This document shows positions 1 to 64,000 of a stretch of 64,000 bases of DNA, in pieces (position 1 is the stretch's first letter; every line of letters starts with the position of its first letter). This stretch comes from Hyphomicrobiales bacterium. GTDB taxonomy: Bacteria; Pseudomonadota; Alphaproteobacteria; Rhizobiales; Rhizobiaceae. Under the pieces are notes generated by a model. It saw only the letters and a program-made list of their open reading frames with translations. It searched no databases and was not told the origin of the DNA. The stretch is taken from NCBI GenBank assembly GCA_900473795.1, contig UCMT01000001.1:62001-126000 (forward strand), given 5' to 3'. The translations under genes were made by a program, and so were the position numbers.

Positions 1-422
1 TGGCGACCCCAGGCCAACGCCTCATAGCCGACCTTGAGGCCGCGTTTGGCGGCCCGTTCGCCGAGTTCATGAAAATCCGCCGCCGCACGGTCGAGCCCGC
101 CAATTGCGGCCGACGAGACATTCGAGCAGACGAGCACCAGGTCGGTGCCCATTTCCTGCATCAGGTCGAACTTGCGCTCGGCGCGATCGAAGGTGCGGCT
201 GCGCAGCGGCTCGGGCATGCCCTCGAAATCGCGGAACGGCTGGAACAGGGTGATCTCCAGCCCGTAGTCGCGCACCATCCGGCCGACCTGCCGGGGGCTC
301 TCGTCGAACACCAGGAAATCGTTCTCGAAGATCTCGACACCGTCGAAGCCGGCCTTCGCGATGGCGTCCAGCTTGTCCTTGAGATCACCGCTCAGCGAGA
401 CGGTGGCGATCGAGGTCTTCAT
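1..422 (-). CDS. 3-dehydroshikimate dehydratase-like TIM-barrel protein (N-terminal part, cut by window edge)
   Basis: About 140 N-terminal residues are visible; the gene continues past position 1. The protein opens with MKTSIATVSLSG, then a repeated AGFDGVEIFEND pattern and ITLFQPFRDFEGMPEP. This is the sugar phosphate isomerase/epimerase fold as found in 3-dehydroshikimate dehydratases (DSD/QuiC type), which convert 3-dehydroshikimate to protocatechuate. Many family members carry a C-terminal hydroxyphenylpyruvate dioxygenase-like half, which cannot be seen here. It is the last visible gene of a minus-strand operon, 25 bp after an aroE-like dehydrogenase and a TRAP transporter. That context supports a quinate/shikimate role. 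The family call is firm; the exact substrate is inferred from context. Confidence 0.75.
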   Translation of the reverse strand, partial: MKTSIATVSLSGDLKDKLDAIAKAGFDGVEIFENDFLVFDESPRQVGRMVRDYGLEITLFQPFRDFEGMPEPLRSRTFDRAERKFDLMQEMGTDLVLVCSNVSSAAIGGLDRAAADFHELGERAAKRGLKVGYEALAWGR

Positions 423-447
423 CCTGTGCTCCTTGACGCTTTTGTGA

Positions 448-1308
448 TCAGGCTGTGAGTGCCTTGAAATGGGTGAGCATGCGGGCAGCATCCGGCTCGC
501 GTCCGGTAAACAACCGGAAGGCGCCGACAGCCTGGAAAACGGCCATGCCGCCGCCATCGAGCGTTTTGCAGCCACGCCGTCGGGCCTCCGCGAGAAGCTC
601 GGTCTCCAAAGGGAAGTAGACGATCTCTGCAACCCAGTGGCGGGGTTCGAGCAGTGCCGCCGGAAGGGGCAAGCCGGGATATCTCGCCATGCCTGTCGGC
701 GTCGCGTGGATCAGTCCGGCCGCCTTTCTCATTGCCAAGGACAGATCAGCTTCAGCCCGGATGTCAGCATCGGGGAAAAGGGCGGACAGGCTCGTGGCCA
801 GGGCATCTGCGCGATCCATGTCCTGGTCGAAAACCAGGAGCGACGTGAGGCCGAGCGAGAGGATTGCGTAGGCGGTCGCCACACCGGCTCCGCCGGCGCC
901 GAGCTGTAGGGCAGACGACAGGTCCGCATCGGGCAGACCGCGGCGAAAGCTCTCGGCGAAACCCCACCAGTCGGTGTTGTGGCCGTAGCGGCGGCCGCCC
1001 TTCAAGACGACCGTGTTGACTGCGCCAAGATCGCGGGCCTCGTTTGAAAGCTCATCGAGAAACGGTATGACCAGTTGCTTGCACGGATGGGTGATGTTCA
1101 GTCCGGCAAGGCCCTTGAGTTCCGCGTCCCGCAAGAGCTGCGGCAGATCCGCCGGCGTTGCGCCGCGCTGGTTGAGGTCGATCAGCTCATATTCATAGGA
1201 CAAGCCCTGTGCTGCGCCTTCGCGCATATGCATTGCAGGGGTGAGCGACGCCTGGATGCCGGCGCCGATCAATCCGGCCTTCAACGGTTTGAGGAGTGTC
1301 TCGGTCAT
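448..1308 (-). CDS. Shikimate/quinate 5-dehydrogenase family protein (catabolic aroE paralogue)
   Basis: 286-residue NAD(P)-dependent dehydrogenase of the AroE family. Visible motifs are the substrate-binding N-terminus GAGIQASLTPAMH, NITHPCKQ with the catalytic lysine, GHNTDWWGF with the conserved aspartate, the dinucleotide loop GAGGAGVATA, and a late Gln in DGGGMAVFQ. Threonine in the SLTP loop, where biosynthetic AroE usually has SKSP, resembles quinate/shikimate dehydrogenases, which oxidise quinate or shikimate for catabolism. I chose the ATG at 1308 over longer frames because the family N-terminus (TLLKPLKAGLIGAG) starts there; an ATG at 1323 is also possible. It lies between dctP and a dehydroshikimate dehydratase-like gene. 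The catabolic role is inferred. Confidence 0.8.
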   Translation of the reverse strand: MTETLLKPLKAGLIGAGIQASLTPAMHMREGAAQGLSYEYELIDLNQRGATPADLPQLLRDAELKGLAGLNITHPCKQLVIPFLDELSNEARDLGAVNTVVLKGGRRYGHNTDWWGFAESFRRGLPDADLSSALQLGAGGAGVATAYAILSLGLTSLLVFDQDMDRADALATSLSALFPDADIRAEADLSLAMRKAAGLIHATPTGMARYPGLPLPAALLEPRHWVAEIVYFPLETELLAEARRRGCKTLDGGGMAVFQAVGAFRLFTGREPDAARMLTHFKALTA

Positions 1309-1335
1309 CGCAACTGGTTCCATTGATCGGGGAAG

Positions 1336-1362
1336 GCCGGCCCGCGGTCTACGCGGGCCGGC
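1336..1362 (-). other. Perfect 11-bp intercistronic hairpin downstream of dctP
   Basis: GCCGGCCCGCG at 1336-1346 is exactly complementary to CGCGGGCCGGC at 1352-1362, with a 5-nt loop. It sits in the 61-bp gap between the dctP stop and the next gene of the same operon and has no T-tract. Such hairpins after binding-protein genes often protect the upstream mRNA from 3' decay or cause partial termination, so that the binding protein is made in excess. That role is inferred. Confidence 0.6.
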
Positions 1363-1369
1363 GACAGGC

Positions 1370-2386
1370 TTACTGCCCACGCAGGGTTTGAAGTTCCTTG
1401 AACAGGGCAGCGACTGTATCGGCACCGATTTCGGTGCTGAACTTGTCGATCACCGGCTTGACCGCTTCACGCAGCTTCTGTGTCTCTTCAGCGGAGAGTT
1501 CGCTGACTTCCATCCCGGTCGCCTTGATCTCCGTGATCGCCTTCGCGTCGAGTTCGCGCGAGACCTTGCGCTGGTAGTCGCGGGCCTCTGTGGCGGCCGA
1601 CTGGAAGACCGCCTTCTCCTCGTCGTTGAGGCCGTCCCAGAACTTCTTGCTGATCAGGACGATCTGCGGGTTGTACTGGTGACGGGTCACCGTCATGTAC
1701 TTCTGCACTTCGTAGAACTTGGCATTGAGGATGTTGGCTGCAGGGTTTTCCTGGCCATCCACCGTGCCGGTTTCGAGCGCGGTGTAGAGCTCGGTATAGG
1801 GCAGTGGCACCGCATTGGCGCCAAGGGTGTTGAACAGCTCGATCGGGATCGGCGACTGGATCGTGCGGATCTTCAGGCCCTTGATATCCTCAAGCTTGGT
1901 GACCGGATGGCGGTTGTTGGTGAGATTGCGGAAGCCGAGCTCCCAATAGGCAAGGCCAACCAGGCCGGTGGCGGGCAGGCGCTCCATCAGGCCGGTGCCG
2001 AAAGCGCCGTCCATCACCTTGTCGGCTTCCTCGCCATTGTTGAAGAGGAAGGGCAGATCGACAGCGCCGAACTCTTTTACATTGCCCGCGAGAATGCCGG
2101 CGTTCAGCACCGTCATCTCGATCACGCCGCCCTGGAGCGCCGAAACGGTCTGCACGTCGCCGCCCAGCACGCCGCCGGGGAAGAGCTTGACCTCGATCTT
2201 GCCGCCACTCTTTGCCGAGACCAGTTCGGCAAATTTCTCCATTCCGGTTACCTGCGGGTGGCCCTTGTTGTTGGCGGCTGCGAATTTGAGCTGGTGCTCG
2301 CGGATTTCGGCAAGTGCCGGACCGGCGGTCAGCAATGCGAAGGGTACGGCAAGGCCAAGGGCCAGTTTCATCAGTCTATTCAACAT
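1370..2386 (-). CDS. dctP: TRAP transporter solute-binding protein, DctP family
   Basis: 338-residue periplasmic binding protein of a tripartite ATP-independent transporter. The N-terminus is a clear signal peptide (MLNRLMKLALGLAVPFALL, cleavage after ALA) followed by EIREHQLKFAAANNKGHPQ. The internal stretch LEDIKGLKIRT and Arg/Asn in GFRNLTNN match the DctP ligand-binding signature. The ATG at 2386 is chosen because GGGAGGA sits just upstream; the longer frame would bury the signal peptide. It follows dctM by 55 bp and is transcribed with dctQ, dctM and two shikimate-pathway-like enzymes, so the ligand is probably quinate, shikimate or dehydroshikimate. The ligand is inferred. Confidence 0.9.
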   Translation of the reverse strand: MLNRLMKLALGLAVPFALLTAGPALAEIREHQLKFAAANNKGHPQVTGMEKFAELVSAKSGGKIEVKLFPGGVLGGDVQTVSALQGGVIEMTVLNAGILAGNVKEFGAVDLPFLFNNGEEADKVMDGAFGTGLMERLPATGLVGLAYWELGFRNLTNNRHPVTKLEDIKGLKIRTIQSPIPIELFNTLGANAVPLPYTELYTALETGTVDGQENPAANILNAKFYEVQKYMTVTRHQYNPQIVLISKKFWDGLNDEEKAVFQSAATEARDYQRKVSRELDAKAITEIKATGMEVSELSAEETQKLREAVKPVIDKFSTEIGADTVAALFKELQTLRGQ

Positions 2387-2441
2387 GTCTTCCTCCCAGA
2401 TTTGGCCGGGTTCTCCCATCGGCCGGTTGAATTTGCACGCT

Positions 2442-3722
2442 TTAGTGTCCGAACCAGGAGACCGGGACGGTCACCAGTTGCGGGAACAGGACGAGCAGCA
2501 GAAGCACGATCAGTTCGGCGATCAGGAAAGGCATCACGCCCTTCATCAGCTCTTCCATGTTCAGTTTGGATACGCCGCAGATCACGTTCAGGACCGTGCC
2601 GACCGGCGGCGTGATCAGGCCGATTGCGTTGTTGATGATGAAAATGACGCCGAAATAGACCGGATCGATGCCCGCCTGCTTGATGATCGGCATCAGCACC
2701 GGCGTCATTATGAGAATGGTCGGCGTCATGTCCATCGCGGTGCCGACGAGGACGACCAGGCCCATGATCGCAAGCAGCAGGAGCGTCTGATTGTCCATCA
2801 GCGGTTCGACGAGCCTTGCCAGGTCGCCGGGAACGTCCGCGACCGTGATCAGCCAGGCGGAAACGGCAGCGCAGGCGACCAGGAACATCACAACCGCGGT
2901 AATCTTCGCCGCCGCCACAAAGACGTGGAACAGCTTGGCGGGCGGCAGCTCGCGGTAGATCACCATCGACACGAAGAGAGAGTAGACCGCTGCGACGACG
3001 CCGGCTTCCGTCGGGGTGAAGACGCCGAACTTCAGCCCGACAATGATGATCAGCGGCAGCATGAGCGCCCAGATGCTGTCGAGGAATGCCTTCAGCCGCA
3101 CCGCACCGCTTTGCTTTGCGGGCAGAGCGAACTGCTCCTTGCGAGCCACGATCATCCAGGTGGCGCAGAGCGCTGCGGCAATCATCAGCCCGGGAAAAAT
3201 GCCGGCGAGGAACAGCTTGGTAATCGAAACGCCGCCGACCACGCCATAGAGGATGAAGCCGATGGAGGGCGGGATGATCGGGCCGATAATGGACGCCGAT
3301 GCAAGGAGGCCGCCGGTGCGGGCCGGATCGTGACCGGACTTCAGCATCATCGGGAACAGCAGCGCGCCGAGTGCGGCCGCATCCGCCACCGCCGAGCCGG
3401 ACAGGCTCGAAAGAATACAGGCTGCGAAGATTGCCACGAAACCCAGGCCGCCGCGGATATGGCCGACCATGGCCATGGCGAGCTCGACGATGCGGCGCGA
3501 CAGGCCACCCGTGTTCATGACTTCACCGGCCAGAAGGAAGAACGGCACTGCCATCAGCGGAAAGCTGTCTGCGCCGTTCAGGACGTTCTGCGCGACGATC
3601 TGCGCGTCGAACAGGCCGAGATACATCATTAGCGCAACGCCGCTGATGATCAGTGCGAAAGCAATCGGCACGCCGAGCGCCATGGGGCCAAGCAGGGCGC
3701 CGAGAAAAATCGTGACAGTCAT
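2442..3722 (-). CDS. dctM: TRAP transporter large permease, DctM family
   Basis: 426-residue, strongly hydrophobic protein of the length and composition of DctM large permeases (about 12 membrane segments). It has the typical GALLGPMALGVPIAFAL start, FFLLAGEVMNTGG, and SGSAVADAAALG and IGPIIPPSIG in the two halves that form the sodium- and substrate-coupled pore. It acts in the inner membrane with DctQ and delivers the ligand captured by DctP. Its ATG has GAGGAG 7 nt upstream and lies 10 bp after the dctQ stop, so the two are translated together. Confidence 0.93.
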   Translation of the reverse strand: MTVTIFLGALLGPMALGVPIAFALIISGVALMMYLGLFDAQIVAQNVLNGADSFPLMAVPFFLLAGEVMNTGGLSRRIVELAMAMVGHIRGGLGFVAIFAACILSSLSGSAVADAAALGALLFPMMLKSGHDPARTGGLLASASIIGPIIPPSIGFILYGVVGGVSITKLFLAGIFPGLMIAAALCATWMIVARKEQFALPAKQSGAVRLKAFLDSIWALMLPLIIIVGLKFGVFTPTEAGVVAAVYSLFVSMVIYRELPPAKLFHVFVAAAKITAVVMFLVACAAVSAWLITVADVPGDLARLVEPLMDNQTLLLLAIMGLVVLVGTAMDMTPTILIMTPVLMPIIKQAGIDPVYFGVIFIINNAIGLITPPVGTVLNVICGVSKLNMEELMKGVMPFLIAELIVLLLLVLFPQLVTVPVSWFGH

Positions 3723-3732
3723 GGCGCGCTCC

Positions 3733-4296
3733 TCAGGGTTTCACAACAGGCTGGACCAGCGCCGGAGCGACATGGTCGTCGAGAGCGAGTTGGTCTTCGC
3801 TGTCGCGCACCAACAAGGCGGTCGTTACGTCGATCCGCCCGGTGGCGACCGCAAAGGCGTCCCAAAGGATGATCAGGAACGCGGGAATGCCGAAGGCAAG
3901 CCCGGCACCGTAGAAGACACCCATCGAGATACCGGTGGCGGGGGCTGCGACATGCAGGTTGATCACTGCCTGCGCCCAGCTTCCACTGATCATCAGCCAC
4001 GTCGCCCACAGCATCAGCGCGTGGCCCGCAAGGACTGCGGCTTTCGCGCCAAGGGGAGGCAGCCGCCGAAGCAGGGAATCGACGCCGAGATGGGCATGCT
4101 CGCGCATGGCGACGACGGCGCCAAGGAAGGTCAGCCAGACAAAGAAGATACGCGACAGTTCTTCGGAATAGGTGATGCCGGTGTTCAAGGCATAGCGCAG
4201 GACGACGTTGCCGAAGACGAGCACGACCATGCCGGCAAGCAGCAGCGCCATCGCGACCTTCACCACCAGAAAACAGAATTCGATTATCCGGACCAT
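3733..4296 (-). CDS. dctQ: TRAP transporter small permease, DctQ family
   Basis: 187-residue membrane protein with four hydrophobic stretches, the usual DctQ architecture. VFGNVVLRYALNTGITYSEELSRIFFVWLTFLGA is split between TM1 and TM2, and it contains the conserved E-E-L-x-R-x-x-F motif. It bridges DctM and the binding protein in the inner membrane. A GGGAGGAG Shine-Dalgarno precedes the ATG at 4296. It is the first gene of the operon; its promoter region (4297-4577) is shared with the divergent TetR gene. Confidence 0.9.
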   Translation of the reverse strand: MVRIIEFCFLVVKVAMALLLAGMVVLVFGNVVLRYALNTGITYSEELSRIFFVWLTFLGAVVAMREHAHLGVDSLLRRLPPLGAKAAVLAGHALMLWATWLMISGSWAQAVINLHVAAPATGISMGVFYGAGLAFGIPAFLIILWDAFAVATGRIDVTTALLVRDSEDQLALDDHVAPALVQPVVKP

Positions 4297-4422
4297 TCGC
4301 TCCTCCCAAGCGGTTGCCGTCTTGCGATCTTCATGGCCGTCATCGGTCAGGACAGGCTTGCTGCAAGGCGGATGCGACGATCACTCCTCCAAGCTTTCGT
4401 CCCATTCCTCTAAAATGTACTA

Positions 4423-4440
4423 ACTAGTTCGGATGTCAAG
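4423..4440 (-). promoter_or_regulatory. Candidate operator/promoter of the TRAP operon (AACTAGTT palindrome next to a TTGACA box)
   Basis: AACTAGTT at 4423-4430 is a perfect palindrome. On the minus strand TTGACA (4440-4435) lies 4 bp upstream, so the palindrome would fall between the -35 and -10 elements of the dctQ promoter. No good -10 hexamer is seen: TACATT has only 14-bp spacing. The site is in the intergenic region between the operon and the divergent TetR gene. A binding role for that regulator is inferred. Confidence 0.4.
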
Positions 4441-4577
4441 TGCGATCTCTTGAAAGACACCGCCAAGCCCAATAAGACTGTCGTCAGCACGCGGAACGGA
4501 GCCCTCGTGCAACGCGTTGGTCTTTTTGTCTTTCGCGTTGAAAATCAGGACTGTAGCGGGGGAGGGAACAGCTCGGA

Positions 4578-5213
4578 ATGGCGGCGCGAGAAAACGGACG
4601 CAAAAACGATCCACAGCGAACGAAGGAAGATATCCTGATTGTCGCCACCGAGGAGTTTGCCACCCATGGCCTCGCCGGCGCACGCGTAGATGCTATTGCC
4701 GAGAAGACCCGAACCTCCAAACGGATGATCTACTATTATTTCGACAGCAAGGAGGGGCTCTATCTTGCCGTTCTCGAGCGCTCGTACCGGAAAATCCGCA
4801 CGCTCGAAGAGGATCTGAAACTATCGAGCCTGGAGCCGGAGGAAGCCCTGAGAACGCTGGTATCCACCACGTTCGATCATGACGAGACCAATCCCGATTT
4901 CGTGCGCCTTGTCAGCATTGAAAACATCCATCACGCCGCACATATGCTACGTTCCGAAGCGATCCGCGATCTCAACGTTTCGGTGATTGAGACAATCGCG
5001 GCGATTCTTGATCGCGGCGTTGCACAGGGCGTGTTCCGCCGCAATGCGGACCCGATCGACATCCATATGCTGATCAGCGCCTTCTGCTTCTTCCGGGTGT
5101 CGAACCGCTACACCTTCGGAACCATCTTCCGTCGTGATCTGTCGGAACCCGAAACGGCGCAGCGGCATAAGGCGCTGATCGCCGACGCCGTCATAAGCTA
5201 TTTGAAGGCCTGA
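4578..5213 (+). CDS. TetR/AcrR-family transcriptional regulator
   Basis: 211 residues with an N-terminal helix-turn-helix at about residues 14-60 (ILIVATEEFATHGLAG, then TSKRMIYYYFDSKEGLY, the TetR recognition-helix signature). The all-alpha C-terminal part contains ENIHHAAH and would bind a ligand and dimerise. It is divergent from the TRAP/shikimate operon with a 281-bp shared control region. The simplest reading is a local repressor released by the transported compound or a breakdown product. A GGGAGGGA stretch precedes the ATG, somewhat far from it. It converges with the MFS gene, with only 9 bp between stops. Confidence 0.87.
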   Translation: MAARENGRKNDPQRTKEDILIVATEEFATHGLAGARVDAIAEKTRTSKRMIYYYFDSKEGLYLAVLERSYRKIRTLEEDLKLSSLEPEEALRTLVSTTFDHDETNPDFVRLVSIENIHHAAHMLRSEAIRDLNVSVIETIAAILDRGVAQGVFRRNADPIDIHMLISAFCFFRVSNRYTFGTIFRRDLSEPETAQRHKALIADAVISYLKA

Positions 5214-5222
5214 GTTGGGGCG

Positions 5223-6437
5223 CTATCCGGGAGCGCCACTTAGCCTGCGGCCAAGAAGCGCCAGCCCGATCAGCGCGAAAAGAGCAAAGGCGGCTCCAAC
5301 CAGGAATGTGCCCTGTGGCCCTGCCATGTCCCACAGTACGCCGGCGATGACGCTGGCGAGCAGCAAAGCCAGGCCGGTGACGAGGTTGAACATGCCGAAG
5401 CCGGTACCGCGAAGCTCGGCTGGCGCGGCGTCGGCAATCAGAGTTGCAAACAGGCCCTGGGTGAACCCCATGTGCAGCCCCCACAACACGACGCCGATGA
5501 TCAGGCCGGGGAGGCCGGGCACGAATGCAAGCAGCACGTCCGCCGCCACAAGCATGAGAAGGCCGATTGCCAGCATGGCCACCCGGTTTACGCGGTCTGA
5601 CAAGGCTCCCGCGGGATAGGCCGACAGCGCGTAGGCGATGTTCATCACGACGAGGACTGCCGGAGTAAGCATCAACTGTAGACCGTCCGACTGAGCCCGC
5701 AGTAGCAGGAACGCCTCGCTGAAGCGGGCAAGGGTAAACACGGTGGCGACGACGACAACCCACCAATAGCCCGGGCCGAGGCCGACGAGTTCGTCGCGAT
5801 GCAACGGCATGCGGACGCGGCGCAATCCTTCTGGTCGCTTCGGCTCCTTCACCGCGACGACCAAGAGCGCAACGGCCAGTAACGCCGGAATGACAGCGAC
5901 CCAGAACACTGCCTGGAAGTGATCCGCCGTCAGCCACATCAGGCCGATGGCGAGAAGCGGCCCGAGAAAGGCTCCGATCGTGTCGAGCGATTGGCGCAGG
6001 CCGAAACTTGCGCCACGCAAATGCGGTGGAGCGATGTCGGCCACCAACGCATCGCGCGGCGCGCCGCGAATGCCCTTGCCCACCCGATCGATGAAGCGCG
6101 CGGCAACCAGCCAACCCACCGTTGGGGCGAGTGGAAAGATCGGCTTGGTGACGGCGGCAAGGCCATAGCCGAGGACAGCGAGGAACTTGCGCTTGCCGAT
6201 CCAGTCGCTGAGCGCTCCGGAAAACACCTTGGTGATCGAAGCGGTCGCTTCCGCGATGCCTTCGATAATGCCCACGGTAAGCGCCGAGGTTCCGAGCACT
6301 GAAACCATATAGACCGGAAGCAGGGCGTGGATCATCTCTGAGGACATATCCATCAGCATCGACACGAAGCCGAGCACCCAGATTCCCGCCGGGATCGACC
6401 TTCTGCCGTCACCCGGTTCCAAGATGTTGCTTGTCAC
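5223..6437 (-). CDS. MFS transporter, chrB-linked
   Basis: 404-residue major facilitator with about 12 hydrophobic helices. The loop 2-3 motif appears as GALSDWIGKRK and its second-half equivalent as GALSDRVNR; FIDRVGKGIRGAPRDAL is characteristic of a bacterial MFS subgroup often annotated only as an exporter. I chose the GTG at 6437 because GGAGG lies 6 nt upstream; the longer frame from 6506 would overlap the preceding gene by 47 nt. It follows the broken chrB-like gene on the same strand, so a metal or oxyanion efflux role is possible. The substrate is unknown. Confidence 0.8.
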   Translation of the reverse strand: MTSNILEPGDGRRSIPAGIWVLGFVSMLMDMSSEMIHALLPVYMVSVLGTSALTVGIIEGIAEATASITKVFSGALSDWIGKRKFLAVLGYGLAAVTKPIFPLAPTVGWLVAARFIDRVGKGIRGAPRDALVADIAPPHLRGASFGLRQSLDTIGAFLGPLLAIGLMWLTADHFQAVFWVAVIPALLAVALLVVAVKEPKRPEGLRRVRMPLHRDELVGLGPGYWWVVVVATVFTLARFSEAFLLLRAQSDGLQLMLTPAVLVVMNIAYALSAYPAGALSDRVNRVAMLAIGLLMLVAADVLLAFVPGLPGLIIGVVLWGLHMGFTQGLFATLIADAAPAELRGTGFGMFNLVTGLALLLASVIAGVLWDMAGPQGTFLVGAAFALFALIGLALLGRRLSGAPG

Positions 6438-6459
6438 TCTTGGCCTCCGCTTATCCGTG

Positions 6460-7003
6460 TCAGCTGTTTTCGTCTTGAGCGTCAAAGACCCGGCGGGCAT
6501 GGCCATCGAGCAGTACCTCGCAGCCCCGTAGCCGGGCTGCCGCTTCCTCAGCGAGAGGCGCGCCGTAGAAATCGAGCTTGCGGATCTTCTCCAGCCAGCC
6601 CTGAAGTTTCCTGAGGTCTATGTCTTCCTCTTCGAGCTCGGCATAGGTGAACTTGTTGATGGCGACCTCCTTGGCGATCTCCGCTTCGAAATCCGCGCAG
6701 CGTCCGAGGAACTCGCGGTATTGCTCGTCGCGGTCAGCCTTGAAGCGGGCAACGACCTTTTCCTGCTGCGCCCGATCAAGCGCGACCGTCTCCAGGTATG
6801 ACGGCCTCTCCCCCCATTTCGCCAATGTCGTTCTCCAGCATTTTCAGTCTTCGAACGTGGTTTTCGCATTTTGGCAACAGGCAGACGCCGTTCTGCAGAT
6901 AGACGGCGCCCAGTCCCTTCAGCCGGCGCCACAAGGCGATGCGTTTGGCGGCTGGTTCAGGCGGTGCTTCGTAGGTGAGGAGAAGCCAGGAGAGCGTGTT
7001 CAC
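6460..7003 (-). pseudogene. chrB: ChrB N-terminal-domain protein, frameshifted
   Basis: Two overlapping minus-strand frames together encode one ChrB-type N-terminal domain. The first half (from 7003) reads WLLLTYEAPPEPAAKRI, then ALWRRLKGLGAVYLQNG and CLLPKCENHVRRLKMLEN; the second half continues as LETVALDRAQQEKVVARF to the stop at 6460. Reading ends in GGEAVIPGDGRA, whereas removing one base near 6805-6815 gives GGEAVI-LETVALD, the expected join. The total span is 544 nt (3n+1), consistent with a single inserted base; a run of six G also lies nearby. ChrB proteins are linked to chromate resistance. Even repaired, it would have only about 180 residues and lack the usual C-terminal domain. 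A sequencing error is possible. Confidence 0.72.
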
Positions 7004-7134
7004 TCCACATTTCTGGTGTAACAGCCGTTACATTTCAAGCGCAATGAGGTGGTGCTACATGTACAAGGCTCCTGGTTTTTGGGAGGCATGCGCCACTACG
7101 CCCGCGCAAAGGGGCCGCCTTGCCGAATACCGAA

Positions 7135-7156
7135 ATATACCCTATAGGAGTATAGT
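7135..7156 (+). promoter_or_regulatory. Candidate DmeR operator overlapping the dmeR ribosome-binding site
   Basis: The stretch ATATACC-CTATAGG-AGTATAG just before the dmeR ATG is AT-rich with inverted symmetry (TATAC...GTATA) and resembles the ATAT-type repeats described upstream of rhizobial dmeRF. It also contains AGGAG (7146-7150), the ribosome-binding site, so repressor binding and translation initiation would share the same DNA. Binding is inferred. Confidence 0.5.
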
Positions 7157-7432
7157 ATGTCCCATACAAAAACCAACAAGGAGCAACTCATCGCCAGGGT
7201 CCGGCGTATCGCCGGGCAGGTTGCGGCGATCGAGCGGGCGCTGGAGGCGGAGACGGGTTGTGCGGTTGTCCTCCAGCAGGTTGCCGCCGCCCGCGGTGCA
7301 ATCAACGGCCTGATGGACGAGATCATCGAGGATCATTTGCGGGAACACGTGGCCCATCCCGATCTCGACGAGGTGGCGCGCGCGAAAGGCGCGGACGAAC
7401 TCGCTGCTGTGATCCGTCGCTACGCCAAATAG
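7157..7432 (+). CDS. dmeR: Ni/Co-sensing repressor of the RcnR/CsoR family
   Basis: 91-residue all-helical metal-sensing repressor (DUF156 family) with ARVRRIAGQVAAIERALE followed by a conserved cysteine. Counting from the ATG gives His3, Cys35, His60 and His64, the same positions used by E. coli RcnR to bind nickel and cobalt. This argues against the copper-type CsoR ligand set. It is followed 12 bp later by a cation diffusion facilitator, the DmeRF arrangement known in rhizobia and Agrobacterium, where metal binding releases DmeR from its own promoter. AGGAG precedes the ATG. Confidence 0.9.
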   Translation: MSHTKTNKEQLIARVRRIAGQVAAIERALEAETGCAVVLQQVAAARGAINGLMDEIIEDHLREHVAHPDLDEVARAKGADELAAVIRRYAK

Positions 7433-7444
7433 GAAAGGCAAGCA

Positions 7445-8374
7445 ATGACCGGACACGGTGACAGCGACCCTCTTACCCATGAGCATAGCTACCTGGGCGT
7501 TTCTCATGACACCAATGCCAGGCGGACCCTTTGGGTCGTCGTGCTCACGTCGGCAATGATGGTCGGCGAGATCATTGCCGGCTCAATCTTCAATTCCATG
7601 GCGCTCCTGGCGGATGGTTTTCATATGGCGACGCATGCGGGGGCTCTCGCCATCGCGGCATGGGCTTATGCCTTTGCCAGGCGGCACGCCCGCGACCGGC
7701 GGTTCAGCTTTGGAACCGGCAAGGTGGGTGACCTGGCGGGCTTTGCTTCCGCTTTGATCCTGGGCATGATCGCGTTCGGCATCGCAGCCGAATCTGTGGT
7801 TCGGCTCATGGAGCCACGCCCGGTTGCCTTCACTGAAGCAACCTTGGTTGCGGTTATTGGCTTGCTGGTCAATATCGCCAGCGCTCTGCTGCTGAGCGGT
7901 GGGAACACGCATGTCCATCAGCATGCCGGTCACGATCATCACCATGGCCACGACCATGGGGCGCACCATCATGACAACAATATGCGCGCAGCGTTTGTGC
8001 ATGTCATCGCCGACGCCTTGACCTCGGTCCTGGCAATTGCCGCGTTGCTCAGCGGGCGCTACCTCGGCTGGGTGTGGTTGGATCCGGTGATTGGAATCGT
8101 CGGAGCCCTCGTCATCGCCACCTGGTCGTGGTCGCTGATCCGGCAAACGGCGGCGGTTTTGCTCGATACGACCGACATGCATCTCGAAGCCGAAGTGCGC
8201 GCGCATGTCGAACGCAAGGGTGACGTCCGGATTACCGATCTGCATATCTGGCGGGTAGGCCCCGGGGCGCACGCAGCCATTGTCAGCGTCACGGGCGCGG
8301 TTAGCAGCGAAACCGTGCGGTCGCGTCTGGCGCCGGTGCACGAGTTGATCCATCTGACGGTTGAAACGCGATAG
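7445..8374 (+). CDS. dmeF: Cation diffusion facilitator, Co/Ni efflux protein DmeF
   Basis: 309-residue CDF transporter with six predicted membrane helices. SMALLADGFHMATH in TM2 and HVIADALTSVLA (HxxxD) in TM5 form the transport site. A histidine-rich loop at roughly residues 153-178 (HQHAGHDHHHGHDHG) lies between TM4 and TM5, typical of DmeF. The C-terminal cytoplasmic domain contains ITDLHIWRVGPG. It exports Co(II)/Ni(II) by proton antiport. It forms an operon with dmeR, and AGGAAAGG precedes its ATG. Confidence 0.92.
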   Translation: MTGHGDSDPLTHEHSYLGVSHDTNARRTLWVVVLTSAMMVGEIIAGSIFNSMALLADGFHMATHAGALAIAAWAYAFARRHARDRRFSFGTGKVGDLAGFASALILGMIAFGIAAESVVRLMEPRPVAFTEATLVAVIGLLVNIASALLLSGGNTHVHQHAGHDHHHGHDHGAHHHDNNMRAAFVHVIADALTSVLAIAALLSGRYLGWVWLDPVIGIVGALVIATWSWSLIRQTAAVLLDTTDMHLEAEVRAHVERKGDVRITDLHIWRVGPGAHAAIVSVTGAVSSETVRSRLAPVHELIHLTVETR

Positions 8375-8485
8375 GCCGAGCCAATCTCCAGCTGACAACC
8401 AACAATTGGCACAAGGACGATTGAACGCGGTCTTCGTCTCCTTTAGTCATGAGCCCGACGAAGTACCGGTTTTGCGGGGATTTGC

Positions 8486-9085
8486 GTGAAGATAGATGTC
8501 CGACTTTGCCTGCTCGCCGCCTGTCTCGCATTCCTGCCGGTGGACACGCGTGCGGAGTGGCAGGCGGTCGAAAAAGTCCAGCCCTATGCCATTTCCGGCA
8601 AAAGCGGTGCCGAACTCTATGCCTCGATCGGGGAGAAGGGGCCGAAGGTCGGCGGCTTAGGGCGCGCCATCGCACACACCAATTTCAAGTTGACCTGGAC
8701 CAGGAAATACGAAGTTCAGGGCGACGCCTGCGTGCTCGTTTCGGCGCGACCGAAGCTCATAATCACCTATACTTTGCCAAAGCCGTCCGAGCAGTTGCCG
8801 GCCTACACCAAGAAGAAATGGGAGATATTCAGCGCGGGGATCCAAAAGCACGAGCTGGTGCATGGGGATCACATAAAAGACATGGTGAAGAAGATCGAAG
8901 CCGCAACCGTCGGGCTCACCGTTCCCGCCGATCCCGATTGCCGCAACATCAAGACCGAAATGACCACACGCCTTGGCGCGCTCTCCAGAGCACAGCGACA
9001 GCAAAGCCGGGATTTCGACCGTATGGAGCTCACTGATGGCGGTAATATTCACCAACTGATACTGGCGCTCGTGAACGGCCACTAG
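8486..9085 (+). CDS. Secreted DUF922 protein, predicted zinc protease-like
   Basis: 199 residues beginning with a signal peptide (KIDVRLCLLAACLAFLPV, cleavage near TRA-EW). The motif HELVHGDH at about residue 131 is the HExxH-like zinc signature of DUF922, a family of predicted secreted Zn-dependent proteases. TWTRKYEVQGDAC upstream fits the same family. Its physiological substrate is unknown. The GTG at 8486 is preceded by a G-rich stretch. It is a single gene, 111 bp after dmeF, and need not be part of that operon. Confidence 0.75.
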   Translation: MKIDVRLCLLAACLAFLPVDTRAEWQAVEKVQPYAISGKSGAELYASIGEKGPKVGGLGRAIAHTNFKLTWTRKYEVQGDACVLVSARPKLIITYTLPKPSEQLPAYTKKKWEIFSAGIQKHELVHGDHIKDMVKKIEAATVGLTVPADPDCRNIKTEMTTRLGALSRAQRQQSRDFDRMELTDGGNIHQLILALVNGH

Positions 9086-9402
9086 AAAGCATGGTCGCAG
9101 GAAATTTTCGAATGTCCGTGACGTACGGTCGCCACCTCGCATGCGACCGGTCCTACGGTGCGGCCCACAGTTCTCGAAATAATAGGCATCGTCCTTCCGG
9201 CGGCCATCTCGACGGGTCCGGGGGTTCGAGGGTTCGGACCTCCAGCGAGCAGCGGATCTTGCGACGACCAAGGTCTGCAGATCGGTAACGTGGTATTCTA
9301 CATCACTTTCGCATTAAACGCCTGTAAGCCTTTAAAATAATTCGATGATCAACTTCGATCGTCAAGTGCCGCAGAAATCCTTGCGACCCGTTCGCTTGCT
9401 CG
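9086..9402. other. Gene-free stretch after the DUF922 gene
   Basis: No convincing coding frame is seen. The only structure is CGGTCGC...GCGACCG near 9126-9152, a 7-bp hairpin, plus a GTCCG...CGGAC imperfect palindrome near 9218-9242. Either could help end transcription from the preceding gene, but neither has a T-tract. Confidence 0.4.
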
Positions 9403-9497
9403 AGCTTTGCCAAACGAAATTCCTGCCTCATGCCTAACTTGAAGACAGCCTCTCATCCCTTTGAGTGAATAGTTGTCCGCCCTCAGTTTATGAATAT
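9403..9497 (+). repeat. Left arm of a 95-bp inverted repeat
   Basis: This segment matches the reverse complement of 10046-10140 along its whole length with roughly a dozen mismatches and two 1-bp gaps (my alignment by eye). The core CCTGCCTCATGCCTAACTTG and its flank are identical over 27 nt, and the inner end is GCCCTCAGTTTATGA in both arms. Confidence 0.85.
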
Positions 9498-9708
9498 CTC
9501 TTCTCCTCCCCGCAGACGGTGACCGCAGTGCGGCCCCGCAGATCGGCTCTTCGTTTAGAAGGTCGGTGTCGCGACATGCGCCTTTGCCCAGGAGATGTTC
9601 TCATATCGCACGGCGGGTTCGGCGTTCGAGTCCGAACCCCCGGAGCAGAGCAGTTTATGAGGACAGGGCAATGAGCTGGAAATGCGCTGGTCTCGAGTTC
9701 GCCGCAGC

Positions 9709-9918
9709 TTAAACTCCGACGACCCCAATTGTCGGCGGCACGAAGTTCGGAAACCCAAGGCTCGGATAATCGCAACGCCTGTCAAATTTGGAGATCGGCT
9801 GCGTACGCCTGCAAGTCGGATCGGTCTTGTAGGCATATCCAGGCAAATTGACGTATCGAACATGTGGGGTGCACACCACCAGGGCGACTCCGATGAGCAA
9901 TGCCGCGTAGGTCTTCAT
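9709..9918 (-). CDS. Small lipoprotein-like hypothetical protein
   Basis: 69 residues beginning MKTYAALLIGVALVVCTPH, a hydrophobic signal segment ending in a cysteine that imperfectly fits a lipobox (LVVC). The mature part has further cysteines (DPTCRR, DRRCDYP) and ends in a proline-rich VPPTIGVVGV. I chose the ATG at 9918 because the signal sequence starts there and GAGG lies about 9 nt upstream. It sits alone between the two long inverted repeats. I do not recognise a family; the supporting signs are the signal peptide and the ribosome-binding site. Confidence 0.5.
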   Translation of the reverse strand: MKTYAALLIGVALVVCTPHVRYVNLPGYAYKTDPTCRRTQPISKFDRRCDYPSLGFPNFVPPTIGVVGV

Positions 9919-10045
9919 GATCGCGCCTCGTAAGCAAAATGTCGGACTTAACACCAATACGGAACGTGTGTGTGCCTTCGTCGTGATGAAAGGCGTCCGC
10001 GCTGAGAGGCAAGCGCATCGCGATTGAACTCGGCGTCGACTGCAA

Positions 10046-10140
10046 ATATCTCATAAACTGAGGGCGACAACTATTTACCCAAAGGGATGAAGGGCCGTCT
10101 TCAAGTTAGGCATGAGGCAGGAACGTCGGCTGACAAAGCT
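10046..10140 (-). repeat. Right arm of a 95-bp inverted repeat
   Basis: Reverse-complement partner of 9403-9497. The inner end reads ATATCTCATAAACTGAGGGC and the outer end CAAAGCT. The arms are 548 bp apart. Confidence 0.85.
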
Positions 10141-10793
10141 GGATCAGGCGATAGGGTTGGCAAGGATTTCATGTAATAGCGGATTGGGCGGCGATAGGAG
10201 TGGATGCACAGTCCCGGAAGAAATGGGGTCGATCGCCATGCACATCGGCGTGTCTTGCCAATGTGGTCGAGGTTTTCTGCGCAGATCTTCCATTTCGAAA
10301 CGTGATGACGGCTGTCGATGCTTAAAAGTATGCTGTCAAAGAACTATATGTTCGAATCGAAACCTGAGAAACGGCAACAAGTTTGTGAAATCAATATTTG
10401 CGGCATTAACGATTTCTCAACCTAGGTTGCGCATCATTCTTAGTACAAACATAAGCGTGCAATAACTTTTCGCTGCAATATTATATTACGAATTTTTCTG
10501 GACTTACACAGACATCTTCTCCCACTAAATCCATAGATACATCGACAGATTTCTTGCCTAGCAGTGCGTTTCGGCATCTGCATTACTCGTGGCCGGCCTC
10601 CGGCCGGCCACAGCCCATCAGCGCTTTTTTCATACCGACCAGCCGCGGTTCGGTAACAGACTGACCACGGGCGATAAGCTCGGAGGGCACATCGTGACAT
10701 TCTGGCGGAATGACTCGCGCCGGACAGTTTTCAAGAATCCCGGACACCAGAAGCCATGACTGACTTCTGTACCTGGCCCCGGAGGAAGCCGCC
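10141..10793. other. Gene-free, partly AT-rich region upstream of the chemoreceptor
   Basis: No supported coding frame. From about 10320 to 10560 the base composition drops clearly below the rest of the window, with AATATTATATTACG-like runs. At 10589-10611 there is a perfect palindromic hairpin, GTGGCCGGCC-TCC-GGCCGGCCAC, followed 14 nt later by a run of six T. It could be a terminator for an unseen transcript or part of the long leader of the chemoreceptor gene. Confidence 0.4.
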
Positions 10794-12764
10794 ATGACGA
10801 TACCATCCATTTTTTCTCGCATCAGTGCAAAACTCGCATTCATGTCCGGTCTTGGCATTTTCATGGTGGTCGCCATGCTCGTTACCGGATGGCAGACGAA
10901 CCGAATGATCAGCGACAGCTCCAACATGGAACAACTGCAATTGATCATTTCCCGCGATCTCGTGGACGCAAAGGCGTCCGTGCGGGGAATGCAGATCGGC
11001 GTGCAGGAACTGCGCCTGGCGCGCACCAAAGACGATGCGGCGAAGGCGGTTGCCTACCTGAAGGAACGCCATCAATCGTTGATCAAATATCTTGATAGCG
11101 CGATGTCGGCGCTGACAATTCAGGTCAACCGCGACCGGGTCCAAGCGATCAAGGCGTTGGCCGAGGGCTATTTCGCCACAGCCCGCGAACTTGCGAAAGT
11201 GATTGATACCAAGCTGGGCGCGGCGGACGATAGAAGTGTTGGCGCCCAGGAAGAGCAGCTGCGGTCATCGCTGCTGGAAACCGCAGGAAAAATGACGAAA
11301 ACGCTGGACGAAGGCGTTGAGGTCGCGAAGGGGCGCGCCAACCAGGCAGGCGGTGATATGGAGGCCGCCCAGAACCTGGCGCAGATGCTGAACCTCGGGG
11401 TCGGTGCCTTGGTTGTCGTCACGCTCGCTGCGTCGACCCTCTTCGGAGCGAGAGGCGTCGCCCGGCCGATCGGCAGGCTGACCGAAAGCATGAGCGTTCT
11501 TGCGAACGGCAATCTCGACACAAATGTTCCGTTTGGTGCGCGCCGCGACGAGATCGGCGAGATGGCGCGGGCCGTCGAGGTGTTCAAAGAGAACGGCATC
11601 AAGGTACGCGAAATGAATGCGCAGGAGGCGGCGCTGCAGGCGAAAAGCGCTGACCTGCAGTCGAGCATCGGCGTGGTGGTAGCGGCCGCGGTTGCCGGTG
11701 ACTTCACGCAGCGCATCACCAAGGACTACGCCAACGCCGATCTCAACCGGTTTGGGACGAGCGTCAATGAACTCGTGTCCTCGGTGGACAACGGAATCGC
11801 CGAGACCCGACGAGTGGTGGCGGCCCTGGCCGAAGGTGACCTGACGGAAAGCATGCGCGGCGAGCTCCAGGGCGCCTTCGGTGAACTGCAGGGTAACGTC
11901 AACGCAACGATGGCGAGCCTGCGCTCGGTGCTGGGTGAGGTGCGCGCCGCAACCGACACGATCAACGGCGGCGCGGGCGAGCTGCGAACGGCCTCCAACG
12001 ACCTGTCAAAACGCACCGAGCGGCAGGCCGCCTCGCTCGAGGAAACCTCATCGGCGCTGGAGGAAATCACGGTCGCCGTCAGGAATTCAACCGAGCGGGC
12101 GACGGAGGCCAGCCACATGGTCAACGAGGCGCGCCGCAGCACCGAACAGTCGAGCGCCGTCGTCAAGGATGCGGTCTCAGCGATGGGGCGGATCGAGCAG
12201 GCCTCCGGCGAGATCAGCCAGATCATCAACGTCATCGACGAGATCGCTTTCCAGACCAACCTGCTGGCGTTGAACGCCGGCGTTGAAGCCGCCCGCGCCG
12301 GTGATGCCGGCAAGGGTTTTGCCGTCGTCGCCCAGGAAGTGCGTGAACTCGCCCAGCGGTCGGCTGTGGCCGCCAAGGACATCAAGGCACTGATCCGGCG
12401 CTCTGGCGAGGAGGTCAATGCCGGCGTCAAGCTGGTGACGGCAACCGGCGACGCGCTCACCTTGATCCAGGGGCATGTTGTCAAGATCAACGAGTATGTG
12501 CATTCGATCGCCACCGCCGCCAAGGAACAGTCGACCGGCCTCTCGGAGGTCAGCACGGCCGTCAACGAGATGGACCAGGTGACTCAGCAGAACGCGGCGA
12601 TGGTCGAGGAATCGACCGCCGCGACCAACCGGTTGGCCGAGGAAGCCGCCACCCTCGCTCGGCTAATCACCCGCTTTAAGCTTGATCGTCCCCAGCCGGT
12701 GCTTCGCGCTATCGATCTTGCGAGCCGCCGTGGTGCGTCTCCCGCCGTGAGAGTTGTCCGTTGA
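10794..12764 (+). CDS. Methyl-accepting chemotaxis protein
   Basis: 656 residues. TM1 is near residues 15-35 ([18 protein letters not shown]). A helical periplasmic region to about 195 contains the helix pair around [16 protein letters not shown]2 is near 197-217 ([18 protein letters not shown]), followed by HAMP ([18 protein letters not shown]) and a second HAMP-like stretch around 290-345. The cytoplasmic signalling hairpin includes [20 protein letters not shown] and [16 protein letters not shown], the CheA/CheW contact region. There is no C-terminal NWETF-type CheR-docking pentapeptide. GGAGG precedes the ATG. The ligand is unknown; no chemotaxis genes lie nearby. Confidence 0.93.
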
Positions 12765-13631
12765 AAGAGAACAACATGAATTCGTCGCCCTGAAATGGTC
12801 GAGAACCACATCATCCCCACCCACCAGAATACGTCAGCCTCATCGTGAACAAGAGACAACAGGTCAGGGTGTCCGACGACGAAGTAAGTCTGTACGCTGC
12901 GCCACAGGATCTCCGGGTCACGACTCTCGACGAGATGCAGGACAAGCTCATCACGCTGGTGCTTCCGGGCGGAGTTCCGCCCGGCTGGAATATGATGAAT
13001 ATGGGGAGCGGCGATGTCGCCGGGAACGTCGGGGGCGTCTTGACGCTGCCCATCGCGTCCCCGCCATGCCAAGGATCAACTAACGAGTTCACTTCTGAGG
13101 GATCCCGTAGTTGTCCGCCTCCATGGTTGTCGATCTAGCAGGCGCCAATATGCTTTTCGATGATTGTCAGGGGAGTTCCTGGTGGGAACATGCACAGCAA
13201 ATGGACTCCTTCGTCCGAGGTTCGCTTCGGATCCCGGAAAGACGACGATGCCAGCCGCTTTAAGGGCGCAGCTCAGGGAGCTGAAGAGAAGACCCGGAAA
13301 TGACCGGTGAGCCCGACGACATGGACCCCGGCAGCGAGACATGCGCGGACCATCGCGTTGAAAGCTATTGGCCGCAGCCGAGTGGGGCGCCCCGTGGTCG
13401 AACGGGCGCACCTGAAAAGCGCGTCTATGGAAGAGCGCACCCTCGGAGCGTTGAATGACTGCCTTGATCTCCGTGCCGACGCCATCGTGGCCAGCAGAGT
13501 TAGCACAGATTGCGCATCGGAAAATGCGCAAGAACTTTATGCTACGCGCATGCCGCCAAAAATGGTAATTTCAGACGAGGGCGGTTTCATCGAGGGGAAC
13601 GTGCGCCACCTAGAGCAGGGGGGAGTGTGTC
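12765..13631. other. 867-bp region without a supported gene
   Basis: Open frames exist (a GTG-started 97-codon frame at 12845 on the plus strand, and minus-strand frames over 13076-13531), but none has a good ribosome-binding site, a recognisable motif or consistent codon use. Short fragments such as AGVHVVGLTGHF on the minus strand hint at a decayed gene, but I cannot name it. The last 20 bp hold the G-rich ribosome-binding site of the aminotransferase. Confidence 0.35.
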
Positions 13632-14825
13632 GTGCCAATCGCCACCGTGTCCAGCCGGATGCTCGCCGTCACCGAGGAAATGCGCACGGTCATGGATTTT
13701 GCGCGAAACGTCCTGGAGGGCGACGGCCTAGGCCCCGATGCCTGCGATTTCATGTTCGGCAATCCGCAGGAAATGCCGCTGCGCGGATTTGTCGATGCAT
13801 TGATCCGCCATGTTGAGCCGCAGGATGTTCACTGGTTCGGCTATAAAAAGTACGAAACGCTGGCGCGCGAAACGGTGGCCCGTTCACTTAGCCAGGCGCG
13901 TAGCCGGAACTACACGCCAGACGACATAGCGATCACCGCGGGAGGGTTCGGCGCGATAGCGGCCGCGCTGCTCGCCGTGCTCGAGGTGGGAGAGGAAGTC
14001 ATCTATCCGCGTCCCGGCTGGTTCGCCTATGGTGCCCAGATTCGCGGCGCGGCAGGGACACCCGTCGCCGTCGACCTAACACCGGGAACTTATGACCTCG
14101 ATCTCGAAAGGATCGAGGCAGCGATCACCCCGCGCACCCGGGTGGTGGTGGTCAACACGCCCCACAACCCGACCGATCGCATCTTTCCCCGCGCTCAACT
14201 CGACGCGCTCGCCGACAAGCTCGTGGCCGCGTCCGAAAGATTTGGTAAGGTGATTTATCTCCTTGCTGACGAGCCCTATGCGCGACTGGTATTCGACGGC
14301 CATGCGCATATCAGTCCGGCCGAGAGCTACCCGCACACGCTGATCGCCTATTCCTTTGGAAAGACCTTACTCACGCCCGGCGAGCGCCTCGGCTGGCTCG
14401 CACTCGGGGCGGACATGCCCGAGGCCGATCGCATAAGGCTGCGCGAGGCTGTCGACATGGCGCAGGTTTCGCACGGTTGGGCTTTCGCCGGCCGTACTCT
14501 GCAGCGGGCACTGCCCGATCTCGAGAAGCTCAGCATAAATATCGCAGCCCTCGCGCGCCGCCGCGATCGCATGGTCGAAGGCTTGAGGGCAGCGGGATAC
14601 GACCTGCCGGTGCCTGAAGGTACGTTCTATCTCATTCCACGTTCCCCAATACCGGACGACACGGCCTTCGCGGCACGTCTCGCAACTGAAGGTGTCTGGG
14701 TGCTGCCCGGCAGCGTCGCCCAATTGCCTGGACGTCTGCGGATCAGTTTAACCGCAAACGACGCCATGGTGGAGCGCTCTTTGCCCGTCTTTGCGCGAGC
14801 GATCCGGGAAGTAGTCGCAGCCTAA
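13632..14825 (+). CDS. PLP-dependent class I/II aminotransferase
   Basis: 397 residues of fold-type I. VVVNTPHNPTDR carries the substrate-contacting Asn, LLADEPYARLVFDG the PLP-binding Asp, and YSFGKTLLTPGERLGW the Schiff-base lysine. RLRISLTAND near the end holds the carboxylate-binding arginine. It transfers an amino group between an amino acid and a keto acid, but the amino donor cannot be read from sequence. The GTG at 13632 is preceded by GGGGGGAG about 8 nt upstream. It stands alone between gene-poor stretches; a short hypothetical gene converges on it. Confidence 0.85.
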   Translation: MPIATVSSRMLAVTEEMRTVMDFARNVLEGDGLGPDACDFMFGNPQEMPLRGFVDALIRHVEPQDVHWFGYKKYETLARETVARSLSQARSRNYTPDDIAITAGGFGAIAAALLAVLEVGEEVIYPRPGWFAYGAQIRGAAGTPVAVDLTPGTYDLDLERIEAAITPRTRVVVVNTPHNPTDRIFPRAQLDALADKLVAASERFGKVIYLLADEPYARLVFDGHAHISPAESYPHTLIAYSFGKTLLTPGERLGWLALGADMPEADRIRLREAVDMAQVSHGWAFAGRTLQRALPDLEKLSINIAALARRRDRMVEGLRAAGYDLPVPEGTFYLIPRSPIPDDTAFAARLATEGVWVLPGSVAQLPGRLRISLTANDAMVERSLPVFARAIREVVAA

Positions 14826-14888
14826 TTCCTGGCGAGCACATCCTGTAGTCTGGGCAGCGCGAACTGCGAGCCGATCAGCTGCGAAGAG

Positions 14889-15128
14889 TTAATCTGCGAT
14901 AGGCGTCTCATCGATCTTGGTCCATATGAGGCTCCATTCATCGCTGCCGCCTTCGTTGTGGGTGTAATGTCCATGGTCGGCGATATCGCCATCCGGCAAA
15001 ACGAAGCCGGGTGGCGCGAGACCGGGGAGTTTGAGGATGCGGAGGACGTCGAACAGTTCCGCGAGTGTTGTAACGTGCTTGATCTCCTCACGACCGCGAT
15101 ACTTGATTGTCCACGCGTAGAACGTCAT
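14889..15128 (-). CDS. Small hypothetical protein
   Basis: 79 residues starting MTFYAWTIKYRGREEIKH, followed by LAELFDVLRILKLPGLAPPGFVLP and a histidine/tryptophan-containing tail (GHYTHNEGGSDEWSLIW). It is soluble with no signal peptide. GAGGAG lies about 12 nt upstream of the ATG, a little far. I do not recognise a family. It is kept because its composition is protein-like and it has a plausible start. Confidence 0.5.
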   Translation of the reverse strand: MTFYAWTIKYRGREEIKHVTTLAELFDVLRILKLPGLAPPGFVLPDGDIADHGHYTHNEGGSDEWSLIWTKIDETPIAD

Positions 15129-15245
15129 GCGCGCTCACTTACTCCTCAACAGTGGTATGCGTGTGCGCAAAACGGGCGGGTATCCATTTCGCCGCCACTC
15201 GCCACATTTCGTCACGCCCTCAACCAGTGAGGGCGCGCGAACATT

Positions 15246-15539
15246 TCACAAGGCAACGCCTTCAAGCGCGATGATCCTCGTCCGGGCGCATCGCTCGCGA
15301 ATGGCTTTAAGCCGACTGTACTCTGTCGAATTGTGCCACCCCATCAACGCTGCCATGTCTGGAAACTCGACGATGACCAGGCGGTGCGGCTCCCAGTCGC
15401 CTTCGAGTACCTTGGCCGCGCCGCCGCGCCCGAGGTAGCGACCACCATAATGTTACTCGGTCGCCGACACGTCCCATTTGTACTCTTCGAAGGCTTCGGC
15501 ATCAAACACGTCGACATCGGCGATGAGGTAAGCGGCCAT
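15246..15539 (-). pseudogene. DUF1330 family protein with an in-frame stop codon
   Basis: Translated from the ATG at 15539, the frame begins MAAYLIADVDVFDAEAFEEY, reaches TAA at 15455-15453 (codon 29), and continues in the same frame with HYGGRYLGRGGAAKVLEG, EPHRLVIVEFPDM and IIALEGVAL to a TGA at 15248-15246. The full span is 98 codons, the normal DUF1330 length, with no frame change. The stop therefore looks like a single-base nonsense change (for example CAA to TAA) in an otherwise intact ferredoxin-like-fold protein. AAGGAG precedes the ATG. A sequencing error is the main alternative. Confidence 0.85.
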
Positions 15540-15991
15540 TATGCACTCCTTGGCCAACACGCTGCGCATGAGGCCCGAATTAGTTGCGAGGATAATCCGC
15601 GCCTCTAGTCGTCTTTTTCCACTTGGTGGCAGCGACCTTGGAGGCTTGGCCTCGGGAATAGGTGAAACCTCCTGCCGATCCAAAGCGGCGGTACTTGGAT
15701 CGGCATTGTAAATGAGCTAATGCTAATATGTGGGCAAATGAAAAGAGAACATCATCACGGATAGGGCAAAGGTGCCCATTCCATCCACCAGTGGAAGTGG
15801 ATCATCCATCGGACGGGCGCTCTCGCTTGGCATTCTAACCTGTCGCTTCACCCCTTTGATCACCGGATCGGTCCTGATCGCCGCCAGCACAGGACAATCG
15901 ACGAGTTTCGGAAAGGCGTTACTTTCTCGATGCGCCTCACCCGTTCGAACTTAATTTTGCTGCATTGCAGCACAAGTAGTGGCACGTAACC
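15540..15991. other. Gene-free stretch between the DUF1330 pseudogene and the PhyH-like gene
   Basis: Contains one copy of the 90-bp dispersed repeat (15641-15730) and otherwise nothing I can assign. Confidence 0.4.
15641..15730 (-). repeat. Dispersed 90-bp repeat, copy A
   Basis: Shares its layout with 17723-17814: GAGGCTT, then AACCTCC-x-GCCGATC, a variable loop, GATCGGC, TTGTAA, and finally AGCTAATGxTAATAT. The GCCGATC...GATCGGC arms can form a hairpin in both copies, and the loops differ while the stems are kept. On the minus strand, an AT-rich promoter-like end would precede the hairpin. It may be an intergenic repeat or a small RNA. The function is unknown. Confidence 0.6.
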
Positions 15992-16987
15992 GTGTATCCG
16001 CGGACAATGGGGTGCTTTCTCATGCTTGACGCACGTACATCCAAGCCGATTGACCTGGAAACCATCGCTCGCACCGGCGGTGCCTTCCGTCGCATGGCGG
16101 CGCGCATTCCCACCTATTTCACTGACCTGCGGGAGAACCCCGCCTGGCTTCCGATGTTCCTGCTGGCGCGAACGATGCCGTTTCGCAAGGCGCATTGGCT
16201 GACTGCCAGGCCCGTGCGCTTCACCGCCAGTGCTGGGCCTTCGATGTTCGGGGACCTTCGGGCGGACGCGATCGCGGCGGAACTCAGGCGAACCGGTATT
16301 TTCGCCGGTCTCACACTGCCGGCGCCGATCCAGGAGGAAATCGCTCGGTTTGGACGCGAAACACCGTGTTTCGGCAACTTCGAGCGCAAGCTGGAATTTC
16401 TGGCCGGTGAACACGCAGACGCTGAGCGGCGCTTCGGCCGCACGATCCTGAGCGGCCACCATTTCGAGCGGGTGTTGCACTGTGACGCCGCTTTGGCAGT
16501 GCAGCAGGACCCGTTGCTTCTCGACGTGGCCAGGCATTATCTCGGTGGTGAAGCCAAGTTGATCACGACGCGGACATGGTGGAGCTTTCCGACGAAGTCG
16601 GCCTCCGAAGCCGATCTCAGCCGCGCCTCGTTCAAGTTCCATTTCGATCTTGATGACTGGCGGATGCTGAAATTCTTCTTCTATCTCTCCAACGTCGATG
16701 CCGATGCGGGCCCGCACGTCTATGTGCGGGGCAGCCACAACCGCCGGCGCATGAAGCACCAATTGACGTTGCTCGTGGGTCACCCGGCGGATGAAGTGTT
16801 GGGCTTCTATGGGGAAGACAGCGCCGTCACCTTGACCGGGAACGCTGGTACGGGTTTTGTCGAGGACCCGTTTGGCTTTCATATGGGGACATTGGCAAGA
16901 CAGACCCCCCGCCTGATGATGGAAGTCGGATTCGGGGTATCGAAGCCGTCAATGCGCCGCTATCACGGTGAACCCGTCATCCGTTGA
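15992..16987 (+). CDS. Phytanoyl-CoA dioxygenase-like (PhyH) protein
   Basis: 331 residues from a GTG at 15992; ATG codons at 16007 and 16022 are equally credible starts, and no strong ribosome-binding site decides. The C-terminal half resembles Fe(II)/2-oxoglutarate oxygenases of the PhyH group: FKFHFDLDDWRMLKFFFYLS contains an H-x-D iron motif and a later FGFHMGT supplies the distal histidine. VDADAGPHVYVRGSHNRR matches the family segment between them. These enzymes hydroxylate lipid or secondary-metabolite substrates. The actual substrate is unknown, and there are no pathway neighbours. Confidence 0.6.
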   Translation: MYPRTMGCFLMLDARTSKPIDLETIARTGGAFRRMAARIPTYFTDLRENPAWLPMFLLARTMPFRKAHWLTARPVRFTASAGPSMFGDLRADAIAAELRRTGIFAGLTLPAPIQEEIARFGRETPCFGNFERKLEFLAGEHADAERRFGRTILSGHHFERVLHCDAALAVQQDPLLLDVARHYLGGEAKLITTRTWWSFPTKSASEADLSRASFKFHFDLDDWRMLKFFFYLSNVDADAGPHVYVRGSHNRRRMKHQLTLLVGHPADEVLGFYGEDSAVTLTGNAGTGFVEDPFGFHMGTLARQTPRLMMEVGFGVSKPSMRRYHGEPVIR

Positions 16988-17031
16988 ACTCGGCGGCAAC
17001 TGAAAGGCGCCGCCGAGCGATTGCGTCGAAA

Positions 17032-17256
17032 CTACCGTTCAGTGCTGGCCGTTTTCGTGTCGGCCGTGGCGCCGTCATCACTGCCATTGTTGGTGCCGTC
17101 GGTGGTACCTTTGTTCTTCTCCTGACCCCAGCCGTTGTTTCCCTTGGCGGTGGTCTCAGGCGGGCAGTAATCGCCTGCGTAGGCTACAACGCTTGCGCCG
17201 GCAAACAGCATCCCGATACTGAGAGCGACAGATTGCAGTAACTTTCTTGATGTCAT
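17032..17256 (-). CDS. Small secreted Gly/Asn/Asp-rich protein
   Basis: 74 residues with a clear signal peptide (SRKLLQSVALSIGMLFAGAS, cleavage near AYA-GD). The short hydrophilic mature part has one cysteine (DYCPPET) followed by low-complexity KGNNGWGQEKNKGTTDG and NNGSDDG repeats. I chose the second of two adjacent ATGs because AAGGGAGG lies 5 nt before it. Similar tiny exported proteins are common in rhizobia and have no known function. It stands alone and converges with the PhyH-like gene. Confidence 0.65.
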   Translation of the reverse strand: MTSRKLLQSVALSIGMLFAGASVVAYAGDYCPPETTAKGNNGWGQEKNKGTTDGTNNGSDDGATADTKTASTER

Positions 17257-17650
17257 CATGACCTCCCTTGTGCCAAACGTGGATTCTTGAGCATGAGCTT
17301 GTCGGGCGGCGATGTCATGTCGGCGCTTGTGAGATTTGGCTTGACCAGACGAGGTAGGAATGCCCTTGAAGCTCGTCCATCCGAAGTACATGGAGACGCC
17401 GGTGCGCAGCGCCGGGCGTTAGGTCGCGTCCGCCGGCGTGCCGGTCTGGCCTTCGGTAGCAAAGGGCAGAGCGGTCGGAACGTTTCCGCGCGCGCCGGCC
17501 GCTAGGATGCGCTTATCCTGTTCGAAGCTCTAGCTCCGAACCTAGTGTTGTTGTGCAAGAATATAGCAACTGCGTCTATTGGTAGAATTGCTGATGGGCG
17601 AGAAGCGCGCCACGCGGGCGGTCGGCAGAGGCGTTAGCGGAAATGGGCAA

Positions 17651-17686
17651 GACCCGAGCGGTTTGCGAGACAGCACCGCTCGGGTC
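17651..17686. other. Perfect 12-bp inverted repeat, 12-nt loop
   Basis: GACCCGAGCGGT (17651-17662) and ACCGCTCGGGTC (17675-17686) are exact reverse complements. There is no T-tract, so it is not a standard terminator. It may be an RNA hairpin or a protein-binding site. No gene lies within 350 bp on either side. Confidence 0.5.
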
Positions 17687-17722
17687 TCGGGTCGCGTCAC
17701 GAGTGATGGTCGCGCCCATGTA

Positions 17723-17814
17723 GAGGCTTCATGCGGGGGATCGACAAAACCTCCAGCCGATCAAAAGAACGTAGGCTCTGATCGGCGCTTGTAATATTAG
17801 CTAATGATAATATT
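17723..17814 (-). repeat. Dispersed 90-bp repeat, copy B
   Basis: Partner of 15641-15730. It has the same order of blocks: GAGGCTT, AACCTCCAGCCGATC, GATCGGC, TTGTAATATTAGCTAATG and ATAATATT. It lies in the same orientation about 2.1 kb away, and again no gene is attached. Confidence 0.6.
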
Positions 17815-18125
17815 ACATACAATATGAGCGTTACGCGACCAGCAAGCGTTTGGTGGACGGCCGTTGCTCGAAGAGCTTGACCGGACTCTATCGGCTCTGG
17901 CTTCGCACATTTGGCGAGGTCGCGTAGGAAGAGATTGCGTCATCCGCCGGTGCCTGATCCAGTCGCCTATCTCAACCGATTACGGAAATCCGTTTCGGTT
18001 GTTTTAAATATCGCAAATTCAGATATATCAAAGCAATAAATTCAATGGCTTGAAGAAATGCAGAAAAGGACTTGTTCGATCGAGAAAATCATGGCGGCAA
18101 TGGCCCATCGCAAGGGAGATTTTCG

Positions 18126-19463
18126 ATGGACGCACACACCAAACCAAATGCCCCGGTTCTTGACAGCTACTGGATGCCATTTACCGCCAACCGGCAATTC
18201 AAGGCGGCACCGCGTCTTCTCGAATCGGCTGAAGGGATGCACTACACAGCAACCGACGGCCGTAAGATCCTCGATGGCACCGCGGGGCTATGGTGTGTCA
18301 ACGCCGGCCACGGACGCCGCCAGATCGCGGCGGCGGTCGAGCGTCAGTTGACGACCCTCGACTACGCACCGTCCTTCCAGATGGGCCATCCGATCGCGTT
18401 CGATTTTGCCGAGCGGTTGGCGGAAATCGCGCCAGGCGGGCCGGGCAATCGGCTCGACCGGGTTTTCTTCACGGGCTCGGGTTCGGAATCGGTGGATACG
18501 GCACTGAAGATTGCCATCGCCTATCAGCGTGCCATCGGTCAGGGCACGCGAACCCGCCTGATCGGGCGCGAGCGCGGATATCACGGCGTCGGCTTCGGTG
18601 GCATTTCGGTCGGCGGCCTGGTCAACAATCGCCGCGTCTTCCCGCAACTCGCCGGCTCCGACCATCTGCGTCACACCCATGATCTTGCCCGCAACGCCTA
18701 TGTGAAGGGCCAGCCGGAGCACGGAGCGGAGCTTGCCGATGATCTCGAGCGCCTGGTTGCCCTACATGGTGCGGAAACGATCGCGGCCTGCATCGTCGAG
18801 CCCGTGGCAGGCTCGACCGGTGTGCTCGTGCCGCCGAAAGGCTACCTCGACCGGCTGCGGGCAATCTGCGACCGTCACGGCATTCTCCTGATCTTCGACG
18901 AGGTCATTACCGGCTTCGGCCGCCTTGGCGCCGGCTTCGCGACGGACTATTTCGGTGTCCGTCCGGATCTCGTCACAACCGCGAAGGGCCTGACCAACGG
19001 CGCGATCCCGATGGGCGCTGTCTTCACCAGCCGCGCCGTGCATGACGCGCTGATGCATGGACCTGAAAGTCAGATCGAGCTTTTCCATGGCTATACCTAT
19101 TCCGGTCATCCGGCAGCATGCGCCGCGGGCCTTGCCACGCTGGATATCTACCGGGACGAGGGGCTTTTCACGCGCGCTGCCGAACTCGAAACAGCATGGC
19201 ACGACGCCATGCACTCCCTGAAGGGCCTGCCGCATATTATCGATATCCGCACGATTGGCCTGATTGCCGGTATCGAGCTTGCATCCCGCGACGGGGCGGT
19301 CGGTGTGCGCGCCTATGACGTCTTCGTCGATTGCTTCCAGAAGGGCCTGCTAATCAGGGTTACCGGCGACATCATCGCCTTCTCACCGCCCCTGATCATC
19401 GAGAAGGAGCAGATCGGCGAGATCGTCTCCGTGCTTGGCGATGCCCTGAAACGGGCCTTGTGA
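18126..19463 (+). CDS. Class III aminotransferase, omega-amino acid:pyruvate type
   Basis: 445 residues. The N-terminal SYWMPFTANRQFKAAPRLL is diagnostic of omega-amino acid:pyruvate (beta-alanine:pyruvate) transaminases. Further signatures are GTAGLWCVNAGH, FFTGSGSESVDTALK, YHGVGFGGISVGG, LIFDEVITGFGR with the PLP aspartate, and TTAKGLTNGAIPMG with the Schiff-base lysine. The enzyme moves terminal amino groups from beta-alanine or other omega-amino acids to pyruvate. I chose the ATG at 18126 because GGGAG lies upstream and the family N-terminus starts there. It is monocistronic. A GC-rich hairpin (CGCCGGC...GCCGGCG) follows the stop. Confidence 0.88.
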   Translation: MDAHTKPNAPVLDSYWMPFTANRQFKAAPRLLESAEGMHYTATDGRKILDGTAGLWCVNAGHGRRQIAAAVERQLTTLDYAPSFQMGHPIAFDFAERLAEIAPGGPGNRLDRVFFTGSGSESVDTALKIAIAYQRAIGQGTRTRLIGRERGYHGVGFGGISVGGLVNNRRVFPQLAGSDHLRHTHDLARNAYVKGQPEHGAELADDLERLVALHGAETIAACIVEPVAGSTGVLVPPKGYLDRLRAICDRHGILLIFDEVITGFGRLGAGFATDYFGVRPDLVTTAKGLTNGAIPMGAVFTSRAVHDALMHGPESQIELFHGYTYSGHPAACAAGLATLDIYRDEGLFTRAAELETAWHDAMHSLKGLPHIIDIRTIGLIAGIELASRDGAVGVRAYDVFVDCFQKGLLIRVTGDIIAFSPPLIIEKEQIGEIVSVLGDALKRAL

Positions 19464-19691
19464 TTGATGCGCCGGCAGAGCGGCCGGCGTCTGGTCGCGC
19501 TGCGGTATCGTGCCTTCGAAAAGTCCTATTGGCAGTTGAAATGTGAATGGTCTGTTAACGTGTAGCCATTCACACCTCGACGCCGGCTGCGTCAAACCGC
19601 GGATGGGAACACTCTCCCGACACGATGCGTTATGCCATGAACCGAGTACTGCTCGGCTACCGCATCGAGTGGGGTTAAGAAGGAAAAAACG

Positions 19692-20225
19692 ATGAATAAA
19701 TCTGTCGCGATGATGTTTTTCGCCGTGTCAATAGGCGCAACCGGCGGTACCGCCGCCAGAGCGGCCGATCTAAGGGCCAACGACCCGGTCCCGACGTACC
19801 AGGAATCGGACGTCCGCGGCGGCGTCAAGGTCGGTTATCTCCAGTGCGACGTCGGCGGCGGCGCCGGTTACGTTCTGGGGTCCGCCAAGGACATCGACTG
19901 CGTCTTCCACTCGGCTATCGGCGAGGAGCGTACGGACCACTATACCGGTGCGGTGAGGAAGATGGGCGTCGATCTCGGCTTCACGACCCGCAGCAAGCTG
20001 GTCTGGGCGGTCTTTGCGCCAACGGCCGGCTATCATCAAGGCTCCCTGAGCGGCCTCTATCAGGGGGCGAGCGCCGAGGCGACGGTCGGCGCCGGCGTCG
20101 GCGCCAATATTCTGGTCGGTGGCACGTCGGGTTCGATTCACCTCCAGACGGTCAGCGTCACGGGGCAGATTGGCCTGAACCTCGCTGCCGGCGGTACCTC
20201 TGTAACCCTCACTGCCATCAACTGA
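19692..20225 (+). CDS. Exported DUF992 protein
   Basis: 177 residues with a signal peptide (MFFAVSIGATGGTAARA-AD). The mature part begins with VKVGYLQCDVGGGAGYVLGS and KDIDCVFHS, the two-cysteine signature of DUF992, and ends in glycine-rich beta-strand segments (VGAGVGANILVGG). DUF992 proteins are small exported proteins of unknown function, common in Rhizobiales. GAAGGA precedes the ATG. It is followed by a good intrinsic terminator at 20264-20302, so it is probably transcribed alone. Confidence 0.85.
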   Translation: MNKSVAMMFFAVSIGATGGTAARAADLRANDPVPTYQESDVRGGVKVGYLQCDVGGGAGYVLGSAKDIDCVFHSAIGEERTDHYTGAVRKMGVDLGFTTRSKLVWAVFAPTAGYHQGSLSGLYQGASAEATVGAGVGANILVGGTSGSIHLQTVSVTGQIGLNLAAGGTSVTLTAIN

Positions 20226-20263
20226 GCGCTCGCCAACGCACATTGGGCGACACCACATGATTA

Positions 20264-20302
20264 CCGCATGGGTGCGCGACATGCAGCCATGCGGTTTTCT
20301 TT
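20264..20302 (+). terminator. Intrinsic terminator after the DUF992 gene
   Basis: CCGCATGG (20264-20271) pairs exactly with CCATGCGG (20287-20294) and is followed at once by TTTTCTTT. It lies 38 bp after the DUF992 stop and may also serve the convergent thioesterase gene. Confidence 0.75.
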
Positions 20303-20322
20303 GCGCGCCCCGTTAGCGCCGC

Positions 20323-20817
20323 CTACGCATCATGGGTCGAGCCGGCAGCGCGAAAACGTTCCTCGAATTCGCGCCGCAGGCTGCGCCGTGTCTCTGCCGC
20401 ACGCAGGCGGCGTTCGCGTATTTCATCGGCCGGCGTATAGATCGGCACAGTGGTCGGGCGCCCCTCCGCATCCACGGCGACCATCGTGAAGTAGCAGGAA
20501 TTGGTGTGCCGTCGCTCGCCGGTCCGGATATTCTCCGCCTCGACCCTTACGCCGACTTCCATCGAGGTCCGTCCGGCATAGTTGATCGAAGCGCGAAAGG
20601 TGACGAGTTCACCGACATGGATCGGCTGGCGAAAGACGACCTGATCGACAGACAACGTCACGGCATATTCCTGCGAGTATCGCGACGCACAGGAGTAAGC
20701 GACGCGGTCCAAGAGATTGAGGAGCGCCCCGCCATGGACCTTGCCGCTGAAATTCGCCATGTCGGGCGTCATCAGTACGACCATCTCGAGTTGGCTCGTG
20801 TCGTGACCGTCTTGCAT
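20323..20817 (-). CDS. Acyl-CoA thioesterase, hotdog fold
   Basis: 164 residues of the YciA/cytosolic acyl-CoA hydrolase group. TPDMANFSGKVHGGALLNLLD contains the catalytic aspartate region and the HGG helix start, and VDQVVFRQPIHVGELVTF with GRTSMEVGVRVEAEN complete the single hotdog domain. These enzymes hydrolyse short to long acyl-CoAs in the cytoplasm. I chose the ATG at 20817 because GGAGG lies 6 nt upstream; a much longer frame is not supported. It follows thiD by 160 bp on the same strand and may or may not share that transcript. Confidence 0.87.
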   Translation of the reverse strand: MQDGHDTSQLEMVVLMTPDMANFSGKVHGGALLNLLDRVAYSCASRYSQEYAVTLSVDQVVFRQPIHVGELVTFRASINYAGRTSMEVGVRVEAENIRTGERRHTNSCYFTMVAVDAEGRPTTVPIYTPADEIRERRLRAAETRRSLRREFEERFRAAGSTHDA

Positions 20818-20977
20818 GCTCAACCTCCAACCCAAATTGCCACAGCACCAATCTCTCAGGCACGCGGTGCCCTCAACCCGGCGGCGGTTCGCAATGTAGG
20901 CGAGATTGATAAGGTCGGATAGGTCGCCTACGACCATTTGCGGGCGGCAGCGGCCACTCTGGTGTCGCCATCCCGAA

Positions 20978-21730
20978 TCAGTCGTTCCACTCGCCCAGCC
21001 TGTCATGAACAAAGGCCTTCGCGTCGCTGACCGCAGTAACCAGATTGTCGCCAAAGGCCAACCGTGCAGCAATCGCGCTCGCCAGCATGCAGCCGGTTCC
21101 GCGCATCGAGACGGCAAGGCGAGGGGCCTTGAAGCACTGGATATCGTGGCCTTCCTGAACAAGTATATCGACGGATTCTAGGCCATCGCCATGGCCTCCC
21201 TTGACAAGCACCGCTTCTACGCCCGCGGCAATCAGCTCTCGTGCACGAACGATCGCCTCCGCCTCCGTTGGTTCGTGTGTCACCGGAGCCGTGAGAAGCG
21301 AAAGCTCCGGCAGGTTTGGCGTAATGAGCGCGCATTGGCGAAACAGCCGATGCAGCGAGGCTTTCGCGTTCGGGGCAAGCAGCATGCCGCCCGATGTGGA
21401 TGCAAGAACCGGATCGAGCACCACGGGAACATCCGGATGGTCCGTGAGAACCAAAGCAACGGCGGTGATCGTCGCAGCTGTTGCCAGCATACCGATCTTG
21501 ATCGCATCGACCTGATTGGCTGTAAGCGCAGCACGCATCTGCTGGGCGACACGCTCTGCCGGAACGGCATCGACATGCTCAACGCCGTGATGGGTCTGGA
21601 CGGTGACCGAGGTCACCGCCACCGAGGCCTTCACCCCAAACGCGGCCAGCGTCTCGATGTCACGGACGATGCCGGCGCCGCCCGAGGAATCCGAGCCGGC
21701 GACGACAAGCACATGCGGCTTCCTCTTCAT
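20978..21730 (-). CDS. thiD: Hydroxymethylpyrimidine/phosphomethylpyrimidine kinase
   Basis: 250 residues. The N-terminal VAGSDSSGGAGIVRDIETL and SVTVQTHHGV are ThiD signatures of the ribokinase fold, and VLVKGGHGDG with SMRGTGCMLASAIA carries the anion hole and catalytic residues near the C-terminus. It phosphorylates HMP and HMP-P to give the pyrimidine pyrophosphate used by ThiE. It is the last gene of thiC-O-S-G-E-D, and its ATG overlaps the thiE stop by 4 nt. Confidence 0.93.
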   Translation of the reverse strand: MKRKPHVLVVAGSDSSGGAGIVRDIETLAAFGVKASVAVTSVTVQTHHGVEHVDAVPAERVAQQMRAALTANQVDAIKIGMLATAATITAVALVLTDHPDVPVVLDPVLASTSGGMLLAPNAKASLHRLFRQCALITPNLPELSLLTAPVTHEPTEAEAIVRARELIAAGVEAVLVKGGHGDGLESVDILVQEGHDIQCFKAPRLAVSMRGTGCMLASAIAARLAFGDNLVTAVSDAKAFVHDRLGEWND

Positions 21731-22332
21731 CGAAATTGCGCCGTACGCTCAATCCACTCCCGTGTGCGCGCTTGCGGATCCGCGTTGAGCGTGATGTCGG
21801 TGACGACGGCGGCACTGTCGGCGCCATGGGCAAAGACGCTATCGATACGATCGGCGTTGATCCCGCCGATGGCGACGAGCGGCAGGTTGCCGATACGCGC
21901 CTTCCAGTCGCGCAGCCTGTCGAGGCCCTGTGGTGCCCATGTCATCGCCTTGAGGATCGTCGGCCAGACGGGACCGAGCGCCACATAGTCCGGCGCTGCT
22001 GCCAGCGCCGTCTCCAGCTCCATCTCGTCATGGGTCGAGAGACCGAGCTTCAGACCCGCGCTGCGGATGGCGGCGAGATCGGCGGTTGCCAGATCCTCCT
22101 GGCCGAGATGGACGAAATCGCAACCTTCGTCGATCGCCATCCGCCAATAGTCGTTGATGATGAGCTGGCAGCCATGCGCTGCGCAGATCGTTTTCGCGCG
22201 GCGGATGTGCTCTCGCAGTTCCGTCCCGGCGCAATCCTTCCTGCGCAACTGCACGAGCTTCACGCCGAGCGGCACAAGACGATCAATCCAGTCGGCGCTG
22301 TCGACGATCAGATAGAAGGGATCGAGTTTCAT
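21727..22332 (-). CDS. thiE: Thiamine phosphate synthase
   Basis: 201-residue TIM-barrel protein with [13 protein letters not shown] (pyrophosphate binding), [37 protein letters not shown] and VALGPVWPT, then [10 protein letters not shown], all in ThiE order. It joins HMP-PP and the thiazole phosphate to give thiamine monophosphate. The ATG at 22332 overlaps the thiG stop (ATGA). It lies at the short end of the ThiE length range but appears complete. Confidence 0.92.
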
Positions 22333-23102
22333 GAAAACACCGCCTTGCCGATGACCGGCGTCGAGGGCACCGCCATGTCGCGCGGTTCCAGCATGCCAGC
22401 CTGGAACGCAATACGACCAGCTTCGATGGCGCCGGTGAACGCCGCAGCCATCGCCGCGGGATTGGCAGCACTGGCAACGGCGGTGTTCAGCAGAACCGCG
22501 TCGTAACCGAGTTCCATGACGATGGCTGCATGGGATGGCCGGCCTATACCGGCATCGACGATCAGCGGGACATCCGGAAAATGCGCCCGCATGCTGCGCA
22601 GGGCCGGCAGATTGACCGGCCCCATGGCCGAGCCGATCGGCGCGCACCAGGGCATCAGCACCCGGCATCCCGCCTCCATGAGGCGTTCTGCCACCACGAG
22701 GTCGTCGGTCGTATAGGGGAAGACCTTGAACCCTTCGCCGCTCAGGATGCGGGCTGCCTCGACCAGCGCAAACACGTCCGGCTGCAGCGTGTCGTGGTTG
22801 CCGATCACCTCGAGCTTGATCCAGTCCGTGGCGAAGACCTCGCGGGCCATCTTTGCCGTCAGCACCGCTTCTGCGACAGTGTGGCATCCCGCGGTGTTGG
22901 GCAAAACCTTGACGCTGAGCGTTCGGATCAGCTCGAAGAAGGCGCCGCCCGCGCGGCTGCCCGCCATTTCGCGGCGAAGCGACACAGTGACGATGTCGGT
23001 CTTCGATGCACGCACCGCCTCGGCGAGAATGGCCGGTGAGGGGTAGCGCGCCGTTCCGAGCAGCAGGCGAGAGGCAACGGCGTGTCCATAAAGCTCAAGC
23101 AT
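22329..23102 (-). CDS. thiG: Thiazole synthase
   Basis: 257 residues. [21 protein letters not shown] and [10 protein letters not shown] open the barrel, [10 protein letters not shown] carries the imine-forming lysine, and PTTDDLV-type and [18 protein letters not shown] stretches are typical of ThiG. With ThiS thiocarboxylate and the ThiO product it forms the thiazole phosphate moiety. I chose the ATG at 23102 because the conserved domain ([15 protein letters not shown]) begins there. Its stop overlaps the thiE start, and thiS ends 2 bp upstream of its ATG. Confidence 0.93.
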
Positions 23103-23104
23103 CG

Positions 23105-23302
23105 TCAGCCTCCCTGCATGGGAGAGAGAATTTCGATGCGGTCGCGGTCGCAAAGGGTAAAACCCGAGCGATCCTCGCGATGGACCAGTTCGCCGTTGAC
23201 GGCTGTCGCCAGCCACTCGCCCTCGTATTCAAGCGAGGCGAGAAGGTCCGAAAGGACCGAGATATCCGTGTGATGGTCTTCGCCGTTGATTGTCAGTTTC
23301 AT
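23105..23302 (-). CDS. thiS: Sulfur carrier protein ThiS
   Basis: 65-residue ubiquitin-like protein ending in Gly-Gly (MQGG), the residue pair that is adenylated and thiocarboxylated to donate sulfur to ThiG. The beta-grasp core is visible as [13 protein letters not shown] and [16 protein letters not shown]. Its start overlaps the thiO stop by 4 nt. No thiF or moeB adenylating gene lies in this window, so that step must be encoded elsewhere. Confidence 0.92.
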
Positions 23303-24354
23303 CGGCCTGCTCCGCTTTGAAGTGGAATGATTTTGTGTCCGGACGGGTGAAGCGACCTTGGGTGAACCAAAGACTGTTGTCCGTTATCCGCTTGCATGCG
23401 ACCGACGATGCGAATTGCAGCGCTCTTCGCCATTGAGGGGGCGAGCAGGAAGCCGTGGCGGTAGAAACCGTTGAGGCGGATGGTGTCGCCATCGAACGCG
23501 AGGCGGGGCAGATTGTCGGGGTATGCGGGGCGCACGCCGGCGCCGGTTTCGAAGACGCGGGCTTCACCGAAAGCGGGGTGAAGGGCATAGGCGGCGTTCA
23601 GAAGCTCCATCAGCGAGCGGGCGCTGACCGGTCCCGCATCGTCGCTCTCGATCATGGTCGCGCCGATCATGAAACGGCTATCGCCGCGCGGCACGACGTA
23701 GAGCGGAATGCGCGGATGCAGCAGCCGGACCGGGCGCGACAGGCTCACATCGGGCGTTTCCAGCATGAGCATCTCGCCGCGAACGCCGCGCAGATCCGCC
23801 GCCTGGCCGATTGCATGTGCCCCTGTGCAATCGACGACATGATCGAACCCGGCCTCCGGAAAATCTGGCACGGCGCCGAGATAAAAGCGTACGCCGCTCG
23901 CCTGCAGCGTGGCGTGCAGGGCCGTTATTGCACGACGCGGATCGAGATGCGCCTCGTCCCGGAAAAGCAGTGCCTTGCGGAACCGCCCGGCGAGATCGGG
24001 TTCCAGCGCTGCGATTTGATCCGCGTCCAGCCAGTCGCACCCGGACGTGCGGGCCGCGAAGCGGGCAAGCTCGCCGGTGTCGCGCGTCGGCGCGACGACC
24101 AGCGTGCCGTTGCGGATGACGTGGCCGGGCAGGACTGCGTCCCACCAATCGGCAGCCTCGCGTCCGAGCGCCAGCACGGGGGCGGGTGCACTTTCGCTTT
24201 CGCACCAGGGCGCCAGCATGCCGCCGGCAAACCAGGAGGCGCCGCCGCCAACGTGCTGTGCGGTCTCCGCGACCTCGACGGCGGCGCCTCTCGCCGTCAA
24301 CTCATGGGCAAGCGTGAGGCCGGCAACGCCGGCCCCCTTGATCAGGACGCGCAT
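23299..24354 (-). CDS. thiO: Glycine oxidase ThiO
   Basis: 351-residue FAD-dependent D-amino acid oxidase family member. The N-terminal VLIKGAGVAGLTLAHELTARG is the GxGxxG FAD-binding loop. GASWFAGGMLAPWCESE is a ThiO-type motif, and near the C-terminus are GAGVRPAYPDNLP and LNGFYRHGFLLAP. It oxidises glycine to iminoglyoxylate for thiazole synthesis. I chose the ATG at 24354, 6 nt upstream of which lies GGAG; a GTG two codons earlier is possible. It begins at the thiC stop. Confidence 0.92.
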   Translation of the reverse strand: MRVLIKGAGVAGLTLAHELTARGAAVEVAETAQHVGGGASWFAGGMLAPWCESESAPAPVLALGREAADWWDAVLPGHVIRNGTLVVAPTRDTGELARFAARTSGCDWLDADQIAALEPDLAGRFRKALLFRDEAHLDPRRAITALHATLQASGVRFYLGAVPDFPEAGFDHVVDCTGAHAIGQAADLRGVRGEMLMLETPDVSLSRPVRLLHPRIPLYVVPRGDSRFMIGATMIESDDAGPVSARSLMELLNAAYALHPAFGEARVFETGAGVRPAYPDNLPRLAFDGDTIRLNGFYRHGFLLAPSMAKSAAIRIVGRMQADNGQQSLVHPRSLHPSGHKIIPLQSGAGR

Positions 24355-24356
24355 GA

Positions 24357-26210
<1,854 letters not shown>

Positions 26211-26305
26211 TTAAGGTTGGAGACCCAGTCATCAAAGCCGGAATGATGAAAAGACGCTGACGCGAGTCCACAGATGGAATTCGAGTCGCAACAGCGCTTG
26301 CACCG

Positions 26306-26417
26306 TCCCTACGCCAGTATGAACTGGATCAGGTTCAACGGGTCACTGCGCTCTTGAGGGCGGCAAGGCCGCCTGTCACGCCAGCAGTATCTCAGCCCCT
26401 TGTCGGGACCCCCCTGG
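26306..26417 (-). ncRNA. TPP riboswitch (THI element)
   Basis: On the minus strand the conserved core GGGGCTGAGATACTG and, at the other end, ACCCGTTGAACCTGATCCAG and TACTGGCGTAGGGA are present in the correct order, with closing complementarity GGGGTCCC/GGGA. A GC-rich variable stem (GGCGGCC...) lies between them. It sits in the thiC leader. Binding of thiamine pyrophosphate would shut down expression of the operon, probably by hiding the thiC ribosome-binding site, since no T-rich terminator is seen after it. Confidence 0.93.
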
Positions 26418-26585
26418 TGAATGCGGCAAGTAAGGCATGGTTCAGGACGGCCCGTCAAGGGCTATCGACGAGACTGGCGCGACGGGGCGTGAGGCGGCGA
26501 TAGGCTGGTCCTTTGCGCGTGCACGGCAAGCTGTAAAGATTTTCAATGATTTCAGTCTTCGTCTCGACAGCGCGGCTGCGGCAAA

Positions 26586-26595
26586 TTATCTATAA
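26586..26595 (+). promoter_or_regulatory. BioR box upstream of bioR (TTATCTATAA)
   Basis: An exact match to the known BioR consensus TTATMKATAA, ending 3 nt before the bioR ATG. It would allow autorepression. TATCTA within it lies 17 bp after TCGACA and 7 nt before the A of the ATG, so the box may overlap the -10 element of a leaderless promoter. Confidence 0.85.
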
Positions 26596-26598
26596 AAA

Positions 26599-27267
26599 AT
26601 GACCTCGACCCACGAAGACACCATCGCCAGCCGTATCAGTCGCATCCTTGCCGACAGAATCGTGACCGGGGAACTCGATCCGGGCACGAAACTGCGCCAG
26701 GATCATATCGCCGAGGAGTTCGGAACGAGCCATGTGCCCGTGCGCGAAGCCTTTCGCAGGCTGGAGGCGCAGGGCTTGGCGGTCAGCGAGCCGCGCCGCG
26801 GTGTGCGGGTCGCGTCCTTCGATCTCAAGGAAGTCCGCGAGGTGGCGCAGATGCGGGCGGCGCTGGAAGTCTTGGCGCTTCGGCACGCCGCACCACACCT
26901 GACGCCGTCGATCCTCGATCAGGCCGAGGAAGCAACGGTCGCCGGTGACAACTCCCGCGACGTTCGGTCCTGGGAAGAGGCCAACCGGCGCTTTCACAGC
27001 CTGATTCTCGCACCGTGCGGCATGCCGCGCCTGTTGGCCGCGATCAATGATCTGCACGCCGCCAGCGCGCGTTTTCTGTTTGCGAGCTGGCGCTCGGAAT
27101 GGGAAGTGCGCACCGATCATGACCATCGCGCGATCCTGACGTTCCTGCGCCAGGGCAACATCGAAAATGCCGCTGCCGTCCTTGAGCGCCACGTTCAATG
27201 GATTGGCCAAAAACCCGTCCGGAACGCCTCCGGAACGACGCGCGAGGCCTTTGCGATCGTCGGCTGA
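26599..27267 (+). CDS. bioR: GntR-family biotin regulator BioR
   Basis: 222 residues. The GntR winged helix occupies about residues 9-75 (DRIVTGELDPGTKLRQDHIAE, then GTSHVPVREAFRRLEAQGL). A helical FCD-like effector domain with ANRRFHSLILAPCGMPRL and HDHRAILTFLRQGN follows. Its position next to bioBFDAZ and exact BioR boxes before both genes identify it as BioR, the alphaproteobacterial biotin repressor. No Shine-Dalgarno is seen before the ATG, in line with a leaderless message. It is transcribed toward the bio operon but is probably separated from it by a terminator. Confidence 0.9.
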   Translation: MTSTHEDTIASRISRILADRIVTGELDPGTKLRQDHIAEEFGTSHVPVREAFRRLEAQGLAVSEPRRGVRVASFDLKEVREVAQMRAALEVLALRHAAPHLTPSILDQAEEATVAGDNSRDVRSWEEANRRFHSLILAPCGMPRLLAAINDLHAASARFLFASWRSEWEVRTDHDHRAILTFLRQGNIENAAAVLERHVQWIGQKPVRNASGTTREAFAIVG

Positions 27268-27278
27268 TCGCCGGGCCC

Positions 27279-27312
27279 ACCGTCTGTCGGTTTTTTGCCG
27301 GAATGATCCGGC
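27279..27312 (+). terminator. Candidate terminator after bioR
   Basis: A short stem ACCG...CGGT (27279-27291) is followed by TTTTTT, and immediately afterwards there is a second perfect hairpin GCCGGA-ATGA-TCCGGC (27297-27312). The first stem is only 4 bp, so termination strength is uncertain. Confidence 0.45.
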
Positions 27313-27408
27313 GCCCGAGTCTCGCGCTGCTCCTGAAACTCTCTTTTTGATTGCAGGTTTATCTCGGCTCAACGAAAAGGCGCTTGCGCCTGATTGCGTG
27401 GCAATAAA

Positions 27409-27437
27409 TTATAGATAATATCACGTCTTATCTATAC
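27409..27437 (+). promoter_or_regulatory. Tandem BioR boxes in the bioB promoter
   Basis: TTATAGATAA (27409-27418) is an exact BioR box, and TTATCTATAC (27428-27437) matches 9 of 10 positions, with centres 19 bp apart. A possible promoter is TTGCGT (27394-27399), 16 bp, TAATAT (27416-27421), so the first box would cover the -10 element. Both lie within 70 bp of the bioB start. Confidence 0.8.
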
Positions 27438-27478
27438 TGAGATTTGCAGACAGTCGCATCGAAGGGAGCCGATCGAGA

Positions 27479-28483
27479 ATGTTGCACGAAAATACAGCCG
27501 AAAACCGCACGGAAGCGCCGATGAGTACACGAGACGAATCCACGTCTCTCGCGGCGGCGAAAATTATCTATAATTTGCCGTTCAATGATCTGCTGTTTCG
27601 CGCCCAGACCGTTCATCGCGCCAATTTCGATCCCAATGCCGTACAGATGAGCCGGCTCTTGTCGATCAAGACCGGCGGCTGTGCCGAGGATTGCGGCTAT
27701 TGCAGCCAGTCGGCCCATTCGCCGACGGGCCTCAAGGCCTCCAAGCTGATGATGGTCGAAAAGGTCCTCGCCGAAGCGCGCAAGGCGAAGGCGGAAGGTG
27801 CGACCCGCTACTGCATGGGTGCTGCCTGGCGCAGCCCTAAGGACCGCGACATGGACACGTTGCTTGCCATGGTCGCCGGCGTCAAGGGGCTCGGCATGGA
27901 GACCTGCATGACACTCGGAATGCTCTCGCCTGCCCAGGCCGGCGCTTTGTCCAAGGCAGGCCTCGACTACTACAATCACAACATCGACACGTCGGAAGAG
28001 TTCTACTCGCAGATCATTACAACCCGCACCTTTGCCGACAGGCTGGAGACGCTGTCGAATGTGCGCGAAGCGGGCATGAAGGTCTGCGCCGGTGGCATCC
28101 TTGGCATGGGCGAAACGACCGGCGACCGCATCTCCATGCTGGTGACGCTCGCCAATCTCCAGCCTGCGCCGGAAAGCGTGCCGATCAACATGCTGATCCC
28201 GATCCCCGGCTCAAAGCTGGCCGACGCGGATCCGGTCGATCCGATCGAATTCGTCAGGACGATCGCGCTCGCGCGCATCCTGATGCCGCGCACGCACGTT
28301 CGCCTGTCGGCCGGACGCACCCAGATGAGCGACGAAATGCAGGCGCTCTGTTTCTTCGCCGGCGCCAATTCGATCTTTGCCGGCGATACGCTGCTCACCA
28401 CCGAGAACCCGGGCGAGGATCACGACACGGCGCTGTTCCGCCGCCTTGGTCTGAAGCCGATGGAGCTGGAGCCCGCTGAATGA
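27479..28483 (+). CDS. bioB: Biotin synthase
   Basis: 334-residue radical-SAM enzyme. [11 protein letters not shown] is the CX3CX2C cluster motif, and [42 protein letters not shown] and [12 protein letters not shown] are BioB signatures. It inserts sulfur into dethiobiotin. The ATG at 27479 has GGGAG about 11 nt upstream; the ATG at 27521 is an alternative that shortens a poorly conserved N-terminus. Codons for KIIYN contain a further BioR box. bioF overlaps its stop by 4 nt. Confidence 0.95.
27564..27573 (+). promoter_or_regulatory. BioR box inside the bioB coding region
   Basis: TTATCTATAA, an exact consensus match identical to the bioR box, lies 85 bp inside bioB within codons for Lys-Ile-Ile-Tyr-Asn. 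Bases on either side extend the palindrome-like context (AAATTATCTATAATTT). With the two promoter boxes it makes three sites within 165 bp. Occupancy is inferred. Confidence 0.65.
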
Positions 28484-29625
28484 CGCCGACGCGGCTCGCG
28501 CGCTATGAAGCGACGCTGGCGGGGCTGGATCGCCGGGAGCGGCTTCGGACCCTGATGGCGCGGGACGGCGCCGATTTCAGCTCGAACGATTATCTCGGCT
28601 TTGCCGGTTCGACGCGGCTGGCAACGGCGATCACGGCAGCGCTTCAGCGTGGAGTACCCGTCGGTGCCGGCGGCTCGCGGCTGTTGCGCGGCAACCATCC
28701 GGAACATGAGGCGCTGGAGGAAGAGGCCGCAGCCTTTTTCGGAACCGAGCGTGTCCTGTATTTCAGCACCGGCTTTGCCGCCAATGCCGCGCTCTTTTCA
28801 ACCCTGCCGCAGCGCGGCGATCTGATTGTGCATGACGCGCTGGTGCATGCCAGTGCGCACGAGGGGATGCAGGCGAGCCGGGCACAGGCGGTGCCGGCAG
28901 CGCACAACGATGTCGCGGCGTTCGAAGAGGCAATCGTCCGCTGGCGGCAGGACGGCGGCACCGGCCATCCGTGGATCGCGGTCGAAAGCCTCTATTCGAT
29001 GGACGGCGACCGCGCACCGCTCGCAGCACTTGCAGCCCTTGCCGAACGCCATGCCGGCTTTCTGGTGATCGACGAGGCGCATGCGACGGGCGTCTTCGGC
29101 GCCGGCGGTCGTGGTCTCGCCGCCGAGCTGGAGAACCGGAGGAATGTGATCGTCCTGCACACCTGCGGCAAGGCGCTCGGCGTTTCCGGCGCTCTGCTCG
29201 GTGCAAACGCGGCGCTGTGCGACTATCTGGTCAATCGGGCGCGGGGCTTCATCTATTCGACCGCGCCATCGCCGCTGATGGCAGCTGCCGTGCGGGAAGC
29301 ACTGCGCATGCTCGTGGATGAGCCAAAGCGGCGCGCCGATTTCGACGCATTGCGCGATTTTGCCAACAGGGAACTTACCGAAAAGCTCGGGATGGCGGGC
29401 AGCGGCTCGCAAATCCTGCCCGTGATCATCGGCGACAATGGCCGGGCGGTGCGGATCGCCGCGCGCATGCGCTCCGAAGGCTTCGATATCCGGGCCATTC
29501 GCCCGCCGACCGTTCCTGAAGGCACGGCGCGGCTGAGGATCGCGATCACGCTCAACGTCGATGAGAGCGTCATCAGCCGCATGTTCATGCGACTGGCGGC
29601 CATCATGGCTGAGGAGACGCCGTGA
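28480..29625 (+). CDS. bioF: 8-amino-7-oxononanoate synthase
   Basis: 381-residue PLP enzyme of the alpha-oxoamine synthase family. [42 protein letters not shown] and [12 protein letters not shown] with the Schiff-base lysine are all present. It condenses pimeloyl-ACP (or -CoA) with alanine to KAPA. It overlaps bioB (ATGA) and bioD (GTGA) by 4 nt each, so translation is coupled. Confidence 0.94.
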
Positions 29626-30257
29626 CGCGCTTCGTTGTGACCGGCACGGATACCGGCATCGGCAAGACAGTGTTTTCTGCCGCGCTGACTGCAGCGCTTG
29701 GCGGCTTTTATTGGAAGCCCGTGCAGTCGGGACTCGGGGAAGAAACGGACAGCCAGACCGTCAGCCGGTTGGGCTGCCTGCCGCCGGAACGCATTCTGCC
29801 GGAAGCCTATCGGCTCAACACCCCCGCGTCGCCGCATCTCGCCGCGCGGCTCGACAACGTCGAGATCGCGCCCGAGACCCTGACGCCGCCTTTCACCGAC
29901 GCACCGCTCGTCATCGAAGGGGCCGGAGGTCTTTTGGTGCCGTTGACGGAAAACCACGTCTTCGCCGATGTCTTTGCGCGCTGGCGCATCCCCGTGATCC
30001 TCTGTGCCCGCACGGGGCTCGGCACGATCAATCACACGCTGCTGTCGCTCGAAGCGCTGCGCAATAGGTCGATCCCCATTTTCGGCGTGGCGTTCATCGG
30101 CGAGGAGGAAGCCGAAACGCAACGGATCATCGCCGCGATGGGGCAAGTGCGGGTTCTCGGTCGTCTGCCGCCGCTTGACCCGCTGACACCGGAGCGTTTG
30201 CAGCACGCCTTTCACGACCATTTCCCTCTTTTTTCCTTCCAGGAGAGGACGGTATGA
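29622..30257 (+). CDS. bioD: Dethiobiotin synthetase
   Basis: 211 residues with the P-loop [17 protein letters not shown] at the N-terminus, then WKPVQSG and [15 protein letters not shown], the ATP- and DAPA-binding segments of BioD. It closes the ureido ring using CO2 and ATP. It starts at a GTG overlapping the bioF stop, and its own stop overlaps the bioA start (ATGA). Confidence 0.94.
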
Positions 30258-31519
30258 CCTCACCCGTCTGGCATCCCTTTACCCAGCACGCGCTCGAACC
30301 GTCGATGAAGCGCATCGTGCAAACGGACGGCGCCTGCCTGATCGATGAGGACGGCTCGCGCATCCTCGATGCGATTTCTTCCTGGTGGGTCATCACCCAT
30401 GGCCACCGCCATCCGGTGATCATGCAAGCGATCCAGGCGGCATGCGAGACCTACGACCAGATCATTTTCGCCGAATACACCCACGAGCCCGCCGAAACAC
30501 TGGCGCGAGGCCTGGTCGAGATCGCCCCTGCTGGCCTCAAGCATGTGTTCTATTCCGACAGCGGCTCGACCTCCGTTGAAGTCGCGCTGAAAATGGCGCT
30601 CGGCTTCTTCCACAATTCCGGTGCGCCGCGCAGCCGGATCTGCGTCATGGAGGACGGCTATCACGGCGATACGATCGGCACGATGTCGGCAGGCGAACGC
30701 GGCGTCTTCAACGCGGCCTATGAGCCATTGCTGTTCGGCGTCGACCGGTTGCCGTTTCCGGTGACCGGCCAGGAGCAGGCGACGTTCGATGCTTTCGAGC
30801 GTTTCTGCGCGACGGGCGAGGTGGCGGCGTTGCTGATCGAGCCGCTCGTCCTGGGGGCGGGCGGCATGCGCGTCTATCCGGCCACGATCATCAGCGAACT
30901 GAAACGGATCGCCGAACGACACGATGTTCTGACGATCGCCGACGAGGTGATGACCGGCTGGGGGCGCGCGGGCAGCCTGTTTGCCTGCGAGCAGGCCGGT
31001 GTGATGCCCGATATCCTCTGCACGTCCAAGGGCCTGACCGGCGGCGCCCTGCCTCTTGCCGCGACGCTCTGCACGGCCGAAATATTCGATGCGCATCTCT
31101 CCACGGACCGTCGCCGGACGTTTTTCCATTCGAGTTCATACACCGCCAATCCGATCGCCTGCGCGGCCGCAGTCGCCAATCTTGCCGTGTGGAAGGACGA
31201 GCCGGTGCGCGAGCGCATCGGTTCGCTAGAGGGCATGCAACAGGAGCGGCTTGCCCGTTTCCAGGAGGATCTACGCTTCACCAACATCCGGCAGGCGGGC
31301 ACGATCACGGCTCTCGATCTGCGCGTCCCGGCAGGCGGCTATCTGTCGGACGTCGGTCCGCGGCTCAGGGCGTTTTTTCGCGAGCGAAAACTGTTGATCC
31401 GGCCGCTGGGAAACGTGATCTACCTGATGCCACCCTATTGTGTCACCGCTGCCGAGCTCGACCGGGCCTATGACGCGATCGACGAAGCGGTGGCGTGTTT
31501 CGCGGCGGGCCGGCTCTGA
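30254..31519 (+). CDS. bioA: Adenosylmethionine-8-amino-7-oxononanoate aminotransferase
   Basis: 421-residue class III aminotransferase. [12 protein letters not shown] and [13 protein letters not shown] are BioA-specific N-terminal signatures; [32 protein letters not shown] and [15 protein letters not shown] give the PLP pocket, the last with the catalytic lysine. It aminates KAPA to DAPA using S-adenosylmethionine as donor. Its stop shares one base with the bioZ start. Confidence 0.94.
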
Positions 31520-32505
31520 TGGGCGCGCGCTCGTCCCGGCTTGCCGGTTTCGGTCATTGCGTTCCTCATCGGCGCGTCGAAAACGCCGAGATCGAGGTAC
31601 GGCTCGGCCTGGAGCCGGGCTGGATCGAGCGTCGGACCGGCATCAGGGCGCGGCATTGGGCCGAGCCTGGCGATACGCTGTCCGGTCTCGCGGCGAAGGC
31701 CGGCGCAGCGGCACTCGAAAATGCCGGCATTGCCCCAGGCGATATCGCACTCACGCTTCTTGCTACCTCAACACCAGATCATCTGTTGCCGCCTTCCGCG
31801 CCGCTTCTTGCCCATCAGCTCGGCCTTGCCAATTCCGGCGCGATCGATCTCGCCGGTGCCTGTTCCGGCTTTCTCTATGCGCTGACGCTCGCCGACGGCT
31901 TTGTCCGCGCGCAGGGCCGTCCGGTCCTGGTCGTTGCGGCCAATATATTGAGCCGCCGGATCAACCCCGCCGAACGGGCAAGCGCGGTGCTGTTTGCCGA
32001 TGCAGCTGGCGCCGTCGTGCTGATGCCGTCTCAGGCGGCTGACACGGGGCTACTCGGCGTCGACCTTGCCTCCGACGGAAGCCGCTACGACCTGATTTCG
32101 ATTCCGGCTGGCGGAAGTAACCGGCCCTTTGCGGCGGACGTCGCAGCGAGCGAATGCCTGATGACGATGCGTGACGGCCGGGAGATGTTTACGCAGGCTG
32201 TCGGGATGATGGGTCATTGTGGCGAACGCGCGCTCGAACAGGCAGGGCTTTGCGCGGCCGATATCAGCCGCTTCGTTCCGCACCAGGCCAACGCGCGCAT
32301 TTTCGATGCGGTTTGCAGCCACCTCCGCATAGAACCGGAAAAGACCGTTCGCACGATCATGGACTATGGAAACTCCTCGGCCGCAACGATCCCGCTTTCC
32401 CTTTCGCTTGCCCATCAGGCCACACCATTTGCCCCGGGCGAAAAGCTGTTGTTGACTGCGGCGGGCGCGGGACTGACGGGTGGCGCCTGCGTGATCGGGA
32501 TTTAA
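31519..32505 (+). CDS. bioZ: 3-oxoacyl-ACP synthase III-like protein BioZ
   Basis: 328-residue KAS III fold. [17 protein letters not shown] carries the active-site cysteine, [18 protein letters not shown] the histidine, and [14 protein letters not shown] the asparagine. In rhizobia and Agrobacterium the BioZ protein of bioBFDAZ operons supplies the pimeloyl moiety, reported to extend a glutaryl-CoA primer. I chose the ATG at 31519, overlapping the bioA TGA (TGATG), over a longer frame. No bioC/bioH pair is seen, consistent with the BioZ route. Confidence 0.93.
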
Positions 32506-32540
32506 AGGAGGTCCGGTTGATGAAACGCTCCGACGAGGGC

Positions 32541-33560
32541 TTAACGTTCGGAGAGGGCAACAACCGAACCCGTCTCGCGCCGGAAAGCCGCGGGGCTCTT
32601 CGACGTCCATTTGCGGAAGGCGCGGTGGAAGGCGCTGGGCTCAGAGAAGCCGACTTGGGCGGCAATCTCTCCAACGCTGCTGTCGCCATGCAGCAGCATT
32701 TCGATCGCAAGATCGCGACGGATCTCGTCCTTGATGCCGGCATAACTTTGCCCTTCGCTTTGCAGGCGATGGCGAAGCGTCGATGGCGACATCTTCATCT
32801 GCGCGGCAAGTTCGCTGAAGCCGTTCCAGCCGGAAGGCGTCGCTTGCCGTAGCCGTTTACGCACGCCGGCTGCGAGGCCGGCGTCATAGCGATAACGCAC
32901 GAGAATATTGGCGGGTGCACCGCGCAGGAATTGTTTCAGGGCCTGCTCGGTCCGACCGATCGGCAGTTTCAGCACGGCGCGGTCGAAGGCGAGGCGGCTG
33001 ACGGGTTGTGAAAACTGAACGGGAGCTCCGAAGAACAGGCGGTAGTCCGCGCCCTGTTGCGGCTCAGCACAGCGGAAGTCCACCCTGCGGATCGGGATGC
33101 GGCGCCCGACCAGCCAGCAGGTGATGCCATGCAGCAGAATCCAGTAGGTCCGGTACGCGAAAGCCGAGCGGGCCTCGCCTTTGTCGGTCAGCACGATCTC
33201 CGCCAGCCCGTCGCGGATGACGAGTTCGCCGCTCGGATCTTCGAGCACAACGCCGAGAAACCGCAAGGCGCGCCGTAACGCCTGTTCCAGGGTCTTTGCA
33301 TGCAGCACGCAATGGCAAAGCAGTGTGAAGCTGCCGCTGCGCATCGGCCGTCCGCCCATGCCGAAGAATTCGTCATCGACCGCGGCTGCGACCGCCAGCC
33401 AAAGAGCGCCATAGGTTTCGGCGGAAATCGGCCTTTCGATCACTGGCGGCAGGCCGAGCGACGCCAGCAGCGGCGCCGTCGGCTTGCCCTGTCGCCGCAG
33501 GCAATCCAGCGCCTCTTCCACGAAAGAGGGCGAGATCATCCGCCGGTCCGCATCTGCCAT
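32541..33560 (-). CDS. AraC-family transcriptional regulator (OruR-like)
   Basis: 339 residues. The N-terminal 200 resemble the arabinose-binding-like domain of OruR/ArgR-type AraC regulators (FGMGGRPMRSGSFTLLCHCVL). The C-terminal double helix-turn-helix is at about 235-330 (MKMSPSTLRHRLQSEGQSYA and VGEIAAQVGFSEPSAFHRAF). It is divergent from the valine/isoleucine catabolic operon with a 191-bp shared region and very likely activates it. The inducer is not known; branched-chain amino or keto acids are the obvious guess. CGGGAGGAG precedes its ATG. It converges with bioZ. Confidence 0.87.
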   Translation of the reverse strand: MADADRRMISPSFVEEALDCLRRQGKPTAPLLASLGLPPVIERPISAETYGALWLAVAAAVDDEFFGMGGRPMRSGSFTLLCHCVLHAKTLEQALRRALRFLGVVLEDPSGELVIRDGLAEIVLTDKGEARSAFAYRTYWILLHGITCWLVGRRIPIRRVDFRCAEPQQGADYRLFFGAPVQFSQPVSRLAFDRAVLKLPIGRTEQALKQFLRGAPANILVRYRYDAGLAAGVRKRLRQATPSGWNGFSELAAQMKMSPSTLRHRLQSEGQSYAGIKDEIRRDLAIEMLLHGDSSVGEIAAQVGFSEPSAFHRAFRKWTSKSPAAFRRETGSVVALSER

Positions 33561-33751
33561 TGCTTCTCCTCCCGTATGGCAAAACTGGCCGAAAAATGAA
33601 GGACAGTTCTGTCATCGATTGCAATACCGTGTCAGCGTAGAGTCCCGCAAGATGGTGCTGTCAAAAAGGGGCGCCATGGATCAAACGCGGCAGGGGAGGG
33701 CTGTATGATGGATCAAAAATCAGCACCTGTTCGAAACGGGAGCGGACGATC

Positions 33752-34522
33752 ATGCTGATGCCCGGAAAGGTCTTTGTGGTGACAGGTGGCGGCTCCGGCT
33801 TGGGCGCAGCTGTCGCCCGCATGCTGGTCGAGGCTGAAGCCCGCGTCATCATTGCCGATGTCAACCTTGAGGCCGGTGAGCGGATCAGCGCCGAACGGGG
33901 TGCAACGAGCGCGCGTTTCGTGCGCACCGACGTCACCAGCGAAGCGGACGGTCTGGCCGCGGTCAACGCAGCGCTTGAGGCATTCGGCCATCTGCATGGT
34001 CTCGTAAACTGCGCAGGCGTCGCGCCCGGCGAAAAAGTGCTGGGTCGCGACGGCCCCCACCGCCTGGATAATTTCAGCAGAGCCATCGGGATCAATCTCG
34101 TCGGCACCTTCAACATGATCCGTCTTGCGGCGTCGGTCATCCAGAACGAGGAACCGGACCGCGAAGGCGAGCGGGGCGTCATCGTCAACACGGCCTCGAT
34201 TGCAGCCTTCGACGGACAGGTCGGTCAGGCCGCCTACGCGGCGTCGAAGGGTGGGATCGTCGGCATGACCCTGCCCATCGCCCGCGAACTGGCACGCCAC
34301 GGCATCCGCGTCGTTTCGATCGCACCTGGCATCTTCGAAACGCCGATGATGGCGGGCATGCCGCAGGACGTCCAGGATGCCCTGGGCAAGGGTGTGCCCT
34401 TTCCACCGCGGCTCGGCCATCCCTCTGAATTTGCTGCGCTGGTGCGACACATCTGCGAGAATACAATGCTGAACGGCGAGGTGATCCGTCTGGATGGCGC
34501 CTTGCGAATGGGGCCGCGTTGA
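33752..34522 (+). CDS. SDR dehydrogenase, 2-methyl-3-hydroxybutyryl-CoA dehydrogenase-like
   Basis: 256 residues with the SDR cofactor loop [15 protein letters not shown], the catalytic [16 protein letters not shown] (Tyr-x-x-x-Lys) and PGIFETPMM. The sequence is close to the HSD17B10/short-chain 3-hydroxyacyl-CoA dehydrogenase type ([35 protein letters not shown] split by a short gap), which oxidises 2-methyl-3-hydroxybutyryl-CoA in isoleucine breakdown. It is the first gene of the operon, directly before the thiolase that would use its product. GGGAG precedes the ATG. Confidence 0.82.
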
Positions 34523-34543
34523 GGCGCGCTCCGGGAGGTGGAC

Positions 34544-35731
34544 ATGGCAATGCTTGATCCGATCGTCATCGTCGGTTCCGCCCGCACCGCAATGGGAGGG
34601 TTTCAGGGCGAACTGAAGGATGCAACCGCTCCCCAACTCGGGGCCGCGGCCATTCGCGCCGCCTTGGAGCGCAGCGACGTTTCCGCCGAGGCGGTGGAGG
34701 AAGTGGTTTTCGGCTGCGTCCTGCCGGCCGGCCAGGGACAGGCGCCGGCGCGACAGGCAGCGATCGGCGCGGGCCTGCCCTTCGCGACAGGCGCAAGCAC
34801 CGTCAACAAGATGTGCGGCTCCGGCATGAAGGCGGTGATGCTGGCGCACGATCTGATCGCGGCCGGCAGCGCAAATATTGCTGTTGCCGGCGGCATGGAA
34901 AGCATGAGCAATGCGCCCTATCTGCTCGATCGTGCCCGTGGCGGTTACCGGCTCGGCCATGGCCGCGTCACCGATCACATGTTTCTCGACGGGCTGGAGG
35001 ACGCCTATGAAAAGGGAAGGCTGATGGGGACGTTCGCGGAGGATTGCGCCGAGGCCTATCAGTTCACAAGGCCCGCGCAGGACGATTTTGCCGTGACATC
35101 GCTGACGCGCGCGCAAAAGGCTGTCGAGGAGGGACTTTTCGACGCCGAAATCACGCCGGTCACGGTGAAGAGCGGAAGAACGGAACAGGTCGTCAGCCGC
35201 GATGAGCAGCCCGGCAAGGCGCGGTTCGAAAAAATCCCGACGCTCAAGCCTGCCTTCCGTGAAAACGGAACGGTGACGGCCGCCAATTCCTCGTCGATTT
35301 CCGATGGCGCGGCCGCCCTGGTGCTGATGCATCGCTCCGAAGCCGATCGCAGGGGCCTCACGCCGCTTGCAACCATCGCCGGTCATGCGACCCACGCGCA
35401 GGCGCCCAATCTCTTCGCGACTGCCCCGATCGGTGCCCTGAACAAGCTCTCCGAGCGGACAGGCTGGAACCTCAGGGACGTCGACCTGTTCGAGATCAAC
35501 GAGGCCTTCGCTGTCGTTGCGATGGCCGCGATGCGCGATCTCGACCTGCCGCATGACAAGGTCAATGTGCATGGCGGTGCCTGCGCACTTGGTCATCCGA
35601 TCGGCGCGTCCGGCGCGCGCGTCATCGTCACGCTGCTGGCCGCGCTTGAGCGATACGGGCTGAAACGCGGCATGGCCTCGCTCTGCATCGGCGGCGGCGA
35701 GGCGACAGCGATCGCCGTCGAGCGGCATTGA
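34544..35731 (+). CDS. Acetyl-CoA C-acyltransferase (thiolase)
   Basis: 395 residues from the ATG at 34544, which follows GGGAGG; a GTG two codons earlier is less likely. VNKMCGSGMKAVM holds the acyl-accepting cysteine, FEINEAFAVVAMAA and GGACALGHPIGASGARV the active-site loops with the histidine, and SLCIGGGEATA the second cysteine. Thiolytic cleavage of 2-methylacetoacetyl-CoA to acetyl-CoA and propionyl-CoA fits its place beside the SDR and acyl-CoA dehydrogenase. A general beta-oxidation role cannot be excluded. Confidence 0.88.
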   Translation: MAMLDPIVIVGSARTAMGGFQGELKDATAPQLGAAAIRAALERSDVSAEAVEEVVFGCVLPAGQGQAPARQAAIGAGLPFATGASTVNKMCGSGMKAVMLAHDLIAAGSANIAVAGGMESMSNAPYLLDRARGGYRLGHGRVTDHMFLDGLEDAYEKGRLMGTFAEDCAEAYQFTRPAQDDFAVTSLTRAQKAVEEGLFDAEITPVTVKSGRTEQVVSRDEQPGKARFEKIPTLKPAFRENGTVTAANSSSISDGAAALVLMHRSEADRRGLTPLATIAGHATHAQAPNLFATAPIGALNKLSERTGWNLRDVDLFEINEAFAVVAMAAMRDLDLPHDKVNVHGGACALGHPIGASGARVIVTLLAALERYGLKRGMASLCIGGGEATAIAVERH

Positions 35732-35755
35732 TCGGGGCTGGGAGGAGGCCGATAG

Positions 35756-36883
35756 ATGATCCTGACTGAACAGCAAATCCAGATTCGCGACATGGCCCGC
35801 GACTTCGCCCGCGAACGCCTGATGCCGGGCGCCGCCGAGCGCGACGTCTCGCATGCCTTTCCGAAAGACGAATTGAAGGAGATGGGCGAACTCGGCTTCC
35901 TCGGCATGCTTGTGCCTGAGGCCTATGGCGGCTCGGAGACGGGAACGGTCGCCTATGCGGTCGCGATCGAGGAGATCGCCGCTGGCGATGGCCCTTGCTC
36001 GACGATCATGAGCGTCCACAGTTCCGTCGGCTGCGTGCCCATCCTCAAATTCGGCACGGAGGAACAAAAGCAGCGCTTCCTGCCCAAGCTCGCATCCGGC
36101 GAATGGATCGGCGGCTTTGCACTGACGGAGCCGCAGGCGGGGTCGGATGCTTCCAACCTGCGCACCCGCGCTCGCCGCGACGGCGATCACTATGTGCTTG
36201 ACGGCGCCAAGCAGTTCACCACATCGGGCAAGAACGGACAGGTCATCATCGTGTTCGCCGTCACCGATCCCGATGCCGGCAAGAAGGGCATCACCGCCTT
36301 CATCGTGCCGACCGATACGCCCGGCTACGAGGTCGTGCGCGTGGAGCACAAGCTCGGCCTGCATTCCTCCGATACCTGTCAGATCGCCTTTACCGACATG
36401 CGTATCCCCGCGGATTTGCGGCTCGGGCAAGAAGGTGAAGGCTACAGGATTGCGCTCGCCAATCTCGAAGGCGGCCGCATCGGCATTGCGTCGCAATCGG
36501 TCGGCATGGCGCGCGCCGCTTTCGAGGCGGCGCGCGACTATGCCCGCGAACGCATCGCCTTCGGCAAGCCCATCATCGAACATCAGGCGGTCGCCTTCCG
36601 CCTTGCCGACATGGCAACGCAGATCGAGGTTGCACGGCAAATGGTGCTGCATGCCGCGCAACTCAAGGAAAGCGGGGAACCTTGCCTGACCGAAGCCTCG
36701 ATGGCCAAACTCTTTGCGTCGGAAATGGCGGAAAAGGTCTGCTCGGATGCGATCCAGATCCATGGCGGCTACGGATATATGTCCGATTATCCGGTCGAAC
36801 GCATCTATCGCGATGTCCGCATCTGCCAGATTTATGAGGGAACAAGCGACGTGCAGCGCATCGTGATTGCGCGTAATCTGTGA
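35756..36883 (+). CDS. Acyl-CoA dehydrogenase, isobutyryl-/2-methylbutyryl-CoA type
   Basis: 375 residues of the standard ACAD fold. [19 protein letters not shown] is the FAD-binding signature, [18 protein letters not shown] and [20 protein letters not shown] follow, and [18 protein letters not shown] carries the catalytic glutamate (YEGTSD). The operon context with BCKDH and valine-pathway enzymes points to dehydrogenation of isobutyryl-CoA to methacrylyl-CoA and possibly 2-methylbutyryl-CoA to tiglyl-CoA. It starts 24 bp after the thiolase stop. Confidence 0.87.
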
Positions 36884-36888
36884 AGTGA

Positions 36889-38184
<1,296 letters not shown>

Positions 38185-38185
38185 C

Positions 38186-39199
38186 ATGGCCAGAATGACA
38201 ATGATCGAGGCCGTGCGCAGCGCCATGGACGTCTCGATGGAGCGCGACGACGACGTGGTCGTCTTCGGTGAGGACGTTGGCTATTTCGGCGGCGTCTTCC
38301 GCTGTACGCAAGGGCTGCAGGCAAAATACGGCAAGACCCGCTGTTTCGATGCGCCGATCAGCGAAAGCGGCATCGTCGGTACGGCGATCGGCATGGCTGC
38401 CTATGGCTTGAAACCCTGTGTGGAGATCCAGTTCGCCGACTACATGTATCCGGCCTACGATCAGATCACCCAGGAAGCCGCCCGCATCCGCTACCGCTCC
38501 AACGGCGATTTCACCTGCCCGATCGTCCTGCGCATGCCGACCGGCGGCGGCATTTTCGGCGGCCAGACGCACAGCCAGAGTCCCGAGGCGTTGTTTACCC
38601 ATGTCTGCGGCCTCAAGGTCGTCGTTCCGTCCAATCCCTACGATGCCAAGGGGCTGCTGATCGCGGCGATCGAGGACCCCGACCCGGTGATGTTCCTCGA
38701 ACCGAAGCGGCTCTACAACGGCCCCTTCGATGGCCATCATGAAAAGCCGGTCACGCCCTGGTCGAAGCATGATCTTGGCGAGGTCCCCGAAGGCCACTAC
38801 AGCATCCCCATCGGCAAGGCCGAAATCCGCCGGCCAGGATCCGCCGTCACCGTCATCGCCTATGGCACCATGGTCCACGTTGCGCTGGCAGCAGCCGACG
38901 AAATGGGCATCGATGCGGAGGTGATCGACCTGCGCAGCCTGTTGCCACTCGATCTCGACACCATCGTGCAGTCCGTCGCCAAGACCGGCCGCTGCGTCAT
39001 GGTGCACGAGGCGACCCTGACGTCTGGCTATGGCGCTGAGGTGGTGGCGCTGGTGCAGGAGCATTGCTTCTACCATCTGGAGGCACCGGTGGTTCGCGTA
39101 ACCGGATGGGACACGCCTTATCCGCATGCGCAGGAATGGGACTATTTCCCCGGACCCGCCCGCGTCGGACGCGCGCTCGCCGAAGTCATGGAGGCGTGA
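38186..39199 (+). CDS. bkdA2: Branched-chain 2-keto acid dehydrogenase E1 beta subunit
   Basis: 337 residues from the ATG at 38186, one base after the E1 alpha stop; a longer upstream frame overlaps E1 alpha and is rejected. Signatures include MTMIEAVRSAMDVSMERDDD, VFGEDVGYFGGVFRCTQGL, FADYMYPAYDQITQEAAR and DLRSLLPLDLDTIVQSVAKT. It completes the heterotetrameric TPP-dependent E1 component. Confidence 0.93.
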   Translation: MARMTMIEAVRSAMDVSMERDDDVVVFGEDVGYFGGVFRCTQGLQAKYGKTRCFDAPISESGIVGTAIGMAAYGLKPCVEIQFADYMYPAYDQITQEAARIRYRSNGDFTCPIVLRMPTGGGIFGGQTHSQSPEALFTHVCGLKVVVPSNPYDAKGLLIAAIEDPDPVMFLEPKRLYNGPFDGHHEKPVTPWSKHDLGEVPEGHYSIPIGKAEIRRPGSAVTVIAYGTMVHVALAAADEMGIDAEVIDLRSLLPLDLDTIVQSVAKTGRCVMVHEATLTSGYGAEVVALVQEHCFYHLEAPVVRVTGWDTPYPHAQEWDYFPGPARVGRALAEVMEA

Positions 39200-39201
39200 C
39201 C

Positions 39202-40479
39202 ATGGGTGAATTCATCATCAAGATGCCGGATGTCGGCGAAGGCGTGGCCGAGGCCGAGCTCGTCGAATGGCATGTGAAACCGGGCGATCCCGTTCGCGAG
39301 GACATGGTGCTGGCCGCCGTCATGACCGACAAGGCAACGGTCGAGATCCCCTCGCCGGTGACAGGCACGGTTCTGTGGCTTGGAGCAGAGATTGGCGATA
39401 CCGTTGCGGTCAAGGCGCCGCTGCTGCGCATCGAGGTGGCAGGCGAAGGGGGCGAGGTCACGGCCGCTCCGACGCCGGAAACGGTGACCATTGACACTAT
39501 CGACGAGCAACCTCCCGTCGCAAAGGTGGAAAGCCCGCCGCCGGTCGAGGTGAAGAAATCGGTTGAGCCCGCACCAGCTCCCCGCGCGGCCGTGCAGCCG
39601 CCGGCCGACAAGCCGCTTGCCTCGCCGGCCGTCCGCCTTCGGGCGCAGGAGAGCGGCATCGATCTGCGTCAGGTCCCGGGTACCGGGCCTGCCGGGCGCA
39701 TCACACACGACGACCTCGACCAGTTTCTTGCGCGTGGCGCGCAGCCGTCCGTCACGCCGGCCGGTCTTGCCGTGAAAACGGCGGTCGAGGAGATCAAGGT
39801 CACCGGCCTTCGCCGCCGCATCTCCGAAAAGATGGTGCTCGCCACCTCGCGCATTCCCCACATCACCTATGTGGAGGAGATCGACGTCACTGATCTCGAA
39901 GATCTGCGGACGACCATGAATGCCAGCCGCAAACCGGACCAGACGAAGCTGACGATCCTGCCGTTTCTGATGCGTGCACTGGTGAAGACGGTCGCGGACC
40001 AACCAGGCGTGAACGCCACCTTCGATGACGATGCCGGCATCATCACCCGCCACGGCGCCGTCCACATCGGCATCGCGACCCAGACGCCTGCGGGACTTAC
40101 CGTCCCGGTCGTGCGTCATGCCGAAGCGCGCAACATCTGGAATTGCGCCACCGAACTGGTGCGGCTGGCGGAAGCGGCAAGAACAGGCTCGGCCCTGCGT
40201 GAAGAGCTTTCCGGCTCGACGATCACTATAACCTCGCTCGGGGCCATGGGCGGCATTGCGACGACACCGATTATCAACCACCCGGAAGTGGCGATCGTCG
40301 GCGTCAACAAGATCATGACGCGTCCCGTGTGGGACGGCAGCCAGTTCATCCCACGCAAGATGATGAACCTGTCGTCGAGCTTCGATCACCGGGTCGTCGA
40401 CGGCTGGGACGCTGCGACCTTCGTCCAGCGGCTCAAGGTGCTGCTCGAAACCCCCGCGCTGATTTTCATTGAAAGCTGA
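39202..40479 (+). CDS. bkdB: Dihydrolipoamide acyltransferase (E2) of BCKDH
   Basis: 425 residues. The lipoyl domain covers about 1-80, with [15 protein letters not shown] holding the lipoylated lysine. A Pro/Ala/Val-rich linker runs to about 135. The peripheral subunit-binding domain is near 137-175 ([20 protein letters not shown]), and the catalytic domain near 195-425 ends in [15 protein letters not shown] with the active-site His-Arg. It transfers the acyl group to CoA and scaffolds the complex. It starts 2 bp after E1 beta. Confidence 0.94.
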
Positions 40480-40483
40480 TGCC

Positions 40484-41872
40484 ATGAAAGAGATCGTCTG
40501 CAAACTTCTCGTCATCGGCGCCGGTCCCGGTGGCTATATCTGCGCCATCCGCGCCGGGCAGCTTGGGGTCGATACCGTCATCGTCGAAGCCGTCAAGGCT
40601 GGCGGCACTTGTCTCAATATCGGCTGCATCCCTTCCAAGGCGCTCATCCATGCGGCCGAGGAATTCGAGAAGGTCAGCCATATGGCCGCGGCCAAAAGCC
40701 CGCTCGGCATCAGCGTCGAGGCTCCAAAGCTCGATCTGGCCAAAACGATCGCGTGGAAAGACGGCATCGTTGGCCGGCTGAACAGCGGTGTACTCGGCCT
40801 GTTGCGCAAGGCTAAGGTCAAGATCGTCCACGGACGGGCAACCTTCCGCGACGGCAAGACGGTCGAGGTCGAGACGGAAACGGGAACGCAGGTCATCCGC
40901 GCCGAGACGGTGGTGATCGCGACTGGCTCCGAGCCGGTGGAACTGCCGTCGCTGCCCTTCAAAGGATCGGTCATATCCTCAACCGAAGCGTTGTCGTTGA
41001 AAACCGTGCCACAGAGCCTCGTCGTCGTGGGCGGCGGCTATATCGGGTTGGAACTTGGGACCGCCTTCGCCAAGATGGGCTCTGCAGTGACGGTGGTCGA
41101 AGCAACTCAGCAACTCCTGCCGCAATATGATGCCGAACTGGTGAAGCCCGTTGTCAAGCGGCTGGGCGAACTGGGTGTCCGGGTCGTGACCGGCGCTAAG
41201 GCCAACGGGCTTTCCGGTGATACGCTGCTGATCGAAACCGCTGAGGGCGAGGAGCGGCTTGCTGCCGACAAAATCCTCGTGACCGTCGGACGCAAGCCGC
41301 GCACCGAAGGCTGGGGGTTGGAAGAGCTCGACCTCGACCGCGCCGGAAAATTCCTGCGCGTCGATGAACGCTGCCGGACATCGATGCGCGGCGTCCATGC
41401 CATTGGCGATATCACCGGCGAGCCGATGCTGGCCCACCGCGCCATGGCGCAGGGCGAAATGGTTGCCGAAATCGTGGCGGGAAAGAAGCGAACATGGGAC
41501 AAGCGCTGCATCCCGGCAGTCTGCTTTACCGATCCTGAAATCGTCACCGCCGGTTTTTCGCCGGATGAGGCGAGGGCGCAAGGTTTTGAAATCCGGGTGG
41601 GGCTGTTCCCCTTTACCGCCAACGGCCGGGCGATGACAATGCTGTCCGAGGACGGGTTCGTGCGGGTCGTGGCACGCGCAGACACCAATCTTGTTCTCGG
41701 CGTGCAGGCGGTGGGTGCCGGCGTGTCGGAGCTGTCGAGCACCTTTGCGCTGGCAATCGAAATGGGCGCGCGCCTGGAAGACATCGCCGCAACGATCCAT
41801 GCACATCCGACACGCAGCGAAGGCTTCCAGGAAGCCGCATTGAAAGCCCTTGGCCATGCCCTCCACATCTGA
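40484..41872 (+). CDS. lpdA: Dihydrolipoamide dehydrogenase (E3) of BCKDH
   Basis: 462 residues. [21 protein letters not shown] binds [23 protein letters not shown] has the redox disulfide, [13 protein letters not shown] binds NAD, and [15 protein letters not shown] carries the catalytic His-Glu near the C-terminus. It reoxidises the lipoyl group of E2. The ATG at 40484 lies 4 bp after the E2 stop. The next gene starts 17 bp before this gene ends. Confidence 0.94.
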
Positions 41873-42965
41873 GCCCGTTTCTCTCGGCGCTGCGCCGCAA
41901 ACACTGGTCGATCGCGATGGCGCGCTTGGTCGCATCCGGTTCAATCGGCCCAGGGCGCTGAACAGCCTGACGCTTGAGATGGTCCGCGACATCGAAGCTG
42001 CCCTTGACCGGTTCGAGCACGATCCGGCCATTTCAGCTGTTCTTGTTACAGGCGAGGGGGAGCGTGGCCTTTGCGCCGGCGGCGATATCCGCGCCATCTA
42101 TGACGCCGGAAAGGCCGGATCGGACCTGCCGGCGACCTTCTGGCGTGAGGAATACCGCCTCAACGCCCGGATCGGCCGCTATTCCAGACCCTATATCGCC
42201 TTTATGGATGGGATCGTCATGGGTGGCGGTGTCGGCATCTCCGTCTATGGCAGCCACCGCATCGTCACGGAGCGAACCCGTTTTGCGATGCCGGAAACCG
42301 GCATCGGCTTTTTCCCCGATATCGGCGCCTCCTGGTTCTTGACGCGCCAGAACAACGAACTCGGGACTTATGTTGCGCTTGCTGGCGAGCCGCTCGGCGC
42401 CGCCGATGTCATTCTGGTTGGCCTTGCAGATCGGTTTGTCCCGTCGGATCGCCTGCCGGCCCTTGCGGAGGCTTTGGCGGGTCTTCCAGCGGGAGCCGCG
42501 AGTGAGGAGATATCCGCGCGCATCCAGGATTTTTCGGCCGCACCACCTGCTGGCGCACTCGAACCGCATCGGCAGGCAATCGATCGCCTGTTCGCCTTCG
42601 ATGCGATGGAGGAGATCATCGAAGCCCTGCGTCGAGATGGCAGCCCGTTCGGTGAAAAAGTCCTTGCCGTCCTTGCGGCAAAATCGCCGCTCAGCCTCAA
42701 GGTCACGCTTCGCCTGCTGAGGCTCGGACGGCAAACGGCGCGCCTGGAATCCTGTCTCGAAAGAGAATTCGCCGCGACCGCGACGGTGCTGCGCAGCCAC
42801 GATTTCTACGAAGGCGTGCGCGCGGCCGTCATCGACAAGGACCGCAATCCGCAATGGCATCCCGCCGGTCTTGGTGACGTCACCGAAGCGCAGGTCGCTG
42901 CCTACTTTCAACCATCTGCCCATCCGCTTTTTTCGGACACGAATGAGGGAGGACCCCGCGCATGA
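41856..42965 (+). CDS. 3-hydroxyisobutyryl-CoA hydrolase
   Basis: 369 residues of the crotonase superfamily, longer than enoyl-CoA hydratases, as expected for [24 protein letters not shown] and [17 protein letters not shown] form the oxyanion hole, and [19 protein letters not shown] is diagnostic of the hydrolase subgroup. [12 protein letters not shown] near the end is also typical. It releases free 3-hydroxyisobutyrate in valine breakdown. I chose the ATG at 41856, giving a 17-nt overlap with lpdA; no later start keeps the conserved strand [12 protein letters not shown]. Confidence 0.88.
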
Positions 42966-43858
42966 CATCCATCGGCTTTATCGGCCTCGGCCACATGGGT
43001 GGCCCGATGGCGGCCAATCTGGTCAAGGCCGGATACACGGTCAGGGGCTTCGACCTGTCGCAAGCATTGCTGGAGCAGGCGCGGCAAACCGGCGTGATCC
43101 CGTGTGCGTCCCTCGCCGAAACAGTGGATGCCGTCGATACGGTTATCACCATGCTGCCAGCCGGAAAACACGTGCTGTCTGTCTGGGAGGAACTGGTGGT
43201 CTCCGTGCCCTCCGGCACGCTGCTCATCGACTGCTCGACCGTCGATATCGACAGTGCCCGTAAGGCGCATGCCATGGCTGCTGCGGAAAATTGTCCTTCT
43301 CTCGATGCACCCGTTTCCGGCGGCACCGGCGGGGCGGCGGCGGGCACGCTGACCTTCATGATCGGCGGCGATGATGACGTCTTCGCCAAGGGACAGCCCA
43401 TATTCGCGGCAATGGGCAAGCGCATCATCCACTGCGGCGGCCCGACGGCGGGCCAGGCGGCAAAGATCTGCAACAACATGATCCTCGGCATCAGCATGAT
43501 CGCCGTTGGTGAGGCCTTCGTGCTCGGCGAGAAGCTCGGCCTCACCCATCAGGCACTCTTTAACGTGGCATCGGTCTCCTCGGGGCAGTGCTGGTCGCTC
43601 ACCACCTATTGCCCGGTGCCCGGTCCCGTTCCGACCTCGCCGGCCAACAACGGCTATCAGCCGGGCTTCGCCGGAGCACTCATGCTGAAGGACCTGAAAT
43701 TGTCTCAAGAGGCAGCCGTGGCGAGTGGTGCGATGACCCCGCTGGGTGCCAAGGCTGCCGAACTCTATCAACTGTTCAACGATCTCGGCAATGCCGACAA
43801 GGATTTCTCCGGCATCATCAATCTGCTGCGGGAAAAGTCGGGCGGCGATATAGCGTGA
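42962..43858 (+). CDS. mmsB: 3-hydroxyisobutyrate dehydrogenase
   Basis: 298 residues. IGFIGLGHMGGPMAANLVKAG is the NAD-binding and family signature, DAPVSGGTGGAAAGTLTFMIGG the substrate loop, and GQAAKICNNMILGISM carries the catalytic lysine (AAKxxNN). NGYQPGFAGALMLKDLKL further supports HIBADH. It oxidises 3-hydroxyisobutyrate to methylmalonate semialdehyde. The start overlaps the upstream stop (ATGA). The next enzyme, methylmalonate-semialdehyde dehydrogenase (mmsA), is not in this window. Confidence 0.93.
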   Translation: MTSIGFIGLGHMGGPMAANLVKAGYTVRGFDLSQALLEQARQTGVIPCASLAETVDAVDTVITMLPAGKHVLSVWEELVVSVPSGTLLIDCSTVDIDSARKAHAMAAAENCPSLDAPVSGGTGGAAAGTLTFMIGGDDDVFAKGQPIFAAMGKRIIHCGGPTAGQAAKICNNMILGISMIAVGEAFVLGEKLGLTHQALFNVASVSSGQCWSLTTYCPVPGPVPTSPANNGYQPGFAGALMLKDLKLSQEAAVASGAMTPLGAKAAELYQLFNDLGNADKDFSGIINLLREKSGGDIA

Positions 43859-43897
43859 GCTGTTACTTCCGGATCGCGTAAACTGAGGAGCAAGCCA

Positions 43898-44668
43898 GTG
43901 GAAAAACCGATCGTCATCGAACAACAGGACCGGGTCGTCATCATCACGTTGAACCGGCCAGCTGCCCGCAATGCGCTGAATTCCGAGATCATGCACGCGC
44001 TGGCAGCCGAACTCGGGCCACTTGACCGCGACCCGGGCGTCGGCTGTTTCGTGCTCAGGGGCTCTGACAAGGCATTTGCGGCTGGCGCCGACATCAAGGA
44101 AATGGCCGACAAATCCTTCTCCGACATGTTCGGCGATGACTTCTTCGCCGCCTGGGATCGCTTCGCCTCCTTCCGGACGCCGAAGATCGCCGCCGTGTCG
44201 GGCTACGCGCTCGGCGGCGGCTGCGAGCTGGCGATGATGTGCGACATCATTTTCGCCGCCGACACGGCAATGTTCGGCCAGCCCGAAATCAAGCTCGGCG
44301 TGATGCCCGGAATGGGCGGCTCCCAGCGGTTGACGAAACTCGTCGGCAAATCGAAGGCAATGGACATGATCCTCACCGGACGGATGATGGACGCGGTCGA
44401 GGCCGAACGCTGCGGCCTCGTCGCGCGTGTCATTCCGGCTGACAAGCTGATGGATGACACGCTGGCTGCCGCCCGCACCATTGCCGGCTACGGCAAGGCA
44501 GCGACCATGGCCGCGCGCGAAGCCGTCGATCGCGCGCTTGAGGGCGGTCTCCGCGAAGGCCTCCTTTTCGAGCGGCGCCTGTTTCACTCGCTTTTTGCAA
44601 CCGCTGATCAGAAGGAAGGCATGGCGGCGTTCATCGAGAAGCGGGACCCGAAGTTTCAGGGAAAATAA
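43898..44668 (+). CDS. Enoyl-CoA hydratase
   Basis: 256 residues of the crotonase fold. [32 protein letters not shown] (first half of the oxyanion hole), [21 protein letters not shown] and [19 protein letters not shown] hold both catalytic glutamates. It would hydrate methacrylyl-CoA (valine) and tiglyl-CoA (isoleucine) in this operon. It is the last gene, 39 bp after mmsB. A small hairpin CGGCTG-TCTTT-CAGCCG (44714-44730) followed by a T-run is a weak terminator candidate. Confidence 0.9.
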
Positions 44669-44855
44669 TCCCTCACCCCAAAACACGCGGCGATATCAAT
44701 GGCACTGGCGGGTCGGCTGTCTTTCAGCCGTCACCGCTTTTGTGCGTTTCCCAAAACGGCCGGAAACCTGCTCGCCGGGCATCTTTCATCCTTGTTTCAA
44801 CCACACGTCGCATGCAGTCCAGAAGCGGACCAATCTGATACCGCATCAACCCAGA

Positions 44856-44870
44856 TGAAAATGAATTTCA
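44856..44870. promoter_or_regulatory. Candidate RpiR operator before the Gfo/Idh-ABC operon
   Basis: TGAAA-ATGAA-TTTCA is a 5-5-5 inverted repeat in the AT-rich leader, 98 bp before the oxidoreductase start. A closely similar repeat (TGAAA-TTCT-TTTCA) lies at 52517-52530 in the same cluster, which also encodes an RpiR regulator. The rest of the 299-bp gap (44669-44967) has no gene. Confidence 0.45.
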
Positions 44871-44967
44871 TAAAATAATAGTTTCGGCGGATTTCAGTTG
44901 ACGATGATGAAAATCTGTCTCACTCTGAGAAAATAAATTACGACAATAAACGGGGAATACCAGAAGA

Positions 44968-46125
44968 ATGAAAGTGGGCATCATCGGGCTCGGATTCCGC
45001 CTCGGCTATCTGGGCTATGTCTTCAAGGCTATGGATGAAAGCTTCGAGATCGCCGGTTATGTCGATCCGAACCCAGCCGGCCTGTCCGGTCTTGAGGAAA
45101 AAGGCATATCTGCCGGCACCGCCTACGCAACGCCCGAAGAGCTGATTGCCAACGAAACGCTCGATCTTCTGATGATCGGTTCGCCGAACCACATGCATCT
45201 CGACCACATTCGCATCGGACTGCAGTCCGGCCTCAAGGTCTTCAGCGAAAAACCGATCGTTACGACCGTCGAGGAAAGCCTGGAACTCGCCCGTCTGATG
45301 GCGAGGTACGGGCATGAACGGCTGATGGTCGGTCTCGTGTTGCGCTATGCGCCGATGTACCGCGACCTGCGCGCCGTCCAGGCTGCCGGAACCCTCGGTC
45401 ACGTCGTCTCGATCGAGGCGGCCGAGCACATCGAGCCCTATCACGGCGCGTTCTTCATGCGCGACTGGCGCCGCTACGAGCGCTATTCCGGCAGCTTCAT
45501 GCTGGAAAAATGTTGCCACGACCTCGATCTCTACAACGGCATCATCGGCGCACGGCCGGAGCGGGTCGCCAGTTTCGGCGGGCGCAAGAGCTTCATCCCT
45601 GCCAACGATCCGGCCCGTGAGGGCATTAACGATCTCGAACTCTTCCATCGCAAGCCGAGCGGCTGGATGGGCTCCGACAAGGTTTTCGACAGCGATGGCG
45701 ACATCATCGACTACCAGGTCGCGATCGTCGAATACGCCAACGGGGTCGGCATGAACTTCCACACCAACCTCAACGTCCCTGACCAGTTCCGCCGCTTCTG
45801 CATCATGGGCTCGCGCGGCATGGCCGAGGGCGATTTCATCCGTGGTTATTTCGACGTCCACGAGATGCTGACAGGCAAAAAGGTCATCGAAAACAAATAT
45901 GCCGCGACCGAACTGTCGCAGCATTACGGCGCCGACGAGCAGATGGCGGCCGACATCATTGGCCATGTCCGCGACGGCCGGGTGCTGCCCGTTTCGACGA
46001 TCGATGCGCTGGAAGCAGGTATTCTGGCGCTGTCGATGGACGAGGCGCGCCGCAAGCGCAGCGTCGTCGATCTCAGGCCCATCTGGGATCGCTTCGACGA
46101 AGCGCTCCACGTTCGCGCGGCTTGA
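44968..46125 (+). CDS. Gfo/Idh/MocA family oxidoreductase
   Basis: 385 residues. The N-terminal Rossmann domain begins VGIIGLGFRLGYLGYVFKA, a slightly unusual glycine loop, and continues with SPNHMHLDHIRIGLQSG and VFSEKPIVTTVEESLELA, where EKP is the family hallmark. The C-terminal alpha/beta domain contains SFMLEKCCHDLDLYNGI with a likely catalytic Lys/His pair. Members oxidise or rearrange sugars and sugar derivatives using NAD(P). It is the first gene of the ABC transporter operon and presumably acts on the imported ligand. The substrate is unknown. Confidence 0.87.
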   Translation: MKVGIIGLGFRLGYLGYVFKAMDESFEIAGYVDPNPAGLSGLEEKGISAGTAYATPEELIANETLDLLMIGSPNHMHLDHIRIGLQSGLKVFSEKPIVTTVEESLELARLMARYGHERLMVGLVLRYAPMYRDLRAVQAAGTLGHVVSIEAAEHIEPYHGAFFMRDWRRYERYSGSFMLEKCCHDLDLYNGIIGARPERVASFGGRKSFIPANDPAREGINDLELFHRKPSGWMGSDKVFDSDGDIIDYQVAIVEYANGVGMNFHTNLNVPDQFRRFCIMGSRGMAEGDFIRGYFDVHEMLTGKKVIENKYAATELSQHYGADEQMAADIIGHVRDGRVLPVSTIDALEAGILALSMDEARRKRSVVDLRPIWDRFDEALHVRAA

Positions 46126-46135
46126 GGAGGAGAGG

Positions 46136-47020
46136 ATGAGCGTTCAGCGCAGCACCGTCATCTTCGCCTGGATCCTCCTGCTGCCGGCCGTCCTCTATGT
46201 GACAGTGATCGTCGCCTATCCGCTGGTCGACACCTTCATTCTGTCCTTTACCGATGCCTCGTTGAAGAAAACGACCAACTGGGTCGGCTGGATCAACTAC
46301 GAGAAGATTTTCAACTCCACCTTTGCCGAGGTCATCATCCGTACCTTCGTGTGGACCTTCTTCTCGGTGTCGATCAAGATGATCATCGGCGTCTTCGGTG
46401 CCTCGATGCTCAACTCCGCCGTTCCCGGCCGCGCGCTGTTTCGCATCCTGACCATGCCACCGTGGATCGTCCCCATGGCGATCGGCATCTTCATGTGGGG
46501 CTGGATGTATAACGGCCAGTTCGGCATGATTTCCGGCTTGTTGCAGCGTTTCGGCTTTGCAGATGGTCCGGTCGCCTTTCTCGCACAGGGTTCGACGGCA
46601 TTCTGGGCAACGGTCATCACCGACGTCTGGATCGGTGTGCCTCTGGTGACGCTCTACATGCTGGCGGCCATGCAGTCGATCCCGCAGGATCTCTATGAGG
46701 CCGCCTGGACAGACGGCGCGGGACGTTTCTACCGGTTCCGCCGTATTACCCTGCCGCTGCTGGTCCCTTCGCTGATTACGATGTCGATGCTGTCGCTCAT
46801 CGCGACCTTTAATTCATTCGACATTATCTGGATCCTGACCCGTGGCGGACCGAGCGGCGAGACCACGACGATGATCATCGATACTTACCACACGGCGATC
46901 GGATCGAAAAAATACGGGGAAGGCGCCGCCCGCGCGGTACTGATCTGCATCTTCCTGTCGATCTTCTGCCTGGCTTATTTCCGCGTCACCAGCCGTCTTT
47001 CCTCGGGAGACAACCGATGA
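46136..47020 (+). CDS. Sugar ABC transporter permease (CUT1, MalF-like)
   Basis: 294 residues with about six membrane helices. TM1 starts at ILLLPAVLYVTVIVAYPLVDT, and the cytoplasmic EAA loop reads DLYEAAWTDGAGRFYRFRRITLP (given here split as DLYEAAWTDGAGR and FYRFRRITLP), which contacts the ATPase. It pairs with the next permease in the inner membrane. GAGGAGGAGAGG precedes the ATG at 46136, and a longer frame over the oxidoreductase gene is rejected. It overlaps the next gene by 4 nt. Confidence 0.92.
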   Translation: MSVQRSTVIFAWILLLPAVLYVTVIVAYPLVDTFILSFTDASLKKTTNWVGWINYEKIFNSTFAEVIIRTFVWTFFSVSIKMIIGVFGASMLNSAVPGRALFRILTMPPWIVPMAIGIFMWGWMYNGQFGMISGLLQRFGFADGPVAFLAQGSTAFWATVITDVWIGVPLVTLYMLAAMQSIPQDLYEAAWTDGAGRFYRFRRITLPLLVPSLITMSMLSLIATFNSFDIIWILTRGGPSGETTTMIIDTYHTAIGSKKYGEGAARAVLICIFLSIFCLAYFRVTSRLSSGDNR

Positions 47021-47877
47021 GCACCCAGCCCGCCATGATCAACCGCTATCGCTGGCACGAACTGATCGGCATCTATGCGGGTATCTTCGCCTTTCTCACC
47101 TTTATCCTGGCGCCGTTCGTCGAGGGGTTTCTGGTTTCGCTGAAGCCGCTCAGCCAGCTGTTTTCATCGCCCTATCGGTTCATTCCACAAAATGGGTCCT
47201 TTGAGGCCTACCGGACGATGTGGGTCAGCGTTCCGGGCTTTGCCCGCTATATATTCAATTCCTTTTTTATCTCGACCATTGTGACCGCCGTTGTTCTGAT
47301 GCTGGTTGTCCCTGCGGCCTATGCCTTTGCCCGCTTCAAGTTCAAGGGATCGGGCCATCTGCTCGGGGCCTTCCTCGCGGTCAACATGTTTTCCGGCGCG
47401 GTGCTGCTTATCCCGCTGTTCCGGCTCATGCGCTCTTTCGGTGTGCTGAATACCTACTTCGCCATCATCGTGCCGGGCGTCGCCTTCCTGATCCCGTCTG
47501 CCATCTGGCTTTTGCGCACCTACATGATGCGCATTCCAAAGGAACTCGACGAGGCTGCATTCGTCGATGGCGCGAGCCATTTCTACACGCTGCGCCGTGT
47601 TATCCTGCCGATCGCCATGCCAGGCATCACGGTGGTTGCAATCACCACCTTCATCGGCTCCTACGCCCAGCAGTTCATCTACGCGCTGACCTTCAATTCC
47701 AAGACGGAGTATGCGCCGCTGCCGGTAGGCCTGTTTGCCTATTTCGGCCGGCAGGAGGTCATCTGGAACGAGTTGATGGCCGCGAGCTTCGTCGGTATCG
47801 CGCCGGCCATGATCGTGATCTTCTTCCTTCAACGCTATCTCGTCAGCGGGCTGACCGCCGGCGCGGTGAAACAATAA
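47017..47877 (+). CDS. Sugar ABC transporter permease (CUT1, MalG-like)
   Basis: 286 residues, six membrane helices, with the EAA loop PKELDEAAFVDGASHFYTL and RRVILPIAMPG. SLKPLSQLFSSPYRFIP after TM1 is the usual MalG-type periplasmic segment. It overlaps the first permease (ATGA) and is followed 34 bp later by the binding-protein gene, giving the unusual order permease-permease-binding protein-ATPase. Confidence 0.92.
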   Translation: MSTQPAMINRYRWHELIGIYAGIFAFLTFILAPFVEGFLVSLKPLSQLFSSPYRFIPQNGSFEAYRTMWVSVPGFARYIFNSFFISTIVTAVVLMLVVPAAYAFARFKFKGSGHLLGAFLAVNMFSGAVLLIPLFRLMRSFGVLNTYFAIIVPGVAFLIPSAIWLLRTYMMRIPKELDEAAFVDGASHFYTLRRVILPIAMPGITVVAITTFIGSYAQQFIYALTFNSKTEYAPLPVGLFAYFGRQEVIWNELMAASFVGIAPAMIVIFFLQRYLVSGLTAGAVKQ

Positions 47878-47911
47878 GCCAAACCACCAGAGAAAAATGG
47901 GAGCTAAGAAC

Positions 47912-49156
47912 GTGACAATTCGTTTCAAGACCGGCCACTTCACGACCGGATTGTTTGCCCTTACCTTGCTCGGTTCGACCGCGCTCGGCGCCATGACCGC
48001 ACAGGCTGCTGACCAGGAAATCAGCTGGATCTATTGCGGCGACAAGATCGACCCGATCCATGAAAAGTACATCAAGGAATGGGAAGGCAAGAACGCCGGA
48101 TGGAAGATCGTGCCCGAGGTTGTCGGATGGGAGCAATGCCAGGACAAGGCAACGACGCTTGCTGCCGCCGGCACGCCGGTCGGCATGGCCTATGTCGGCT
48201 CGCGCACGCTGAAGGAGTTCGCGCAGAACGATCTGATCATTCCGGTTCCGATGACCGACGACGAGAAGAAGAGCTACTATCCGAACATCGTTGACACTGT
48301 GACGTTCGAGGACAACCAGTGGGGCGTGCCGATCGCCTTCTCGACCAAGGCTCTCTATTGGAACAAGGACCTGTTCAAGGCCGCCGGCCTCGATCCCGAA
48401 ACGCCGCCGAAGACCTGGGCCGAAGAGATCGCTTTCGCCAAGCAGATCAAAGAAAAGACCGGTACTGCCGGTTATGGTCTTCCGGCCAAGACCTTCGACA
48501 ACACCATGCACCAGTTCATGCACTGGGTTTACACCAACAACGGCAAGGTGATTGATGGCGACAAGATCGTTATCGACAGCCCCGAAGTGCTGGCCGCTCT
48601 CCAGGCCTACAAGGACATCACGCCCTATTCCGTCGAGGGCGCCACCGCCTACGAACAGAACGAAATCCGCGCCATCTTCCTCGACGGCAAGGTCGGCATG
48701 ATCCAGGCCGGCTCGGGTGCTGCCGCCCGCCTCAAGGACACCAAGATCAACTGGGGCGTCGCAGCGTTGCCGCTCGGCCCCTCCGCCAAGGGCGAAGGCA
48801 CGTTGCTGATCACGGACAGCCTGGCGATCTTCAAGGGGACCGGCGTCGAAGAAAAGGCGGCTGAATTCGCCAAGTACATCACCTCGACCGATATCCAGCA
48901 CGAGTACGAACTTCAGGGCGGCGCTGGCCTGACCCCCTTGCGTCCTGGTGCCGTCGTCGATGAATTCGTTGCCAAGGAACCCTATTGGAAGCCGTTCATT
49001 GATGGCATTGCCTATGGCGGTCCCGAGCCTCTCTTCACCGACTACAAGGGCTTCCAGAACACGATGATCGAGATGGTCCAGTCGGTTGTAACCGGCAAGG
49101 CCGAGCCTGCCGACGCACTCAAGAAGGCGGCTGGCGACCTCGAGCAGTACAAGTAA
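47912..49156 (+). CDS. Sugar ABC transporter substrate-binding protein
   Basis: 414 residues with a signal peptide (FTTGLFALTLLGSTALGAM, cleavage near AQA-AD). It shows the family-1 extracellular binding-protein pattern: EKYIKEWEGKNAGWKIV, TTLAAAGTPVGMAYVGSR and WGVPIAFSTKALYWNKDLF. It captures a sugar-like ligand in the periplasm. I prefer the GTG at 47912 (GGGAG 8 nt upstream); the ATG at 47897 is possible. A strong hairpin follows the stop, as after dctP. Confidence 0.9.
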   Translation: MTIRFKTGHFTTGLFALTLLGSTALGAMTAQAADQEISWIYCGDKIDPIHEKYIKEWEGKNAGWKIVPEVVGWEQCQDKATTLAAAGTPVGMAYVGSRTLKEFAQNDLIIPVPMTDDEKKSYYPNIVDTVTFEDNQWGVPIAFSTKALYWNKDLFKAAGLDPETPPKTWAEEIAFAKQIKEKTGTAGYGLPAKTFDNTMHQFMHWVYTNNGKVIDGDKIVIDSPEVLAALQAYKDITPYSVEGATAYEQNEIRAIFLDGKVGMIQAGSGAAARLKDTKINWGVAALPLGPSAKGEGTLLITDSLAIFKGTGVEEKAAEFAKYITSTDIQHEYELQGGAGLTPLRPGAVVDEFVAKEPYWKPFIDGIAYGGPEPLFTDYKGFQNTMIEMVQSVVTGKAEPADALKKAAGDLEQYK

Positions 49157-49163
49157 GACCATC

Positions 49164-49191
49164 GGACCGTGAACCCACCGGTTCGCGGTCC
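49164..49191 (+). other. Strong 12-bp intercistronic hairpin after the binding-protein gene
   Basis: GGACCGTGAACC (49164-49175) pairs with GGTTCGCGGTCC (49180-49191) with one T-G wobble and a CACC loop, 7 bp after the stop codon. No T-tract follows and the ATPase gene continues the operon, so a role in 3'-end protection or attenuation is more likely than full termination. Confidence 0.6.
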
Positions 49192-49245
49192 ACTTCTCTT
49201 CTGCTATGAAAGGGTCGCTCCTCGACGGCGGCCGGAGACACATTC

Positions 49246-50379
<1,134 letters not shown>

Positions 50380-50412
50380 GTGGCCGCCCGATTGCGCTCG
50401 ATCAAACAGCTT

Positions 50413-50439
50413 AGAAGGGCGCGTCAACGACGCCTTTCT
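50413..50439. terminator. Candidate bidirectional terminator between the ABC operon and the M81 gene
   Basis: AGAAGGGCGCGTC (50413-50425) pairs with GACGCCTTTCT (50429-50439) through a stem with a 2-nt bulge and an AAC loop. The lower stem ends in a pyrimidine-rich TTTCTT on the plus strand and A-rich sequence on the other side, suited to stop both convergent transcripts. Confidence 0.5.
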
Positions 50440-50510
50440 TCATATATGCAGAAGCAACCGGAAAGCGCCCCAGTGCAGGGGAAACTCGACGCCGACGCCC
50501 CAAACCAGGC

Positions 50511-51986
50511 TCAAGCGGCGCCTTGGTCCATCCCATGCGGATTGTCCACCATCGGCCATATGTCACGCGGCGCCCGGCGGTAGGCCGTGCGGGCCGGGTT
50601 GTTCGGATAGGGCGTTCCCGCCGAGCAGTAGAGGATTTCCGTGGCGATCGGGGCAAAGGATGCGTAGAAGTGGTTGGTCGATTTGATCACCAGTATTTTC
50701 CTCGATGTCGGCTCGATGCCCATCACCGAAAACAGGCTCGGGTCGAAGCTTTGCGCCCGCGTCGAGTTCAGGATGATGTCGATGCCGTTGAGCTGGATAT
50801 GCGCCGCATCACCGAAGGGCGCATAGCTTTCGCCGAAACGCATCTCGGCATTGCGCACGAGCCGGACAACCTTGACGACGCCGTCGATCGGATTGCCGGT
50901 GCCCGGCGCCGATTTGGCGCCGAAGCGGAGCTGGATCTCAGCGCCTTCACCGGCCGCCATGCAAATCTGCACCGCCATCGGATCCCAGATCGTGCCAACT
51001 GCCGTGTCCTTTGCGCCCTGCGCCAGCAATTCCGCCAGCAACACCGTCGCATCCCCGGCCGTGCCGCCTCCCGGATTATCCCAGGTATCGGCGATCACCA
51101 CCGGTCCGCTCGCCGCGGCAAGCGCGCGCGACACGGCTTCTCTCTCGTCGATTTGTGGCATGATGAAGGTGCCACGCTTGGCGAACAGCTCAAGTCCGAG
51201 CTCGCGCGCGAGGACCGCGCCTTTTTCCAGCTTGTTGTCAGTGAGCACGACCAGCTTCGTGCCCATCTCCGGCACGTCACCCGCCATGAAGCCGTGCACG
51301 ACGGAGATCGACAGAATATCGGGATCTGAGGCCTCCATCCGCATGATCTTGTCGACGAAGGAACGCATTGGCTCGCGTGAGGTCGGATAGACGTCGATCA
51401 TGCGGCAGTCGAACACCGACATTCTCGGCTGGACGCGGCCGGCAAGCGTGTCGAGTGCGATGCGCCAAAGATCCTCGGCGCGGTCGACAAAGTCGGTATG
51501 CGGGAATTCCTTGAAGTAGACGAAGAAATTCGCGGCTGCCAGACGCTTCGCCGTCAGGTGGCTGTGTGGGTCGAGCTCGGCGCAAACGAGGATATCTGGT
51601 CCGACGATATCGCGCACCCGGGCGAGGAAATCGCCCTCGGTATCCTCGTAGCCATCGGCGACCATGGCGCCATGCAGACCGAGCACGACAGCATCGACCG
51701 GAAGGGCTGCGCGCAGCTGGTCGAGTATTTCGTCGCGCAGGCCCTCGTAGGCCAGGCGATTGACGAGGCCTGCCGGATCTGCCCAGGCGGCCGTTCCCTC
51801 GATGAGTTCGAAACCCCGCTCGATGGCGAGCCGGCGACCGACGGTGATCGGCGCCGAGCAAAGCGTCGGCGTTTCCGGATGTTCGCCCGGTGGTGCGTAG
51901 AGCGAGGCCTCGAAGGCGCGGCGATCGACACAGATCGGTGAGAAGGTATTTGTTTCGGTCGCCAGGGCGGCGGTGAATATGCGCAA
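50511..51986 (-). CDS. M81 family metallopeptidase (MlrC-like), paralogue 1
   Basis: 491 residues covering the two-domain M81/DUF1485 architecture. The N-terminus RIFTAALATETNTFSP and the segments VLGLHGAMVADGYEDTEG, CAELDPHSHLT and FKEFPHTDFVDRAED supply the metal ligands; TWDNPGGGTAGDATVLLAEL begins the second domain. The family is named for MlrC, which cleaves linearised microcystin in sphingomonads; substrates elsewhere are unknown. The start is a TTG at 51986 with AAGAGG upstream. It follows the NTF2-like gene by 23 bp. A second paralogue lies at 56754. Confidence 0.85.
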   Translation of the reverse strand: MRIFTAALATETNTFSPICVDRRAFEASLYAPPGEHPETPTLCSAPITVGRRLAIERGFELIEGTAAWADPAGLVNRLAYEGLRDEILDQLRAALPVDAVVLGLHGAMVADGYEDTEGDFLARVRDIVGPDILVCAELDPHSHLTAKRLAAANFFVYFKEFPHTDFVDRAEDLWRIALDTLAGRVQPRMSVFDCRMIDVYPTSREPMRSFVDKIMRMEASDPDILSISVVHGFMAGDVPEMGTKLVVLTDNKLEKGAVLARELGLELFAKRGTFIMPQIDEREAVSRALAAASGPVVIADTWDNPGGGTAGDATVLLAELLAQGAKDTAVGTIWDPMAVQICMAAGEGAEIQLRFGAKSAPGTGNPIDGVVKVVRLVRNAEMRFGESYAPFGDAAHIQLNGIDIILNSTRAQSFDPSLFSVMGIEPTSRKILVIKSTNHFYASFAPIATEILYCSAGTPYPNNPARTAYRRAPRDIWPMVDNPHGMDQGAA

Positions 51987-52009
51987 TGCCGTTGCCTCTT
52001 GCTCGCTGC

Positions 52010-52501
52010 TCAGGCCTCACCCATCGGATTGGGCAGGTAGCCGGTGAAGCCGCAGATCTTCCACCGCCCCTCGTGCAGGCGGCAGTAATAGAGTGTCTGC
52101 CACTTCAGGACATCGACGCTGCCATCCGATTTCTTCAGGCCGCCGTCGAACTTCTTGCGGGCAAGTGCCATGTCGCCTTCGATCTCGATATCCTCAAGCG
52201 TCGTCGTCGTGAAGATCGCCGTGCGCGGATCTTCGGCAAAGGATTGTCGGGCGAAGTCTTCGGCTTGCCGCAGCCATTCGTTGCAATAGGCATTCAGCGA
52301 AGGGAAGGCAAGGCGCCATTTGTCGGGGCTCACCTCGTGTTTGCCATCGATGCCGATGAAGCCCTGTTCAACGAAATCGCCAGCCACTTTCGACCAGTCG
52401 GCGGCGAGAAAGGCATCGATGTCACGTTCCACAAGCATTTGCCAGATCGCGTGGCGGGCTGTGTCGGACGGTGAGAACGGATTGCGGAAAGGATCGCGCA
52501 C
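52010..52501 (-). CDS. NTF2-like (SnoaL-type) hypothetical protein
   Basis: 163 residues from a GTG at 52501, preceded by GGGAG at good spacing; an ATG at 52531 would add ten residues but would overlap the candidate operator. The sequence RHAIWQMLVERDIDAFLAADWSKVA, LEDIEIEGDMALARKKFDGG and CRLHEGRWKICGFTGYLP has the layout of a cone-shaped NTF2/SnoaL-like fold. Such proteins are small isomerases, lyases or ligand-binding proteins. It is cotranscribed with the M81 gene and is divergent from ridA. No function can be assigned. Confidence 0.65.
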   Translation of the reverse strand: MRDPFRNPFSPSDTARHAIWQMLVERDIDAFLAADWSKVAGDFVEQGFIGIDGKHEVSPDKWRLAFPSLNAYCNEWLRQAEDFARQSFAEDPRTAIFTTTTLEDIEIEGDMALARKKFDGGLKKSDGSVDVLKWQTLYYCRLHEGRWKICGFTGYLPNPMGEA

Positions 52502-52516
52502 GTTTGCTCCCTGAAT

Positions 52517-52530
52517 TGAAATTCTTTTCA
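52517..52530. promoter_or_regulatory. Candidate RpiR operator between the NTF2-like gene and ridA
   Basis: TGAAA-TTCT-TTTCA is a 5-4-5 inverted repeat in the divergent control region. It resembles the repeat at 44856-44870 (TGAAA-ATGAA-TTTCA). The two differ by 1 bp in spacing, so this is a candidate shared operator, not a proven one. Confidence 0.45.
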
Positions 52531-52619
52531 TAAATGACGTTTTTCTCTGGTCAAATTCCGCTTTCTATGGTCATTTGTCAACGCATCAAGAAAATAATTT
52601 GCACGAAGAGGGAGTATCC

Positions 52620-53009
52620 ATGAAACGTTACGGCGCCGAACAGACGGGGGCTGGCGGCAAGCCGCTGCCATTTGCGCGCGCGGTAGAGGCGAACGGCTGG
52701 CTCCATGTTTCCGGCCAGGTTGCAATGGAGAATGGCGAGATCATTGAAGGCGGCATCATCCCGCAGGCCCACAAGACCATCGCCAATCTGATGTCGATTC
52801 TTGCCGAGGCGGGCTATGGACCCGAACACGTCGTCCGCGTCGGCGTCTGGCTGGACGATCCGCGCGATTTCTGGACTTTCAACAAGATCTATCAGAGCTA
52901 TTTCGGCGAGCATCCGCCGGCACGCGCCTGTGTGCAGGCGTCGATGATGGTCGATTGCAAGGTCGAGATCGACTGCATCGCCTATCGAGAAAAGACGGCG
53001 CAAGTCTGA
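52620..53009 (+). CDS. RidA/YjgF family protein
   Basis: 129 residues with the RidA fold: PFARAVEANGWLHVSGQVA, IIPQAHKTIANLMSILAEAGYG and PPARACVQASMMVDCKVEID. The arginine in PARACV is the residue that binds carboxylates in enamine/imine deaminases. Such proteins remove reactive 2-aminoacrylate-type intermediates or act as dedicated deaminases in catabolic clusters. GAGGGAG precedes the ATG at 52620. It is the first gene of the group leading to the RpiR regulator, SDR and hexosaminidase. Confidence 0.88.
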   Translation: MKRYGAEQTGAGGKPLPFARAVEANGWLHVSGQVAMENGEIIEGGIIPQAHKTIANLMSILAEAGYGPEHVVRVGVWLDDPRDFWTFNKIYQSYFGEHPPARACVQASMMVDCKVEIDCIAYREKTAQV

Positions 53010-53127
53010 GAGCGGTATCGCAAGGAGGTGGACATAGGGTGAGAATCGTGTGCCGGATCGCAGTATTGTCGCGGTTTCAGGCGGCCCCCCGCAGGGCGGC
53101 CGGCGCTCTGATGAAAGGTGCACTTTA

Positions 53128-53991
53128 ATGGATATTTTCTCTACGCTTCAGGAAGAGAAGACCAAGCTCTCGCAAGCCGAAGGCCGCATTGCCGAGATCC
53201 TCCTCACCGATTTCGAATTTGCCGTGAATGCCTCGATCATAGAACTCGCCGGCAAGGCCGACGTCTCGCCGCCGACCGTCACGCGCTTTTGCCGCCGTCT
53301 TGGCTGCGAAAGCTTTTCCGACTTCAAGGTGCAGCTGGCGCGCACAGCCTATGTCGGCATGCGCTACCTGAAGCCCGAGCCGAAAAGCCGGGAACCCGCC
53401 GACGTGGCGCAGGATATCGTCACCAAGGCGCAGAACGCCCTTTTCCTGCTGCACCGCAATCTCGATCTTGCGGCGATCGAACAGGCCACCGAACGGCTTG
53501 CATCAGCGGACATGATCTACGCCTTCGGCTCCGGCGGCAATTCCTCGATGATCGCCAGCGAAATGCAGAACCGGCTTTTTCGCCTTGGACTGCGCGTCAC
53601 CGCCAGTTCCGACCACAGCATGCAATTGATGATGGCCGCTGCGGCAAAGCCCACCGACGTCCTGATCGGCTCGTCGTTTTCCGGCCGCAACGCCGAGCTC
53701 GTGCGATCCTTTTCACTGGCGCGCGAGCAGAAGGTTGCCACAATTGCCTTGACCCAGAGCGGCAGTCCGGTCGCCCGCGCCGCCGATATCTGCGTGGCAG
53801 TCGATCTGCCGGAGGGCAACAATATCTACCGGCCGACCTCGACCCGGATCGCCTATCTCGCGCTCGTCGACATCATCGCCAGTCTCGTCGCCTACCATAT
53901 CCAGCCGCAGGCAACCGTAACGCTGCGGCGCATCAAGCAACAACTCGTCGCCCATCGTGATGGTGATGACCGGCAGCTTCTCGGGGATTGA
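53128..53991 (+). CDS. MurR/RpiR-family transcriptional regulator
   Basis: 287 residues. The N-terminal helix-turn-helix is at about 1-77 (LTDFEFAVNASIIELAGKA and SPPTVTRFCRRLGCESFSDF) and a C-terminal SIS sugar-phosphate-binding domain is at about 120-260 (MIYAFGSGGNSSMIASEMQNR, GSSFSGRNAELVRSFSLA). RpiR regulators respond to phosphosugars, commonly amino-sugar phosphates. I chose the ATG at 53128 because the conserved domain begins there. It lies centrally in the cluster, 27 bp before the SDR, and probably controls the two promoters bearing TGAAA/TTTCA repeats. Confidence 0.9.
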   Translation: MDIFSTLQEEKTKLSQAEGRIAEILLTDFEFAVNASIIELAGKADVSPPTVTRFCRRLGCESFSDFKVQLARTAYVGMRYLKPEPKSREPADVAQDIVTKAQNALFLLHRNLDLAAIEQATERLASADMIYAFGSGGNSSMIASEMQNRLFRLGLRVTASSDHSMQLMMAAAAKPTDVLIGSSFSGRNAELVRSFSLAREQKVATIALTQSGSPVARAADICVAVDLPEGNNIYRPTSTRIAYLALVDIIASLVAYHIQPQATVTLRRIKQQLVAHRDGDDRQLLGD

Positions 53992-54018
53992 CGCGCGCAT
54001 GTACAGAAGGGAACCGGC

Positions 54019-54795
54019 ATGACAGCTTCGATCGCTATCGTAACGGGGGGGGCAGGTGATATTGGCCGGGCCATTGCCCGCCGCCTGGGCGAGGACCATG
54101 ATATCGTCCTGATGCCCGACCTCGACGGCGCTGCGGCCGAGACGGCGGCACTCAGTCTCGGTGACCCCGGCAAATTCGTCGCCTTTGCCTGCGACATTAC
54201 CGATCCGGCAAATGTTACTGATATGGCAAGCCGCGCGGCCGAGCTTGGCAAGGTGCGAACCCTCGTCAACAACGCCGGCGCGGCGCGGGCGGTCAGCCTG
54301 CACGACACGACGCCGGAAATCTGGCGCATGGACAGCGTGCTCAATCTGGAGGCTGCCTTCATCTGTTTTCGCGCTGTCGAGGAGGCGTTGAAGGAAACGA
54401 GAGGCTCCGTCGTCAATATCGCCTCGGTCAACGGCACCAATGTTTTCGGCCACCCCGCCTATAGCGCCGCCAAGGCCGGCCTGCTGCATCTGACGAAATT
54501 GATTGCGGTCGAATACGGCAAGTTCGGCATCCGCGCCAACGCCGTCTCTCCGGGCACGGTTCGCACGCAAGCCTGGGAGGACCGCGCGGCCGCCAATCCG
54601 AACGTCTTTGAGGATGCCAGGCGCTGGTATCCGCTGCAGCGGATCGCCACTCCAGAAGATGTCGCCAACGCCGTCGGCTTTCTGGCGAGCCCGCTTGCGG
54701 CCGCCATCACCGGCGTCTGCCTGCCGGTCGATTGCGGCCTGACGGCGGGGCAGGCGGAACTTGCCCGCACCTTTTCCCAGTCGGACCATTACTAG
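54019..54795 (+). CDS. SDR family oxidoreductase
   Basis: 258 residues. VTGGAGDIGRAIARRLGED is the cofactor loop, TLVNNAGAARAVSLHDT the NNAG motif, GSVVNIASVNG the serine strand, and AYSAAKAGLLHLTKL the Tyr-x-x-x-Lys active site. AITGVCLPVDCGLTAG near the end is the usual C-terminal signature. It probably oxidises or reduces a hydroxyl of the cluster's sugar-like substrate. It is cotranscribed with the RpiR gene upstream and GH20 gene downstream (16 bp). Confidence 0.87.
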   Translation: MTASIAIVTGGAGDIGRAIARRLGEDHDIVLMPDLDGAAAETAALSLGDPGKFVAFACDITDPANVTDMASRAAELGKVRTLVNNAGAARAVSLHDTTPEIWRMDSVLNLEAAFICFRAVEEALKETRGSVVNIASVNGTNVFGHPAYSAAKAGLLHLTKLIAVEYGKFGIRANAVSPGTVRTQAWEDRAAANPNVFEDARRWYPLQRIATPEDVANAVGFLASPLAAAITGVCLPVDCGLTAGQAELARTFSQSDHY

Positions 54796-54811
54796 AACAA
54801 GAGGAACAGAT

Positions 54812-56731
54812 ATGCAGAAGGTGACCTATCGTCTCGAAAGCGCGTGGCAACCGGACGGCGGTCCGAACGGCCGCTTCACCTTCAGCCTCTTCAATCTTTC
54901 CGAAAGCACGATCGAAAGCTTCACGATCGTCTACACGTCACTGACGCGGGTCATCGACCAGAACGCCTGCGAAAATGCCACCTTCGTCAAGCGGGATGCC
55001 AACTATCATGAGTTTGCGCCGCCATCCGGCTTCGTGCTGGCACCCGGCGCATCCTGGACGTTCACGGTCGGCGGCCTCCATCGCAAGGCGGTGCATTGCA
55101 CCGATGGCGCGAAATCTGCCTATCTGACACTTGCAAATGGCCGTCACGTGCCGGTTGCCGTCTCCGATCTGCTCCTCGAGGGCCGGGTGAGCGAGCCGCC
55201 GCCGGCCCTTTTGCCGCAAGGCAAACTCGATTTGCCATTTGCGCTGCAGCCGTGGCCGCGCCGGATCGACGCGGAGCCGGGCGACGCCTTTCCTGTCTGC
55301 CTCTACCCGGCGCCGGGGTGTCCGTTGGACGATCTCAAGGCCGTCGAGACTGTCATTGCCCTGTTCCGCCGCCTTTTCCCGTCGGATCATGCGCCCCTCA
55401 GTCTGGCGCCGAACGGCCAGGGCAGGGCGCTGCGGCTAAAACAGGACACAGCGCTTGTCCCGGAGGGTTACGAACTTGCCTTCTCCGCAGACGAAGTCAG
55501 GCTCTCCTTTGGCGGAGATGCTGGGCGCCAATACGGATTGACGACGCTGGCGCAGCTTCTGAACGGCGCGCGCCGGGAGCCGGCGAAATTCAGCTTCCCG
55601 ATTGCCGGCACCATCTCCGATGCGCCCCGCTACAGCTGGCGCGGCTGCCATCTCGACGTGTCGCGGCAATTCTATCCGCTCGGTGATCTCTCGCGCCTGA
55701 TCGATATTCTCGCCTGGCTGAAGCTCAATATCTTCCATTGGCACCTCACCGACGACGAGGCGTGGCGGCTGGAGATCAAGGCCTATCCGGAACTGACGAC
55801 CGTCGGTGTCCTGCGAAGCCCGGACGGGCCGCTCCTGCCCCAACTCGGCAACGGCGCCGAACCCGTCGGCGGTTTCTACAGTCAGGACGAGGTACGCTCG
55901 CTCATTGCCCATGCCTCAGCGTTAAACGTCGAGATCGTGCCGGAGATCGACATTCCCGGTCACAATGCTGCGACCCTTGTCGCGTTGCGCGATTTGTCAG
56001 ACGGTCAGGAAGCGCCGGAGAGCTATCACTCCGTGCAGGGCTACGCCAACAATGCGCTGAATCCTGCCGTGCCGTTCACCTACGAATTCCTGGAAAAGGT
56101 CTTCGACGAAATGGTTGAGCTTTTCCCGTCCGTCTACATCCATGTCGGGGGTGATGAGGTGCCGGACGGGGCGTGGCTCGCCTCGCCGCTGGCAAGGACG
56201 TTGATGGAGCGCGAGGGCATTTCCGGTACATTCGGGCTGCAGTCCTATTTTCTCAAACAGGTGAAGGACATGCTCACCAGGCGCGGCAAGAAGCTGGCCG
56301 GCTGGAACGAGGTCGCCCATGGCGGCGGTGTCGATGCAGCAGATACGCTGCTCATGGCCTGGCAGAGCCCCGAGGTCGGCATCGAGCTTGCCCGCGAAGG
56401 CTATGAAGTCGTCATGACGCCCGGCCAGGCCTATTATCTCGACATGGTCCAGGCAGAGGCATGGCAGGAGCCGGGCGCGAGCTGGGCCGGCAGGGTGCCA
56501 CCTGCCCACACCTATGCCTACGAGGCCCAGGGCGAATTCCCGGAGGAGCTGAAACATCGGCTCAAAGGCGTGCAGGCCTGTATCTGGTCGGAGCATTTCC
56601 TCTCGCGCGGCTATTTCAACCGCCTCGTCTTTCCGCGTCTTCCGGCTATTGCGGAGGCGGCGTGGACGCCGAAGAGCGGGAAGAACTGGCTGCGCTTTGC
56701 AGCCATCGCCGACCTTTGCCCAAAACTTTAA
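54812..56731 (+). CDS. Beta-N-acetylhexosaminidase (GH20)
   Basis: 639 residues with no evident signal peptide, so probably cytoplasmic. An N-terminal beta-sandwich (about 1-130, FTFSLFNLSESTIESFTIVY) and a GH20b-like domain (about 130-275) precede the catalytic barrel. This contains RGCHLDVSRQFYPL, HWHLTDDEAWRLEI, EIVPEIDIPGHN and IHVGGDEVPDGAW, where Asp-Glu is the catalytic pair of substrate-assisted hexosaminidases. It removes terminal GlcNAc or GalNAc. Together with a CUT1 importer this suggests uptake of intact oligosaccharide or glycoconjugate followed by internal cleavage. GAGGAA precedes the ATG. Confidence 0.9.
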   Translation: MQKVTYRLESAWQPDGGPNGRFTFSLFNLSESTIESFTIVYTSLTRVIDQNACENATFVKRDANYHEFAPPSGFVLAPGASWTFTVGGLHRKAVHCTDGAKSAYLTLANGRHVPVAVSDLLLEGRVSEPPPALLPQGKLDLPFALQPWPRRIDAEPGDAFPVCLYPAPGCPLDDLKAVETVIALFRRLFPSDHAPLSLAPNGQGRALRLKQDTALVPEGYELAFSADEVRLSFGGDAGRQYGLTTLAQLLNGARREPAKFSFPIAGTISDAPRYSWRGCHLDVSRQFYPLGDLSRLIDILAWLKLNIFHWHLTDDEAWRLEIKAYPELTTVGVLRSPDGPLLPQLGNGAEPVGGFYSQDEVRSLIAHASALNVEIVPEIDIPGHNAATLVALRDLSDGQEAPESYHSVQGYANNALNPAVPFTYEFLEKVFDEMVELFPSVYIHVGGDEVPDGAWLASPLARTLMEREGISGTFGLQSYFLKQVKDMLTRRGKKLAGWNEVAHGGGVDAADTLLMAWQSPEVGIELAREGYEVVMTPGQAYYLDMVQAEAWQEPGASWAGRVPPAHTYAYEAQGEFPEELKHRLKGVQACIWSEHFLSRGYFNRLVFPRLPAIAEAAWTPKSGKNWLRFAAIADLCPKL

Positions 56732-56753
56732 GCTTCAAACCATGAGGAAAGCC

Positions 56754-58202
56754 ATGCGCATCGCCGTCGGCGGCATCCATACCGAATGCAGCACCTATTC
56801 GCCCGTCCTGATGACCGTCGATGATTTCCGAGTATTGCGCGGCGCCGATCTGCTCGGCGCGGACTATTTCAGTTTCCTTCAAGGGGACGGCATCGAGCAT
56901 GTGCCTCTGCTGCACGCGCGCGCCGTCCCGGGCGGCCCCGTGTCGCGTGACGCTTACGAAATTTTCAAGGCCGAGTTTCTCGCAACGTTGCAGGCGGCCT
57001 TGCCGATCGACGGTCTCTATCTCGCAATGCACGGCGCCATCAATGTCGAGGGCATGGACGATGCCGAGGGCGACTGGATCTCTGCCGCGCGTGCGGTCGT
57101 CGGGCCGGATTGCCCGGTCGCTGCGAGTTATGACCTGCACGGCAATGTCAGCGAGAGGATCATCGATCAGCTCGATATCTTCGCCGCCTATCGCACCGCG
57201 CCGCATATCGATGTGCGCGAGACGATGGTGCGCGCCTGGTCGATGTTGGTTGAGACGTTGCGGACCGGCCGTCGTCCGGGCGTCGCCTGGGCAAAGGTGC
57301 CCGTCTTGCTGCCGGGCGAATGCACCTCGACGGAGGATGAGCCGGCGAAGTCGATCTATTGCGATCTTCCCGGCTTCGATGCCAGGCCGGGTATCCTCGA
57401 TGCCAATCTGATGGTCGGCTACGTCTGGGCGGACGAGCCGCGGGCAACGGCGTGTGCAGTCGTCACCGGCGTCAACAAAGCCGGCGCGTTCAAGGCGGCC
57501 GAGGAAATCGCTCTCCGATATTGGAATACACGGGAGAGTTTTGGCTTTGGCCCGCAGACGGGCCCGTTGGAAGAGATGCTTCAGATTGCGGCGGAGGCGA
57601 AGACCGCGCCGGTGATCTTGGCGGACTCCGCCGACAATCCGACCGGCGGCGGCGTTGGTGACCGCGCTGACGTGCTGCGTGCGTTGCTTGCCCGCGACTG
57701 GCAGGGTGCGCTTATTGCCGGCATCACCGATCGGCCCGCTGTCGAATCCTGCTTTGCGGTCGGCGAGGGAGCCTCACTCGCTCTTCGTATCGGCGGCAGC
57801 CTGGATCCGGCCAGCGCGCCGGTTGAGATCGCCGCGACTGTGCTGCGACTTGATGATCCTGGTGCTGCGGCCGAGCGCCAGGCCGTCGTGCGTGTCGGCG
57901 GTATCGAGATCGTGCTCGCAGCGCGCCGGCGCCCCTATCACACGATCGAGGACTTCAGGCGGCTCGGGCTGGAGCCGAGCACCGTGCAGCTCCTGGTCGT
58001 CAAATCAGGTTACCTGTCTCCGGAACTCGCGCCGATTGCCAATCCGAATCTGATGGCGTTGACCGATGGCGTCGTCAATCAGGACATTGCCAATCTCGCG
58101 AGCAACCGCAGGACAAGGCCGGTCTTTCCCTTCGATCGGAATTTCGAATTTACACCAGAGGCCAAACTTTCGGCGCGCTGGCTCACGAGCCCCACAGGCT
58201 GA
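56754..58202 (+). CDS. M81 family metallopeptidase (MlrC-like), paralogue 2
   Basis: 482 residues. RIAVGGIHTECSTYSPVLM, LYLAMHGAINVEGMDDAEGDW, SYDLHGNVSERI and YRTAPHIDVRETM are the M81 N-domain motifs with the metal-binding residues; LADSADNPTGGGVGDRADVL opens the C-terminal domain. It is clearly homologous to the gene at 50511-51986 but diverged through most of its length, so the two probably act on different substrates or steps. I chose the ATG at 56754 (GAGGA 6 nt upstream) over 56742. It lies 22 bp after the hexosaminidase. Confidence 0.87.
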   Translation: MRIAVGGIHTECSTYSPVLMTVDDFRVLRGADLLGADYFSFLQGDGIEHVPLLHARAVPGGPVSRDAYEIFKAEFLATLQAALPIDGLYLAMHGAINVEGMDDAEGDWISAARAVVGPDCPVAASYDLHGNVSERIIDQLDIFAAYRTAPHIDVRETMVRAWSMLVETLRTGRRPGVAWAKVPVLLPGECTSTEDEPAKSIYCDLPGFDARPGILDANLMVGYVWADEPRATACAVVTGVNKAGAFKAAEEIALRYWNTRESFGFGPQTGPLEEMLQIAAEAKTAPVILADSADNPTGGGVGDRADVLRALLARDWQGALIAGITDRPAVESCFAVGEGASLALRIGGSLDPASAPVEIAATVLRLDDPGAAAERQAVVRVGGIEIVLAARRRPYHTIEDFRRLGLEPSTVQLLVVKSGYLSPELAPIANPNLMALTDGVVNQDIANLASNRRTRPVFPFDRNFEFTPEAKLSARWLTSPTG

Positions 58203-58250
58203 GCACTTCGAGCAATTCCATCTGCGAAACACGCCATTTCCGGCGCGGCC

Positions 58251-59492
58251 ATGAATCTCTCTCCCGGTGTCTTCATCATGACCTCCACGTTGCTGATCGC
58301 CTTCCGTCATCCGGTGGTCCGGTTGAGCATGATCGCGATCTTCCTGTTCGGCTTCACCGGCGCGGCGACGTCGCCGTATCAGTCCGTCATCGGCATCACG
58401 GAGCTGGGTCTGAGCGACGGCTTCTATTCGATCCTGATTTTCACGGCCGCCGCCGTCAACGTCGTTGCAAGCCTCTGGGTCGGTGTGCTCGCTGACAGGA
58501 TCGGCAACTATCGGATCCTGCTGATGACCGTCATGACGTTCGGCGTCGTCGGCTATGGTCTCGTTTATGCCGTGCCGGTGGCAGCGAGCTTCGTCGTCTG
58601 CACGCTGATCATCCTGCCGGTCTACAACGCAATGAACTCGCTGCTGTTTGCCAATGTCCGGGCGGTCGCAAACGCCGGGGGCGGGCGGGATGCGGCGGCG
58701 ATCAATTCCGGTGTTCGTGCGGCGATTTCCGTCGCCTGGGTTCTCGTTCCGGGACTTGTCGCGCTCGTCCTGGCGGGCAGCGGCAGCATGATGCCCGCCT
58801 ATCTGCTTGCCTGCCTCGGTTGCATCGCCAATCTGGCTCTGGTTTATTTCAAACTGCCGGCGGGCAAAGACGCGCCGCCGTCGATCGACCGCCGCCATTC
58901 CTTCCTCGCCTCCTTTGCCGAAGTTCTTTCGCCCAAGGTGTTCGGGCGGCTGATGGCAGTTTCCCTGATCACCTCGACGCTGCATGTCAACGCGGCGGTC
59001 CAGCCGCTGATCATCACCGGCGCCGCGGGCGGCAAGGTCACGGATATCGGCGCCATCGTCGGAATCGTCGCCTTTCTCGAGGTCGTCTTCATCTTCGTCT
59101 GGGCGCGCATCCAGCTTTACCTGCATCCAGTAACGGCGCTTGCAGCCGGCACAGCGCTCTATGCCATCTATCTGACGCTGCTCGGCTTTTCCTGCGCACC
59201 CTGGCACGTCTATGCCCTGACGCCGCTCAGCGCTTTCGCCGCTGCCGCACTGATCAGCATTCCGATCACCTATATCCAGGACCTGATCGCCGATCGTCCC
59301 GGTCTCGGCAGTTCCCTGATTTCGGTCAACCTGTTCCTGAGCGGCGGGCTGAGCGCGATGCTGTTTGCGCTCGGAACCCGTTTTAGCGACTATTCCGGTA
59401 CTTCGAAGCTCGGTGCTTGTGCCGGTATGCTGGGCTTCGCGCTGCTCATCTATCTTGACGGCCGCCACACGGCGCGGCGGTCGGCACGCTGA
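58251..59492 (+). CDS. MFS transporter, sugar-efflux-like
   Basis: 413 residues with about 12 membrane helices. GVLADRIGNYRILLMT matches the MFS loop 2-3 motif. FLFGFTGAATSPYQSVIGI at TM1 and the repeated short polar loops resemble sugar-efflux (SetA-like) transporters, but that subgroup call is tentative. It is the last gene of the amino-sugar-like cluster and could import or export its substrate or a product. The ATG at 58251 lacks a good ribosome-binding site; 58278 is an alternative start. Its 3' end overlaps the convergent gene by 47 nt. Confidence 0.82.
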   Translation: MNLSPGVFIMTSTLLIAFRHPVVRLSMIAIFLFGFTGAATSPYQSVIGITELGLSDGFYSILIFTAAAVNVVASLWVGVLADRIGNYRILLMTVMTFGVVGYGLVYAVPVAASFVVCTLIILPVYNAMNSLLFANVRAVANAGGGRDAAAINSGVRAAISVAWVLVPGLVALVLAGSGSMMPAYLLACLGCIANLALVYFKLPAGKDAPPSIDRRHSFLASFAEVLSPKVFGRLMAVSLITSTLHVNAAVQPLIITGAAGGKVTDIGAIVGIVAFLEVVFIFVWARIQLYLHPVTALAAGTALYAIYLTLLGFSCAPWHVYALTPLSAFAAAALISIPITYIQDLIADRPGLGSSLISVNLFLSGGLSAMLFALGTRFSDYSGTSKLGACAGMLGFALLIYLDGRHTARRSAR

Positions 59493-62106
59493 TCCGCTTG
59501 GCAAAATCGACTGCGGCGAGGCAGTGCCGACGCAGGGCAATGGCCACCAGCCCGATGGAGAGATCGCGGTGTTTGGAGAGGTACGACAAGACCTGCTTCT
59601 GAGCCCACCATGCGATGACCCCCAGGGCCACGCCCCCGACAATGGCGAGTATCGAAAAAGCCGGAGCCGGGATTTTCCCGGAAATCGGAAGGAGAAGCAG
59701 TTCCGGCATGAAACGGTGGAGGAGGTAGATGTGAAAACTCGCGGCAGAAACCGGCAGGACGAGCGCTTTCAGTGCGCGTGGGACAGGTAGCCGCGGCAGG
59801 AACAAGAGAAGAGCCAGGACAGGGATTTGCAGGAAATATTTGACCCGGGTGCCGATCCAGACGCTTTCGTAGAACGCAAAGAAGCTGAAGACGATCATGC
59901 CCGCCGCCATCAGCAGCAGCCGCTTGGAGGTCGTATCCGCGAAACCTGCCAGAAAGCCGATCGCGGCGAGATAGAGCATCCACGGCAATGTGAAAATCTG
60001 CCGGTTTCCAATCTGCCAGAGGTCGGGAATGATCAGGCGGGAAAGCAGCGCGACGCCCAGCAGCACCAGTCCCGCCGAGAAAGGTGACCACGCGGCCATT
60101 TTTCGAACGGGTGGAAGGGCAAAGAACCCGGCAAACAGTAAGAGCATCTGGCAATAGGCTTCAACGAACCAATAGAGGTAGGGAAGCATGGTGTGTCGCT
60201 CGGGATCGGCAAAGCCGAAATTCCCGCCCATCACGACCGACGCCCATGGCATCTCGCCCCAGGCAACGGCGTAGCTTGCGACGATGAGATAGTAGGGGAT
60301 CACGACTGGCAGTGCAGAGCGGAGAAGGCGAATGATATCGAACTCCGCAACGGCCCGCCATTGAAAGCGGGCAAGTCCGAAGCCGACAAGCAGGACCATC
60401 GCGGCGGAACCGCCCGGAATCGGCCAGAGCGTCTCGTGCTGCACGACGACGAAGAGGATGGCGAGCGCCCGGATGAGAAGACTGGTCTCCAGTTTGGGCG
60501 CTGTTTCAGTCCGCTTGACTCTGTCGACCAGGTCCGAAATGGAAAGCTTTTCCCAATTCACCGGCGCTTCACCGAGGATGCGCTCCAACGCGATCGACAG
60601 CTGGACGAAGCGCAGCGAATCTCCTCCCAACGACAGAAAACTGTCCCGCGGGCCGACCCGGACCGGGTAAAACAGCTGAGCGAAGACATCCTGGACGGTT
60701 TCTCGCCGGTCGTCGTTCTCCGTGCTCTTTGCGGAAAATTCTGCCGTCAGCCGCCCATAGTCGATCTTGCCGGATGAAAGGCGGGGCAGCGTCGCCCGCG
60801 GCGTGGCGCCGACCTGCAGCAAGGTGAGCCCGCTTGCCGCGGCCAGAATGCGCTTTGCCTCAAGCTCATCGGCAGGACCGGCGCAATAGGCATGGATTGC
60901 CTTGTCATCGCCGATGACCGCCGCGTGAATCCCATGTTTCTCGAGCGCCTGTTCCATCGCATCATGACTGATCCTGAGACCGGCGATCTTCGACATCCGC
61001 TTCAGACGCCCGCAGATGCGAAAAAGCCCCTGTTCGTCCAGCTCGGCGAGATCCCCCGTTTTCAGGCACTCGAGATCGTGGCCGAGGGCCAGTTCGCCGC
61101 GCGAACTCGCATAGCCCATCATGACATTCGGGCCGCGAAAAACGAGTTCCCCGGGCTGCCGCGGCGACAGGATCGGCTGTCCCTTTTCGTCTTCCAGTGT
61201 CAGTGCACCGCCGGGGATTGCGACGCCGATCCGATCCTCGTTGCCCTCAAGCTGATCCGGCGGCACATAGGCCAGCCGCGCCGTGGCTTCCGTCTGGCCG
61301 TACATCGCGAAAAATTCTCCGCCGTCATCGCGCATCAGGCGGTTGTAGCGGCGGATGATATCGGGCGAGAGGCGACCGCCGGCAACCGTCATGAACCGCA
61401 GGCAGGCGGGCCGCTTGTTGCGAAAATCGAAGCTCTCCAGAAGCTCGTAGGAGTAAGGCACCCCTGAAAAATTCGTGCATCCGGCACGTTCCAGCCGTTC
61501 GCAGAACTGCGGATCCGAAATCGGAATTTTCGGGAAATACAGGCTCGCGCCGACGGAAAGGTGCGAGTGCAGCACCGAAAGCCCGTAGCAGTAATGCAGG
61601 GGCAACACCATGCAGCTGCGGTCGGCTGGCGTCAGCCCGAGATATTGTGCAATCGACGCCGCATTTGCGTCAAGGTTCTGGGTTGACAGCCTTACCGCCT
61701 TGGCTCTCCCCGTGCTCCCGGATGTCATGAGCAGAAGTGCCAGATCGGAATGGGGCGCAAGGCCGGCCTCGCCGCGGCCGCGGCGGGACATCTCCCAGCG
61801 CCCGCTTCTCTGGCGCAAGTGGATGTCGGGCGCAAAAGCCTCGTCGATGATCGCGCTTTGCCCGTTATCCGCCGGCGGGACCATGACGGCCGCGTGGCCC
61901 GCCTGAAGCGCTGCGAGATAGCCGATGATGGCGTGCTCGGAATGCGACGCTTCCACCGCAATCAGCATTTTCCCGGGACCGAATGTTGCGGATTTCCGGC
62001 TGACGCGGTCGGCCAGCTCCCGATAGGTGATGGGCTCGCGGTCTGGGAAAAGCAGTGCCGGCGAATCGCCCCAATTTGCCAGCGCGGACGTAAAGAGCGG
62101 TGCCAT
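59446..62106 (-). CDS. Adenylation-carrier-membrane acyltransferase fusion protein
   Basis: 886 residues with three parts. An AMP-forming adenylation domain covers about 1-450, with LLMTSGSTGRAKAVRLS (125-141), MYGQTEATARL (268-278), CLKTGDLAELD (347-357) and the catalytic lysine in LSSGKIDY (Lys447). A carrier domain covers about 465-535, with LSLGGDSLRFVQ where Ser497 would hold phosphopantetheine. An integral membrane acyltransferase-3-like domain covers about 545-850, with about ten hydrophobic helices. The layout suggests activation of an acyl or amino acid, loading onto the carrier, and membrane-embedded transfer to an extracytoplasmic acceptor, like DltA-DltC-DltB in one chain. Substrate and acceptor are unknown. 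No Shine-Dalgarno is seen at the ATG. Confidence 0.82.
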   Translation of the reverse strand: MAPLFTSALANWGDSPALLFPDREPITYRELADRVSRKSATFGPGKMLIAVEASHSEHAIIGYLAALQAGHAAVMVPPADNGQSAIIDEAFAPDIHLRQRSGRWEMSRRGRGEAGLAPHSDLALLLMTSGSTGRAKAVRLSTQNLDANAASIAQYLGLTPADRSCMVLPLHYCYGLSVLHSHLSVGASLYFPKIPISDPQFCERLERAGCTNFSGVPYSYELLESFDFRNKRPACLRFMTVAGGRLSPDIIRRYNRLMRDDGGEFFAMYGQTEATARLAYVPPDQLEGNEDRIGVAIPGGALTLEDEKGQPILSPRQPGELVFRGPNVMMGYASSRGELALGHDLECLKTGDLAELDEQGLFRICGRLKRMSKIAGLRISHDAMEQALEKHGIHAAVIGDDKAIHAYCAGPADELEAKRILAAASGLTLLQVGATPRATLPRLSSGKIDYGRLTAEFSAKSTENDDRRETVQDVFAQLFYPVRVGPRDSFLSLGGDSLRFVQLSIALERILGEAPVNWEKLSISDLVDRVKRTETAPKLETSLLIRALAILFVVVQHETLWPIPGGSAAMVLLVGFGLARFQWRAVAEFDIIRLLRSALPVVIPYYLIVASYAVAWGEMPWASVVMGGNFGFADPERHTMLPYLYWFVEAYCQMLLLFAGFFALPPVRKMAAWSPFSAGLVLLGVALLSRLIIPDLWQIGNRQIFTLPWMLYLAAIGFLAGFADTTSKRLLLMAAGMIVFSFFAFYESVWIGTRVKYFLQIPVLALLLFLPRLPVPRALKALVLPVSAASFHIYLLHRFMPELLLLPISGKIPAPAFSILAIVGGVALGVIAWWAQKQVLSYLSKHRDLSIGLVAIALRRHCLAAVDFAKRISVPTAAPCGGRQDR

Positions 62107-62150
62107 GTAAGCAATCAGTATGGAAAGATTAAGGGAAGTCGGATTTGCTC

Positions 62151-62179
62151 CCTATGAAATGCATGAATGCTATTGTCAA
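62151..62179 (-). promoter_or_regulatory. Candidate promoter of the adenylation-acyltransferase fusion gene
   Basis: On the minus strand TTGACA (62179-62174) is followed after 17 bp by CATAGG (62156-62151), a perfect -35 with a moderate -10. Transcription would begin near 62144, leaving a leader of about 40 nt before the ATG. The region is shared with the divergent ABC transporter gene. Confidence 0.45.
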
Positions 62180-62215
62180 GTTATCGGCGGGCGCATAGGT
62201 GTTTTCGCAGCAACG

Positions 62216-63310
62216 ATGACTTTTGGCGCGTGGGACCGAAAGACGGAGAAGAATGTGATTCCGGCAGCAGAAGATCCGGCGCTCGAACTTCGCAATGTAA
62301 GCCGCAGGTTTGGAAAGACCGCCGCTCTGGACGACGTATCGCTGACGATCGGCTCCGGCGAGATCATCTGTCTCGTTGGCCGTTCCGGCTGCGGAAAATC
62401 GACATTGCTGAGAATGATCGCCGGTGTCGATACAATCGATGCGGGCTGCATTCTGCTGGACGGCGACGAAGTTTCGGGGCCATCGATCTTCGTGGAGCCG
62501 GAGGACCGCAGGATCGGTTTCGTTTTCCAGGACTACGCTCTGTTCCCACATCTGACCGTCGAGCAGAACATCCTGTTCGGCCTCAGGGGTCGCCCGAGAA
62601 ATACTGCGGTGCAGAGGGTCAACGAAATTCTCGGGCATATCGGCATAGAGCATCTGAAGGCCCGATATCCGCATATGCTGTCGGGTGGCGAACAGCAGCG
62701 CGCCGCGCTCGCCCGCGCGCTCGCGCCCCGGCCGGATATCCTGCTGATGGACGAGCCGTTTTCCAACCTGGATCGCGGCCTGCGCGATCGGGTTCGTGAT
62801 GAAACGCTTTCGCTTCTGCGAAGTATCGGGACGACGGTCATCATGGTCACACATGATCCGGAAGAAGCCCTTTCGGCAGGCGACCGCGTTGTCCTGATGC
62901 GGGCCGGCCGGATCGTCCAGACCGGATCGGGCTACGACCTGCACGACCGGCCCGTGAATCCTTATGCCGCCGAGTTTTTCTGCGCCTTCAACAAGGTTCC
63001 GGGCGTCTACCGTGAGGGCTATGTCGAAACGGCGATCGGCCGGTTTGCCCACAGGCTGGATCTCGGCGAAGGCTGCCCCGCCACGCTCTATATCCGCCCG
63101 CAAGGAATTTCGGTGTCGAGCGCGGATGGGCAATTGCGCGGACAAGTGCAGAGCCGCGTTTTCCTTGGCGATGTGGAGCAGCTTGCCGTCAAGGTGGACG
63201 GCCTGGAGCAGCCGCTGCTGGTGAAAACGATGGAGCGTCTGGAAGCCGGGACGGACCTTGTCGGCCTGGTCGTCTCGCCGGAGAGTTGCCTGGCATTTGC
63301 CGCAGCCTGA
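62216..63310 (+). CDS. ABC transporter ATP-binding protein, Fe(III)/FbpC type
   Basis: 364 residues from the ATG at 62216; the start is uncertain because no good ribosome-binding site is visible. Walker A is LVGRSGCGKSTLLRMIAGV, followed by FVFQDYALFPHLTVEQNI, the signature MLSGGEQQRAALARAL, Walker B LLMDEPFSNLDRGLR and the switch histidine in MVTHDPEEALSAGD. The C-terminal regulatory domain resembles FbpC-type iron transporter ATPases. It precedes a ferric-ion binding-protein gene. The permease must lie beyond the window. Confidence 0.85.
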   Translation: MTFGAWDRKTEKNVIPAAEDPALELRNVSRRFGKTAALDDVSLTIGSGEIICLVGRSGCGKSTLLRMIAGVDTIDAGCILLDGDEVSGPSIFVEPEDRRIGFVFQDYALFPHLTVEQNILFGLRGRPRNTAVQRVNEILGHIGIEHLKARYPHMLSGGEQQRAALARALAPRPDILLMDEPFSNLDRGLRDRVRDETLSLLRSIGTTVIMVTHDPEEALSAGDRVVLMRAGRIVQTGSGYDLHDRPVNPYAAEFFCAFNKVPGVYREGYVETAIGRFAHRLDLGEGCPATLYIRPQGISVSSADGQLRGQVQSRVFLGDVEQLAVKVDGLEQPLLVKTMERLEAGTDLVGLVVSPESCLAFAAA

Positions 63311-63406
63311 GGGCCGAGGAGCCTTTACGGTAAACTGCTCTTGCTAAACTTGACCTTGCGCCTCCATTAATGCTCGACAGCACGGCGCAGTTCATCTGGA
63401 GGATAA

Positions 63407-64000
63407 ATGACCATGTCGATCATCGCGAAATCCGCACTGCTTTCGGCGAGCTTGCTGCTCGGCGCGAGCGCTGTGTCGGCGGCGGAACTCAATATCTACA
63501 CCACGCGTGAGCCGGGTCTGGTCCAGCCGCTCTTGGATGCCTTCACGGCTGCCACTGGCACCAAGGTCAACACGGTCTTTCTCAAGGATGGGCTCGTCGA
63601 GCGCGTCGCGGCCGAAGGCGAAAGCTCGCCGGCCGATATCCTGATGACCGTGGATGCCGGCAATCTCGTCGATCTCGTCGAAAAGGGCGTCACCCAACCG
63701 GTCGAGTCCGCTGTTTTGACGCAGTCTATCCCGGAGCAGTTGCGCGATGCGAAAAACAACTGGTTCGCACTCTCCATGCGTGCCCGCGTCGTCTATGCGC
63801 AGAAGGACCTCGATCTCGCAGCCCTCAACTACGAGGATCTGGCCGATCCGAAATGGAAGGGCAAGATCTGCATTCGCTCCGGCCAGCATCCGTATAACAC
63901 CGCGCTCTTTGCCGATTACATCGCCCATCACGGCGCTGAAGCGACGGAGACATGGCTCTCCGGCGTCAAGGACAACCTGGCCCGCAAGGCAGCCGGCGGC
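63407..64000 (+). CDS. fbpA: Fe(III) ABC transporter substrate-binding protein (5' part, cut by window edge)
   Basis: The first 198 residues are visible. The signal peptide is SIIAKSALLSASLLLGASA with cleavage near VSA-AE. The mature protein begins LNIYTTREPGLVQPLLDAF and continues with KVNTVFLKDGLVERVAAEG, ADILMTVDAGNLVDLVEKG and LNYEDLADPKWKGKICIRSG, the pattern of ferric-ion-binding FbpA/AfuA proteins (GLVERV and WKGKIC segments). It delivers iron to the ATPase/permease in the inner membrane. CTGGAGG precedes the ATG at 63407. Confidence 0.9.
   Translation, partial: MTMSIIAKSALLSASLLLGASAVSAAELNIYTTREPGLVQPLLDAFTAATGTKVNTVFLKDGLVERVAAEGESSPADILMTVDAGNLVDLVEKGVTQPVESAVLTQSIPEQLRDAKNNWFALSMRARVVYAQKDLDLAALNYEDLADPKWKGKICIRSGQHPYNTALFADYIAHHGAEATETWLSGVKDNLARKAAGG

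Follow-up and report, generated by a model that had tools for sequence, protein, structure and literature searches.

Domain architecture of the fused protein

What does a single polypeptide do when it carries an activating domain, a carrier and a membrane domain resembling an acyltransferase? The question is raised by a minus-strand gene in the window analysed here, a 64,000-nucleotide stretch of DNA from a member of the Rhizobiaceae (Table 1). The 886-residue open reading frame is real. Across 26 genomes of the genus we found seven full-length copies, its own genome's included, and three broken or partial ones, and 80 plasmid records each have a single region that spans at least 80% of the query; a frame that recurs in this way is not a chance one. 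The plus strand over the same interval contains stops.

Table 1. Features of the locus in window coordinates; the bounds of the adenylation and carrier domains are our own placement.
Feature	Position	Strand	Remark
A-T-AT3 fusion gene	59446..62106	-	886 aa
AT3/TmAT-like membrane domain, residues 540-842	59581..60489	-	profile and fold matches
H557 codon	60436-60438	-	
R546 codon	60469-60471	-	
Carrier (PP-binding) domain, residues 468-533	60508..60705	-	Pfam PP-binding, 23.1 bits against a cut-off of 20.8
Ser497 codon	60616-60618	-	S497 kept in 17/17 relatives
Adenylation domain, residues 1-460	60727..62106	-	Pfam AMP-binding, E 4e-46
Lys447 codon	60766-60768	-	K447 kept in 17/17 relatives
Candidate RirA-type operator (IRO), TGA-N9-TCA	62164..62178	.	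between divergent genes
Fe(3+)-type ABC importer ATPase	62216..63310	+	start set by comparison with L043; earlier in the ORF list, at 62120
Fe(3+)-binding periplasmic protein of the importer	63413..64000	+	cut by window end

In a Pfam scan of 17 full-length relatives (window protein included, E<=1), AMP-binding and PP-binding matched all 17 and Acyl_transf_3 matched 14, with a best AT3 match of E 1.1e-14. The window protein itself scores 12.8 bits for Acyl_transf_3, below the Pfam cut-off of 31; homologues that exceed it are L042 (54.7 bits), L097 (45.1) and G157 (43.6). Lys447 lies in the context RLSSGKIDYGR and Ser497 in SLGGDSLRFVQ, and at the sequence level the features of an NRPS-type A-T didomain are all present: an AMP-binding domain, the A10 lysine and the carrier serine. 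A condensation domain was unmatched in the Pfam scan of the window protein, and the genome has two matches to the phosphopantetheinyl-transferase model PF01648. A preliminary description of the gene, as activation, carrier and membrane acyltransferase in one chain, is thus borne out by the domain matches and by the invariance of Lys447 and Ser497, and we infer that the activated-acyl export logic it proposed holds as well.

Epsilon-poly-lysine synthetase has the order A-T-membrane. The A-PCP didomain is also found in NRPS-like A-T proteins such as PA1221 (4dg8). Unlike in either of these, the membrane domain here is a predicted TmAT-fold acyltransferase.

Fused and split forms of the family

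The fused form occurs in Rhizobiaceae, other Alphaproteobacteria and Actinomycetota. Two genomes encode the A-T and AT3 parts as separate genes that overlap, by 17 bases in G058 and by 8 in G862, and in a tree of A domains this split pair is sister to 33 fused rows (support 96/92; fused clade 92/89), which argues that the parts form a functional unit. Both split AT3 proteins pass the Pfam AT3 cut-off (47.3 and 41.4 bits). The carriers of both split A-T proteins fall under theirs (13.6 and 14.9 against 20.8 bits) and are detected by the family's own profile. The 36 family rows used below represent 35 genes, L016 and L119 being one gene; L104 duplicates L041, L105 duplicates L042 and L038 duplicates L206.

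The nearest A domains outside the family are stand-alone proteins of about 460 residues in other proteobacterial clusters. Their ORF has neither carrier nor AT3 domain, and we dropped them as members of the same system; several adjoin LuxE/LuxC-like genes, as judged by eye. In the annotated records examined, family members are named 'AMP-binding protein', and these include genes of model rhizobia, on R. etli CFN 42 p42e (L049) and an S. meliloti pSymB (L045). A literature search found no description of this architecture or its link to iron; the few candidates were judged unrelated from their titles and the beginnings of their abstracts, and PMC12542777 from passages in its text.

The membrane domain resembles TmAT acyltransferases and lacks the mapped arginine pair

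The membrane domain shares with AT3/TmAT proteins (OafB, OatA, HGSNAT, GWT1) the R-X10-H motif of helix 1 (R546-X10-H557) and a Y-x-x-H near its end. The histidine is present in 36/36 family rows, and the arginine in 34, the other two having lysine. We compared the family profile with ordinary AT3 proteins, assembled from 35 loci of which an iterative profile reached 25; L173 was dropped, leaving 24, several with long open frames that may carry a further domain. The two aligned in hhalign with Prob 97.7 and E 1.3e-12, while A3 compared with an MFS protein gave 0.1.

Structure prediction, which the preliminary description had proposed as a check, agreed with an acyltransferase-3-like domain. 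A full-length AlphaFold model built from six sequences was poor (pLDDT 45.7) and was set aside. The model of the AT3 domain alone reached pLDDT 68.6, and its best VIA-align match was HGSNAT at Z 15.2 (273 residues, rmsd 5.0), a score to be read beside the program's warning that helical models may reach Z of about 14. The top 11 entries comprised HGSNAT and, twice, GWT1 (Z 15.2 to 9.7; GWT1 at 10.6), and the next, unrelated row stood at 6.8. Seven of these are HGSNAT by title and 8jl4 is titled just 'membrane proteins'; 8jkv is HGSNAT (PMC12423673). Foldseek with the same model returned nothing at E<=0.001. The domain is predicted, from the VIA-align matches, to have the TmAT fold of HGSNAT and GWT1.

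Two features set the family apart from known AT3/TmAT proteins. One is the N-terminal A-T fusion: the AT3 fusions named in the available parts of PMC9558356 and PMC9833829 are with SGNH, racemase and eukaryotic domains, and the former paper contains none of the terms AMP-binding, adenylation and non-ribosomal. The other is the RXXR pair of helix 3, one arginine of which contacts the CoA phosphate in simulations, according to the available part of PMC9833829. The string RXXRXXP occurs in 21/24 ordinary AT3 proteins and 0/36 family rows, and no family row (0/36) has arginine at both mapped positions. We accordingly file the family as a divergent, AT3-like TmAT subfamily. Absence of the pair would be expected if the carrier stood in for acyl-CoA, the donor that PMC9558356, in the part available, argues for in AT3 proteins in preference to a carrier protein. 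An R-x-x-R string does lie elsewhere near the same helix in 16/36 rows, the window protein included, and in 11 of them about one turn nearer the cytoplasm; given these displaced strings, the family may use CoA.

Predicted iron operators upstream of the gene

The window site TGA-N9-TCA overlaps a TTGAC -35-like element of the fused gene. This pattern occurs 27 times in the whole window (12.75 expected), so that the single site proves nothing alone. Having seen the window site, we fixed the pattern and applied it to the remaining loci. RirA-type sites lie at -51 to -82 in 17/19 Rhizobiaceae loci, with 0.03-0.08 expected for each; since closely related loci abound among the 17, they do not amount to 17 independent events. 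L148 and L051 have no site, and that of L212 is weak and without TTGAC. Counting Phyllobacterium L046 with the Rhizobiaceae gives 17/20, and of the alphaproteobacterial loci outside Rhizobiaceae 1/8 has a site. The window, L037, L206 and L043 share one and the same site sequence, and one N9 base differs in L039. When spacings of 3 to 18 were scanned across 20 upstream regions, spacing 9 occurred in 17/20 and every other in at most five. As a control, 10/203 neighbouring genes had the pattern, three at the same site and three ahead of the Fe permease.

A different predicted operator precedes the actinobacterial genes. DtxR/IdeR 19-bp boxes lie upstream in 17/18 Microbacteriaceae loci (each p<=0.015), the exception being L140, whose N-terminus was not found; L196 and L201, at contig ends, were left out of the scan, L201 being a fragment. 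Nocardioidaceae L041 has a box as well (16/19 at -33). Among neighbouring genes 9/219 had a box, namely four Fe-binding-protein genes and five divergent genes that, by coordinates, share the upstream region of the fused gene. In a scan upstream of 10 loci for Fur, DtxR, ICE and Mur sites nothing stood out but one weak ICE match (p 0.025), which we took as chance in 40 tests. By these predicted boxes, the fused gene would belong to the RirA regulon in Rhizobiaceae and to the DtxR/IdeR regulon in Microbacteriaceae.

An Fe(3+) importer often adjoins the gene

The fused gene stands head to head with an iron importer, the operator-like site lying between them; the importer permease follows beyond the window end (L218:2497-4158). 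A homologue of the binding protein (L043:6679-7692) matches the solved iron-binding proteins 1y9u (E 1e-141) and FbpA 1q35 (E 8e-91). The binding protein of L142, the other one compared in this way, is nearest to different solved iron-binding proteins, YfuA/SfuA. A complete iron importer adjoins the gene in 16/48 loci, counting the window with its out-of-window permease; in the other 32, some with short flanks and one a fragment, no adjacent importer was seen. Of 12 Rhizobiaceae genomes searched, 10 have the binding protein, in one copy each (E<=1e-30), and in 7 of these 10 it adjoins the gene. In Microbacteriaceae it is adjacent in 9/19 genomes, which hold 20 matches at E<=1e-10. The preliminary view that no biosynthetic neighbour names the product was thus mistaken: the divergent Fe(3+) importer and the iron-operator-like site both recur in other lineages.

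An all-against-all BLAST of 30 loci, with genes called mechanically, found no broadly recurring partner besides the importer. Clusters present in at least three loci comprised the family's own genes, parts of ABC importers, genes of the window clade (MFS, M81, GH20, SDR, a regulator of MurR type and others, with an L091 gene in the SDR cluster too) and a few sporadic ones. Apart from the importer, we dropped all recurring neighbours as partners. A CGNR zinc-finger gene is a sporadic neighbour in L045, L048 and L090.

What the link to iron may mean

On computational evidence, we see a somewhat better than even chance that the family comprises self-loading, carrier-fed transmembrane acyltransferases that are induced by iron starvation and serve Fe(III) acquisition. 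An AT3 protein induced by iron limitation, AimS of Acinetobacter baumannii, has been described (PMC13345540). Unlike the present family, it is presented as an AT3 acyltransferase, and adenylation and AMP-binding have no occurrence in the available part of that paper.

The operators would fit equally well if the protein remodelled the envelope in low iron, acylating an outer-face lipid, LPS, glycan or peptidoglycan and so altering charge or permeability without making an iron ligand. The AT3 proteins covered in the available part of PMC9558356 have mostly glycans and other molecules of the surface as their targets, and we regard such remodelling as a possible but unlikely account. Alone, it leaves unexplained why distantly related Fe(3+) importers adjoin the gene in two phyla. 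Its hosts, moreover, are both Gram-negative and Gram-positive, and we know of no outer-membrane acceptor common to them.

Iron control and the logic of transmembrane acyl transfer also suit a tailoring step in which an acyl tail is added to a siderophore, made by other genes, as it exits the cell; we consider this improbable, since none of the clusters found in at least 3 of the 30 loci was recognised as siderophore synthesis. A coincidental link, arising from promoter -35 elements and from neighbourhoods kept through common descent while the function is unrelated, draws on the double role of TTGAC and on the syntenic block that the window clade has in common, and is very unlikely given the scan's peak at spacing 9 alone, the two unrelated operator types in two phyla, the distant importers in several arrangements and the lack of sites at most neighbouring genes.

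Substrate class and comparison with Dlt

Dlt (DltA/DltC/DltB) and Vibrio AlmEFG are multi-protein systems in which adenylation, carrier loading and membrane acyl transfer follow one another, as would happen here. Unlike them, the family has one chain, predicted iron operators and an AT3-like domain, as opposed to the MBOAT protein DltB or the AlmG type. MBOAT was unmatched in the Pfam scan of the 17 relatives at E<=1. The A-domain residue corresponding to Asp235 in amino-acid-activating domains, its register taken from an alignment and then counted over the relatives, is Ser in 10 and Cys in 7 of 17, which argues against an alpha-amino acid substrate. The A4 motif LPLHYxYGLSV resembles those of acyl-CoA ligases; the highest-scoring NCBIfam model is an acyl-CoA ligase, although far under its cut-off, and next comes an amino-acid adenylation model. 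A detailed Dlt parallel, as drawn in the preliminary description, is therefore unsupported, and we give very little credence to a single-chain analogue of D-alanylation that would esterify an amino acid to a surface polymer, for all that its chemistry runs in the same order and an A domain and carrier are present.

Proposed mechanism and significance

For the carrier-fed acyltransferase that we favour, the cytosolic A domain would turn a carboxylic acid, one that is probably no alpha-amino acid, into acyl-AMP and then load the acyl group on the phosphopantetheine arm at Ser497 of the carrier to which it is fused. Because the tether is short (some 13 residues separate the carrier from R546 of the first AT3 helix) and the arginine pair is lost, we suggest that the carrier arm enters the AT3 pore instead of acyl-CoA. 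Chemistry based on R546 and H557 could then hand the acyl group to an outer-face acceptor. Low iron is predicted to derepress the gene through RirA in Rhizobiaceae and through DtxR/IdeR in Actinomycetota. In the weakest step, the product would most likely be an exported Fe(III) ligand, either of low mass or bound to the surface, its iron entering by way of the Fbp-type importer frequently found next to the gene. More tentatively, and with the balance against it, this may be a one-protein siderophore-like system, carrier-fed and not CoA-fed, which turns a common acid into an Fe(III) ligand, releases it outside and feeds Fbp-type importers in both Alphaproteobacteria and Actinomycetota.

Our analysis suggests that the family is a new one-protein step in iron capture, with independent iron operators and importer neighbours giving a first handle on its function. 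The accepted donor of AT3 proteins is acyl-CoA. If a family brings its own activating domain and carrier and lacks the arginine pair linked to CoA phosphate, transmembrane acyl transfer would have a second feed, and the AT3 donor question becomes testable with one polypeptide.

A single chain with adenylation, carrier and acyltransferase-3-like domains

In the window's fused protein, Pfam recognises AMP-binding (E 4e-46), PP-binding (23.1 bits against a cut-off of 20.8) and, below threshold, Acyl_transf_3 (12.8 bits against 31). The preliminary description had placed the key residues of the adenylation (A) and carrier (T) domains at Lys447 and Ser497; both were confirmed there and are invariant across A1, an alignment of 17 full-length sequences including the window's. 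At E≤1, AMP-binding and PP-binding were found in 17/17 of these and Acyl_transf_3 in 14/17. Because the Asp235 equivalent, in a register taken from an LgrA alignment, is Ser or Cys in 17/17, an alpha-amino acid is an unlikely substrate. Two PF01648 matches in the window's genome are candidates for priming the carrier.

Features at the window's locus
Feature	Position	Strand	Remarks
Fused A-T-AT3 gene	59446-62106	minus	886 aa
Candidate RirA-type iron operator (IRO)	62164-62178
Importer ABC ATPase	62216-63310		head-to-head with the fused gene
Importer substrate-binding protein (SBP)	from 63413		same importer
Importer permease	beyond window end		follows the SBP; L218

An MFS exporter gene (58251-59492) overlaps the end of the fused gene by 47 bases. 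It follows genes for a MurR-type regulator, an SDR, a GH20 hexosaminidase and an M81 peptidase (53050-58202), a set that, of 30 loci compared, only close relatives of the window have as a block.

Acyl_transf_3 scores exceed the Pfam cut-off in the Microbacteriaceae locus L042 (54.7 bits), the separate fusion L097 (45.1) and two split AT3 proteins (47.3 and 41.4). When a family profile of 36 AT3 domains (35 genes, as L016 and L119 are one gene) was aligned with 24 ordinary AT3s, Prob was 97.7 and E 1.3e-12; a control MFS protein reached Prob 0.1 against a smaller alignment, A3. With a predicted model of the AT3 domain alone (pLDDT 68.6, pTM 0.67), Foldseek gave no match at E≤0.001. VIA-align ranked nine HGSNAT and two GWT1 entries on top, at Z 15.2 to 9.7, although Z of about 14 is within reach of helical models by the tool's own warning; the first unrelated row followed at Z 6.8. 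Seven HGSNAT entries were identified by title and 8jkv via PMC12423673; 8jl4 was counted by inference, as its title reads simply 'membrane proteins'. The gap to unrelated rows and the coverage of 273/320 residues carry the argument for the suggested likeness to HGSNAT and GWT1. An R-X10-H motif (R546, H557) is kept, with His in 36/36 rows and Arg in 34 or Lys in 2 at the first position, as are W646, G717 and H797 (36/36) and Y794 (34/36).

A donor site that may be served by the carrier

The passages of PMC9833829 on OafB describe an RXXR motif in helix 3 (Arg71, Arg74); in simulations, R74 is one of the residues touching the 3'-phosphate of CoA. Of the 24 ordinary AT3s, all 24 have one of these arginines and 23 the other. 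The string RXXRXXP occurs in 21/24 of these versus 0/36 family rows, and in neither of two registers tried did any of the 36 rows have Arg at both mapped positions. Sixteen of the 36, the window protein among them, have an R-x-x-R elsewhere in the segment (at 593/596 in 11 of the 16, about one turn closer to the cytoplasm), which would count against loss of a CoA site. By the domain bounds that we set, some 13 residues separate the end of the carrier from R546, and the carrier's tethered phosphopantetheine arm may take the place of CoA. As far as the relevant passages of PMC9558356 go, known AT3s are argued to be fed by acyl-CoA, not carrier protein, and the only AT3 fusions named are with SGNH and racemase.

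Fused and split members

Two genomes carry the domains as separate genes: G058 (L051) has genes for a 574-aa A-T protein and, downstream of it, a 330-aa AT3 that share 17 bases, and G862 (L125) has 655-aa and 338-aa counterparts sharing 8, with start codons assigned mechanically. Both carriers fall under the Pfam cut-off, but score 52.1 and 48.4 bits with the profile built from the family itself. By eye, a second AT3-looking gene (L051:4456-5601) adjoins the G058 pair.

We built a tree from 57 A-domain rows, placing the root at the midpoint for drawing only. In it, a single group (95/98), separate from stand-alone A domains, unites fused with split members; within this group the two split members pair with each other (96/92) and the remaining 33 rows, all fused, cluster together (92/89). 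L097 (G259) is a separate fusion in this tree. Its gene (6451-9300) is an independent A-T-AT3 fusion with a different A domain plus AMP-binding_C, and by eye a membrane ORF (10508-12058) and a small carrier-like ORF (12117-12365) lie nearby. Stand-alone relatives in L094, L095, L098 and L100 (G170, G372, G502, G219) adjoin LuxE-like and LuxC-like genes by eye, some also with a small carrier-like ORF; these loci perhaps serve a separate acyl pathway.

Among 26 genomes of the window's genus, its own included, 7 have full-length genes, 3 broken or partial ones (G002, G013, G014) and 16 none; the gene is therefore accessory there. Defects among the broken copies (G002, L053; G013, L054; G014/L040/L050) are an AT3 domain not found, an internal TGA with a frame change, and a frame change within AT3. 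In Microbacteriaceae, the family of Agromyces, 20/398 genomes match at E≤1e-100: G1221 with a fragment and 19 across most of the model. Of these 19, the match in G567 starts only after roughly 100 positions, that in G1171 is at the end of a contig and that in G1194 contains one internal TGA.

An adjacent importer in two lineages

A complete importer adjoins the fused gene in 16/48 loci, seven in Rhizobiaceae (the window's, L037, L206, L039, L043, L207, L212) and nine in Microbacteriaceae (L042, L140, L141, L142, L190, L192, L194, L196, L198). It is co-directional upstream in L207, divergent in the other rhizobial loci and L141, and tail-to-tail in the rest. The plasmid record of L043 names its homologues as an iron ABC transporter permease and an Fe(3+) SBP. 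The nearest solved structures to that SBP are iron-binding proteins; NCBIfam gives sub-threshold models only, headed by 2-aminoethylphosphonate transport, so it is the PDB matches that support the iron assignment. Among solved structures, the SBP of L142 comes closest to YfuA/SfuA, and that of L141 is ~30-32% identical to those of L043 and L142 alike.

We counted SBP copies in 12 Rhizobiaceae genomes whose fused gene is full-length: 10 gave a single match apiece (E≤1e-30), and in 7 of these 10 it adjoins the fused gene. The 19 Microbacteriaceae genomes hold 20 matches (E≤1e-10), and 9/19 have one adjoining. For a gene present once among the thousands in a genome, we estimate chance adjacency at well under 1% per genome, though the counts are not independent because the genomes are related.

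Operator-like sites upstream of the fused genes

The R. leguminosarum fhuA IRO, as given in PMC10510648, is TGACTAAAATAATCAT and contains TGA-N9-TCA. We sought this pattern upstream of 27 alphaproteobacterial loci and found candidate IROs in 17/19 from Rhizobiaceae, between -51 and -82 from the adopted start (0.03-0.08 expected each), and in 1/8 others. When Phyllobacterium L046 was added to the 19 and 150 bp were scanned upstream of each of these 20 genes, 17 regions had the half-sites 9 apart; no other spacing between 3 and 18 turned up in more than 5 regions. Of the neighbouring genes, 10/203 have the pattern; for 3 of these it is the fused gene's own intergenic site, and another 3 lie ahead of the Fe permease. 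In G021 and G875, like sites upstream of non-adjacent Fe-binding-protein genes are among 9 and 5 matches per 9-kb stretch. The window as a whole holds 27 matches against 12.75 expected (0/100 shuffles had as many), so the site at 62164-62178 taken alone is weak evidence.

For Actinomycetota we used the DtxR/IdeR consensus TTAGGTTAGSCTAACCTAA given in PMC8464063. Upstream matches to 13-17 of its 19 positions were found at 17/18 Microbacteriaceae loci, and comparison with 400 dinucleotide shuffles put each at p≤0.015. The eighteenth, L140, whose N-terminus is not recognisable, gave no match. Ten of the 17 (L191, L193, L195, L197, L199, L200, L202-L205) are without an adjacent importer. Nocardioidaceae L041 matches at 16/19 at -33, the next best within 2.7 kb being 11. 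Nine of 219 neighbouring genes reach 13 positions: four are Fe-binding-protein genes and five, by coordinates, are divergent genes sharing the fused gene's upstream region.

Proposed function

We found no description of the A-T-AT3 architecture or of its iron link in the open-licence PubMed Central literature. At the level of sequence, the family's domains, motifs, gene order and operator-like sites are shown here. In the function we propose, the gene would be derepressed at low iron; the A domain would adenylate an acid substrate, the acyl group would load onto the carrier, and the carrier would feed transmembrane acyl transfer. The A-T-AT3 protein may have a role in iron acquisition.
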